A stretch of 64,000 nucleotides of DNA, from assembly GCA_961205875.1 (NCBI GenBank), contig OY540822.1:560501-624500 (forward strand), read 5' to 3'. The DNA comes from Sialis fuliginosa (taxonomy: Eukaryota; Arthropoda; Insecta; Megaloptera; Sialidae). The notes below the pieces were generated by a model. It was not told where the DNA came from. It was given only the letters and a program-made list of their open reading frames with translations, and did not search any database. The translations under genes and the position numbers were made by a program. Position 1 is the stretch's first letter, and every line of letters starts with the position of its first letter. Of this stretch, positions 1 to 64,000 are shown piece by piece.

Positions 1-860
1 TAACCGTTAATATTACTATGCCAAAATTGATATTGTTGTTTTTATTAAAAACTAATTTATTGGCACTCATGCCAATCACTAAACAAATGTTTCCAAATTA
101 ATTATTTGTTTTAAATGCCTAAAAAATTGTATAATCGAAACTAAATAGAATTTTGAAGTTATTTTATAAAGAATATTTTTTTTTTATTTCTTGGCAGTGA
201 TAATAACTATACCCAGAGCAGGATGCCAATCATTATAATCAAAATATAAATATCAGTCACTATACGTTTCTGAATTGCTAATTAATAGTCTAATTTCTAT
301 TGTGTTTTCTTTTCAACGTTTTTATTTAATAACCACATTCAGAACTTATCTAACTTTATTTCAGAAAATTTAAAACATGCCTAAAGTATCGTCTAGGCAG
401 CACTTCACATGGTGATGCGTATTGGTGATGTAGATGTGACAAATATTTGTTATGTTTGTGAATATCTCAAATTGGTCATCCACACATGGTGTTCAAACTT
501 TATTTGACAAATAATGCATAGACCAGTGAAAAATTATCAATGAAAATTGTAAAATTAATTTCATATTTTTTTTAACTAAAAAATATTTTAATTGCAATAA
601 ACTTATTATTGTTAAAAAAATCCCCCCCCCAAAAAAAAAAAAATTCCGCCCCGCATTACCTTCTTAAAAAAGGGTCACCCTATTAGAAACCAAAAATTAT
701 AATAACGATTATGTTTTATATTTATAAGAATTGGAATAATTGAGAAAGCCAGGTGAGAGGGTAAAGACAGATATTTCCGTATTGAAAGACTGACAAAGAG
801 AATGTAAATAGTTACAATTTTGGAATTTAAACAATATTATATTATATTTATATTTTTATA
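1..860. other. AT-rich sequence, no gene seen
   Basis: Low-complexity AT-rich DNA with a C-run/A-run stretch at about 620-645. No supported gene or element boundary. Confidence 0.5.
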
Positions 861-865
861 ATTAA

Positions 866-1640
866 TATTTATTGTGATTTTATAAGTATAAAAAATATTT
901 TGTTCGTTAAAAATTTATTATTAAATATGTATATATTACTATATTAGGGGCCATCCATAAATTACGTCACACGAATTTCATGATTTTTTACACCCCCCCC
1001 CGTCCTTGTTACAGCTGGTCACATTTGTGAGACCCCCCCCTACCTAATGTGACGTCACATATTTTGCAATTTTACACCTTAAAATTATTAAAACGTTTAA
1101 AATGTCTACAAAAAAGCTAGTATATTATATTTTGAAATGTGATGTCACAAAATTAAGGACCCCTTCCACCCCTTGTCACACAATGTCACACTTCGTCGAC
1201 CCCCCTAAACGTGTGACGTAATTTATGGATGGCCCCTTATTAATACCATTTCATATGATTTTAGAAGTAAAAAAAATATTTTGTTTGTTAAATGTTTATT
1301 ATTAATATATATTTTACTGTTATTAATATCATTTAATGTGATTTTAGAAGTAAAAAAAATATTTTGTTTCCTTAAAGTTTATTATTAATATATATTTTAC
1401 TATTATTAATATCATTTAATGTGATTTTAGAAGTAAAAAAAATATTTTGTTTGCTAAAAGTTTATTATGAATTTGTTTTTGATAATTAATGCTAATTAAT
1501 GTGATTTTAGAAGTAAAAAAAAAATTTTGTTTGGTAAAAGTTTATTATTAATGTGTATTTTATATTTAATATCATTTAATGTGATTTTATAAGTATGAAA
1601 TATATGTTTTGTTTACTAAAACTTTATTTTTAATAGAAAT
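866..1640. repeat. Tandem repeat of about 82 bp, interrupted by a MITE
   Basis: The phrase TGATTTTAGAAGTAAAAAAA (or close variants) recurs at about 876, 1256, 1339, 1421, 1502 and 1580, each followed by ATATTTTGTTT and a TTTATTATTAATATATATTT-like stretch. The spacing is about 82 bp apart from the gap filled by the element at 947-1236. Non-coding. Confidence 0.7.
947..1236. mobile_element. MITE, PIF/Harbinger-like
   Basis: 290 bp with terminal inverted repeats GGGGCCATCCATAAATTACG and its complement ending in GGATGGCCCC, flanked on both sides by TTA (944-946, 1237-1239). GG-starting termini and a TTA duplication fit PIF/Harbinger. It carries C-rich runs and no ORF. It sits inside the 82-bp tandem repeat. 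Confidence 0.7.
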
Positions 1641-2263
1641 ATATTAAGTGCCAATTACTGATACCTATAGTGTCAATTACTATGCCAAGTGTGCCAATAA
1701 TTGTGCTTTTGTACCATTTTTTGTTCTTTTTGGATTATATTATATAATTGGATACTTATAATTAATATAAATTTTTATTATATTCCTTAATCCCTACAAA
1801 TCAATATCCACCATAATTTAACCTGTAATACTGATTATCTAAAAAAATATCGTCTTTCAAAATCGAGTTTTAACTTAAAGTGCCAATCATTGTATAGTTT
1901 ACCCTATGTATATTTCCATGTGGGATACAATATTAGTTTTTATTGTCTACGCATCGCAATGTCGACTGTATAGTTCATTTGACGTTTAACAACTAGTCAT
2001 GTTATTGTTTGATGTATTGTCTATGTATATACGTATAAGCCTTTAGGTAAATTGTATTGTTGAAAAACTTACAAAATAATACAACTAAAGTTTTATTAAT
2101 TATTTATTTACATTGAATATGATCCAAAGAAAATATATTATTGTCTATTTTAATGACTATCATATGACAACTAGAATATATAGTACTTAATTTGACTAGC
2201 AGAGTCGGCAAATGTGTGCTGGAGCTTAAATCACAAAACGCGATACTGTACTGCCATACGTAA
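1641..2263. other. AT-rich sequence, no gene seen
   Basis: No repeat structure or credible coding region; a 63-codon reading frame on the minus strand has no supporting feature. Confidence 0.45.
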
Positions 2264-2831
2264 TAGTCGGAGAGGTGAGCGACAAAATATTGCAACTACT
2301 TTATAAAGGCTGCTTTTTTGATATTACGTCACATTTGTAGTGTAGAGATACAGCCTGCTGTCAGTCAGCTAGTATCGTTAGCGTTTGGCGCGGGGGCGGC
2401 TTTATTTTTGTAAAAATGTTACAACTACTTTATAAAATCTGAAAATTTATTTGTAAGCAGTATACTAAGTAAGAACCCCTTTTATCATAGTCAGCCTGCA
2501 AAATCTTGTAACCGGGCGCATCAACAGCGCGTTTAACTCGTCAAAAATCTAAACGCACTGCCGACGCGCTCGGTTGCAAGATTTTGAAGGCTGACTATGA
2601 TAAAAGGGGTTCTTACTTAGTATACTGCTTACAAATAAATTTTCAGATTTTATAAAGTAGTTGCAACGTGTATCGATTTTGTACAAAAATAAAGCCGCCC
2701 CCGCGCCAAACGCCAACGATACTAGCTGACTGACAGCAGGCTGTATCTCTTCACTACAAATGTGACGTAATATCAAAAAAGCAGCCTTTATAAAGTAGTT
2801 GCAATATTTTGTCGCTTACCTCTTGGACTAT
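2264..2831. mobile_element. Foldback element, about 570 bp
   Basis: Long near-perfect inverted repeat: left arm from about 2264 (GAGGTGAGCGACAAAATATT at 2272) and right arm ending near 2831, with a short GC-richer loop around 2510-2570 containing GCGCG motifs. The arms include the matching segments with CGTCACATTTGTAG and GGCGCGGGGGCGGC. The 75-codon minus-strand ORF in the right arm is a by-product. Confidence 0.75.
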
Positions 2832-2856
2832 AAAGTGACCAGAATTCTAATAGTTT

Positions 2857-3991
2857 AACCAATAAAAATCGCTAATGTTTAAGGGTAAGTAACGTACATT
2901 TTTGAAAAACTATCTTTTTACTAAAATTTAAATAAAAATATCAGAGTTGAATATTTTTTAGTGAAACCAAGGTATTTGCACATACAAACAAAATGAGACC
3001 TCCCAAAATAATATTCAATTATTAGAACGGGTGCAAGTGCGCATAGAAATACACTGAAATTTTGTTGTATACAATTTTAAAAAATTACATTTTTCCAAAC
3101 AAAATAATAGATTCAGTCCAATAAAGGAAGCATTTTGACATGAAATTAAGGGGGCAAGGAATTTTATGATTGTTTCTTATAGATTTTGAACCGGAAAATT
3201 CGAAAAAAATAACCCGGACTAGCGAAAATTGGTGTAACACCCTTAAAAATGGGGTTTAAGGGTGAAAACCCCATTTCCAACCGTTTTTTTCAATTTATCA
3301 CAAAATCTGAAGCGATGATGGTATATTTTTATGATTGATATACATATGTTCAGGACACTCAGACGAATCGATTGTGACCACATATACTAAATTTGGTCAA
3401 AAATTACCTCTTCCAAAGGGCTTAAAAGACGTAAAAATGCACTTACCATTAAACATTAGCGATTTTCATTGGTTAAACTACTAATATTTTTAAAAATATG
3501 GTTGGTTATTATTCTTTGGAACTTCAGGAATAATTTGAGCCTAGTTACGAGTCATTTGGATGATTTTATCAAAAGTTATTAATTTTTAAACTATTTTCCC
3601 CGAAAAGATGCATTTTTACGTCTTTTAAGCCCTTTGAAAGACGTAATTTTTGGCTAAATTTAGTATATGTGGTCACAATCGATTCGTCTAAGTGTCCTGA
3701 ACATATAACAATTATAAAAAGATACCATCGTTGCTTTAGATTTTGTGATAATTTCTAAAAACGGTTGGAAATGGGTTTTTCACCTTTAAACCCTATTTTA
3801 AGGGTGTTGCACCACTTTTCGCTAGTCCGGGTTATTTTTTTCGAATTCTCCGGTTCAAAATCTATAAGAATCAATTCGTTTCACTAAAAAATATTTAACC
3901 CTGGTGTTTTTATTTAAATTTTAGTAAAAATGTAGTTTTTCAAAAAATTACGTTACTTACCCTTAAACATTAGCGATTTTCGTTAGTTAAA
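2857..3991. mobile_element. Foldback element, about 1.13 kb
   Basis: The left arm begins with GTTTAACCAATAAAAATCGC and the right arm ends with the diverged complement at 3949-3991. Inner blocks such as AACCCGGACTAGCG / CGCTAGTCCGGGTT also pair. Centre near 3470-3540. Part of the right arm recurs at 5150-5275. Confidence 0.7.
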
Positions 3992-4264
3992 CGATTAATA
4001 TTTTTTTTAAATTATGGTTGATCATTATTCTTTGGAACTTCAGGAACAATTTGACGCTAATTACGAGTAATTTGGATGATTTTAAGAAAAGTTATTAATT
4101 TTTAAACTATTTTCCCGAAAAGATGCATTTTTCTGTCTTTTAAGCCCTCTGGAAGAGGTAATTTTTGGAAAAAGCCAAGTGTTGGGCACGCACATGGTAG
4201 GTTTCCGTAGTCATTACGATTTATAAACAAGAGTTATTTCAACGGACGCTCTGATAACGACATT

Positions 4265-5112
4265 TAAATGCAAATATATCGTGACTGAAGGGTTAAAATC
4301 AAAAGGTCATATAACATTTTTTGTTGCGTTTTAGGAGACCTATCTAAAGATACCCCACTCAATGGGGTAAGTGAAAATAAATTTGAGTACAATTTTTAGT
4401 CTATGGGAGGGGCTCCAAAATAATTTTGAGTGTTCGTTATAATTTTCAGTGAAAGTACTAATTCAAAGCTACATTCTGAATTTTTTTCAGATTTTTTGAA
4501 TAGATAGTTTAGAAATTAGGGTGGGGGGGACACTCTGATAACGACATTTAAATGTAAATATATCGTGACTGAAGGGTTAAAATCAAAAGATCATTTAACA
4601 TTTTTTGTTGCATTTTGGGAGACCTATCCAATGACCGCCCACTCAATGGGTTAAGTGAAAAAAAAATGTGAGTTCACTTTTCAGTCTATGGGAGGGGAGT
4701 CCAAAATAATTTTGACAGTGTTCGTTATAATTTTCAGTGGAAGTACTAATTAAAAGCTACATTCTGAATTTATTTCAGATTTTTTAAATTGATAGTTTAG
4801 AAATTAGGATGGGGGAACGCTTTTATCACGACTTTGAACGCAAAGATATCGTGACTGAAGGGTTAAAATCAAAATGTCATATTACATTTTTTATTACATT
4901 TTAGGAGACCTATCTAAAGTTATCCCACTTAATGGATTAAGTGAAAATTTTTTTTTGAAAATACTTTTCAGTTTATGGAAAGGGGGTCTAAACAATTTTT
5001 TTTTCAAAAATATTATCATTTCTGTTTTTGGGTTGTCAATCTTCGTCCGTATACCAAATTTCATCTTAATCGGCTTAAAATTTTTGAGGACGGACGGACG
5101 GACGGACGGAAA
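4265..5112. repeat. Three direct copies of a roughly 285-bp unit ending in a GACG microsatellite
   Basis: The phrase ATCGTGACTGAAGGGTTAAA recurs at about 4278, 4560 and 4847, each followed by similar blocks (AGGAGACCTATC, TCAGTTTATGG). The last copy leads to (GACG)n at about 5089-5112. Related GACG-ending fragments occur at 28130-28320, 62570-62710 and 63475-63540. A 103-codon ORF through the microsatellite is not a credible gene. Confidence 0.6.
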
Positions 5113-5295
5113 TGACGAAACTATAAGGTTTCCTAGTTTTCTACGGAAACCTAAAAACGGTTGGAAATGGGGTTTTCACCCTTAAACCCCGTTTTTAAGG
5201 GTGTTGCACCACTTTTCGCTTGTCCGGGTTATTTTTTTCAAATTCTCCGGTTCAAAATCTATAAGAATCAATCATAAAATTGCTTGCCCTCTAAA

Positions 5296-5722
5296 TTTTC
5301 CTCTTTCTCACTTTTCACTGCTTTCTTTAATAATATTATCGTATATAATATGTAGAACATATATATTTTATATGAATAATTTATATATTTTCTATAATTA
5401 TTTTATAAATTACATATAATTTTCAAAACTTATGTTTTTATATAAGTTAAACTTATATATATTTCCATGTGGGCGTCTACTGTGTCATCACAGAACTCTT
5501 CAAACTTTTTTTCCTCTTTCTCACTTTTCACTGCTTTCTTTAATAATATTATCGTATATAATATGTAGAACATATATATTTTATATGAATAATTTATATA
5601 TTTTCTATAATTATTTTATAAATTACATATAATTTTCAAAACTTATGTTTTTATATAAGTTAAACTTATATATATTTCCATGTGGGCGTCTACTGTGTCA
5701 TCACAGAACTCTTCAAACTTTT
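5296..5722. repeat. Perfect-looking tandem duplication, 213-bp unit
   Basis: TTTTCCTCTTTCTCACTTTT starts at 5296 and again at 5509, and the whole unit through CAGAACTCTTCAAACTTTTT is repeated. It appears recent. The two overlapping ORFs it carries share their C-terminal half only because of the duplication. Confidence 0.85.
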
Positions 5723-6095
5723 TAATCCCCAAAAACCACTGGTTGAATGGCAATTTTTTTTTTCCTCTTTGCGCCCCCGAAAACAGCTTGGTAGTGAGGA
5801 TTAATAGTTTTAAAAATTTAAAAAAACGTTATACTACCCAGCGTTATGAATTTATGAATTATTCAACCTCCTGAAGGGGATAGTTTTTAGGATTGAAAAA
5901 GTGAGGAATATTCCCAGGTACACTCGGAGTAAAAGGCTTTTTTTGGAATTTAAGGAATTTTTGTACCCTTTTTCAAGGGTAAAAAAAACCTGAGACCTGA
6001 TGGAGCAATTGTGAGGTCAGATTCGGTTTCAGCAACCCCGAAAAATATAAAAATGAGTTGGTCTAGTTTCTGGCACATGATTTTTTTTTGGCTGT
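5723..6095. other. Unassigned stretch upstream of the exon array
   Basis: AT-rich, with no recognisable first exon, TATA element or repeat structure. If the gene's 5' exon lies close by it is not evident here. Confidence 0.4.
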
Positions 6096-6158
6096 GTAAT
6101 AATTAAATCTTACATATTTTCAACACATTTAATTAAATACAAACAATTTTATTTGTAG

Positions 6159-6233
6159 CCAGACTCTAACTGGATACTAGAATTTATTTATAGAAAACCC
6201 TAATTTGTTTCTTGAAAATATTAAAAATACAAA
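6159..6233 (+). pseudogene. Decayed first repeat exon
   Basis: Homologous to the 99-bp exons but shortened by internal deletions to about 75 bp. It runs into an in-frame TAA, and the donor position reads AGATAATA rather than AGGTAACA. It still has an ATTTGTAG acceptor. It marks the left edge of the array and is probably not spliced as a functional exon. Confidence 0.65.
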
Positions 6234-6419
6234 GATAATACATATTCAGATTTTCTAGTTAATTGTAATTGAAAATTATTGATAAATTTAAACAGTCAAA
6301 TATCTCTACTTTATTTAACCCATATCTATTAAAAAACAAATTTAATAATTGACATTGATAATAATTAAATTTTATACATTTTCAAAACATTTGATTAAAT
6401 ATAAACATTTTTTTTGTAG

Positions 6420-9400
6420 ACGGACTACTTTACTGGATATTACAATCCTAATTTATTTATAGAAGACCAAAACCTCCCTAATTTATTTCTGGAAGACCAA
6501 AATATTGAAAATACAAAGGTAACACATATAAAGATTTTCTAGTTAATTGTAATAGCAAATTATTGATAAATTTAAACAGTCAAATGTCTCTACTGTATTC
6601 AACCTCTATCTATTAAAAAACAAATTTAATAATTGGCATTGATAATAATTAAATTTTATACATTTTCAATACATTTGATTAAATATAAACAATTTTTTTG
6701 TAGACGGACTACTTTACTGGATATTACAATCCTAATTTATTTATAGAAGACCAAAACGTCCCTAATTTATTTCTGGAAGACCAAAATATTGAAAATACAA
6801 AGGTAACACATATAAAGATTTTCTAGTTAATTGTAATTGCAAATTATTGATAAAAAACAGTAAAACATCTCTACTTTATTTAACCCCTATCTATTAAAAA
6901 ACAAATTTAATAATTGGCATTGATAATAATTAAATTTTATACATTTTCAATACATTTGATTAAATATAAACAATATTTTTTAGCCGGATTCTTCTACTGG
7001 ATATTACAATCCTAATTTATTTATAGAAGACCAAAACCTCCCTAATTTATTTCTGGAAGACCAAAATGTTGAAAATACAAAGGTAACACATATTAAGATT
7101 TTCTAGTTAATTGTAATTGCACATTATTGATAAATTTAAACGGTAAAACATCGCTACTTTATTTAATCCCTAATATAATTATTAAGAAACAAATTTAATA
7201 ATTGGCATTGATACTAATTAAATTTTATTCATTTTCAATACATTTGATTAAATATAAACAATTTTTTTGTAGACGGACTACTTTACTGGATATTACAATC
7301 CTAATTTATTTATAGAAGACCAAAACCTCCCTAATTTGCTTCTGGAAGACCAAAATATTGAAAATACAAAGGTAACACATATAAAGATTTTCTAGTTAAT
7401 TGTAATTGCAAATTATTGATAAAAAACAGTAAAACATCTCTACTTTATTTAACCCCTATCTATTAAAAAACAAATTTAATAATTGGCATTGATAATAATT
7501 AAATTTTAGACATTTTTAATACATTTGATTAAATATAAACAATTTTTTTGTAGACGGACTACTTTACTGGATATTACAATCCTAATTTATTTATGAAAGA
7601 CCAAAACCTCCCTAATTTATTTCTGGAAAACCAAAATATTGAAAATACAAAGGTAACACATATAAAGATTTTCTAGTTAATTGTAATTGCAAATTATTGA
7701 TAAATTTAAACGGTAAAACATCTCTACTTTATTTAATCCATATCTATTAAAAAACAAATTTAATAATTGGCATTGATAATAATTAAATTTTATACATTTT
7801 CAATACATTTGATTAAATATAAACAATATTTTTTAGCCGGATTCTTCTACTGGATATTACAATCCTAATTTATTTATAGAAGACCAAAACCTCCCTAATT
7901 TATTTCTGGAAGACCAAAATGTTGAAAATACAATGGTAACACATATAAAGATTTTCTAGTTAATTGTAATTGCAAATTATTGATAAATTTAAACAGTCAA
8001 ATGTCTCTACTGTATTCAACCCCTATCTATTAAGGGCGGGGTAAGGTTAATTCGTACAAAAAAAGGCATGTTTTTTTGAATTTTTTGTGACGACACAGTT
8101 AAAATCTCTTTATTAAAACCAATGGTATATTAAAGAATGACATTCGAAGAATGTTGTATAAAATTTTCACGAAGAAATATTAAAAAATACGGCAATGGCA
8201 GCAATTATTCGAACGTCTCTCGGAAAAAAGTAGAATTACGGTGCCCCTCATAACTTTGTGCTGGATCATCCGAAATCAAAAAATCAAAGTTCATTCGTTA
8301 GATAATAGTTTTCCCCAGGTAACGCTGGGAGGGTTTTTCGAAATTTAATTTTTTCACTTTTTTGGAACACTTTGAAGCGAAAAACGCGAAAAAATCGGCT
8401 AATTTGTTATTGTAAAATAAAAATTATTAACAATTTTGAAAAAAACTCTCCAGCGTTACCTCGTAAATTATGTACAGAAATAGTGTTCAAAATTTCAAAA
8501 GGATCGGTGCAGTAGTTTTGACGTTATGAGGGGCACCGACTTTGAAAAAGTGAGTTGTGGGGAAAACGCTTTAAAGTTTTGAACACTAAAAAAAACAATA
8601 GCGCGCTCGGGTAGGTATAAAAATCCGCCAGATATAAAAATACTCATAACATCGTCAATTTTGCTCCAATCGACTTGAAATTTAGACACAATATTCTTGA
8701 AATATTATGCATTCAGTTTAAAAAATAAAAAAAAATTCAAAATAAAAATTTTTTAAAACCTTACCCCGCCCTTAAAAAACAAATTTACTAATTGGCATTG
8801 ATAATAATTAAATTTTATACATTTTCAATACATTTGATTAAATATAAACAATTTTTTTGTAGACGGACTACTTTACTGGATATTACAATCCTAATTTATT
8901 TATAGAAGACCAAAACGTCCCTAATTTATTTCTGGAAGACCAAAATATTGAAAATACAAAGGTAACACATATAAAGATTTTCTAGTTAATTGTAATTGCA
9001 AATTATTGATAAATTTAAACAGTTAAATGTCTCTACTGTATTCAACCCCTATCTATTAAAAAACAAATTTAATAATTGGCATTGATAATAATTAAATTTT
9101 ATACATTTTCAATACATTTGATTAAATATAAACAATTTTTTTGTAGACGGACTACTTTACTGGATATTACAATCCTAATTTATTTATAGAAGACCAAAAC
9201 CTCCCTAATTTATTTCTGGAAGACCAAAATATTGAAAATACAAAGGTAACACATATAAAGATTTTCTAGTTAATTGTAATTGCAAATTATTGATAAAAAA
9301 CAGTAAAACATCTCTACTTTATTTAACCCCTCTCTATTAAAAAACAAATTTAATAATTGGCATTGATAATAATTAAATTTTATACATTTTCAATACATTT

Positions 9401-11790
9401 GATTAAATATAAACAATTTTTTGTAGCCGGACTCTTCTACTGGATATTACAATCCTAATTTATTTATAGAAGACCAAAACCTCCCTAATTTATTTCTGGA
9501 AGACCAAAATATTGAAAATACAAAGATAACACATATAAAGATTTTCTAGTTAATTGTAATTGCAAATTATTGATAAAAAACAGTAAAACATCTCTACTTT
9601 ATTCAACCTCTATCTATTAAAAAACAAATTTATTAATTGGCATTGATAATAATTAAATTTTATACATTTTCAATACATTTGATTAAATATAAACAATATT
9701 TTTTAGCCGGATTCTTCTACTGGATATTACAATCCTAATTTATTTATAGAAGACCAAAACCTCCCTAATTTATTTCTGGAAGACCAAAATGTTGAAAATA
9801 CAAAGGTAACACATATTAAGATTTTCTAGTTAATTGTAATTGCAAATTATTGATAAATTTAAACAGTCAAATGTCTCTACTGTATTCAACCTCTATCTAT
9901 TAAAAAACAAATTTAATAATTGGCATTGATAATAATTAAATTTTATTCATTTTCAATACATTTGATTAAATATAAACAATTTTTTTGTAGACGGACTACT
10001 TTACTGGATATTACAATCCTAATTTATTTATAGAAGACCAAAACGTCCCTAATTTATTTCTGGAAGACCAAAATATTGAAAATACAAAGGTAACACATAT
10101 AAAGATTTTCTAGTTAATTGTAATTGCAAATTATTGATAAAAAACAGTAAAACATCTCTACTTTATTTAACCCCTATCTATTAAAAAACAAATTTAATAA
10201 TTGGCATTGATAATAATTAAATTTTATACATTTTCAATACATTTGATTAAATATAAACAATATTTTTTAGCCTGATTCTTCTACTGGATATTACAATCCT
10301 AATTTATTTATAGAAGACCAAAACCTCCCTAATTTATTTCTGGAAGACCAAAATATTGAAAATACAAAGATAACACATATAAAGATTTTCTAGTTAATTG
10401 TAATTGCAAATTATTGATAAAAAACAGTAAAACATCTCTACTTTATTCAACCTCTATCTATTAAAAAACAAATTTATTAATTGGCATTGATAATAATTAA
10501 ATTTTATACATTTTCAATACATTTGATTAAATATAAACAATATTTTTTAGCCTGATTCTTCTACTGGATATTACAATCCTAATTTATTTATAGAAGACCA
10601 AAACCTCCCTAATTTATTTCTGGAAGACCAAAATGTTGAAAATACAAAGGTAACACATATTAAGATTTTCTAGTTAATTGTAATTGCAAATTATTGATAA
10701 ATTTAAACAGTAAAACATCGCTACTTTATTTAATCCCTAATATAATTATTAAGAAACAAATTTAATAATTGGCATTGATAATAATTAAATTTTATTCATT
10801 TTCAATACATTTGATTAAATATAAACAATTTTTTTGTAGACGGACTACTTTACTGGATATTACAATCCTAATTTATTTATAGAAGACCAAAACGTCCCTA
10901 ATTTATTTCTGGAAGACCAAAATATTGAAAATACAAAGGTAACACATATAAAGATTTTCTAGTTAATTGTAATTGCAAATTATTGATAAAAAACAGTAAA
11001 ACATCTCTACTTTATTTAACCCCTATCTATTAAAAAACAAATTTAATAATTGGCATTGATAATAATTAAATTTTATACATTTTCAATACATTTGATTAAA
11101 TATAAACAATATTTTTTAGCCTGATTCTTCTACTGGATATTACAATCCTAATTTATTTATAGAAGACCAAAACCTCCCTAATTTATTTCTGGAAGACCAA
11201 AATGTTGAAAATACAAAGGTAACACATATTAAGATTTTCTAGTTAATTGTAATTGCAAATTATTGATAAATTTAAACAGTAAAACATCGCTACTTTATTT
11301 AATCCCTAATATAATTATTAAGAAACAAATTTAATAATTGGCATTGATAATAATTAAATTTTATTCATTTTCAATACATTTGATTAAATATAAACAATTT
11401 TTTGTAGCCGGACTCTTCTACTGGATATTACAATCCTAATTTATTTATAGAAGACCAAAACCCCCCTAATTTATTTCTGGAAGACCAAAATATTGAAAAT
11501 ACAAAGGTAACACATATAAAGATTTTCTAGTTAATTGTAATTGCAAATTATTGATAAATTTAAACAGTTAAATGTCTCTACTGTATTCAACGCCTATCTA
11601 TTAAAAAACAAATTTAATAATTGGCATTGATAATAATTAAATTTTATATATTTTCAATACATTTGATTAAATATAAACAATTTTTTTGTAGACGGACTAC
11701 TTTACTGGATATTACAATCCTAATTTATTTATAGAAGACCAAAACCTCCCTAATTTATTTCTGGAAGACCAAAATATTGAAAATACAAAG
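6420..11790 (+). CDS. Tandem array of 17 symmetric 99-bp exons
   Basis: Exons: 6420-6518, 6704-6802, 6984-7082, 7273-7371, 7554-7652, 7837-7935, 8863-8961, 9147-9245, 9427-9525, 9707-9805, 9991-10089, 10271-10369, 10551-10649, 10840-10938, 11120-11218, 11408-11506, 11692-11790. Each is exactly 33 codons, has a T-rich tract plus TAG before it, and lacks stops in the one open frame. Two classes occur: nine copies begin TDYFTGYYN after TTTTTGTAG, eight begin PDSSTGYYN (acceptor TTTTTTAG or TTTTGTAG). All continue with near-identical PNLFIEDQNL and PNLFLEDQNI repeats and end ENTK (ENTM in the 7837 copy). Fifteen copies are followed by GTAACAC; copies 9427 and 10271 have AT instead of GT. The 7554 copy changes FIEDQ to FMKDQ. 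The product segment would be an Asn/Asp/Glu-rich, Leu/Phe-punctuated repeat of unknown function. No known domain recognised. Confidence 0.72.
8034..8771. mobile_element. TTAA MITE inserted in an array intron (piggyBac-like)
   Basis: 738 bp with perfect 15-bp terminal inverted repeats (GGGCGGGGTAAGGTT) flanked by TTAA at 8030-8033 and 8772-8775. Sister introns show the empty site as TATTAAAAAAC, so the insertion and TTAA duplication can be read directly. Subterminal inverted blocks occur (GGTGCCCCTCATAAC at about 8240 and its complement at about 8522). No transposase. TTAA specificity fits piggyBac-type mobilisation. Confidence 0.88.
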
Positions 11791-11882
11791 GTAACACATA
11801 TAAAGATTTTCTAGTTAATTGTAATTGCAAATTATTGATAATTTTAAACGGTAAAACATCGCTACTTTATTTAATCCCTAAT

Positions 11883-13990
11883 ATACACTCACGGAAAAAA
11901 TTAAAGGACCACTTTTATTTTTCGAAAAAATTGCTCATTTTCAAAGTAATGCCGATAGGTCAAATATGATCAGTTTTTTACTTATAGGATATGAAAATTG
12001 AAGGAAATTTTATCATCTTTTCGAATTTAGGAGTATTTTTGTGTTATTAAACTTATTTTTGTGACCAAATTGCGGTTTAATAAAAAATAAAATAATTGAT
12101 TTTTTTTGCAATTTTGAAAGATGCCCACGGGGATGTTAAATTTTTTTTCTAAAATTTCAAAATAACACTTTTGTAGGAAATTTTTTCAGCTTTAAAACGC
12201 TGTTTCAAATTTGTTTTATAATTTTTTGGTGTTGGGATATTCGAGTTTGAATGAAAAAAGTACCAAAAAGTTTTAAACGACCATAAAGGGTCTAATGTTG
12301 GTCGCACAGAAAATAAAAAAAAAAGAATATTAAACCTTAAATAATCACCTATTGCCTAGTCGCATTTAAAAAAAAATAATTTTAACTTAACCCTTCAAAT
12401 ACGAAAAACAAAACAATGTTCGACTTTAAATAATCCTGTAAAAATAACCTTTTTTAATCATAGATCTAATTTTTAAAATGTATCCAGAAATTAAGTTCTA
12501 TCAAAGAATATGAAAATTAGACTTATTACCTTCTATGTGAACAAAGATTCCAGTAAAAAAATTTTAATTTGTCTGAGAAATTGTATTTTGAATTTTTTGT
12601 ATACGTTTAGGTCTTGACCGTTCTTTTTATAACAAGTTTTTCTTTGGGATTTTTTTTCGAAAAACAATCAATTTTTGAGATAAATTGTAAGAGGGAAAAA
12701 GTTTTTCTTTCTTGTTATAGAATATTCATAATTTTTTTCAGTTGTTTTGTATCAATATTGAGGGATCAAGTTAATTTTTAATAGGGTACTTTTTCATTCA
12801 AACTTGAATATCTCGGCATCAAATAATGTGACAATCATTTTTTAAAAAGCATTTTTAAGCTGAGAAAATTTACTAAATGATGAATATCATGGAATTTAAA
12901 TAAAAACCATACATCCCCGTGTGAAATTTCTATAACTGCAAATAAATAATTCATTTTTTTTAATCAACTACGTGTAGACAAAAAAAAATTCAGTTACTTT
13001 GAACGAATAAGCGGTGAAAGTTCAATGAAAATTAATTTAACTGTCGAAATCAAGAGTCTTTCATATGTTGAACGTTTTTTCATGACCACACGCAGTTGAC
13101 TAAAAATTGAAAAATTGAAATTTTTTGCAATTATGGAAGTTTCACACGGGGATGTATGATTTTTTTCAAAATTCCATGATATTCATCATTTAGTAAATTT
13201 TCTCAGCTTAAAAATGCTTTTTAAAAAATGATTGTCACATTTTTTGATGCCGAGATATTCAAGTTTGAATGAAAAAGTACCCTATTAAAAATTAACTTGA
13301 TCACTCAATATTGATATAAAACATCTGAAAAAAATTATGAATATTCTATAACAAGAAAGAAAAACTTTTTCCCTCTTACAATTTATCTCAAAAATTGATT
13401 GTTTTTCGAAAAAAAATCCCAAAGAAAAACTTGTTATAAAAAGTACGGTCAAGACCTAAACGTACATATACAAAAATTTCAAAATGCAATTTCTCAGCCA
13501 AATTAAAATTTTTTTACTGGAATCTTTGTTCACATAAAAGGTAATAAGTCTAATTTTCATATTCTTTGATAGAACTTAATTTCTGGATACATTTTAAAAA
13601 TTAGATCTATGATTAAAAAAAGGTTATTTTTACAGGATTATTTAAATTCGAACATTGTTTTGTTTTTCGTATTTGTAGGGTTAAGTTAAAATTATTTTTT
13701 TTTAAACGCTACTATACAATAGGTGATTATTTAAGCTTTAATATTCTTTTTTTTTATTTTCTGTGCGACCAACATTAGACCCTTTATGGTCGTTTAAAAC
13801 TTTTTGGTACTTTTTTCATTCAAACTCGAATATCCCAACACCAAAAAATTATAAAACAAATTTGAAATAGCGTTTTAAAGCTGAAAAAATTTCCTACAAA
13901 AGTGTTATCTTGAAATTTTAGAAAAAAAATTTAACATCCCCGTGGGCATCTTTCAAAATTGCAAAAAAAAATCAATTAACTTTTTAAATG
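11883..13990. mobile_element. Foldback element, about 2.1 kb, right tip missing
   Basis: Inserted into an array intron after CTAATATA. Arms at about 12095-12960 and 13080-13985 are near-exact complements (for example GATGCCCACGGGGATGTTAA at 12120 and its complement at about 13930). The left tip, CACTCACGGAAAAAATTAAA, resembles the TA-flanked element at 40740, but no matching right tip is seen; a separate hairpin follows instead. Confidence 0.7.
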
Positions 13991-14205
13991 GAATTATATA
14001 TCAATTAGTACTTTATCTTAAAAAATATATTTAAATTAACAACTTTTGTTAAGAAAATTTATAATTTTATTAAAAAATTTTTAAATAATTTTTTTTTTAA
14101 TAAAATTTAAAATTTTCTTAACAAAAGTTGTTAATTTTAATATATTTTTTAAGATAAAGTACTAATTGATATATCATTCCATTAAAAAAATTTGAATTAT
14201 CCCCA
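13985..14205. repeat. Near-perfect AT hairpin, about 220 bp
   Basis: ATATATCAATTAGTACTTTA near 13994 pairs with TAAAGTACTAATTGATATAT near 14155; the loop is a T-rich stretch around 14080-14098. Abuts the element to its left and may have replaced that element's lost end. Confidence 0.75.
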
Positions 14206-17200
14206 ATTGAACTTTTGCATTTTTGATATGTCGCGTATAAAACATTAAACTAGCCAAATCTAAAATAATCAGACATCATTAGAAGGTTCATTATTTCTTT
14301 TTTTTAAAGAAATATTAAAAATAAAATTTCATTAATATTTAACGAAACTAGAGCACTTTTAATAAAACCCTAAAATTTGGGAACAAGTCGCTATATTTTC
14401 GAAACAATTGAATGTATGAAAAAACTTTTTTTACAAAAGATTCTTACTTTTTTATGATCTTTAAAATTATGTACTTTTGGATATACCGTTCCATTTGATT
14501 TTGCTAAGAAACGGGCATGTACCCCTCAAACTACCCCCCAAAGAGGGGTTTTAGGGGGTTGAAAATATTTTCCTGAAATTCTTTAGGGTCGATATATATC
14601 ATACATTTTTTATCATAAAACTCTATCTTCAATAGTTTGGGCGTAAAACATACCTGGAACACCCGGTATGTTCAAAGATTAGTTGAAAATCAAAAACTTG
14701 GAAAAATCGTCCATGTGCGTCCCGATAAAATTGCATAATTGTGCATTTTTGATACATTTCGATTGTATCGCTACTGTTTTTGAAATATCTCCGGTTCTAT
14801 AGGTTGTAGGAAAATAAAAAAAATAATAAAAAACTTATAAGTTCATAAACTATAGAACTGTATACAGGGTTACTGGTAATTCGATACATTTCTTGTAAGG
14901 CGTAATAGTAGAGATAACAAGTAACCATTTGAACCCAATATTGCCTTATACAAATGTTAACCGTTACTGAGATATTTAGAATTTTTGAATTTTTCAAAAA
15001 TATCTCAAATTTCAACTTTAAACTATTTTTTTTTTAATACACAGTATATTTTTATTTTGCTTCTGATACTCAGACAATATGCCGGTTCTTTGTTAGAAAC
15101 AACAAAATTAGTACCATTTACTTAATCTTCGACACAGTGCCTCGAAACTCTAACACTTCGATATTTGTTATATGTTTTTTTTTGTTTAAAATGCAAATTC
15201 TCCAAAAAAACCACTAACTAATTTAATGTACAGTCTTTTAAAAACTGCCTTATCTTTCTAGCTATCCAATGAGATATAAATGTTATTAAAAAAAACTCTC
15301 TACTTAGGAGGAATGAGTCTCAGAAACGAAACAGATCGCAAATTGTTAAAATAGCACGCGGGGGTTATTTACACAAACTGATTTTAACAAAATAAAACAA
15401 ACATCTGATTTAAAAAAATAACTTTGATTATTTTTACAAATCCTGCTCAATTTGAGAACCTCTATTTCTAATGCAGGCTCTACATCTACACCGTACTTCA
15501 GTCCTGGTGACTCTTGATATCAGATTATTTCTAGCTATCCAACGAAATAAAATTGTTTTAAATTTTTACGCATACAACAATAAAAACTACTATGACAAAA
15601 CTGATACTATCATAGATAAGTATACAAACAAACAAAAACACATTGTTGCACAAAATCACAACAATTAAAAATTTCACATGCATACAGACAGCTACATCAG
15701 CGCTATGGTGAGCGTAGTGAAAATTTTCATCCTTTTCACATAAAGTAACCATATCCTAATGCTCTAACTGTGATAGTAGTTTTTATTATTGTATGCGCGA
15801 CTGTGTCGGAGCGTTTAACATTTACTGCAGTGCTACGTCTAAGCAAGCGCGCTAAGACTCACGCGTCGTTACCTAAAAAACATCTGCCAAGTAAATTTAC
15901 AGTGCTTCCTCGTGCTAAATTCACTAAAACCGATAGTTCAGATAAATTGCCTGGCATTGGTTAACCATTTAATTTTTATACAAATTTTACTAAAAAATCT
16001 TAGTTCGAAATTTTTCTTAAAACGCACCTGAATATTTTTTCATATATTTTTAATTTTTTGACAACATCAATCTAAATCTAAATTTATGCTTATGTTAAAA
16101 TGACATTTAAAACGTCAAAGTGACATTTAAAACGCTAAAATGACATTTAAAACGTCAAAATGACATTTAATATACCTATCCAATCAAATATCAATTTAGA
16201 AAAACAAAACACGAATTTTTAAAATAAATTGAGATAAATCTTTGTAAGGGAATATTTTACAACAAACGTAGTAGACCCATATTATAGGAAATTTAATGCT
16301 CTAAAAAAATATTCTATAAAATTATCTCGTAACATGTGTCGTTCTTGAGATATCTTGAAAAAATAAATATTTTGGGGTGTCACCCCTCCCCCTTACACAC
16401 GATTTTGATGATTTTGAAATGGGACCGTCCTCAAACCAAACCCAACTATCCGACCAAGTTTCAATAATATCGGTTCAGTGGTTCATGAGTTATGCGTGTG
16501 ACAAGGATTCAAGGGACAGACGGACGGACGGACGGACAGACGGACAGACAGACAAACACGGAACGAAAGGTGTTTGTCTTGACGTGAAACGGATAAATCA
16601 ATTTAAAATTTTGAAATTGGAGAACTTTTTTTTTGTCTCAAAAGCAAAATTAATATTTCATAAAGTTTTCATATATTCATAAATTTTCAAAGTGCTACAT
16701 ACTCAGGATTGATTAAGCTACAACATATTTTTTTATTTTTAAAATTCAGAGTTGACATGTGCCCCAAATTATCAGTTAAATTTTATAATTTGTGCAGCAA
16801 AATATTTTTTTAAATAAATTATATACATTTTCCTACAAAATTGATCCCTTGTATTTTTACGCTATCTTTGATAGTTTTTGAGATATTTCGTTTTTTTTTT
16901 TTAAAGTCAAATTTTCAAATGTCGATATTTTTGGGGGGAATTTTTATTTTTCGATTTTTAAGTACCGTTAAAAATCTTCTTTTAGCTAGTACTAAAACAT
17001 GTAAAAATTAAAAAAATCGGTAACAATAACAATAAAAAAGTGTGCAGTTATTTATGGAATGACCGATAATATATATTTCTTGCGATTTCCTAATAATTAT
17101 TTTTATTCCTACAATTCTTTGTAGATTTTTTTAGTTTAAATATTTTTATAAATACATTTTGTCTATATTATACAGATATTTTTTAATAGATATTTATGTT

Positions 17201-17253
17201 GTGTTTTTACATATTTATTTGTTTAATTTTTTTTTAGCTTCTAAAATCTATTA
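14206..17253. other. Intronic repeat-derived DNA, no gene seen
   Basis: Contains a block at 14671-14850 that reappears as its complement at 19427-19606, making a 4.9-kb inverted pair around the elements between them. The stretch 15010-15870 is unassigned and has no credible coding capacity. Confidence 0.5.
15874..16650 (+). mobile_element. SSR-bearing repeat element (GACG/GACA family), copy A
   Basis: Matches 59618-60466 closely along its length: a CATCTGCCAAGTAAAT start, four copies of an 18-19-bp TGACATTTAAAACGTCAAA repeat at about 16100-16170, CACGATTTTGATGATTTTGA, then a GACGGACAGACA microsatellite at about 16511-16552. A third copy lies inverted at the window's right end. Non-coding; the reading frame through the microsatellite gives an RRTDGRTDG-type peptide. 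Confidence 0.7.
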
Positions 17254-19101
17254 GTACGTCTGGTTCGTGGCAAATAAAGCCAAAACGCTGCACTTTTTGA
17301 TTGGGGTATGCCACTTTCGGTGGTCATATATAAGGTCAAAAGATGCATTTTCAGATAGAGAGCCACTTTAAAATCCGTGTAGAACACCATTATATCGGCT
17401 ATTAAAGATGGCCCTCACGGTTTTTATTAAATTGGCTGTATCTCAGCTCCTAATCATCTGATTTCAATTTTCTTTTGTTTATTTTAAAGTTCTTATTAAA
17501 AAAAATAGTTTTTATCATTATTCATTTTTCTCTAAATCTTAAGGGTTCCCCACAATTTTCCGAAATCTGAAGATTTCACTTTTCTTACAAACTTAATTGT
17601 TATATAACTTTTTTATTGTGCCCAATATCATTTTTTTACCTCATATAAAAAAGAAAGACATTTTTGTCTGCGTTCCATTGATAACAAGATAATACTGTTT
17701 TAATTAACAGCTTCTTTGGAAATAGCGTGTTAAACTAAGAAAAATAGATTATTTTTGGATCATTCCATGTCAAGTTTACCTGTATTGGTTTCTCGGATTC
17801 GAGATTTTGATGGAAATGTCCATTTATACCTTCCCTGAATCGATTCTGACTATTTTTATCACCATGTCTGTCTGTCTGTCTGTCTGTGTGTGTATCTGTT
17901 TGTCTGTAAACGTTGTAACTCAAAAATGACAGTACATAGAGGGGTAAAATTTTATATTTAGGATTAAATTGTTTTAAGCAAGAAACCCTGATTTTTTTAA
18001 AACCGGAAACGGATGTTTACTGTAATTTTTATAATTATTCGAATTATTTCTGAAACGGTACGTGTTGGAAGAAAATGTTTAAAGAAAAATTTGTTTAGAA
18101 TATTATTATTTATAATTTATGTTATGTTCAATTTCTCCCAAAAAAGTTTTTGAGGTTATAATCGTTTTTTTCAATTATATTTGAAATGGTTTAAAGCAGA
18201 AATAAATCATTGAAATAAAAGTTGTAGAGTATGTTATTTTCTATAGTTTATGTTCCATTAATTTTTTTGTATCTCTTACCAATTAAAAAAAAAATCTTTT
18301 TAATTATATTTTTAATTTTTTTCCATTTTATTTGAACAAGTTCATGACAGAATGAAATGTTCATAACAAAAAATGTAGAGAACGTTATTATCTATAGTTT
18401 ATGTTCTATTAATTTTTTTATATCTGTCTTCAGTAAGCCAAAATTATTTGTTTTATATTAGTAGATACACGTACATTTTTTTATTGTATAAGAAAGTTCA
18501 GTGATATCCATGACAGATTTTTCAATTTTTTAACTATGCCATATGAGAAAATTGATCCCAACATAAAATTTCATATGATAAAAGGTAAATTTGACATGGA
18601 ATAATCCAAAAATAGTCTATTTTTCTTAGTTTAACACGCTTTTTCCAAAGAAGTTGCTAATTAAAACAGTATTATCTTGTTATCAATGGAAAGCAGAATA
18701 AAATGTCTTTCTTTTTTATATGAAGTAAAAAAATGATATTGGGCACAATAAAAAAGTTATATATAAATTAAGTTCGTAAGAAAAGTAAAATTTTCAGATT
18801 TTCAAAAATTGTGGGGAACCCTTAAGATTTAGAGAAAAATGTATAATGATAAAAAATAATCTTCTCAAAAAGAACTTTAAAACAAATAAAAGAAAATTGA
18901 AATCAAATGACTAGGAGTTGAGATACAGCCAATTTAATAAAAACGGTGGGGGCCATCTTTAATAACCGATATAATGGTGTTCTACACGGATTTTAAAGTG
19001 GCTCCCTATCTGAAAATTATTCTTTTAACCTTATCTATGGGCACAGAAAGTGTCATACCCCAATCAAAAAGTGCAGGGTTTTTTTTACGTACCAGACGTA
19101 C
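17254..19101. mobile_element. TA-flanked foldback MITE, GTACGTCTGGT family, copy 1
   Basis: Termini GTACGTCTGGT and its complement are flanked by TA on both sides, fitting Tc1/mariner-type insertion. Long arms pair (TTTTTGATTGGGGTATG near the left end, CATACCCCAATCAAAAA near the right). A GTCT microsatellite sits in the left half at about 17866-17886. Copies at 29228 (truncated) and 56068 (complete), with diverged relatives at about 51090-51595 and 58890-59600. No transposase. Confidence 0.8.
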
Positions 19102-19972
19102 TATATCTAGAATCGACCATAACATGTTTTCCTCGAAAATTTCGGATTTGACATTTTTTACTAATACGTTGATTTCACTAATTTATTGATTAAGTCAAAA
19201 AAAAATTTATTATTGTAAAAAAAATTGTAACTATATATTTTGATTAAAAAAAACTATTTGCCAACTATTTTACAGAAAAAAAATCAACTATATAGTAACT
19301 ATTTCATTTAAAATAACAACTATTTTTCCAATCTCTAATTATTAGTGATAAAAAAAATTATTCGACATTTTTTTTATTTTCGATGTTATGATGCGTTTGA
19401 AAAGTTACGCTACATATGCAGTTCTTATTAACTTATAAGTATTTTATTATTTTTTTTATTTTCCTACGATCTATAGAACCGGAGCTATTTCAAAAACAAT
19501 GTAGCGATACACTCGAAATGTATCAAAAATGCACAATTATGCAATTTTATCGGGACGCACATGGCCGATTTTTCGAAATTTTTGATTTTCAACTAATCTT
19601 CGAACATATAAAGAGAAAATCCAAAAAAAACTAACTTCCCAAATGTATCACTTCAAAATGCTAATTTCCCTCTTCTACATATTTATAAGTGCAATACAAA
19701 CCGAGATATGACTCATTTACGTTGAGTATGAATTCGCAAACTACTGAAATTTAAATGTTAAACATCAAATAGCGGGAAAACAAAGAAAAATTTGGGGAAA
19801 ACTCATAAAACCTTAAGTACTTGAAAAGAGCTTCAAAATGAGTGCTGCTAAAAGTTGATTGTATAAAAATTGACTGAGATATGGTACAAATAAAATTAGT
19901 TTCAATATTTTTCAGCGTAACAATTATCAATAATACCCCCACCATTACCACCAAAATCAAAATTGGACGTAA
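19102..19972. other. Intronic DNA, no gene seen
   Basis: Includes the right member (19427-19606) of the inverted pair with 14671-14850. Otherwise AT-rich and unassigned. Confidence 0.45.
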
Positions 19973-22900
19973 GAGTCATTCCATTTATAATCATCAAATT
20001 TATTAAAATATAGAAGTTGCACCATTTTTAATTTTGATGAAAGTTTAATCAGTTGTTATTATACTTATTAGATAGCAGAAACTGTACTTAGAAAAATTTT
20101 AATGGCCATAGTTCGGGGGTGGTGACCGTTTTACCCTCTTAAGATATGAAGATTTCGTCGATTTTCAACGTTTTTTCAACTCGCTATAGCACGCGTTCTA
20201 ATAAAGCAATTACAACGAGCTTAATATCATTTGAAAGACTAAAGAATCTAGTTTTAATTGATCTAGCACAATTTAAAGTTTAAATAATTTTTTTTGTAGA
20301 TAGAGGCTTTTCAAATTTATTAATAAAATTGTCATTTTTTTTATTTTTCGAAATTTATTGTGGCTCTAAGGTTAAACTGAGAAAGCTATAATTATGTGTA
20401 AGTTATGTTCATTTATAGTACTCAGTACCCACAAAAAATCAGCTTGATTGATGCACATCTTTTATTAAAAAAATTTAGTTAAATATCGCAAAAATCACGA
20501 AAACACCAAAATCAGCTGTTTTCGAAGCAAAAAAAAGTTATGTGGGGGACGAGATAAAATTCTGATTTTTTTTTTACAAATGCTCTAAATAGTTATCTTT
20601 GAAGGCCTTATAGATTCGTTTTGTTATTTTCATTTTTATAGCAACCAGAATTTTTTATTTAAATTTTAAAAAATACGAAAACTTCAAAAACGGTTATTTT
20701 TAAACATAATACAAAAATATGTTGGGCACGAACTAGAATTCTGAATTTTTTTTTACAAATGCTCTAAATAGTTATCTTTGAAGGCCTTATAGATTCGTTT
20801 TGTTATTTTCATTTTTATAGCAACCAGAATTTTTTATTTAAATTTTAAAAAATACGAAAACTTCAAAAACGGTTATTTTTAAACATAATACAAAAATATG
20901 TTGGGCACGAACTAGAATTCTGAATTTTTTTTTACAAATGCTCTAAATAGTTATCTTTGAAGGCCTTATAGATTCGTTTTGTTATTTTCATTTTTATAGC
21001 AACCAGAATTTTTTTTTTTAATTTAAAAAAATACGAAAACTTCAAAAACGGTTATTTTTTAAACAATACAAAAATATGTTGGGCACGAGATAGAATTCTG
21101 AATTTTTTTTTACAAATGCTCTAAATAGTTATCTTTGATGGCCTTATAGATTCGTTTTGTTATTTTCATTTTTATAGCAACCAGAATTTTTTTTTAAATT
21201 TAAAAAAATACGAAAACTTCAAAAACGGTTATTTTTAAACATAATACAAAAATATGTTGGGCCGACATAGAATTCTGATTTTTTTTTACAAATGCTCTAA
21301 ATAGTTATCTTTGAAGGCCTTAATGATTCGTTTTGTTATTTTCATTTTTATAGCAACCAGAATTTTTTTTTTAATTTAAAAAAATACGAAAACTTCAAAA
21401 ACGGTTATTTTTTAAACAATACAAAAACATGTTGGGCACGAGATAGAATTTTGATTTTTTTTTTACAAATGCTCTAAATAGTTATCTTTGATGGCCTTAT
21501 AGATTCGTTTTGTTATTTTCATTTTTATAGCAACCAGAATTTTTTATTTAAATTTTAAAAAATACGAAAACTTCAAAAACAGCTATTTTTTAAACAATAC
21601 AAAATATATGTTGGGCACGAGATAGAATTCTGAATTTTTTTTTATAATTGCTTTAAGTAATTAACTTTAAAGGCCAATTGGCTTTTTCTTGTTATTTTCA
21701 TTTTTCTAGTCACCAGACTTTTTTTAAATCCTTAAAAGTGTAAAAACTCAGATATTGTACTAATCAATACTAAAGAGAATCTAAATTAACAAATCTTACA
21801 CTTAATAATAGTATTTACTACTTCGGATTGAGTTTGATATTTTTTCAACTTTTTGATCAATTTCATTTTTTCTCTTTGATAGGTAAAGGTAGTTTTTTAA
21901 TTACAACAGGAGATTCATTCAAAACAGCACAAACTTGGTTGATTTTTCAAATACAGGGTTCAAATATTTCATCCCTGACAATATTCACAATATTCATAAT
22001 GAAAAGAAATATTTATAAAAAACATATAATATTAAACCTTTCACAGAAGAATAATAAGTATTCTTCAAAATCAATTTAACAATTAATTTATTTGTATGCT
22101 TTAACATCATAAATATAATAATAATAATAATATAACACATAATTTTTTTTGTTTATTTTCGAAAATACATGATTTTGGAGATTTTACACTTTTAAGGATT
22201 TAAAAAAAATCTGGTGACTAGAAAAATGAAAATAACAAGAAAAAGCCAATTGGCCTTTAAAGTTAATTACTTAAAGCAATTATAAAAAAATTTTCAAAAT
22301 TCTATCTCGTGCCCAACATATTTTTGTATTGTTTAAAAAATAGCCGTTTTTGAAGTTTTCGTATTTTTTTAAATTTAAAAAAAAAATCTGGTTGCTATAA
22401 AAATGAAAATAACAAAACGAATCATTAAGGCCTTCAAAGATAACTATTTAGAGCATTTGTAAAAAAAAATTCAGAATTCTATCTCGTGCTTAACATATTT
22501 TTGTATTATGTTTAAAAATAACCGTTTTTGAAGTTTTCGTATTTTTTTAAATTTAAAAAAAAATTCTGGTTGCTATAAAAATGAAAATAACAAAACGAAT
22601 CTATAAGGCCTTCAAAGATAACTATTTAGAGCATTTGTAAAAAAAAAATCAGAATTTTATCTCGTCCCCCACATAACTTTTTTTTGCATCGAAAACAGCT
22701 GATTTTGGTGTTTTCGTGATTTTTGCGATATTTAACTAAATTTTTTTAATAAAAGATGTGCATCAATCAAGCTGATTTTTTGTGGGTACTGAGTACTATA
22801 AATGAACATAACTTACACATAATTATAGCTTTCTCAGTTTAACCTTAGAGCCACAATAAATTTCGAAAAATAGAAAAAATGACAATTTTATTAATAAATT

Positions 22901-23241
22901 TGAAAAGCCTCTATCTACAAAAAAAATTATTTAAACTTTAAATTGTGCTAGATCAATTGAAACTAGATTCTTTAGTCTTTCAAATGACATTAAGCTCGTT
23001 GTAATTGCTTTATTAGAACGCGTGCTATAGCGAGTTGAAAAAACGTTGAAAATCGACAAAATCTTCATACCTTAAGAGGGTAAAACGGTCACCACCCCCG
23101 AACTATGGCCATTAAAATTTTTCTAAGTACAGTTTCTGCTATCGAATAGGTATAATAACAACTGATTAAACTTTCATCAAAATTAAAAATGGTGCAACTT
23201 CAGCACCTTGATGATTTTATTTGGAATGACCCGTAATCCTT
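19973..23241. mobile_element. Foldback element, 3.3 kb, with internal tandem repeats
   Basis: The outer ends pair (TCATTCCA at about 19974; TGGAATGA at about 23232), and long arms match, for example GGCCATAGTTCGGGGGTGGT at about 20103 with its complement near 23090. The arms are unequal because a tandem unit of about 179 bp expanded in the left one. The central loop (about 21720-22180) carries an 83-codon ORF with no recognisable product. Confidence 0.8.
20530..21660. repeat. 179-bp tandem repeat in the left arm of the foldback
   Basis: AAATGCTCTAAATAGTTATC recurs at about 20577, 20755, 20935, 21114, 21288 and 21466, with a diverged unit near 21645. The inverted arm (about 22290-22660) holds only two or three copies. 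Each unit has GTTGGGCACGA and CAACCAGAATTTTT motifs. Adjacent copies are almost identical. Confidence 0.85.
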
Positions 23242-23639
23242 CTACAATTCCTTTCACTTGAGTACTATCAATGTGATCAAGGATTTTTGACCGTTTTAAA
23301 TGCCTGGTTTTAAAAAAACGTTTGAATGAATTGAGGAGAGATTTTTAATAAATTAAAAAAAATTGCCTTTTTTAAAGTACTTAAAAACTAATGCAGATAC
23401 GAAAAAATAGCAAGAATAGAAAAAGTTGGGATATTAAATTTACTATAAGTTATTTTTTGTTTCCTGTAGCATTACAAATAACTGAGTTATGAACGTTTGA
23501 AGTTTGCATGTTACAGTGAAAGTCTCCTTTCCCTATGCCTTTAAACGGAATAATTTTAAAAATGTTTTAATTCATAAGAGCTTATAGCTACGAAAATTTC
23601 TTACAAAATGGTTTTTCGATGGACTGTATAATCCTTAAT
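23242..23639. other. Unassigned intronic DNA
   Basis: AT-rich, no repeats or coding signal recognised. Confidence 0.4.
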
Positions 23640-24496
23640 ATATATAAAGCTCAACGTCTCTCTGTCTGTCTGTCTGTCCGTTCATGCGCTTATCACTCGA
23701 GAATCACTTATCCGATTTACGTGTTTTTTTTTAATTCATAGGTACATTCTCTGGCCAGGTTATAGACTATATTTTGATACGTTAGGTAACATAACGACTA
23801 AGCAGTGACGATAATAGTAAATCAAGTCGGAAAAAATTTTGCCGTCGGCGCGCTGTTTTGTAATACGCTGCCTAAACCGTTCAATATAGAACAAAATAAT
23901 GTATTAATGAACTGTGTAGAATCAAAAGTTCTACAATAAAGTCCGCGACACCATATGTCTAACTTTTATATTTAAGCCACAATGACTGCTTTTATGTTAC
24001 AAAGAAAACATAAAATATTTGGGTTCTGTTTACATGGACTTATGACCTGCAAAACATTAATCCTTATCGAAATAAATGATTTAATCGTCATAAGCACTTA
24101 ATGTAGATATATTTTGCCCTTTACAGCATCCAATTTGGTTGTATAGTTTAGAAAATATCTTAAAATAAATTTATAAATGTAACATTTTAAATGTATGGTG
24201 TCGTGCCGCATCGAAGCGATGTACAACAGACTGGATTCGTTTACGCTCGGTAGATATTAGGATTCCCTCGGCTGATCGTTTGATTTTATTTTGTTCTCAA
24301 TAATTAACATTTAAATTTAAACAGAACACAAATTATTTGTACTTTTTTCTTTTTGTTAGGTAATTTAGGTATTGATAAATTATTATTACAATAATAACTA
24401 ATCGTGTTTGTACTTAATTAATTAAACTATATTTTTTTTAAATCCTAAACAATAATTCCGTAGTCTACGCGAGCGAAGCCGCGTGGGCACTGCTAG
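23640..24496 (+). mobile_element. Possible Helitron-like element
   Basis: The 3' end reads as a GC-rich hairpin (ACGCG stem at 24467-24471 with CGCGT at 24480-24484), then 8 bases, then CTAG followed by T, matching the CTRR-T rule of Helitrons. The left side begins near AAGCTCAACGTC followed by a TCTGTC microsatellite. The 5' end is not a clear TC, and no Rep/helicase is present. It could be another kind of non-autonomous element. Confidence 0.35.
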
Positions 24497-24638
24497 TATA
24501 ATATATAATTGACCGAGTTATCGTCAGAAAAAAAAAATTCAGAGTTACTTTCGGAGCATGTTTTAATAAATAATAATATAAAATTAAATTTTATACATTT
24601 TAAATACAATTGATTAAATACAAACAATTTTTTTGTAG

Positions 24639-24737
24639 CCGGACTCTTTAACTGGATATTGCAATCCCAATTTATTTATAGAAAACCAAATCCTCCCTAA
24701 TTTGTTTCTGGAAGACCAAAATATTGAAAATACAAAG
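24639..24737 (+). CDS. Repeat exon isolated from the main array
   Basis: 99 bp between a TTTTTTTGTAG acceptor and a GTAATT donor. Starts PDSLTGYCN and contains PNLFIENQIL and PNLFLEDQNI before ENTK. Flanking intron sequence matches the array introns, so this is a unit of the same repeat, cut off from the array by about 12.8 kb of inserted elements. Open only in the frame that joins the next exon. Confidence 0.78.
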
Positions 24738-24922
24738 GTAATTAGGATTTTCTAGTTAATTGTAATTGCAAATTATTGATAAATTTAAACAGTCAAATAT
24801 CTCTACTTTATTTAATTCCTAATATAATTATTAAGAAACAAATTTACTACTTGATATTGATAATAATTAAATTTTATACATTTTCAATACATTTGTTTAA
24901 ATACAAATAATTTTATTTGTAG

Positions 24923-25021
24923 CCGGACTCTTTTACTGGATATCAGAATCCCAATTTGTTTAAAGAAGATCAAAACGACCCTTATTTGGTTATTCAAAAC
25001 AAAAACAATGAAAATACAAAG
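24923..25021 (+). CDS. Repeat exon, most diverged copy nearest the recombinase
   Basis: 99 bp, preceded by TTTTATTTGTAG and followed by GTAATA. It starts PDSFTGYQN and ends ENTK like the array exons, but its second 10-residue repeat has drifted (DPYLVIQNKN against the usual LPNLFLEDQN). Its divergence and position suggest an old, non-homogenised copy, possibly close to the founder of the array. In phase 0 with the 51-bp exon. Confidence 0.75.
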
Positions 25022-25101
25022 GTAATAGATATTAAGATTTTCTAGTTAAATGTAATTGTAAATTATTGATAAATTTACATTAATTATAATTTTATTTGTA
25101 G

Positions 25102-25152
25102 TACTTTCCTGAATTTGCTGCATGTCATTTAGACGAAGTTCCAGAAATTCGG
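25102..25152 (+). CDS. 51-bp penultimate exon
   Basis: A run of T ending in ATTTGTAG precedes it and GTAATA follows. It is 17 codons, open in one frame only (YFPEFAACHLDEVPEIR); the other two frames contain stops. It is phase 0 with both neighbours, separated by an 80-bp upstream and a 75-bp downstream intron. It does not resemble the 33-codon repeat exons and its role is unknown. Confidence 0.75.
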
Positions 25153-25227
25153 GTAATACATATTTTTCAAGCTATAATTTAAAAATTCAATATAAAAAAT
25201 AATAATTTTGATTTACTCATTTCTTAG

Positions 25228-27273
25228 GATACTGATTCAAATACGTCAGTGCTACTTCAATCATCTCCATCCTGCAGTGTTAACAATACAAATCAAAATA
25301 AACAAATTCGTCAAAAAGACTTCTGTTTTCATTGCGAAACATTGGTTCTAAATTTTGCAAGACATTTAAGAAGAAAACATTCGTGTGAACCTGATGTTCA
25401 GAAAATATTTTCTTTGCCCGTAAATTCTAAATCAAGAAAACATTTAATTACTTCACTTCGAAAAAAAGGTAATTATTTAATAAATTCTGCAAAGTGCATG
25501 AAGCCAGTAAAACAATCAAATGCAGTGAATTTGTTACCTTGTGTACATTGCTTAGGGTACTATTCAGAGAAGTTTTTATGGAAACATAATAAAATATGCG
25601 TAGAAAATCCTGCAAAACTAAAAGCACAAAACACATTAGTAAGTTTAAAAACAGATCAGCAATTGCATGAACAAGTATTTCCTCGGATGCGGGATGATGT
25701 AATATCTCTCGTAGCTAAGAAAGACTCGCTCATTTGCGCTTTTGGTGCACGTTGTATGAAAACTCATCGAAAAAAACATTTTATAAATTTAACGTCACAA
25801 AAAATGCGTGAATTAGCTAAAATATTAATTGAAATAAAGATATTAAACCCTAATATTATAAACTTATTTGATGCGCTACAGCCAAAATATTACGATTTAT
25901 TTGTGACTGCAACAAAAATTATTGCAAGATATGACAGCACAAAAGATTACTATGAATCTCCAACATTCGCAATAAACATTGGAACTACTCTTAAACAATG
26001 TTGTGGCATTGCAATAATATATGCGTTGAAGAAAAAAGACATTTATGGTTATGTCCAATCCGCAGAAGCAGAGAGCAATATAAAGACTTTTATTCTATTG
26101 CTACAATCGAATTGGAAATATGATATATCAAGTAAGGCGGCGGATGATTTAAATGTTAACAAATGGAAAAAGATAACTATTGTTCCACTTGCCAGCGATT
26201 TAAAATTATTGAATGAATATTTAATGAGAAAAGTAACTGAAGCTGTCAAAAAGTTAGAAGAAAATAATTATGATCAAGAAGCATATATAGATCTTACTGA
26301 CATAATTTACTGCAGAGTAATTTTACTCAACATAAAGAGGCCAGGAGAATTGCAACGTATGCTATTAACATTTTACAAGGAATCTGACAGTAAGCAAAAC
26401 TATCAAGAATTTAGCGATGCAATATCAGAAACAGAAAAAATTTTAATGAAAAAGTTCAAGATAATTGTTATTAGAGGGAAACGGGGGAGAGGAGTTCCTG
26501 TCCTATTTACCACACAACTTCAAGAAAATATTGAAGTATTGTTAAAATACAGAAAATTTCATATTGATTGTATGAATCCTTATTTATTTGCAAAACCAAA
26601 CACAAATACATTATGTGACTACAAAATATTAAAAAAATATGCATCTGCATGTGGTGCAAACAATCCCGATGCAATAACTTCAACAAGACTACGAAAGCAT
26701 TTGGCTACCATAACACAGATTTTTAATATGAATGAAAATGACATTGAGCAGTTAACCACCTTCATGGGGCATACTTCTGGTGTACATAAAAATTCATACC
26801 GGTTACCAAACGATGTATATCAAACTGCCAAGATTTCCAAACTGTTAATGCTAATGGAAAAAGGTGCTGCGGGAAAATTTAAAGGGATGTCACTAGATGA
26901 TATTGAATTAGATTTAAATGAAGAGTTATCTGAAACTGAAGACGATATTGATGACATAATACCTGTCGAAGAAGATACGTGTATATTATCAGCAACAGAT
27001 ACAAAAGAGACAATAAATGAAATACAAATTAATAATGAAACTAAAAACATAAGAAAAGAACCAAAACGAATACTAGTTCCGTGGACCAATGAACAAAAAC
27101 GAATTATAAATGAGTATTTTAAAGAAAATATTAATCAAAAGAAAGCCCCTAAGAAACATGAGTGTGAAAAATTGTTAGAAAAATACCCTGTTATTTTAAA
27201 TAATAAAACGTGGTTAAAAATAAAAGTATATATACAAAACATATACACATGTAAAATAAAAAAAATAAACTAA
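25228..27273 (+). CDS. Terminal exon: tyrosine recombinase with zinc-finger-like N-terminus and Myb/SANT-like C-terminus
   Basis: The exon begins after the acceptor at 25226-25227 and runs 681 codons to a TAA. No ATG lies at its head; a GTG at 25249 is internal, so translation should start in an upstream exon. Residues counted from 25228: C33-C36-H46-H51 and C105-C108-H120-C124 are zinc-finger-like, with a third Cys/His cluster near residues 170-184. The recombinase core shows R371 (in KRPGELQRM), K418 (in RGKRGRGVPV), R489 (in TRLRKHLAT), H515 (in MGH) and Y524, with H and Y nine residues apart as in phage-integrase-family enzymes. The usual His of HxxR is Thr. An acidic stretch follows (about 555-590), then a Myb/SANT-like segment from W619 (PWTNEQKRIINEYF). 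Family knowledge: these enzymes cut and rejoin DNA through a 3'-phosphotyrosine; Crypton transposons and DIRS/Ngaro elements encode them. No reverse transcriptase is present, so Crypton-like or a host-domesticated relative is most likely. Activity and target are unknown. Confidence 0.85.
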   Translation, partial: DTDSNTSVLLQSSPSCSVNNTNQNKQIRQKDFCFHCETLVLNFARHLRRKHSCEPDVQKIFSLPVNSKSRKHLITSLRKKGNYLINSAKCMKPVKQSNAVNLLPCVHCLGYYSEKFLWKHNKICVENPAKLKAQNTLVSLKTDQQLHEQVFPRMRDDVISLVAKKDSLICAFGARCMKTHRKKHFINLTSQKMRELAKILIEIKILNPNIINLFDALQPKYYDLFVTATKIIARYDSTKDYYESPTFAINIGTTLKQCCGIAIIYALKKKDIYGYVQSAEAESNIKTFILLLQSNWKYDISSKAADDLNVNKWKKITIVPLASDLKLLNEYLMRKVTEAVKKLEENNYDQEAYIDLTDIIYCRVILLNIKRPGELQRMLLTFYKESDSKQNYQEFSDAISETEKILMKKFKIIVIRGKRGRGVPVLFTTQLQENIEVLLKYRKFHIDCMNPYLFAKPNTNTLCDYKILKKYASACGANNPDAITSTRLRKHLATITQIFNMNENDIEQLTTFMGHTSGVHKNSYRLPNDVYQTAKISKLLMLMEKGAAGKFKGMSLDDIELDLNEELSETEDDIDDIIPVEEDTCILSATDTKETINEIQINNETKNIRKEPKRILVPWTNEQKRIINEYFKENINQKKAPKKHECEKLLEKYPVILNNKTWLKIKVYIQNIYTCKIKKIN

Positions 27274-28424
27274 TTTTTGTAAACTGTGGTATATGAAAAA
27301 TTCGCCGGGTCTAAAGCGCTAGTGAAAGTATGAAATAATTTCATTTGGTAAATATAATATATTATAACTTTGTAAATAATTTAATTATAGTCCGATGAAG
27401 GGTATGCATCAATTCGGTATCGACCAACTTGGCGATGAAATTTATTTGTAAATATATTTTCTAAACTAAAATGTTACCATGTCTTCGCCTGTATGTATTA
27501 TGTATAAAAAAGTTATTATATCTAGTTTAGAAAATATATTTACTAATAATAATTTTTATTGCTGAATTGATCTGTCTCATCCGGTGAATTAGGGTTGCTA
27601 GATTATCAATTTTCTTAGATCTCATGATTTTATGATGTTTGAATTCATATTTGTTTGCTCTTACAAAGATAATCATGGTAACAAAAAAATAAGTATCAAT
27701 ATTCTGTTAATTCAATGTTTTTTTACAAGCTTTTACTTAACTCAAAACGTATGTATGTTAGTAGTGTCGATTTATCCGGAAAAAGGTTGTTTCGTGAAAT
27801 TTCTCCGAAAATAATTTTTTTTGACCAAAACGCTTACTTTTGGGATCAAGAATATGTGTGTAAGTTTTCCGGATTCTTAGTGCTCCGGAACAGTGTCAAA
27901 AATGTATTAGTTTATAACAAATTAGGGTTTTTTGACGATAGTTCGGCTAATATTTCGAATAAAAAAATAAAATAAAATATGAAATGATGCGCTATGAAAA
28001 TACAAATAAAATGACACTGGGTAGAGGTCAAAAGGTCATTCCGTTCAGCCGTAAAAAAATGAAAACCGTTGTAAGGAACATTGTTGTAAAAAATTTGAAA
28101 TAACTTTTTTTATAAATTGTCATTGTTGCATTTTAGGGGATCTATCTAGAGGCCCCTCCCTTAGATAAAATCTCATCATTTCTGTTTTATGATCATCAAT
28201 CTACGTCCGTATACCAAACATCTTAATACATGAGAGAATGGGAGGGCTGTGACATACAGACGGACAGACGGATAGACAGAGCGAAACTATACGGGTTCTT
28301 AATTTTCTACGAAACCTTAAAAATACAACTCTCTACGTAAAAAATTGTCGATTAGTCTAAATTGAAATAGCTTATTAAAATATAAATACTGGTATTTTTA
28401 CAAGCTTTTACTTAACTTCACATA
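27274..28424. other. 3' flank of the recombinase gene
   Basis: A small hairpin at 27452-27541 (AAATATATTTTCTAAACTA and its complement) is the nearest structure downstream of the stop. AATAAA occurs at about 27958; whether it is the polyadenylation signal is uncertain. A GACA-rich repeat fragment occupies 28130-28325. No second gene seen. Confidence 0.4.
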
Positions 28425-28814
28425 CAGTGTATTCCAAGTTGATTAAGACATAGGAAATTTAACATGGAGACAATTAGAAATGTTGTAGTAACCTTTGGTC
28501 AAATTTAACGATGTGTGATTGGTGCAGTTTAAAATGCCGCCTCGAAACTAACTGATAAATTTTAAATTAATCAACAGTATTTTGTTCTCAACTTTAATTT
28601 CTTTAATTTAAGCGTCCTAGATAAAATAATAATAATATTATTTGGCAGATATAAATTTGAAAACAAAATACTAATTACTATTTTATTAAATTTTGTGGCG
28701 GCATTTCAAAATGCAGCAATAACACATCGTTAAATTTGACCAAAGGTTACTACAACACTTCTAACTGCCATTATGTTTTTCCTATATCTTAATTAATCAA
28801 CTTGGAATACACTG
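28425..28814. mobile_element. TA-flanked MITE, 390 bp
   Basis: Terminal inverted repeats CAGTGTATTCCAAGTTGATT, TA on both flanks (28423-28424, 28815-28816), and arms pairing well inward (CCTTTGGTCAAATTTAACGA and its complement). Tc1/mariner-type insertion; no ORF. Confidence 0.85.
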
Positions 28815-29227
28815 TATGTATGTATACGGGACACAAAATTTGCAACCGATTTTTAACTAACTTCCCGTCGTTCGATTTCCTTTAAATTTTGGAATTTGGT
28901 GTATTCTCTGTAACAATGCACTTTTTATCATTTTCGCAGCTATTTTATATAATATAAGATCTTTTTTGGTATATCTAACATATCAAATATCATGGCTGCT
29001 CGATCATTAGGTATCGATATAATTATCAAAATTATTTCGTAACCATGGTTTTCTATTATTTTCTTATGTCAATTTGAAAATATATAAATTGAAATGTTTT
29101 GTTGTGCCCGATATATTCTTATGTCTTTTTTCTGTTTTTGAAAAATTGGAATGAAAATTTATCGAATTTTATAAAAACATCAGGTATGTGTTATAACTTT
29201 AATTTATAGTGATTAATAATACTAATA

Positions 29228-29992
29228 GTACGTCTGGTACGTAAAAAAGCCTGCACTTTTTGATTGGGGTATGACACTTTCTGTGCTCATAGATAAGGTC
29301 AAAAGAATAATTTTCAGATAGGGAGCCACTTTAAAATCCGTGTAGAACACCATTATATCGGCTATTAAAGATGGCCCCCACCGTTTTTATTAAATTGGCT
29401 GTATCTCAACTCCTAGTCATCTGATTTCAATTTTCTTTTGTTTGTTTTAAAGTTCTTATTGAGAAGATTATTTTTTGTCATTATTCATTTTTCTCTAAAT
29501 CTTAAGGGTTCCCCACAATTTTCGAAAATCTGAAAATTTTACTTTTCTTACGAACTTAATTTTTACATAACTTTTTTATTGTGCCCAATATCATTTTTTA
29601 CCTCATATAAAGACATTTTTTTCTGCGTTCCATTAATAACAAGATAATACTGTTTTAATTAACAACTTCTTTGGAAAAAGCGTGTTAAAGTAAGAAAAAT
29701 AGACTATTTTTGGATCATTCCATGTCAAGTTTACCTATTATCATATGAAATTTTATGTTGTGATCAATTTTCTCATATGGCATAGTTAAAAAATTGAAAA
29801 ATCTGTCATGGATGTCACTGAAATTTCTTATACAATAAAAAAATGTACGTGTATCTACTAATATAAAACAAATAATTTTGGCTTACTGATGACAGATATA
29901 AAAAAATTAATAGAACATAAACTATAGATAATAACGTTATCTACATTTTTTGTTATAAACATTTCATTCTGTCATGAACTCTGTCAGTTCTC
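29228..29992. mobile_element. GTACGTCTGGT foldback, copy 2, truncated
   Basis: The left half closely matches the 56068-58058 element (and, inverted, the right arm of copy 1), starting at TA/GTACGTCTGGTACGT. It ends abruptly at about 29992 in GTCATGAACT, where a different repeat begins. Confidence 0.75.
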
Positions 29993-30200
29993 TTGGAGTT
30001 TGTTGAAAACTTTGACAAGTTTCGCGCACGCGTTGTAGGTAAACACCAACGGTATTAAAACAGTGGTTATATTATGAAAATTATTTTGTACGGTCAAAGT
30101 CGCCAACTGTGTTACAATTACTTGAAGTATCACTGCTCAAAATTCCATAGCTAATCCATAGATACTAGTACAGAATTAATACCCCATTTGAGAGTGCTTG
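29993..30200 (-). mobile_element. Fragment of the TGCCCGGTA element family
   Basis: Inverted match to the interior of the element at 43095-43426 (shared blocks include GTTGTAGGTAAACACCAA and ACTGTGTTACAATTA). The terminal repeats are missing, so it is a truncated copy joined to the foldback fragment on its left. Confidence 0.65.
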
Positions 30201-30545
30201 TAAGCTAGAATAAATTTTCAAAGTATCACAGTATTTTCCAGCTATCACAAAGTTTTCCAAAATTCATATGACTAAAAAGCTTGTAGCGTTCATTCAATAT
30301 GCAATGTAATATTTAGATATAGAAAAAAATGTCTAGAAACAGGGCCGCGCCGCCCCTGTGTGCGGCGCACACAGGTGCCAAGACAATAGGGTCGCCGCTA
30401 TATAAGAAGAGTGGAAATAATATAATTTAAATATGTTTATTTATATTCTTACACATTTTAGACTCTTGTTGTTTTTTTAACATAGCATACGTAATAGATA
30501 AATTAGTATTATTAGAAAAAAGTCAGTTATTTTGTTATTAATATA

Positions 30546-31723
30546 CAGGATGATTCAGTGCTGTCGTGCCAAACTTGAACAGTAAATTAAGAGAAATATT
30601 TTAAGAAAAAAACATTATATGAACATGTGTCCGGAAATTTTTCGTAAGGGGGCTACAGCCCTCCAAAGATTTTATTCAAAATTCGTTTTTATTTAATATC
30701 TGGAGACCCCATCGTGCTAAAGTTATGAAATTTGATACAGGGTTTAGTATTAATAAGTGTTATCGATTTACAGTATTGAGCAATTATAATTTAGATCAGG
30801 GTTGTATGGGGCCAGTGGGCCCATCGATTTTTATCCATTATTTGTTTGTTCTTTAATTTTTTCCTAAATTAGACACTTGAATAAGATTGTATGGTACAAA
30901 ATACACAAAAATATACTTTGCTCATTTATCATAGGACAAACCGTTTACGAGGAATTTGGGTGCAAAAGAAAGGATGCAGAATTTTACTTAATACGGACGC
31001 TTCAAATTACAAAAAATATTTTTATATTCTTGTTCTATGATAAAAAATAAGACAAAAAATAATAAAAATGTACCTCCAAAAATTCATCCTTACCAACAAA
31101 TAGCCATTTTAAGTATCGCTTTCTAGTTGTTAGTAAATTATGTACTTGTAACATTAATAGAACTAGCTATAGGTCTAAGAGGACACGTATTAGGTGATAT
31201 ATGTACATGAACTTTTTTCTTACCTTTAATCAAAGAACAGGAATATAAATTTATTTTGTTTAATTTGAAGCATCCGTATTAAGTAAAATTCTGCATGCTT
31301 TCTTTTGCATCGATATTGCTCGTAAACGGTTTATCCTATGATAAATGAGCAAAGTATATTTTTGTGTATTTTGTCTCATACAGTCTTATTCAAATTTTTA
31401 ACTCAGGAAAAAATTGAAGAACAAAAAATACTGGATAAAAATCTACGGGCCTCCTGTGTCCATACAACCCTGGTCAAAATTACTATTGGTTGATACTGTA
31501 TATAGATAATACTTATTAATACTAAACCCTGTATCAAATTTCATAACTATGGCACAATAGGTTCTCAAGATATTAAATAAAAACTAATTTTGAGCAAAAT
31601 CTTTAGAGGGCTGTAACCCCCTAATGACAAATTTCCGGACACATGTTTATATAATGTTTTTTGCTTACAACATTTTTCTCGATGTACTGTTCAAGTTTGG
31701 CACGACAGTGCTGAATCATCCTG
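30546..31723. mobile_element. TA-flanked foldback MITE, 1.18 kb
   Basis: Termini CAGGATGATTCAGTGCTGTC and complement, each next to TA. Arms pair far inward (CCGTTTACGAG / CTCGTAAACGG). Tc1/mariner-like ends; no transposase. Confidence 0.85.
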
Positions 31724-31803
31724 TATAAGTATACGATTAGATAGAACATCACACTATAATATAAACTTGTAAGTATATACGTGTAAGTATATATATATAT
31801 ATA

Positions 31804-33160
31804 CTAGGGGCTTTGCCCCTGGGCGCTACGCGCCCCAACCCCTTATCGCGCCACATTTGATAAAATATAAATTATTTTTTATATTAACTTTTATCTTATC
31901 AAATTTTCATAAAATATTCAGTGTAATTGTTTTAAATGCTGATAAGTAAATAATTCTTGAATTTGGCGGGGATAATCATTTATCATTATTACATTTCCAG
32001 TAATATTACAATTTACATGTAAAAATCACCCTAACCTCAAACGTACTCGGGTCTCAGCCTTCGGCTGCGACCCTCGTTTGTTTATTTTATACCCTTATCA
32101 TTAAGTTTTGATACTCTAAAAAAATTACCAATAAATCATTGCGAATATCAATTTCACATTGTTTTGCGTTGAACATATTCAATGTATTGAAGCATTTTCG
32201 ATGTTATTTATTATTATAATGGTTAAAGCAAATTTTTTGACTTATTTATTATTTTTATATATTTCTAAAGTTTTTAATTTTTTGTTCAATTTAAACAGAA
32301 TCAATTTTTTACGTCATGATTAAAAAATAAAATTTTTAAATATTTTTTATGCGACGCTCCTGACTTTATTATTTTTAAATATAAATTTTTAGATAATTTT
32401 ATATCAATCTCACAATTTCTAAAAAAATAATAAATCATTAAATAAAATTTAATTAGAAAATGATCATAGTAAATTTTTTGTACACGCTCATGATCTATTT
32501 ATTATTTTCATATTTTTCTGAAATTTTTAATTATTGAACAGTTAAAAAAAATCTAAGATATTTACAAATGTTACGAAATTTGACAGCTCCCATGTGTAAA
32601 AAAATGTCATATATTTATTATGATATCCGCCCCTGGCTTAATTATTTTTAAATGTGAACTTTTGGTTAAATTGCATCAATATGACTACAACAAAACGATT
32701 ACAAATTATATTTTTATAATTTTTTTTCCTGAACTTATTTTCTTTTTTGATACGCTCCTGATGTTATTTTCGCATTTTCTGAAATTTTCAATAATTTTAA
32801 TAAAAATAATTTTTTTTTACAAACGTCACAAATATGACACCTGTGATGTGTCAAAAACCACGTGAGTTCGGAATTTTAAATCAGACAGATCTGACGTCAT
32901 TTTCGACCAATCAGAACGTCGGATTAGAAAAAAAAGCCTAGGTTTTTACCTTAAAAATTTAATTTTAACGAAAATTTTCACATCTTGCTCTAGAAAAAAA
33001 ATCATAACTCGGAAACCTTTCATAGCTAAGAAATGAAACCTACACAATTAACTGGAAGAAGGATGAAGCTACATAACAAAAAAAAAAATTACGTAAATCG
33101 GTTCGGTGAATCGTGATTCCATAAAGCTAAAGCGGCTGGACAGACATATATATGTATATG
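31804..33160 (-). mobile_element. Possible Helitron-like element, minus strand
   Basis: Read on the minus strand, it ends with two GC hairpins (GGGCGC/GCGCCC and GGGGC-AAA-GCCCC) and then CTAG followed by T, inside a TATATATA target. The opposite end near 33130-33160 has TCTGTCCAGCCG, echoing the TCTGTC start of the 23640 element. The interior is AT-rich with no enzyme; the 81-codon ORF in it is not convincing. Confidence 0.3.
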
Positions 33161-33162
33161 AC

Positions 33163-34952
33163 CATTTCCAGTAGTTTTTTAAAAAAACAGGGCGCACGTA
33201 TGTCACCGATTTTGCTCACAATTTTTTTTCTCAAAGTACATATCAAAAAAACATGTTTCCTAAAATCTTTTTCCCCCGCCCGCTTTTTTGGCTGAATTAC
33301 GATTTTTTAAACTTTTGAAATCGAGCGAAATTAGACTTTTTTCGATAGTACCTTATTTTTCAAAATGTCCCTTATTATGCATGTTATAGGGCTCATTTTC
33401 TTCGTTTTTTGTTGATCTTTCATTTGAAATCGGTTTCAGAGCCGAATATTCAATTTTGGCCGAATGCGGTACCAAAACATTAAGTTTGATTTTTTGTAAA
33501 AATAGTCGATTTTGAAATCGCCGCCAAATATTTTGGTTTCAACCAAAATACTTTCGGTATAGGTCATTTTATTCTATTTTTTATGTAGTTTCCAAATATT
33601 TATACATTTTTTAATTTGGTCAAAAACTTTTAAAGTTACACTTGTTTTAAGATGTCCTATTTTCCAAAAAGCGCTATATTCACAGCATTAAAACTTTTTT
33701 CTCTATACTCTAAACTGCACCAAATTTTGGCAAAAGTTTCCTTCGTTTATCCTTAAAACAACCCTCAAAAAACATTTTTTCATATTGAGCTCCTAAGTGA
33801 GATATAATTTTTATAAAACACCTAATTACTCGTGTATTAAAGATAAGAATTTACAGGAAATTTCAGTGTTTCTGAAATATCGGGGCTCCTGATAATCGAA
33901 TAAAAAATATACCACTTAATTCGTTATGAAATTCCCTACAAATCTACATAAGTTAAATTTTTTTAGATTAATTACAAAACCTACAAATAAATAAAAACTT
34001 TGTACATCGATTCCTAATTTATTTAATAACAACTTTAAATGTAATAGTGTCTCATAACTTCGTTGTTTAATAGGTATGTACTCATTTCTTAGACTGGCTC
34101 GCTTGCACTCGCTCGGTTTTTTTTTATATAGGTTTTTTAATTAATCTAAAAAAATTTTACTTATGTAGATTTGTAGAGAATTTCATAACGAATTAAGTGG
34201 TATATTTTTTATTGGATTATCAGGAGCCCCGATATTTCAGAAACACTGAAATTTCCTGTAAATTCTTATCTTTAATACACGAGTAATTAGGTGTTTTATA
34301 AAAATTATATCCCACTTAGGAGCTCAATATGAAAAAATGTTTTTTGAGGGTTGTTTTAAGGATAAAGGAAGGAAACTTTTGTCATTTGGTGCAGTTTAGA
34401 GTATAGAGAAAAAAGTTTTAATGGCGTGAATATAGCGCTTTTTGGAAAATAAGACATCTTAAAACAAGTGTAACTTTAAAAGTTTTTGACCAAATTAAAA
34501 AATCTATAAATATTTGGAAACTACATAAAAAATAGAATAAAATGACCTTTATCGGAAGTATTTTGGTTGAAACCAAAATATTTGGCGGCAATTTCAAAAT
34601 CGACTATTTTTCAAAAAATCAAACTTAATGTTTTGGTACCGCATTCGGCCAAAATTGAATATTCGGGTCTGAAACCGATTTCAAATGAAAGATCAACAAA
34701 AAACGAAGAAAATGAGCTCTATAACATGCATAATAAGGGACATTTTGAAAAATAAGGTACTATCGAAAAAAGTATAATTTCGCTCGATTTCAAAAGTTTA
34801 AAAAATCGTAATTCGGCCAAAAAAGGGGGCGGTGAGAAAATATTTTGGGAAACGTGTTTTTCTGATATGTACTTTGAGAAAAAAAAATGGGAGCAAAATC
34901 GGTGACATACGTGCGCCCTGTTTTTTAAAAAAACTACTGGAAATGCTCATAT
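33163..34952. mobile_element. Foldback element, 1.79 kb, near-perfect arms
   Basis: Arms of about 850 bp (left CATTTCCAGTAGTTTTTTAA, right its complement near 34935) fold around a short centre near 34080-34120 containing GGCTCGCTTGCACTCGCTCG. High arm identity suggests a young element or ongoing arm homogenisation. The ORF at 34567-34755 lies in the right arm. Confidence 0.85.
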
Positions 34953-37900
34953 ATATATTGACGAACAACTTGCAGAAGCGAACAAATGATACAGCATAGT
35001 TTTTGATGTGAATAACGTCTAGTGTTTCTTACCAGCCAGATACTGGGGGGGGGAGGTATTTCGGAAACTTGATTTAACGTTTAAAATGTAAAGTAATAAG
35101 AACATTAAATATTATAGAATATGAAATAATTATGGTTACATACTATTAATGAATTAGTTGCTTCTTTATTTGTATGCCTTTTGGTTATAAAATATATGGA
35201 TCTATTGAACCTGTCTTGTTACGATTTTATAAAAAATGGTCAAAGTTTTGACTACTGAAATTAATTATTTAATATAGTTATATAAACACGCAAATATTTG
35301 CAGTGTATCGGTTAATTTTTCACAAATATCCCGACCGAAATTCCTCCTTAAACCGTTTCTAAAAATACACCATGTACTCTGTAATGTTGTTGAAGTAATA
35401 CTTATAATAATACTCTATAATATATTTAATGGAATATGTTCATTATTTGAATTTTTTACATCAATACTGTAATAGGAACGTATCTGTTCTGGTATACAGC
35501 AATATAGTAGTTTAAAAAATTAACCTTGTTTCCAATACCACTGCATTAATCTTGATGTTTTTGGTTTTTATTAGACGCTAACGGTATTTGAATAAGATTC
35601 TACAAAAACATTTCGAAATAGCATCAGGGTCCACTAAAATCGAAAAAAATTCAAAAAAATGTTTTTTAGTTAACTATGTTTTTTTAAAGCCACGTTGCTC
35701 CTTACGCTAATACATAACTGATCTTAATAACCTTGATCTTATTTTATAGTAAATTATATTCTCTACAAAAAAAGTTATTTCCATCGTCTTCGTAGAATGA
35801 ACATTTTCAAAGAAAAACGCGAAAAACTATGGAAAATTGTGCCCCGTCCGCAATTTATTAACGATGGCAGCGATATCGCCGTTTATGTTAGTCGCAATTA
35901 AAAAAATATATGTATATTATCTATGCAAAATTTAATTCTGCGTCATTTAAGGGTAATTGCAAATTGGTTCTATGTACCGTCCAGGTGCCATGATTGCAGG
36001 GTTGGCTCAATACTTAAGAATGGGGACTTTTAAGAAAATACTCCTCACAACTAAATCTAAAACCCTGGAAAGTTTCATAACTATTGGAATTATTTAGTAC
36101 TTTTGCACAGTATTTCTAAATTAATAGTATCGAGACTGAAATAAAATTTAAAATATTGTAAAAAATTTACATTTCGTTCACTATTTTTTCAAAAACCCAG
36201 TGCTCCTAACATTACTATTTAACCGATCTCAATGTTCTTGATCTTACTTTAAAAAAAATTATATGCTCTAAAAAAAGAAGATATTTGCTATATTGTCGTA
36301 GAACGTACGGTTTCAGATAAATACGCGAAAAACTGTGGTAAAATGTGACCCATTCGCCATTTTTTTAAGATGGTGACAGTAGCACAACTCGGATCAACTA
36401 GAACATTTTGGAGAATAACCAGAGTCATTAGTAGAACATTTTTACCAAAAATCATTTTGGTCCGAATTAGTTTCCGATAGTTGTTTTTAATTTATGTTTA
36501 TTTGACTAGGCTAATAATGTGTATAACAAAAAACATCTTCTCCCACGCAGGTAAATAACTTTTTCGGGGTAATTCCAAAACTTGGGTTTTGGACAGAAAG
36601 ATTCACTTAAATGACTAAACAAAAAAAATTCTTTTCTTTTCAAATGTACCTGTGTAAGAATCTAAAGAGAGTACCTCCATTTTGATTTTTTTTAAATATT
36701 CGACTTAATATGCATTTTAAGTGTTTGTATTATAAAATACATATGTAACATAATAAATTAATAAAACATTCGATTTTAAACAATTTAGGTCCATGAAAAA
36801 TGTTTGTAAGTTCTTTAGTTCAAAAGATACAACCATATTAAGTAAGCACTTCATTAAAAAATATACCAAAAACCAAAATTAAAATATGTGTATCTTTTTT
36901 CCCTCAACACCTAAATATGGGGATATTTCTGAAAAGATGCATCTAAGTACTGGGAACAATATGTAAATTGTATAAGTATCATTACTATTGGAATTATTTA
37001 GAAGTTTATATGGAGCTGGGTTTTTGTTTCCTGAACTATAATGGTTCCTAGTTTTCTACTGAATTTACTGAACCATAAAAAGGTTATTTAAACATTCCTG
37101 TGAATTTGTTTTCCTATTGAAAGACTTACCGAAAGAAACCTAGTCGAAAAAAAATTCTTAGAGGCTCGCTAACAATTCAGTCTGGGCATGTGATGTTGAG
37201 TCAATAAGGAAATAATATAATATTTCCAAACTGACATTTATTTTTATATTAATTAATTTATATTAAATATTAATTATATTATATTACATCAATGTTAAAA
37301 TAAGATTAAGAACTCGATTATATTATTACATGAATTCTATTTTTAATCCATATTCTGATTATTATTATACAATATTAAGTACGATTTATGAAACTACATG
37401 CAGATACGAATTAGAAAACTCCCAAATCGTACCGTTTAAAAAGCTTTAGAAGAACGCTCATATTATGTATTTTTAATCAATTTATTACTCGTAAATAAAT
37501 AATTTGGACACGTGAAGAATTAAACTAGATGGACAAGGTAAATTTTGTCATTAATCTATAAAATTCTGCTAGAAAGAAAAAACAATAAAGTGGTACGATA
37601 TTGGCAAACTTCCCCTACTTACGAGTTTGTAATTCTAAAGAAACTAAAATAAATAGAATGAACTTAGAAAAATCGAAAAAAGTTTTGATTCAAGCGAATT
37701 TAGCCCGAAATAAACTAGAAATTTCTGTGCCAACTAAAAAATTTCTTCATACGAGTTTATTTTTGGTAAAAGAATTACGTTATTCTTATATTTTTGTTCG
37801 TTAATTTGTCATTTTTACGACAGTTTTAAGAAAGAATAATGCTCGAAAATTAGAAACATACAATTTTCTGAAGTTGCGCTTTTTCATTATTGTAGGTACC

Positions 37901-40739
37901 TACTTGTATTATGGCGAATTATAAAAAAATTGAATGTTAAAAAATTCAATGTTTTTTCAAATAATGAAAATTTTCATACCAAATAGATTCAAAAAATTAT
38001 AAAAAGCTTTGAAATGTTGTGAAGTTAAATAATATGATGATAACATTGAAAAAGAGAGAGGATAATTTTATCTGGAAAATAATTTGAAATGATGCGTCGT
38101 ATACAATTTTTTTTACAATTTTCCGGGAAGCATTAAATTCGTTGTCATATTTGTTTTTCTTATTATTTAACATCTATATCAACTGGGTTTTCTCTTCGTC
38201 CAACAGCTCTTCGTGGTCATATTTGTATGGCTAAGATACCTCAACTGACAGATAGAACAAAATAAAGTTTCCTATATAATAAATGTCTTCCGGTATATAT
38301 GTATGTATGTATTTGTTATGTGGTGTTCACACCGAAAAAACAGTTGATAAAAGACAAAACAGGAACATTTTTACAACAAATTTGCAACTTGTCTCTCTTG
38401 ACACAGTTTGTGTTTTGTTCTTAAAAAACAAAACACAAACACGCCATTTTAACAAAATTTCGACAAATGTTTTTAGAGCGTTTACACAAAAAAACATGTT
38501 TCTATTGACAAGAATACAGGGTTGTCCAACATAATATTTAGAATGTTATTTTTATTTTATTTTAATGTAATATGAAGCATAATAAAAATTAAAAACAAAA
38601 CATAAAACTCACTAATCTTCACAAAATTAGAAACACCACTATTTTTGTAAAAAAATGAAAAGTTTTATGTTTCTTATATTGATTTTTATGAATTTTATTA
38701 AACGTATACAATGCAGTAAAAATATATTATTATTACCAACGGAGGAATAGTAATTACGAAATCTTTGCCAAAGAAACACATGTAAATACATTTTTTTAAA
38801 TATTTTTTATCTATAAAATTATTATATTATATTTTACAATGTGTATGCTTTTCTTTATAACTTTATCTTTTCTTAAATGTTGATTAGAAACAAACTATCT
38901 TTCGCAAAATATAACATTTAATAGTTTCGGAAACTAGATCTTTAATTTTTATTTAAATTTTACATCACATTAATAGGCACGATGCCTAATTTTTAAAAAC
39001 TATTTTATAATGATCTTACGTGTCTCCTATTTCCAAAAAAATACTTATTTCTGCAGAAAATAAAGGTTTAATCGCAAAAATTGACTCTTTTAAATCTAAT
39101 TTTGAATTTGACGCCAAAACGCTCGCAGATGTCATAGCGCATTTTTGACGTCACGCCTATGTAAACACTCCTTGTCAACAATAATAAATCCTTTTTCCAT
39201 CGCTAACGTTTCTCGGTTTTAATTTTGGTAACACAAAACTGAGCAAACTGCTAATTTAAAATCATAAAATTATTTATAATAATAATTATATTAATGAAAC
39301 AAAATGATGTTTACTTAGGCGTAACGACATTCGCTCTGATTGGTGTTCCATCTAAAATGCTGTATTTTGTGTTTTTATTTAAAAAAATTTCAGTGATACT
39401 TTGTTACTGGCATCATGCCTATTGTACTGATTGTACACCCCTCTATTGAAATATAAACTGAGAAAAGGTTGGTTTATTGCCTATGTGTAATAATATTTTA
39501 ACAATACATTTTTTCTTTACTTTGCACGTGCATGATATATTATAGTATTTTAAAAAGTATTTAGTTAATTAGTTTTGATTTTTCAATATTTAAAATTTGA
39601 ATCTTTTTTTTTAATATCGTATATAAATTAAAATTAATCAAATTTATCGATTCATATTATACATCGACATATTTTTATATTTTTGATTAAATTGATTCGC
39701 CCTGTAGAGGGATACAAATTGTCCAACTAACTTAAGAAAACAGAATACTTACACCCGGTATTACCAAGTTTAACTAAATGCTCTTTTTATAGCTTTAATA
39801 TAGTTTTGGAGTTTATAAAATATTTTATAATCCATATAGAGATATATGATTTTATAAATATTTAAATTTGGTAAGGCACAGGTTAATACCATAATGGTAC
39901 TATTATTACTTTAGGTAAAGAGAGGATACTATTTAAAGTAAATGTTATTTATAGCAGCAGTTCTCAACCCAATGGTCAGCGAATCCCCAGGTGTCCGCGA
40001 TGACATCTCAATGAATTCTATAAGAATCAAAAAATGATAAGGAACAAATTTTCAGTTAAATAGAAAAGTCATTGTAATTATTTGTTAAAATTATTAGTTA
40101 ATATATACATACATATAATGCAATTAAATTGTGACAACTATAAATGAATGTGTTAAGCTATCAAATTAGGTTTAATACTTCTTTCTACGAATAAATATTG
40201 CACCATATTACAGAACATATTTCAACTACGACATTATCTTTTGCACTTTATTTTATTTTATATTTAATATTATTTTTATTTGAAGCTACTAATTTTAAAA
40301 AATGCTTAGTTATTTTGAATATACATATTTCCTATTATAATGTACCTATGTACAGTAATGTATACTCTCCTTAACATGCGATAACTAGCGTAGATTGCAA
40401 AGAAGAAATTTATTTAAAATAAAATATCTTCAATACATGTTTTTTTTTCAAATTTAAATACAGGTTCATATCTTTTAATAGGTTGGTAACCGCTAAACGA
40501 GAAACTCTGTTGTTGTCCACTTCATTTGTACAACATACTTATGTCTCAAATCTACCTACTGGACAAAGCAAGCGGTGCTCAATATTATTGTTTCATCAAC
40601 CATTGTAGACGTATAATTTGAAACTATCAAAATTACTCAATGTTCGACAAATATTTTATCTCACTCTCACTGTTCTAAACGTTATTTAGTAAGAATGGAT
40701 CATACCATAAGTGTTATAATAATAAAACAATATATTATA
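34953..40739. other. AT-rich region, no gene seen
   Basis: Long stretch without a supported ORF or clear element boundary. It includes a block at about 34965-35010 shared with 47580-47630 (GACGAACAACTT, GAAGCGAACAAATGATA) and an ACACCGAAAAAACA-type repeat fragment at about 38325-38500. Confidence 0.5.
38325..38500. repeat. Copy of the GTGTTCACACCGAAAAAAC repeat
   Basis: Carries the motif GTTCACACCGAAAAAACA near the left and stretches rich in ACAAAACA. Related sequence lies at 45640-45930 (inverted) and 48527-48667. Probably fragments of a small non-autonomous element; the 83-codon ORF over it is a by-product. Confidence 0.5.
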
Positions 40740-41635
40740 CACTCATCCAAACAATTAAAGGAACAATAATTTAAACATTTTTTTTGGGTGTTTTTGAAGT
40801 GCTGTATCTTTGTGAAAAATAGTCGTATCGAAATAAAACAAAAAGCATTTTAAAGCGTCAAGTTTCTAGTTTTGAGATTTTTTAGCATAATTTTTTTTGA
40901 GTTACGGTTATCGCGCAATCAAAAGAAATAGTGGGAAATAGTGGCAAAATTTGATCAATCGGTCCGGAAAAACGGTTCGATGGATCAATTTAAAAATTTA
41001 CAGAGCTGTTGGAGGTACATTAAGCTGTAAAATCACCTGGCAACATTAATCTTCCCATCAATATTTGTAAAGTAGCGATAGATTTACTAAAATAACATAA
41101 AATGTCATTTTTTTGTACTTTTTCACACTAATGGCGAGGGTAAAAAAAATTTTTTTCTAATAAAGTCATGAACGGGTCTTGTAGGAAATTTATTCAAGTT
41201 TTTAAAACTGCCCTTAAATTTACTGTTTAATTATTAGTTGCTGATATATTGATGATCGAAAACAAAAGAATCATTTTTCATTTAAAGGCAGATATCTCGG
41301 CGAAAAAAATTGAGAGACCAAAAAAAAAGCAAATTAAAGCTGAATAAACAAGTTAACTGACCAATGCATTGGTTTAACTGAAAAAAATTTCCAAAGCCCG
41401 AGGACCCTTAAAAAAAATTTAAAAAATTGGAAAATTTTTGTGTCCCACTATTTCTTTTGATTGCGCGATAACCGTAGCTCAAAAAAAATTATGCTAAAAA
41501 ATCTCAAAACTAGAAACTTGACGATTTAAAATGCTTTTTGTTTTATTTCGATACGACCATTTTTCACAAAGATACAGCACTTCAAAAAACACCCAAAAAA
41601 AATGTTTAAATTCTTGTTAATTGTTTGGATGAGTG
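40740..41635. mobile_element. TA-flanked foldback MITE, 896 bp
   Basis: Ends CACTCATCCAAACAATTAA and complement, TA on both flanks. Inner arms pair (GCGCAATCAAAAGAAATAGT and complement). The tip is similar to that at 11883, indicating a related family. Confidence 0.85.
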
Positions 41636-42016
41636 TATTTTAAATATGTTTTGTATGATTCTATAAACACCAATAAATATTATTATTAAATATTACATAA
41701 TTCATTTTTATAATAACAGAAAATTATATACCATATATGTATATTTATGTTAATGCAATGTCATTGCCATCTTAATGGTTTAAAACAAAATAATATGTTA
41801 ATATTATTTTCTTTCAATGAGCGTAGTAAAGAAACTAAGCAAAAAAGTTATTTATATTTACTATATCAGGTGAGTTTATATTTTTGGTAAGAGAAAAAAG
41901 CAAATATTCTGCAAAATATTTTAATATGTATTAAAAGATATTTGGGAGCATAAAACGGTTAAGAAACACTGATCTACGGTTGAGACAAATTCATTTGTAT
42001 ATGCTGTAACGTTATA
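41636..42016. other. Unassigned AT-rich DNA
   Basis: No supported feature. Confidence 0.4.
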
Positions 42017-44511
42017 GACCAAGAGCTACTGACTTATTTCCATGATTTATTTCAATAGTCGTGAAAATTTAGGTATTAAATCTTATATACCTGCTGAACA
42101 ATAAAAGTCGATTCTGGCAGCCCTCTGCGGCCGGGTTGTACTACCACAAAATTACGAAGATGGTGAGAAATAAGATGCAATTTATTTATAACAATAGTCA
42201 TGAAATTTCAGGAGGTTACTCTTGATGGTATTTTTTATTCATAAAAAACATTCTGGCAATATTTCCCCCTCACCTAAGTGTTGCCAGAACGCTGTAAACG
42301 TTTATTATAAGCGTCTGCCAGAACCAAAAATGTTTCCACATTAGTGCGATACAGTTAGTTATATAGCGGCGTGCGGGTTAGAGAGAGAACATAATATATG
42401 GAGAGTAAAACAAGCTAAATATGTATATAAAATTCAAGAAAAAAATTCATGTAAAAGCAAAAAATAAAAACATTTATTTAATGTTATACAAGTCTTGGGG
42501 CTTCCGTGGTGATCTTGATATGGATCTTGGCTTCTGGGTGTAATATGCATCGATTTGGTCGTGTTATCGGTTAACGTTTCGTCAGGGCTCTTCTAAAAGC
42601 GCACTTTTAGATGTTCACAGCAATGTGTAACGAAACGTTGGCCGATAACACGACCAAATCGACCCGGCTTGCACCCAGAAGTCAAGATGCATTTATTTAA
42701 TGTATCAAAAAATAAATGCGCGTACATAGAAATTATTTTCGAATATACGGGGTGTTACAAAAAAGTGTGACACGGTTAAAATAATTTTTTTTAAATGGAA
42801 TGCCGTAAATATGTTTACATATTTAACACTTCTCTTTGGATGTTTATTTATTTTTAAAATATTAGCCCCGTCTAATGTTCGGTTTAGACGTAATAATATT
42901 TTTTATTTTTTAAATTGATTTTTACATTACTCCACTTAAGAATTCCCACTCCTGCGACCGCAGCTTTGAAGACGAAATTAAAAATAGACCTTGTTGCAGG
43001 GGGTTGTAGGGTGCTCTTATTTAAATATCGTAAAGCCACCATGTACAGTTTGTGCAGTGTGTTTGAAATTAATTTTCAAATTTTGATAGCTTCATGCCCG
43101 GTATTATAAAGGACCTAACAAAATTTGTTAGCTAGCAATTATATTCAAATGGGGTATTAATACTGTAATAGTATCTATGGATTAGTTATGGAATTTAGAG
43201 CAGTGACACTTCAACTAATTGTAACACAGTTGGCATCTTTGACCGTACAAAATAATTTTCATAACATCACCACTGTTTTAATACCATTGGTGTTTACCTA
43301 CAACGCGTGCGCGAAACTTGTCAAAGTCATCATCAAACTCCAAAAGAACTGTCATATAAGTTTGATATCTCAATTGAAAGTGTTTGTTAGCTAACAAATT
43401 TGTTAGGTCCTTTATGATACCGGACATCAAAGTTATTATTTTTTACGATGTTATGTAGAATTACATTATGAACATTTTTTGCATATAGAACCTTATGGCT
43501 ATTTGTAACCATTTTTGATTTATTGAGCAAAAAGTACAAAATTCAACAATATTAATTAAAAAAAAATTAAGTTTTCATGTTAACCATAAAATTAGCATTT
43601 TATGTTTCTGTCTCGATCTTACACAGCGTATTAATGATTTTATTTGGTTGTAACGTATTTTTATTTTTTTATAAACCTTATTGCAGGACGCTGTAGGGTG
43701 CTCTTGTTTAAATATCGTAGAGCCACCATGTACACGAAGTTCAAAATTAATTTTTAAATTTTGATAGCTTCAAAGTTATTATATTATATTTGAAAATAAT
43801 TTCTATGTACGCGCATTTATTTTTTGATACATTAAATAAATGCATCTTGACTTCTGGGTGCAAGCCGGGTCGATTTGGTCGTGTTATCGGCCAACGTTTC
43901 GTTACACATTACTGTGGACATCTAAAAGTGCACTTTTAGAAGAGCCCTGACGAAACGTTAACCGATAACACGACCAAATCGATGCATATTACACCCAGAA
44001 GCCAAGATCCATATCAAGATCACCACGGAAGCCCCAAGACTTGTATAACATTAAATAAATGTTTTTATTTTTTGCTTTTACATGAATTTTTTTCTTGAAT
44101 TTTATATACATATTTAGCTTGTTTTACTCTCCATATATTATGTTCTCTCTCTAACCCGCACGCCGCTATATAACTAACTGTATCGCACTAATGTGGAAAC
44201 ATTTTTGGTTCTGGCAGACGCTTATAATAAACATTTACAGCGTTCTGGCAACACTTAGGTGAGGGGGAAATATTGCCAGAATGTTTTTTATAAATAAAAA
44301 ATACCATCAAGAGTAACCTCCTGATATTTCATGACTATTGTTATAAATAAATTGCATCTTATTTCTCACCATCTTCGTAGTGTTAGGGTAGTATAACCCG
44401 GCCGCAGAGGGCTGCCAGAATCGAATTTATTGTTCAGCAGGTATATAAGATTTAATACCTAAATTTTCACGACTATTGAAATAAATCATGGAAATAAGTC
44501 ACTAGCTCTCC
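42017..44511. mobile_element. Inverted-repeat composite, 2.5 kb
   Basis: Arms at 42017-42756 and 43777-44511 are near-identical complements, including CTGGCAGCCCTCTGCGGCCG and an inner hairpin around CGATTTGGTCGTGTTATCGG. The centre holds two diverged direct copies of a TAGGGTGCTCTT-containing block and a separate inserted element at 43095. Overall type unknown; no coding region seen. Confidence 0.75.
43095..43426. mobile_element. MITE with TGCCCGGTA ends and TCA duplication
   Basis: 332 bp, termini TGCCCGGTATTATAAAGG and the complement of TGTCCGGTATCATAAAGG, flanked by TCA at 43092-43094 and 43427-43429. The uninterrupted target (GATAGCTTCAAAG) is visible in the sister block near 43765. Superfamily uncertain; a 3-bp duplication allows PIF/Harbinger or CACTA-like. 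Confidence 0.75.
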
Positions 44512-47500
44512 GTCTATTATTAAAGTGTCTAATTTTTATTTTTCATCAAATCGGTAATTAGAGACCGCAGGATAAAAGCATCAAATAGTTCTCTTACAGA
44601 CTTTATTACAAAATAATAACGAGAATAATTTACATACCTTGATACTTGACTATACTAACTTACAACTATTAACAAATATTTACTTTAAAAGAAGTATTTA
44701 GTACTTAATTTCGGCGACTCCAAGATGCCTTGGCCGCATCTTGTCTATACAGTGCTGTCAATTTGCAAGTTTATTAAATTTTTTGTTATTCAACTCTAGA
44801 ATAATTATTAATACTCACTCCAAGACACCTTGGATTCGACTGCCTTCTATTTCATTTTCTTGTGTCTTTTATACAAACTCTTATGTCATTTTGTAATGAC
44901 TGTTATGCGTTTACTAATAACATTACAATGCATACAAATGAATAATAAATCATAAACCATCTGTACTCCTATTTGAAAACTAACCGATTTCGGAAACGTA
45001 GTAGGTACTTAACAGTGACTTTTAGGACACCTATAAAGTGTAAAATTTTTATTTGAAAATCTATTTAAGACATCAATTAAAATTATACATAATTTTTTTT
45101 AAATGAAATTTGTATATACATTTTTTTAAATATCTCTCACCGTTTAATAATAATAAAAGAGTCGTGAGTCTCAGGTAAACTTTATAGTACTTAAATATTA
45201 TATATTATAATTATTTAAAATATAATATAAGTAATTATATAAAATATTTATACAACATATACATATAAATAATATAATAATATATTAAATTTCCTTTATA
45301 GAAAATATTTTATTAAATTATTATTAATAATAATAAACTTTGAAATGTTTTCTATTGTTAAGGTTATTATTAGTTATTGTTAGTATTTAATTAATTAATC
45401 AATTACTGAACTTGATAATTAAAATTTGGTGATGGATTTTGTTACTGCGTTATATTTTATAAGATATTAAAAATGTAATTACTAGTTTTATTTTGATAAT
45501 ATCAAACAACTGATAATTCAATGGTTGAAAATAGTATTTCTCCAATATAAAATTAAAAAAAACAATTTGTTTTCCATATGAAATGGATAACAAAAACAGT
45601 GTCTTTTTTGTACAAATCTATCCGATACTAAGGGTCTGTTTTATTACATGTTGTTAAAATGTCAATCAAAATATGTTGCTGTTTTGTTTTTGTTGGTGTA
45701 AACGCCAAAAATGACATGTTTATATTTTGTTATCCCCTTAATGAGGTCTTGTTGGCGAAATGTTGGTAAAAAGTTGCAATTTTGTCCGTGAAAACATGTT
45801 CCTGTTTTGTCGTTTTTCGAGTGTTTTTTCGGTGTGAACACTCTGTTTTTAAAATTTGTTGACATTTTGTCTAAAAGACACAATGTTCGTGTTTTGTTTT
45901 TTCGGTGTGAACACGTCATTTTTATAAGGGGTTGAATGTCGAAATTTTTATACGATTTGTTTGTCGTTAACAGCAATATATAATGAAGTTTATGATATAA
46001 CGAATCGATCAAAGTAGGTTCTGAGTTTGGAGACTGATTTTTTTAAATAAATGAATTTCAAAATTGCAAAAAAGGTCTCCTATAACATTAGTTCATTTCT
46101 GCAATTGTTATATTATGTTCATTTATCAATATTAATAACAATAATTCGATCAAGACATACACGGGTGTATACATGGGCGAGCCAAGCATGGGCTGGGGGG
46201 TGGGGGTGTGCCCCTCTAGCTTGTAGACAAAAAGTAACAAGTAAATATGTAAGTCCATCGGTTAAACAATGATATTTCTAGGTAAAATCTTTATTTTAGA
46301 CTTAGATTTTGTTTTAATTATTGCAAGTCATTGTCGTCTATAGTTTTTATGTAAGGGAAAAAAATTAAATATTGTTTTTTATATTTCAACTATGCATGTA
46401 TATTTATCGAATCAAATAAGATAAATTTTGTACATTAAATAGAAAAAAAATTGGAATGAAAAATACCTGCCAAAATAGCTTCGTAGAGTACATTTTTGTA
46501 GAGGATTTTGTCTTCTAGAAGATATCCACATATAAATTTAATTGATAAATGATTTTTTTATTGTTACTTTTTGCACACCTACCTATATAATAATTATAAA
46601 ACATTATTTATTATTATTGTTAAATATTGTTCATAGTCTTTTTACAATTCCTCGATAAGTCTAGAAAACTTATTTTTGCAATTCGATAATTTAATAATCA
46701 AGAACACATCGAAAAATGTATTTATCGAGATGATGCAAATCACGAAATTTCACGAGCTAAAGTTCAAAGTTGCAACCGCGTGGCGTAGCACCGGAAAGAT
46801 AGAATATTTAAGAAAAAAAGGAAAAATTATCCAATTTTTGTTGACAATAATGCCCATTTATCAGAGCCGTACTTGCATATTTCCAGACCCGAGACGCCAA
46901 AAATTTGAGGCTCATTGAAAAGATTTTTTATTAAAAAAATATAAATAAAACGTGTTAGGTTAGGTCACCACAATAATATGAGAGCTTTATTTTGCTCTTC
47001 AACACCCAAAAAGTTTAACCACCGTCTGTTTGAGCCCCTAACCCCCCTACTCTTTACCAAGGGGTCCTAGGTGAAACGCTCCAACTAAATCTGTTTTAAA
47101 AAAACTGCCCCCCCCCCCCCTCCCTAAACAATATCCTGGCTACTCCCATGGGTGTATGCCATAAGGGTTGCGAAAAACGTACTACGAGTACTATTTGTAA
47201 CCACAGATGGATTTTTGAGTTAGAAAATAATATAAAAATATGGTCATATTCTACAAATTGAGATCTACATTTTGACACACCACTTGCCTAGATAAAAAAA
47301 TAAAAAATTCTATGACGCTCCTCCCTATTATTCCAAAATTTAAAATCATATTGTTGACTTTGTTATTTGTCGTTGGTAGTTCCACCAAAGCCTCATTACC
47401 AAATTTTTTTCAGATTTTTTTGGACCAGTAGTTACCAAATTTTATTTATATTTTTTACATATATAGAAGTAAACGAAGCACTTTTCATTTAATTTTTGGT

Positions 47501-47849
47501 ATATCAAAAAGTCATGACAAAAAATTAATTACTAATTAACACAGAGACATACACATCTGCAAACTGCATTTATATTAATGTTATATTGACGAACAACTTT
47601 TAGAACAAATTGCTGAAGCGAACAAATGATATAGGAGAGCTTCTTTTTATTGCATTTTTAATTAACTGTTAATTGAAAACGCATAGATATCGTAATTGCA
47701 GAAATGGTATTTAACACTTTTGAACTTTGCCACACGTACAGATCATTTAAAAATGTTTGCCACCATCTCTCTAACTATTAGTATGTATATTATTGTATAT
47801 GTATTGTATATAGAATTTAAGAAAATGACCATTTTTAATGATTTTTATA
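44512..47849. other. AT-rich region, no gene seen
   Basis: Contains a repeat fragment at 45640-45930 (TTTTTTCGGTGTGAACAC motif), a G-rich stretch at about 46190-46215, and at 47145-47415 a block repeated at 62730-63000 (CATAAGGGTT, GACTTTGTTATTTGTCGT). ORFs of 116 codons or fewer lie in these repeats and lack features of a gene. Confidence 0.45.
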
Positions 47850-48216
47850 TTGACTTCGACGTTTTAGGTCATTATAAATGTCAATAAAATAGTTATATGT
47901 GATATAACATTATTTATTATTATAGACGTTTCGTCATGTTTCAGACTTCATCGGTATCTTTTGATAACAATGATACTATTACATATTTCTATTTAACAAT
48001 ATGACTATTTTACAACATTTCTCATTAACAAAATGAACTCCATGAGAAATGTTGTAAAATAGTCCTATTGTTAAATAGAAATATGTAAAAGTATCATTGT
48101 TATCAAAAGATACCGATGAATTTTGAAACATGACGAAACGTCTATAATAATAATTAATGTTATATCACATATAACTATTTTATTGACATATAATGACCTA
48201 AAACGTCGAAATCAAA
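47850..48216. repeat. Inverted repeat with GACGAAACGTC motif
   Basis: Outer ends CGACGTTTTAGGTCATTATA and complement; both arms contain ACATGACGAAACGTCTATAA (left arm on the minus strand). The small loop is near 48030. Possible foldback derivative of an element whose ends carry hammerhead-like sequence. Confidence 0.65.
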
Positions 48217-48526
48217 ATAAAAATTATTGTATATATCTACCTACACTATAGTAACTTAAGTTGTTTCATACTAGTTAAGTGGTTGTATTAGTTTTATGTC
48301 AGATATTAATGTATTGTTGTTGAATATATTGTAACAATGCATTGCAGGCAGTCAGTGACGCATTATATAATAAACAAATTAGGCAAACAGAGACAATTTT
48401 CTTTATGTCAACAAATTTCCGAACAATATTTTTTCCTGTTTTTTTTTTTTAAATGGAGCCTAAATTATTTTCTGTCTAATGTCTCTAACAGTGATAGTGC
48501 GCTACTGATTGTGAGTACTCTTGTAA

Positions 48527-48667
48527 TGGCGTGTTTACACCGAAAAAACAAAACAGCAACATCGTGTCTTTTTGACAAAAGTGCAATAAACTCTATGAAT
48601 TTTTAAATACGATGTGTTTTCAAACATCGTGTTGCTGTTTTGTTTTTTTTGGTCTAAACACGGCATA
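48527..48667. repeat. Small hairpin MITE, ACACCGAAAAAACAAAACA family
   Basis: GGCGTGTTTACACCGAAAAA pairs with TTTTTTTTGGTCTAAACACG; about 140 bp in all with a short loop. Related to fragments at 38325 and 45640. Confidence 0.7.
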
Positions 48668-48861
48668 AGCATTACATATTATTATACATATATTGTTGTT
48701 AATAAATAAATATTATAGTACAATGTACATTCATTCTATTCAACCCTGTGGCGTAGTAACTGGGGGGGGGGGACTCCCCCCCCAGTTACTTACTTATATT
48801 ATTGTAATAATATAAAAGTTTAAGATCCCACCAATTTGTATTAACTACCAGTTGTTGGGAG

Positions 48862-49993
48862 TAGGGTTTGCAATCCCGCAATGCGGGATCCCGCATTCCC
48901 GCGGATCCCGCACTTTTAGTGCGGGATCCGCGCGGAATTTTTTAAACATTGAATTTGTAGGTCGCGTGCGTTTTGAATACTTGTAAAGAGTAAATATGAA
49001 TAAAAAAAGGTAACAATTTTGAAAAAAAAATTAAGGTTGAGATGACTGAATATGAAACTAGTGAAGTAAATTATATCTCTTGTTATTAGTTAAGTGGTTA
49101 CATTGAGTGCGACTCAGGCGACGAAAGAAGCTCGAACATAAAAAATACAAAAATTTAGAAGAAGAATAGCAGATTAAATGAAAGTTAAGCACAAAAATTT
49201 AATATACAAAATTCGATCTACACGATATTTTTTTAACAGTATTGTCCCTAAAATACAACCGTAAATAATGATATTTAGTGGTTTAGTTTTACGTGACATA
49301 CCTACCGTATATACTAGGGTGTTTTTTATTTTTTATTTTTTTTTTTCGGTCCCGCTAGCCTATGTTTTAGCTCATAGATCAAACCTGTGGACGGCTCTAA
49401 CCGAGTCATTTTCCCATTTGATTAACATGGGAAAAATTACTTTTTTACTTTTGCGTAAACATCTCGTTGAAAAATTTATTTATTTTAATTTCTTACAGAA
49501 TTAAATTTCTTACAAAAAAGATTCCAAGTGCTCAAATCATAGATCGAATATTTTTAAAGATATGTTCGTTTAAACATTATCATAAAAAGTTAAATCCAAT
49601 TTTTATGATAATTTTTAAACAAATATTTCTTAAAATTTATTGAATTTATGAATTGAGCACTTAATTCTCTACAAAATATTCCCTTGAGAAATTTTCAAAA
49701 AAAATTTTTTTCAACGAGATATTCACGCGAAAGTAAAAAAGTAATTTTTCCCATGTTAATCAAATGGGAAAAAGACTCGGTTTGCGCCATTCACAGGTTT
49801 ATATATACAGTACGAGTTACGTTTACGTATCATATGTTACCACTATGAAAATATTTTTCATGTTAATTGTCATGTTAACTGAATAATAGTAACTTTAAGT
49901 ATGAATAACAAAATTTTTGGAAAAACTGCGGGATTTGAGGATTTCCCACAAAATTCCCGCGGGAAAAAAAAGTCTGCGGGATTGCAAACCCTA
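48862..49993. mobile_element. hAT-type MITE with 8-bp duplication
   Basis: Termini TAGGGTTTGCAATCCCGC and complement, flanked by GTTGGGAG at 48854-48861 and 49994-50001. The left end has additional GCGGGATCC palindromes. An inner inverted repeat (about 49376-49806; CCCATTTGATTAACATGGG and complement) also pairs. 1132 bp, no transposase; the 78-codon ORF is incidental. Confidence 0.9.
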
Positions 49994-50495
49994 GTTGGGA
50001 GTATACAAAACAGAAATAAAATTTAAAAAACACGTAAATTAAGAAATAATAATATGAATTTTAAAAGTCGCGTCATTCTCCAAATGAAATTCGCCTCGCC
50101 CACTTTATGTATTTATGTTATCTATGACTACACTGTTATTTTCTCAGATTCGTTAGAATTAGTTACCGTAAACTGCAGTTCAACCCATGTTTGGCATAAA
50201 TTAAAGTACTTTTACATTTAATTACTATCTAACGACCTTCTTTGTTTTTCTATCCAGGGAGGGGGTTCCCTGGAAAATAATTGTTCAAAAGAGGTCCCAA
50301 ACCAAATAAGTTCAAGAACCGATAGTATAATTGATGCGTTGCCACAAACATAAATTAATATTAAAATTAAATTAAATTTAAAAATATATTAAATGAGAGT
50401 AATGAAACAAAGAATATTGCCACAAACATTTAAATAATGAAAAAAATAAAAAAATAAAATATCGCGATGAGTTAAATATGGCAAATTTAATAGTA

Positions 50496-52436
50496 GTCCA
50501 GCCAATGAAGCAGAAAAAATGCTCAAAATGGGAAATTCTCCGGAACAGCAATTTTATGGTTGATTCTTATAGATTTTGAGCCGCTGAACACGCCCGCGTG
50601 AGGAGTGGGGCTTCACCCCTAAAAATGGGGTTAAAGGGTGAACATCAAGTTTTTTTCCCGTTTGTTCGATTTATTTCAAAAACTAAATCGACGACGAGGT
50701 TACATTATGGTTGATATTTGTAGCTGATACTCAAATGAATCAATTGAGACCAGTTAGATAAAATTTTACCAAAAAACACCCCTTCCAGAGGGTGAAAAAT
50801 CCGTAAAATTGTTAATTTTCGGTCCTCATCAGTAAAAATTGAATAACTCTGGGGCACATCATCGCACAGACTCGTATATTGGCTTAAATTCTTCCTAAAA
50901 CTCCAAAGAATTGAGATCAACCATAATATAGACAAAATATTTAAAAAAATTTGTGTTGCACTAAAAATCAAGTAAAAAATTCAGGAATCAATATTTTTTT
51001 ACCAAATTGCATTTGTAGCTTCTATTTATACCTACGATCAAGACTGCATAAGAAAAAAAGTTTTTCATGCACATAAATGCATTTACAAGGTGGTCCCCAC
51101 AGGTGTTATCAAATAGGCTGTATCTTAGCTCCTAGTTACCTGATTTCAATTTTCTTTTGTTTATTATAAAGTTCTTATTGAGAAGATTTTTATGGATAAT
51201 ATTTATTGTTCTCTAAACATTGAGGGTTCTCTACAACTTTCGAAAATCTAAAAATTTCACTTTTTTCGAACTTTATTGCTTAATAAAATATTTTTTTAAA
51301 TTGTGGGCAACCCTCAACACTTAGAGAAAAATAAAAAAAATCTTATCAATAAGAACTTTACAATAAACAAAAGAAAATTAAAATCGGATAACTAGGAGCT
51401 GAGATACAGGCACTTAGATAACACCGGTGGGGGCTATCTTTGATAGCCACCATTTTGTGCCCTGTATGGATTTTCATGTAGCTTCCTATCTAAAAATCTC
51501 CCTTTTGACTCTATCTATGACCATTGAATGTGGCATATTCCAATCAAAAAATTTATCGCTATTTTACATACCAGTCGTACTATAGCTATTTATTACGTTT
51601 TCTTACATTTTATTACGAAAAATGCATTTTGTGAATTTTTATATGAGTTGATAAGAGAGAATATACAAGTGTTAGGTTGTTATGAATCAATATACGCAAA
51701 TTAAATAAATTTTTAGAGTTTATTTCTCGAAAATACCTTTTTTAATTTGTTTTACTACAAAATGCGGTTTGATGCACTTTGATATGCATTTTGAATGCAT
51801 TTACGTGCATGAAAAACTTTGTTTCTTATGCAGCCTTGATCGTAGGTATAAATAGAAGCTATAAGTGCAATCTGGTAAAAAAATATTGATTCCTGATTTT
51901 TTACTTGGTTTTTACTGCAACACAATTTTTTTTAAATATTTTGTGACACACCCTTAAATGTTGGCTAATATCGTTGGTAAATCTATTCATATTTGGCTAT
52001 ATTATGGTTGATCTCAGTTCTTTGGAGTTTTAGGAAGAATTTAAGCCAATATACGAGTCTGTGTGATGATGTGCCCCAGAGTTATTCAATTTTTACTGAT
52101 GAGGACCGAAAATTAACATATTTACGGATTTTTCACCCTCTGGAAGGGGTGTTTTTTGGTAAAATTTTATCTAACTGGTCTCAATTGATTCATTTGAGTA
52201 TCAGCTACAAATATCAACCATAATATAACCCCGTCGTCGATTTAGTTTTTGAAATAAATCGAACAAACGGGAAAAAAACTTGATGTTCACCCTTTAACCC
52301 CATTTTTAGGGGTGAAGCCCCACTCCTCACGCAGGCGCGTTATTTTTTTCGTATTCAGCGGCTCAAAATCTATAAGAATCAACCATAAAATTGCTGTTCC
52401 GGAAAATTTCCCATCAAATTGGTTCATTCACTGGAC
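50496..52436. mobile_element. TA-flanked foldback, 1.94 kb, with a nested element
   Basis: Ends GTCCAG / CTGGAC next to TA, with arms carrying CCGGAACAGCAATTTTATGG and complement. The same peptide-like ORF appears inverted in both arms (50705-50971 minus, 51993-52223 plus), which is a consequence of the palindrome. A diverged piece of the GTACGTCTGGT family occupies the middle, about 51090-51595. Confidence 0.8.
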
Positions 52437-53780
52437 TATAGTAATAATATTATAAATAATATTAATTATTAAATACTTACATTAATATTAAGAAGAACTG
52501 CGATGATCGGCCCATCAGCAACATCCCAATCCTTCTTGTATTCCCGTCAACATCCATAAAATAAATAAATAATACACATAAACACGAAACAAAAATCTAT
52601 GCACACACAACTGAGCTGTCGAACTAGAAGAGATTCTGCCGACAAATAATTCATCAAGAGAAAAAAAACACTTGTTCTCGCCACGCTTGTTTTGTCATAT
52701 CTGAAGTTTTTTTACATCATGTTATGTATTTATCAGCGTTGTTATTGTCCCCCTTTACCTTTATCTTACCTTATCTATACGCCTGAAATTTTAATATCCG
52801 GTACTGCTAAACCAATTTTACCATTCCAATCTCACCACCTGCACCCTCGTGATTGATGCTGCTCCCTCTTGTATATTTCTTAAATAATAATTAATCCGTG
52901 TACCAAACAAAGACAGACACTGGTAGAAAATTTTACTAAATAAATACTTTATTTTGTATTTTTTTTTCTTTTTATTCAATCTCGGCGAATGGAGCTTGGA
53001 GCTCTCAATATATGCGAAATTATTATTATAATTTTTAATCGAATGATCTAAAATATTTATTTTCTAATCTTATGACTAAAAAAAAAAGGTCACACAATTG
53101 AAAATTAATTAATACGTAGTTATTGAAGACCTTTTTTTTTAGTCATATATAACTAAGTGCAGTTAACTATATGATCAAAAAAAAAGTCATTCAATTCAAA
53201 ATTATTATAATTATTTCGCATATTTTAAGAACATTGAATATTTCAGGGAGGGGGGTTATAATCACAAAAAAAAGGTCATTCCATTCGAAATTGTAATGAT
53301 ATTTTCATATATTTTAAGAACATTGAATATTTCGGGGGGGGTTCCGACCCCAACCCCCCCTCTGGCGAGCACCCACCACTATATGTCAGGGGTTACAAAC
53401 TCTATAGCCGCAGGCACCATGGCGCCCTTAGACTAAATTCAAATAGTTCATCATTTGTAATCTGTTGACGCGTCTGAACGCGAAAATAGATTACACCACT
53501 TGCATTTTTAGGCTTTACTTGTAAATCTAAAAAAAATAACGGTATGGAGAACTTCCATGTTCTATAATACATTTTTAAATAATTTTGAATAAGTACAGTC
53601 GCCTGCAGAATTCGTCTGGCACCCTAAAGGCTAGATTCGCTTACAGCAGATTCCAAATTTAAAGACAAACATCATCGGTTATCTTTTTCTATCAAGTTTA
53701 ATATATTTAAATACTAAAATTTGGAATATCAAATATTTATTGCCACAAAATTTACGTATACAATTTTCAATAGATTACAT
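52437..53780. other. Mixed unique and repeat DNA, no gene seen
   Basis: Includes two imperfect direct copies of a roughly 110-bp block at about 53165-53340 (TTTTAAGAACATTGAATATTTC), followed by G- and C-runs. No ORF of note. Confidence 0.45.
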
Positions 53781-54009
53781 TGATATGCCCCCCCCCTCAT
53801 CGAACAATGAAATTTCGTCCGCCACGTTGTGAAGAATCTTTCCAGCTGTCGAAAGACACCTCACCGACGATTCTAGCCCAAACGGATCGCCGGCAAAACC
53901 CAAAACCAGGGTAAACCGCCATCGGAACGCCAACACGTCAGTCCATCCTTCCTTAACGAAAGGGAGAAGGGTAAGTTGCGAGTTGGCTCTCACCAACGAA
54001 GCGCATCCG

Positions 54010-54025
54010 TGGACGATATAAAGCC
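54010..54025 (+). promoter_or_regulatory. TATA-like element
   Basis: GACGATATAAAGCCTCCC lies about 235 bases into the candidate LTR, just upstream of the GC-rich repeats; plausible core promoter of the LTR. Confidence 0.35.
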
Positions 54026-54139
54026 TCCCGATTTTTTATGAAAAGTCAGTTAACTCGAAGTCAACTCCAGGGACAAGTGCCCTACCTACCACTGCCGAGT
54101 TAATACTTGGCAGCAGAGGTGCTCGAGATACCACTCCAG

Positions 54140-54450
54140 TGTCGCTGGTTGAGGACCACTGACGCCACCGCCTGAAGTTGAGGACCACTGCCGCCGCCGA
54201 AGAAGACGTCAACCACCGGACGTTTGAGGACCACTGCCGCCGCCGAAGAAGACGTCCACCACCGGACGTTTGAGGACCACTGCCGCCGCCTAAGAAGACG
54301 TCCACCACCGGACGTTTGAGGACCACTGCCGCCGCCGAAGAAGACGCCCACCACCGGACGTTTGAGGACCACTGCCGCCCGCCGAAGGAGACGCCATCGC
54401 CTCACGATGAGGACCACTGCCGCCCGCCGAAGGATGCCGCCGTCACCTCA
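54140..54450. repeat. GC-rich minisatellite, about 51-60-bp units
   Basis: Blocks of GAGGACCACTGCCGCCGCCG followed by AAGAAGACGTCCACCACCGG recur about six times with small variations (positions near 54180, 54228, 54270, 54318, 54366, 54410). Precedes the 45-bp array and may share its origin. Confidence 0.7.
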
Positions 54451-54794
54451 CGTTGAGAACCGCTGACGTTCACCAGAGATGCCCGCTGCAGCTGTGACGC
54501 CCAAATTCACAGGCACGCACCCGAAGACAAGCGCCGTTGCCGCTCAGACAAGAACTCTGACCGCTGACGCCCGAAGAAGAACGCCACCCGCTGAAGCCCG
54601 CCAAGAGACGTCCGTCGCCGCTGTGACACCCAAAATCACAGACGCGCACCGGTAGCCGAGCGCCGTCTCACGACCAGAGACCGCTGACGCTCCGAGAAGA
54701 ACGCCGACCGCCGAGAGACGTTCACCGCCACTGTGATGCCAACATTCACAGACGCGCACCGGAAGCCGAGCGCCGTCTCACGACTAGACCCAGC

Positions 54795-55620
54795 TTCCAC
54801 CGCGAAGCCCGCCGTCATCTTCATGACGCCCAACACAGCTTCCACCGAGAAGCCCGCCGTCATCTTCATGACGCCCAACACAGCTTCCACCGCGAAGCCC
54901 GCCGTCATCTTCATGACGCCCAACACAGCTTCCACCGAGAAGCCCGCCGTCATCTTCATGACGCCCAACACAGCTTCCACCGCGAAGCCCGCCGTCATCT
55001 TCATGACGCCCAGCACAGCTTCCACCGAGAAGCCCGCCGTCATCTTCATGACGCCCAACACAGCTTCCACCGCGAAGCCCGCCGTCATCTTCATGACGCC
55101 CAGCACAGCTTCCACCGAGAAGCCCGCCGTCATATTAATGACGCCCAACACAGCTTCCACCGAGAAGCCCGCCGTCATCTTCATGACGCCCAACACAGCT
55201 TCCACCGCGAAGCCCGCCGTCATCTTCATGACGCCCAACACAGCTTCCACCGAGAAGCCCGCCGTCATCTTCATGACGCCCAACACAGCTTCCACCGCGA
55301 AGCCCGCCGTCATCTTCATGACGCCCAGCACAGCTTCCACCGAGAAGCCCGCCGTCATATTAATGACGCCCAACACAGCTTCCACCGAGAAGCCCGCCGT
55401 CATCTTCATGACGCCCAACACAGCTTCCACCGCGAAGCCCGCCGTCATCTTCATGACGCCCAGCACAGCTTCCACCGAGAAGCCCGCCGTCATATTAATG
55501 ACACCCAACACAGCTTCCACCGAGAAGCCCGCCGTCATCTTCATGACGCCCAGCACAGCTTCCACCGCGAAGCCCGCCGTCATCCCAAATGACACCCAAC
55601 CCAGCTTCCACCGAGAAGCC
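54795..55620. repeat. 45-bp minisatellite, about 18 copies
   Basis: Unit built around CAGCTTCCACCG(A/C)GAAGCC, CGCCGTCATCTTCATGACGC and CCAACA. Being a multiple of three, it gives long open frames on both strands: plus 54733-55659 (STEKPAVIFMTPNTA-type repeats) and minus 54636-55595 (MTAGFSVEAVLGVMK-type repeats). GAG and GCG variants alternate, and a CATATTAATG variant recurs three times, indicating larger duplicated blocks. I do not call either frame a gene because openness follows from unit length. Confidence 0.85.
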
Positions 55621-56067
55621 CACCATCACACGAATGACGTCTGCCCCATTGACATCTGAAGGATCGCACCGGCCCAGCTGATCCCAACATCAGCCCAGCC
55701 GATTCCAACGACACTGGAATCCCCGTCGATCCCCGTCAAGACAGAAAAGACGCCCCTCATCCATTGTAAATAATTGTATAATCTGTATATCTATTAACGA
55801 CGAAATAAATATTCCTTCCTAAGCCAACATTGTTTTTATTTCTCGCTAAAACACAAAAGCGAGGGTACAACAACATAATAATTTAATTGCACAAATATAT
55901 ATGAGTACTATAAACGAAGAGTAGTTCTTTATCTAGCAAATGAATTTCAAAATATCTGTCTTTGTTTGATACATGGAGAAATAATTTAAATATTATAATA
56001 ATCAAATGGGAAGAGCCTACTAAGTTTGTGATAAACGAAAATGAATACAAACTGCAAGACCATTATA

Positions 56068-58058
56068 GTATGTCTGGTACGTAAAAAAAAACCCTGCACT
56101 TTTTGATTGGGGTATGACACTTTCTGTGCTCATAGATAAGGTCAAAAGAATAATTTTCAGATAGGGAGCCACTTTAAAATCCGTGTAGAACACCATTATA
56201 TCGGCTATTAAAGATGGCCCCCACCGTTTTTATTAAATTGACTGTATCTCAGCTCCTAGTCATCTGATTTCAATTTTCTTTTGTTTGTTTTAAAGTTCTT
56301 ATTGAGTAGATTATTTTTTGTCATTATTCATTTTTCTCTAAATCTTAAGGGTTCCCCACAATTTTCGAAAATCTGAAAATGTTACTTTTTTTACGAACTT
56401 AATTTTTATATAACTTTTTTATTGTGCCCAATATCATTTTTTTACATCATACAAAAAAGAAAGACATTTTTTTCTGCGTTCCATTGATAACAAGATAATA
56501 CTGTTTTAATTAACAACTTCTTTGGAAAAAGTGTGTTAAACTAAGAAAAATTGACTATTTTTGGATCATTCCATGTCATGTTTACCTTTTATCATATGAA
56601 ATTTTATGTTGGGATCATATGGTATAGCTAAAAAATTGAAAAATCTGTCATGGATGTCACTGAACTTTCTTATACAATAAAAAAATGTACGTGTATCTAC
56701 TAATATAAAACAAATAATTTTGGCTTACTGATGACAGATATAAAAAAATTAATAGAACATAAAGTATAGATAATAACGTTCTCTACATATTATGTTATAA
56801 ACATTTCATTCTGTCATGAACTTGTTCAAAAAAAATGGAAAAAAATAAAAAATTAAATAAAAAGGATTTTTTTTTTAATTGGTAAGAGATACAAAAAAAT
56901 TAATAGAACATAAACTATAGATAATAACGTTCTCTACATTTTTTGTTATAAACATTTCATTCTGTCATGAACTTGTTCAAAAAAAAATTGAAAAAAATAA
57001 AAAATTAAATAAAAAAGATTTTTTTTTAATTGGTAAAAGATACAAAAAAATTAATGGAACATAAACTATAGAAAATAACGTACTCTACAACTTTTATTTT
57101 AATAATTTATTTCTGCTTTGAACCATTTCGAATATAATTGAAAAAAACGATTATAACCTCAAAAACTTTTTTTGAGAGGAGTTGAACATAACATAAATTA
57201 TAAATAATAATATTATAAGTAAATTATTATTTAAACATTTTCTTCCAACACGTACCGTTTCAGAAATATTTCGAATAATTACAAAAACTACATGAGTAAA
57301 TATCCGTTTCCGGTTTTAAAAACATCTGGTTTTCTTTTTTAAAACAAATTAATCCTTAATATAAAATTTTACCCCTCTATGTACTGCCATTTTTGAGTTC
57401 CAGCGTTTACAGACAAACAGATACACACACAGACAGACATACAGACATGATGATAAAAATAGTCAGTATTGATTCAGGGAAGGTATAAATGAACATTTCC
57501 ATCAAAATCTCGAATCCGAGAAACCAATACAGGTAAACTTGACTTGTAATGATCCAAAAATAATCTATTTTTCTTAGTTTAACACGCTATTTCCAAAGAA
57601 GTTGTTAAGTAAAACAGTATTATCTAGTTATCAATGGAACGCAGAAAAAAATATCTTTCTTTTTTATATGAAGTAAAAAAAATTTATTGGGCACAATAAA
57701 CAAGTTATAAAACAATTAAGTTTGTAAGAAAAGTGAAATCTTCAGATTTCGGAAAATTGTGGAGAACCCTTAAAATTTAGAGAAAAATGAATAATGATAA
57801 AAAAGATTTTTTTTAATAAGAACTTTAAAATAAACAAAATAAAATTGAAATCGGATGATTAGGAGCTGAGATACAGCCAATTTAATAAAAACCGTGGGGG
57901 CCATCTTTAATAGCCGATATAACAGTGTTCTACACGGATTTTAAAGTGGCTCCCTATCTGAAAATCTTTCATTTGACCTTATATATGACCACAGAAAGTG
58001 GCATACCCCAATCAAAAAGTGCAGCATTTTGGCTTTATTTGCCACGAACCAGACGTAC
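56068..58058. mobile_element. GTACGTCTGGT foldback, copy 3, full length
   Basis: Begins GTATGTCTGGTACGT and ends ACCAGACGTAC, with TA on both flanks. Internal direct repeats of a CATAAACTATAGATAATAAC block at about 56750-57080; GACA-type microsatellite at about 57415-57445. Pairs along most of its length with its own complement. Confidence 0.8.
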
Positions 58059-59617
58059 TATTAATGCAGGTGACTGTACATACATGTGAAAAATTTCAAT
58101 AGGATTTGTCAAAAATAAAACTAACCTTTGTATTATAAATATTAGTTTTTTAATATCCTAATGTCAATAAATATAATACACATTTGTAGAAAAACAAATA
58201 TAATCTGACAATTTGAATTTAATTGCATTTGTTTCTAAGGCAACATGAATAAGTAGACGTATTTATTTGTATTTGAAATTAAAATTTTGAGGATGGTTTA
58301 GACCTCTTTAAATGGTTGTTTCAACAAATAAAAATAAGTGTCACTTATGTACTTATAGGTAAGATTGAACTAGAAAAAAAACTTACGCAAAGTTAGGTGG
58401 GATCACCTACTATTATACTTACGAATCCTTACAAGGAATTACGTAACTAATGGACACTTCCTTATTATATTTGGAGACCATAGTATTAAAGTCAGTAAAG
58501 TAACTACTAACTACCATAAATGCAGGTACATATAATTATATTGAGGTCAACGTTTTTAAAACCCAAAAAAAACATTAATTCAATATTTCTTTTATGCTAC
58601 AAAAATATTCTGAGTTTAACTGCAGAAAAAATTATATTAATAACTTAAACTTATTTACATAATAATATAAAATTCACTTTGTTATTGTCTTGGCCTACTA
58701 CCACTAGCTGCTATACTATGTTACTATTTATCCACTGCTGTATTTGTTTAATCGAACTTACTGTTCCACACTTCTTTGGAATAGGAGGTAAGGGAATATA
58801 GCAGCACGGCCCTCTTTAAGATAGTTTGAAAATATCCAAAATATAAAACCAAATTAATACATTTTGAGTACTGATTTATTTTTATTTTTACTTTCTTATA
58901 CCATGTATATGAAATATACATTAGTATAAGTAAGTATAGTGAAGCCGATTTTTTTCGAACTCCGGATTTTGACGGAATTATCTATTTTGACCTTCCCTGA
59001 ATCCATTCTGACTATTTTCGCCATGATGTCTGTGTGTCCGTCTGTCTGTCTGTCTGTCTGTCTGTAAGCGCTGTAACTCAAATACGACAAATCGTAGAAG
59101 GCTGATATTTTATATTTAAGATTAATTTTTGGCTGGGAAGAAAACGTCCTATTTTTGAAAACGATCTTTCAACCGGATACGGATGTTTACCTACGTCGAT
59201 TTTTTAATTTTTCGAATTACTCTGAAACAGTGCAAAATAGAGAAAAATGGTCAAGTTAAAAAATGTAGGTAATATCTATATCTATAATTTATGTTCTATT
59301 CATTTTTTTGTAAAAACGAATTTTTGAAAAAAAAAAAAATTATTATAATTCAAATGGTTCATAACAGAGGAGAAATATCTGCCATGAGTGTCATGGGACT
59401 TTCTTATACGTAATACTGAGAGTGAACTGTGTAGGTGAATCTAAATAATTATACATAAAAAAATTCTTTCTGGCTAAATCATAAATGTTGGAAAAAAATA
59501 TATGGGGAATAAATTATAGATAATAACATACTCGACATTTTTTATCTAAAACATTTTTTTCTTATTTCAAAAATCCAAAAATTTACAAGAGTAAACATCC
59601 GTTTTCAGTTATTACGT
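58059..59617. other. AT-rich DNA with a diverged SSR-bearing repeat
   Basis: 58890-59600 resembles the left half of the GTACGTCTGGT foldback (CCTTCCCTGAATCCATTCTG, then a GTCT run at 59039-59065). The rest is unassigned. Confidence 0.5.
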
Positions 59618-60466
59618 TAAAAAAAACATCTGCCAAGTAAATGCACAGTGCTTCTTCGTGCTAAATTCACTAAAACCGATTGTGTTCAGATAAATTGCCT
59701 GACATTGGTTAACTATTTAATTTTTATACAAATTTTACTTAGTTCGAATTTTTTCTTAAAACGCACCTGAATATTTTTTCATATATTTTTAATTTTTTGA
59801 CAATTTCAATCTAAATCTAAATTTATGCAAATGTAAAAATGACATTTAAAACGTCAAAGTGACATTTAAAACGCCAAAGTGACATTTAAAACGTCAAAAT
59901 GACACTTAATATATCCAATCAAATATCAATTTAGAAAAACAAAACACGAATTTTTAAAATTAATTTAGATAAATCTTTGTAAGGGAATATTTTACAACAA
60001 ACGTAGTAGACCCATATTATAGGAAATTTAATTCTCTACAAAAAATATTCTATAAAATTTTCATGTAACATGTGTCGTTCTTGAGATATCTTGAAAAAAT
60101 AAATATTTTGGGGTGTCACTCCTCCTTCTTACACACGATTTTGATGATTTTGAAATGGGACCGTCCTCAAACCAAACCCAACCATCCGACCAAGTTTCAA
60201 TAATATCGGTTCAGTGGTTCATGAGTTATGCGTGTGACAAGGATTCAGGGGACAGACGGACACACGGATACACGGACACACGAACACACGGACACACGGA
60301 CACACGGACGGACAGACAGACAGACACGGAACGAAAAGTGTTTGTCTTGATGTGAAACGGATAAATAAATTTAAAATTTTGAAATTGGAGAACTTTTTTT
60401 TTGTCTCAATCTGAAACGATCACATAGCTTCTCGTATCTTCGATATTGCGAGGAAGCAAAATCACT
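59618..60466 (+). mobile_element. SSR-bearing repeat element, copy B
   Basis: Same order of blocks as 15874-16650, with a longer, differently phased microsatellite (GGACACACGGACACACG type, 60252-60330) and a fuller 3' end (CGATATTGCGAGGAAGC). Confidence 0.7.
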
Positions 60467-60649
60467 TGTTATATAATGGAGAGAATAATATTACCTATAT
60501 TATTCATTTTGTTTTATTTTGTTTGAAATGTTTTAATAAACAAAGAATCACGTATACAATTCACTGTTAGGTTAGGTTAGATATAAGAAAGTCCCGTGGT
60601 TCCCAAGGCAGATATTTTCCATACAGTCCCTTGATTTCGAAATGTTTGC
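60467..60649. other. Unassigned short stretch
   Basis: Contains a single GTTAGGTTAGGTTAGAT run at about 60570; too short to be telomeric repeat. Confidence 0.35.
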
Positions 60650-61490
60650 TAATCTCTTGATAGCTCCTATTTGTTATACAAACCATCAAACGCACAAACC
60701 TTTAGGATGAATAGATTCGTCATAAAGTTTAGAATAATAAACAATTAATTATATTGTACATTTTGAGTAATTTGAAGTTGAAATTCATGACTATTAGACG
60801 ATAACAGTAAGAATTGTGTCGGATATATTCTTTTTTGTTTCAAATCTCGTGAACGGTCAATTGGATGAAAAAATGTACTGAAACTAAATTGTCGGCAATG
60901 AAATTTTGAATAATATTTCGTTATGTTTCACATGCCAAATATTAAAGTTTCTGAGTAAATAAAGGTAAAAGTTACAAATTAATTGATATATTACATGAAC
61001 GGTGTAAAGCAGGGCATATTTGTCACACAATATTTTATGAGCAGTTTTTACAATTCAAAAAATTATTGAAAATATAATAGAGTGGACATATATCTATCAT
61101 ACATAAATTTTAAATATGATAGTTTTATTGTTAAACATGATTTCTCAGCATTGTTATTTTATATGATATTTTTAGTATGTATGGCAAATTTTTTTTTATT
61201 CCGGCCGATCTTTAGGAATTCAGCCTTGCGATTTATGATGCACAAGATTTGAGGGTAGAGTCACATCTATAGTGTTGTAGAGGTGGGTTTGATGTACAAC
61301 TGTATAAAATTTTATAGTTCCATCATGAATCGCAGGGTTAAATTCCTAAAGATCGGCCGAAATAAAAAAAAAATTTGCCATACATACTTACTAAAAATAT
61401 CATATAAAATAACAATGCTGAGAAATCATGTTTAACAATAAAACTATCATATTTTTTGTATAACAAATAGGAGCTATCAAGAGATTCTGC
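60650..61490. repeat. Nested inverted repeat
   Basis: Outer pair AATCTCTTGATAGCTCCTAT (60651) and complement (61465-61485); inner pair about 61120-61225 with 61340-61450 (for example CGGCCGATCTTTAGGAATT and complement). Likely a foldback element of uncertain ends. Confidence 0.65.
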
Positions 61491-63715
61491 ACTAGTGTTA
61501 ATCGAAGTTTTTCCAGCTAAAGAGATAAAAAATATGTTTGTAGCCTATAAATATTTGTAATTTTAATATTTTGTCATATTTATAACATAAGTACATATTA
61601 TATATTATACAGGGTGTACTTTATAATTAAAAAAACATTTTTTTGTTCTAATAGTTATTTTTTGATTTATTGATAAATGCAGGTCAATTTAACACAATTT
61701 TTATCTCTTTCTATTTCTATATATTCATAAATTATTATAAAATAACCATAAAATAACTTTACAAGTGCATAATTATACATAACGAAAACAAAATTGGACG
61801 AGAACCGTTACTTTTCTTAAATTGTCATATATGTCATTCTACTTGTAATGAACAAAATTCATTAAAAAATAATTTTACAGGATGGCAGATTAACACATCT
61901 GATAGAAAATTGACTGTTCTTTAATATTTGTCCTATTAATTTTTCTCGTGAGAAAACCCGTTTACGAAATATTTGAGCATGAACGCAAATTTTACCGCGC
62001 GCGCAAATTTTCTCATAATTTTAACCCCCATTTATACCGTAACGGTGACTCTTATCGTAAAATTTATAATAACAGCTTTTGTTTAGAATCTAATAAACAT
62101 TATTTTGGGTGTTTTCTATTTGTGTCGTCCGGATAACCATTTGCGAGATAAATAAGAAAAACTAAATCCACGGAGATATTTTTGCCCCTAAAAGGGGAAC
62201 CACACGGGTTTTTTAAATGTCGCCATTTCTAGTTTTGTAGAGGAAGGTTTAATGTACAACTGTACCAATTTTCATGCTTCTATCAAAAAGTGCAGATGAA
62301 AAGTTCTTAACGTCCGGACTATAATTACCAAAGTCCACAAATATAATTTGTTTTTTAAATTATAGCCTTTTATTTTGTTTATTATGTTTTTTTTCTCCAG
62401 TAATCACTTATAAATAGTATGACTTTTTTCCGTCACATCAGGGCCTCCTTAACCCCGGGCCCCCAGACTGGAGCCCTGTCACAATCCTCCTTTGTTAGGG
62501 CCATGATTTTACTCTAGATATAATAAATTCATATATTAATATTAATTCACTCAATGGGATAAAAATGTAATATACTTTTCAGTTTATGGGAAAGGAGTCC
62601 AAAAAAATGTTTTTTTCAAAAATCTCATCATTTCTGTTTTTGGGTTATCATTCTACGACCGTATACCAAATTTCATCTTAATCGGTATAAAATTTATATA
62701 GCGAAACTATAATAATTCGGGCAAGACATACACGAGTGTATGCCATAAGGGTTCCGAAGTACGTACTACGTGAAATGTTTGGAACCACTTACAGGTGCAT
62801 TTTTAAGTTAAAGTTAAAATATATAAAAGTGTCAAGTTCTACTAATTGATATCTATGTATATTTTGACACCCCACTTGCCTAGATATCAAAATAAAAAAT
62901 TCTATGACGCCCCTCCCTATAATTCCAAAATTTAAAATTATATTGTTGACTTTAGTATTTGTCGTAGTAGTCCCACCAAAACCTCGTTACCAAATTTTTT
63001 TCAGATTTTTTGAGCCAGTAGTTACAGAGATAGAGGGTGGGGGGGGGGGGGGGGGGGGCAAAATAAAACACTGCTTTTAGCCCCTTACAGGCGCCATTTT
63101 TGAGTTAGAAAAAAAATAAAAAATATGGTCATGTTCTACGAATTGAGATATACATTTTGACATATCACACGGCTTGGTATTCATTTTTTTTGTTTTTTTT
63201 TGGGTTTGCTTTAAAGCCCCCTAGAGGCACCATTTTTGATTTAAAAAAAATAGAAAAAGGGTCAAATTCCGCTTGTTTGGTTTTACATTTTAACGTGCCA
63301 CATGCCTTGATATAAAAAAAAATATTTTTTTACCTAGCTTTAGCTCATTATTGCCCGCCCTGAAAAATTATTTATTCAATAAATTTGTACATATTTTACT
63401 AGAGGGTATCATTTTACATGTTCAGTAAAAATTTCAAGTTTCTAGCTTATATAGTTTACGAGCTATTTGGCTTTGAGTGATAAGGACGGACGGACGGACG
63501 ACAAAGTGAGATTAATAGGGTTTCTTCGGAACTCTAAAAAGGTTGACGGATTAACTACCAAAGCAACAACAAAAAAATGTTGGATTAAACTAACAGAAAT
63601 ATTCAATAATTATTTATTTACGTTCATAATAATTATGAAATAATTTAAATATTTGAAAATTACACTACAAATCACACTACCTATAATATTGGCGTGTATT
63701 TAAATGCACTTTTGC
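61491..63715. other. Repeat fragments, no gene seen
   Basis: 62570-62710 is a GACG-family fragment lacking its microsatellite; 62730-63000 repeats 47145-47415; a G-run of more than 20 bases lies at about 63037-63058; GACG repeat at 63484-63500. Confidence 0.5.
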
Positions 63716-64000
63716 TTCCTCGCAATATCTAAGATACGAGAAACTTTGTGATCGTTTTAGAATGAGACAAAAAAAATGTTCTCCGATTTCAAAATTTTAA
63801 ATTTATCTTTCCGTTTCACGCCAAGACAAACACTTTCCGTTCCGTGTCTGTCTGTCTGTCCGTTCGTGTGTCCGTCTGTCCCCTGAATCCTTGTCACACG
63901 CATAACTCATAAACCACTAAACCGATATTATTGAAACTTGGTCGGATGGTTGGGTTTGGTTTGAGGACGGTCCCATTTCAAAAACATCAAAATCGTGTGT
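63716..64000 (-). mobile_element. SSR-bearing repeat element, copy C, cut by window end
   Basis: Inverted relative to copies A and B: CCTCGCAATATCTAAGATAC first, then the GTCTGTCTGTC run at 63845-63880 and TCAAAATCGTGTGT at the window edge. Continues beyond 64000. Confidence 0.7.

Follow-up and report, generated by a model that had tools for sequence, protein, structure and literature searches.

Upstream of a tyrosine recombinase exon in Sialis fuliginosa stands a long run of short, near-identical units that resemble exons. Do these units belong to the recombinase gene, and how did so many come to lie in front of it? Our best explanation is that symmetric exons were repeatedly duplicated in tandem, so that the N-terminal region ahead of the recombinase became variable in length, and we put its probability at about 0.7. 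From the sequence of the locus and its paralogues, we infer that splicing joins the units to one another and to the recombinase exon; a start exon presumably exists, and the repeat region presumably has a role.

Exon-like units upstream of the recombinase exon

An earlier note on the window (the whole 64,000-nucleotide stretch of DNA analysed) described seventeen 99-bp units between 6420 and 11790 and two more at 24639 and 24923, and all are present (Table 1). All 19 have 33 codons without a stop in the reading frame given there, and a T-rich tract that ends in TAG lies before each of them. The statement that they are open in only one frame fits 18 of the 19 (17/17 in the array), with a second frame also open in unit 19. 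Start-to-start spacing is 280-289 bp for most units, as described, with the exception of units 6 and 7, which are 1,026 bp apart because a 738-bp insert, flanked by TTAA on each side and bearing an exact 15-bp terminal inverted repeat, sits between them. The donor reported as usual, GTAACAC, follows 15 of the 17 array units and is ATAACAC in units 9 and 12; the units at 24639 and 24923 have GTAATTAG and GTAATAGA, respectively. Altogether, a GT donor is found in 17/19 units and an AG acceptor in 19/19. The window array has the repeated exon, splice-site dinucleotides and symmetric phase of a tandem exon duplication. We confirm the units and their phase-0 symmetric exon-like form as real, and repetition rules out a chance origin.

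Table 1. Features of the array and the recombinase exon (window coordinates)
Feature	Position	Strand	Remarks
Degenerate unit	6159..6234	+	5' of array; deletions break frame; donor ATAATA
Unit 1	6420..6518	+	33 codons, phase 0
Unit 2	6704..6802	+	
Unit 3	6984..7082	+	
Unit 4	7273..7371	+	
Unit 5	7554..7652	+	
Unit 6	7837..7935	+	
738-bp insert	8034..8771	.	MITE-like; intron between units 6 and 7
Unit 7	8863..8961	+	
Unit 8	9147..9245	+	
Unit 9	9427..9525	+	Donor AT, not GT
Unit 10	9707..9805	+	
Unit 11	9991..10089	+	
Unit 12	10271..10369	+	Donor AT, not GT
Unit 13	10551..10649	+	
Unit 14	10840..10938	+	
Unit 15	11120..11218	+	
Unit 16	11408..11506	+	
Unit 17	11692..11790	+	
Putative insertion	11881..24577	.	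Between two mid-intron break points, units 17 and 18
Unit 18	24639..24737	+	33 codons; donor GTAATT
Unit 19	24923..25021	+	33 codons; most diverged of the 19; donor GTAATAG
17-codon exon	25102..25152	+	Phase 0; AG acceptor; GTAATAC donor
Last exon	25228..27273	+	681 codons + stop; zinc-type motif, tyrosine recombinase, C-terminal homeodomain/Myb-like fold (weak match)

The reading frame of the units runs on through the 25102 exon into the recombinase exon at 25228. Judged by eye from its acceptor, its donor and its YFxEF start, the 25102 exon may be a unit of old origin that has since diverged. In the recombinase exon no Met precedes the zinc-type motif, and the full protein therefore needs upstream exons. 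Because every unit consists of whole codons between phase-0 introns, the gain, loss or skipping of units spares the recombinase frame, so unequal crossing-over and splicing can both alter the length of the N-terminal repeat. The figure of up to 627 residues is arithmetically correct (19 x 33).

The recombinase exon is conserved (dN 0.21, dS 0.82 against a paralogue), and its predicted fold is XerD-like, in keeping with a recombinase catalytic domain. R371, K418, R489, H515 and Y524 are invariant across 43 aligned sequences, as is T486, which stands where the His of HxxR would be; the catalytic motif positions (R, K, HxxR, H/W, Y) are assigned by analogy with XerD. Three close copies without stops, two distant copies and some remnants were listed in the genome search. 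Among the matches listed in a protein database search, identity to the recombinase was at most 59%, with no close copy. A Pfam search of the window protein (E up to 1) gave no recombinase-family or DUF3504 match, the 43 aligned members (E up to 0.01) gave a single match, of one member to DUF1890, and a solved-structure sequence search of the recombinase gave no useful match.

Insertions, broken copies and variation

Intron homology stops at 11880 and picks up again at 24578. These mid-intron break points suggest that units 17 and 18 were once adjacent, and that an insertion of about 12.7 kb probably split one array. Of the 21 matches in a genome-wide DNA search with the unit, 19 are the units themselves and two are partial copies, also on this contig. 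The search was not exhaustive: the broken 6159 unit and a decayed copy at C14:3487.3k both escaped it. One partial copy (C14:540697) has a broken frame and lacks the GT, and in the other (C14:2837879) homology stops about 45 nt into the exon. All three flanking or detached unit copies (6159, L022 and L025) are broken or cut off.

Does the array vary as coding sequence should? Across 16 of its 17 units, diversity is no lower in the exon (0.047) than in the intron (0.042) and is almost the same at the three codon positions. Nonsynonymous changes account for 11 of 15 substitutions, near the neutral share. Neither the exon-intron comparison nor the codon positions reveal purifying selection in the array, and with the exon as variable as the intron, the case for a selected 627-residue region is not made. 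Unit 19 differs more in its exon than in its intron from all four array units compared, and from unit 18. Within the array, units 2, 11 and 14 are identical across exon and intron, and mean identity is greatest between units lying three positions apart. Since units 9 and 12 are 99.3% alike over exon and intron, their lost GT donor was probably one mutation that was then copied.

Paralogues and relatives

Evidence from outside the window strengthens the connection between array and recombinase. In a decayed paralogue (C14:3487.3k), a 21-codon exon of the array-unit type, with a GT donor, lies beside its recombinase, and a second unit start is fused to the recombinase exon. Contig 10 (C10) carries a paralogue with an unrelated array of its own, made up of six phase-0 exons. 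The C10 model, whose exon borders were placed by eye at AG/GT (one GC), has 11 exons and 943 codons open to the stop, in the order ATG exon, WFCN exon, six array exons, two acidic exons (81 and 84 nt, alike by eye) and recombinase exon. All 11 exon lengths are divisible by 3. The array exons, five of 69 nt and one of 63, are all whole codons (6/6) with five GT donors and one GC; a single 6-nt indel distinguishes them. Their introns show indels of 1-5, 14 and 19 nt, and most of the small ones fall in T runs. In 9/10 pairs the exons have diverged less than the introns, with the reverse in i2-i4 (0.014 vs 0.004), a comparison that is descriptive and not a test because the pairs are not independent. 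A detached copy of a C10 exon, at C14:6021843, counts against our best explanation. Taken together, the decayed paralogue, the C10 array and the mid-intron breaks make the array-recombinase link stronger than it appears from the window alone.

Repeats also occur in relatives. Internal repeats (z > 6) were detected in the N-terminal part of 17 of the 87 database relatives tested and in the catalytic part of 1 of 88, using shuffles that preserve composition only and relatives that are not independent. The input comprised the C10 model and 162 database proteins, 163 sequences in all, of which 88 were tested; 24 were set aside for want of a zinc-motif match and 51 because the N-terminal part was too short. 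Long alignments of low identity underlie some of the weaker positives (P0070, P0090, P0034). P0152 (source name Aromia moschata) has four near-identical 43-residue repeats, and P0066, P0067 and P0134 are also among the relatives with repeats. The relatives with repeats span what we take, from their species names, to be several insect orders.

We found no start exon in the window or in the 34.5 kb upstream. A tblastn search with the N-terminal parts of relatives and with C2 and C10 exons gave nothing convincing (best E 0.007), and a blastn comparison of the paralogue regions with the surroundings of the window yielded mostly dispersed upstream matches. A protein search for the 33-residue unit, run as unit plus tail (residues 1-215 scored), found no match at E <= 0.001, which says little because the database matches listed hold no close copy of the recombinase.

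Origin of the array

The locus, we propose, makes up the 5' portion of a multi-exon insect gene, whose family of zinc-motif tyrosine recombinases resembles Cryptons in overall plan. The founding symmetric phase-0 exon probably had about 21 codons and would have reached 33 by an internal in-frame duplication. Tandem duplication of this exon with its intron would then have raised the number of copies immediately upstream of the recombinase exon to 19 or more, and the insertion of about 12.7 kb would later have parted 17 copies from the last two. Copying of N-terminal phase-0 exons in tandem arose independently in a paralogue, from an exon of different sequence, and perhaps also elsewhere among insects. 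The interpretation in the earlier note holds in part, for phase-0 exon-like units before a tyrosine recombinase exon, and its proposal that copy number tunes length is plausible; however, two units have lost GT, and the start exon that a complete gene would call for did not turn up.

The same array could instead be a relic, in which units 1-17 were copied from a real exon adjoining the recombinase and have gone unspliced since the 12.7-kb insertion, leaving only units 18 and 19 and the 25102 exon in use. An exon that varies as much as its intron, two lost donors, the 738-bp insert within the array, the broken units at 6159 and C14:540.7k and an upstream search without a start exon all fit this account. 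Yet all 17 array units are free of stops and frameshifts, against three broken or cut-off copies that are flanking or detached. Over the 34 substitution states of all 19 units, a stop would be absent by chance with probability 0.17, so exon integrity alone is weak evidence. We consider the relic account unlikely, though it deserves to be taken seriously. Mutually exclusive or cassette choice, with one or few units per transcript as in Dscam, is very improbable: tandem duplicated exons are often spliced in this way, according to the available text of PMC9013439, but choosing among near-identical units would give little diversity, and the predicted RNA fold of one array period is unremarkable (z -0.62). 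We give still less credence to a tandem satellite or noncoding RNA with an accidental open frame. Homogenisation does resemble that of satellites, and amino-acid constraint is not visible in the array; against this, the array-unit type recurs next to a second recombinase copy, the unrelated paralogue array lies within a complete open gene model, 19 of the 21 genome-search matches sit at the window gene, and Rfam, at gathering thresholds, has no match in 5800-25300.

If the units are spliced in, as duplication into a length-variable N-terminal region would have it, the recombinase would carry an extended series of nearly identical coding exons, a pairing that we did not find in the literature searched. 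The unrelated arrays of two paralogues, together with the repeats of relatives, would form a natural series for studying the birth, homogenisation and death of exon arrays, and for asking if a DNA-acting enzyme is affected by the number of its repeats. If the units are unspliced, the locus would plainly show an exon array becoming a satellite. It is tempting to generalize further, to an insect family of probably active (predicted) tyrosine recombinases that repeatedly evolves length-tunable N-terminal tails from tandemly copied, unrelated phase-0 exons, with repeat number, through unequal crossing-over and splicing, adjusting assembly or targeting, and with a tail here of maybe up to 627 residues from one exon. 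This wider idea is tentative, and we regard it as doubtful.

Comparison with known systems

Cryptons and Crypton-derived genes are likewise animal tyrosine recombinase genes, with an insect group (CryptonI) and known domestication (PMC3212892, available part), and that part of the description contains no N-terminal exon arrays. The window protein lacks a Pfam recombinase or DUF3504 match, and its likeness to Cryptons is one of general plan. Dscam-type clusters share tandem exon duplication; there, the copies are picked mutually exclusively, whereas the near-identical copies here would change little if picked (PMC9013439, available part).

Schistosome micro-exon genes, as far as the available text of PMC5825161 goes, have short symmetric exons, repeated exon-length patterns and fast evolution in common with this locus. 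They are defined by about 80% of the coding region lying in symmetric exons of 6-36 bp, and most encode secreted or membrane proteins. In contrast, near-identical exons of 99 or 69 bp here precede a DNA-acting type of protein, and with 99-bp units and a last exon of 681 codons, the gene falls outside that definition. Chicken BG genes, with 21-nt repeat exons, likewise have many short repeat exons and code for a repetitive region (PMC4046983, available part). A title in the reference list of that paper attributes protein size polymorphism to length variation of the BG repeat region. BG proteins are immunoglobulin-like bird proteins with heptad repeats, whereas the repeats here have 33 (or 23) residues and stand before a recombinase. 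We therefore retain BG and micro-exon genes as analogues only, not as relatives. The earlier note did not recognise arrays attached to a tyrosine recombinase as described, and in the literature searched this holds for the recombinase pairing but not for length-variable arrays of short repeat exons, already known from chicken BG. What is new here, then, is the attachment of a repeat-exon array to a recombinase family, and its recurrence.

The unit array in the window

A script located 17 array units at 6420-11790 and two further copies at 24639 (unit 18) and 24923 (unit 19), all of 99 nt, confirming the layout reported in an earlier note. TAG lies directly 5' of 19/19 units, as had been claimed, and the first frame is open over 99 nt in every one. 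The claim that the units are open in only one frame stands for 18 of the 19, in which both other frames contain stops; in unit 19, the second frame is open as well. A donor GT follows 17/19 units, and AT follows units 9 and 12. Because these two units are 99.3% identical across exon and intron, their AT probably reflects a single donor loss that was then copied. The 33-codon unit itself contains an internal repeat (NPNLFIEDQN, LPNLFLEDQN). The window corresponds to C14:560501-624500 of a 392-Mb, 20-contig assembly. A genome-wide DNA search with the unit returned 21 matches, namely the 19 window units and two partial copies on the window's own contig; it was non-exhaustive, passing over the degenerate unit and a decayed recombinase paralogue at C14:3487.3k.

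Exons downstream of the array and additional unit copies (C14, the window's contig)
Feature	Position	Remarks
17-codon exon	25102-25152	phase 0, donor GTAATAC
Recombinase exon	25228-27273	681 codons, phase 0 kept from 25102-25152
Degenerate unit	6159-6234	missed by the genome-wide DNA search
Partial unit copy	C14:540697	frame broken by one base, without GT
Partial unit copy	C14:2837879	homology stops ~45 nt into the exon

Break points in the array were mapped with one complete period (exon + intron) as the query. 3' of unit 17, intron homology extends to 11880, which is position 90 of the intron; 5' of unit 18, it resumes at 24578 (intron position 124). Since only ~33 nt of intron is missing between these points, 11881-24577 looks like an insertion into an intron that formerly joined units 17 and 18. 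A smaller insert, of 738 bp, lies between units 6 and 7; it is bordered by TTAA on either side, and its terminal inverted repeat is exact over 15 bp.

The window holds other repeats. A 213-bp tandem duplication at 5296-5723 matches at 100%, and apparently the same 178-179-bp repeat forms two arrays in opposite orientation, ~480 bp apart and foldback-like (20539-21725 and 22202-22675). A ~2.1-kb block at 53781-55873 has 51-65% GC in 200-bp steps, with surroundings at ~19-38%, and contains a 45-bp x 18.6 minisatellite with several open frames on both strands, plus a 46-bp array. The sequences on either side of the block match neighbouring parts of C14:3468-3493 kb, and the block therefore looks like an insertion.

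Selection and turnover

Diversity was computed on 16 of the 17 array units, unit 17 being left out because its intron is cut. Exon diversity was 0.047 (15/99 columns variable) versus 0.042 in the intron (27/190), and codon positions hardly differed in variability. Units 1-17 carry 15 substitution states, 11 of them nonsynonymous. All 19 units give 34 states (24 nonsynonymous, 9 synonymous and 1 stop on the consensus); in the actual unit, the codon with the stop-type state is altered at another site too, and the chance of a stop-free outcome over the 34 states is 0.17. For the five pairs involving unit 18 or 19, dN/dS was ~0.4-1.0, on very few sites. Compared with four array units, exon divergence was below intron divergence in 4/4 cases for unit 18 and above it for unit 19. 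Units 2, 11 and 14 are identical across 280 bp, and mean identity between units is highest at a three-unit lag, a pattern that fits recent unequal exchange. Judged by its sequence, the array is young and homogenising. That sequence by itself is no proof of translation; the case for a coding array rests on frame, splice sites, the adjoining gene and the paralogues.

Paralogues and relatives of the recombinase

In the paralogue on contig C10, the recombinase exon is preceded by six phase-0 exon copies in tandem, five 69 nt and one 63 nt long, with start-to-start spacing of 339-375 bp. Two similar-looking acidic exons (81 and 84 nt) lie between array and recombinase exon; 5' of the array are a 102-nt exon with a WFCN motif, also present in several relatives, and a 30-nt ATG exon. 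With borders placed by eye, 11/11 exon lengths are multiples of three, and the joined exons run 943 codons to the stop. The introns show indels of 1-5, 14 and 19 nt, and the array exons a single indel of 6 nt. The 23-residue C10 unit had no tblastn match to the 33-residue units. A stretch of 81 bp that matches a C10 array exon and its edges at 100% identity lies on a different contig (G000:C14:6021843-6021923), with no recombinase nearby among the matches listed.

In the decayed copy at C14:3487.3k, a 21-codon unit exon with a GT donor is followed by the start of a second unit, which is fused to a recombinase exon interrupted by stops and frame breaks. Unit and recombinase are thus neighbours at two loci, this one and the window gene. 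The short, 21-codon unit is probably the ancestral form. Judged by eye, the 25102 exon (YFPEF...) is similar to the beginning of the short units and could itself be an old unit. The paralogue on contig C2 has a 32-codon ATG exon immediately 5' of its recombinase exon; ~30 kb of upstream sequence showed no array.

Those database relatives of the recombinase that carry a name come from insects, in many cases beetles, and the source species is therefore probably an insect, perhaps a beetle. The sample comprised 162 database proteins and the C10 model (163); 24 had no zinc-motif match and 51 had too short an N-terminal part, leaving 88. With z > 6 against shuffles as the threshold, N-terminal internal repeats, not known to be exons, occurred in 18/88 (17/87 database proteins plus C10), versus 1/88 for a control catalytic stretch of equal length. 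A smaller, earlier run of 59 proteins gave 11/59 versus 0/59. One relative, P0152, has four near-identical 43-residue repeats. Two others, P0128 and P0131, have precomputed Pfam PF05485 (THAP-type by source name) or PF07776 alongside the recombinase, which suggests that N-terminal fusions vary among relatives.

Proposed mechanism and known systems

Phase-0 symmetry most likely permitted an exon to be duplicated again and again at the 5' end, the part in which this gene family varies. The recombinase frame would be preserved whatever the unit number; copy number would be altered by unequal exchange, and unit number could also differ per transcript if units are skipped in splicing. For the tail, spacing, self-association or partner binding is a guess.

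Crypton recombinases are known from insects (PMC3212892). Our literature search, thin on subscription journals, found no paper joining exon arrays with a Crypton-type recombinase. Short exons that are symmetric or repeated have already been described in arrays: the 21-nt repeat exons of chicken BG genes (PMC4046983), the short symmetric exons arrayed in schistosome micro-exon genes (PMC5825161) and the exon arrays of Dscam-type clusters (PMC9013439).
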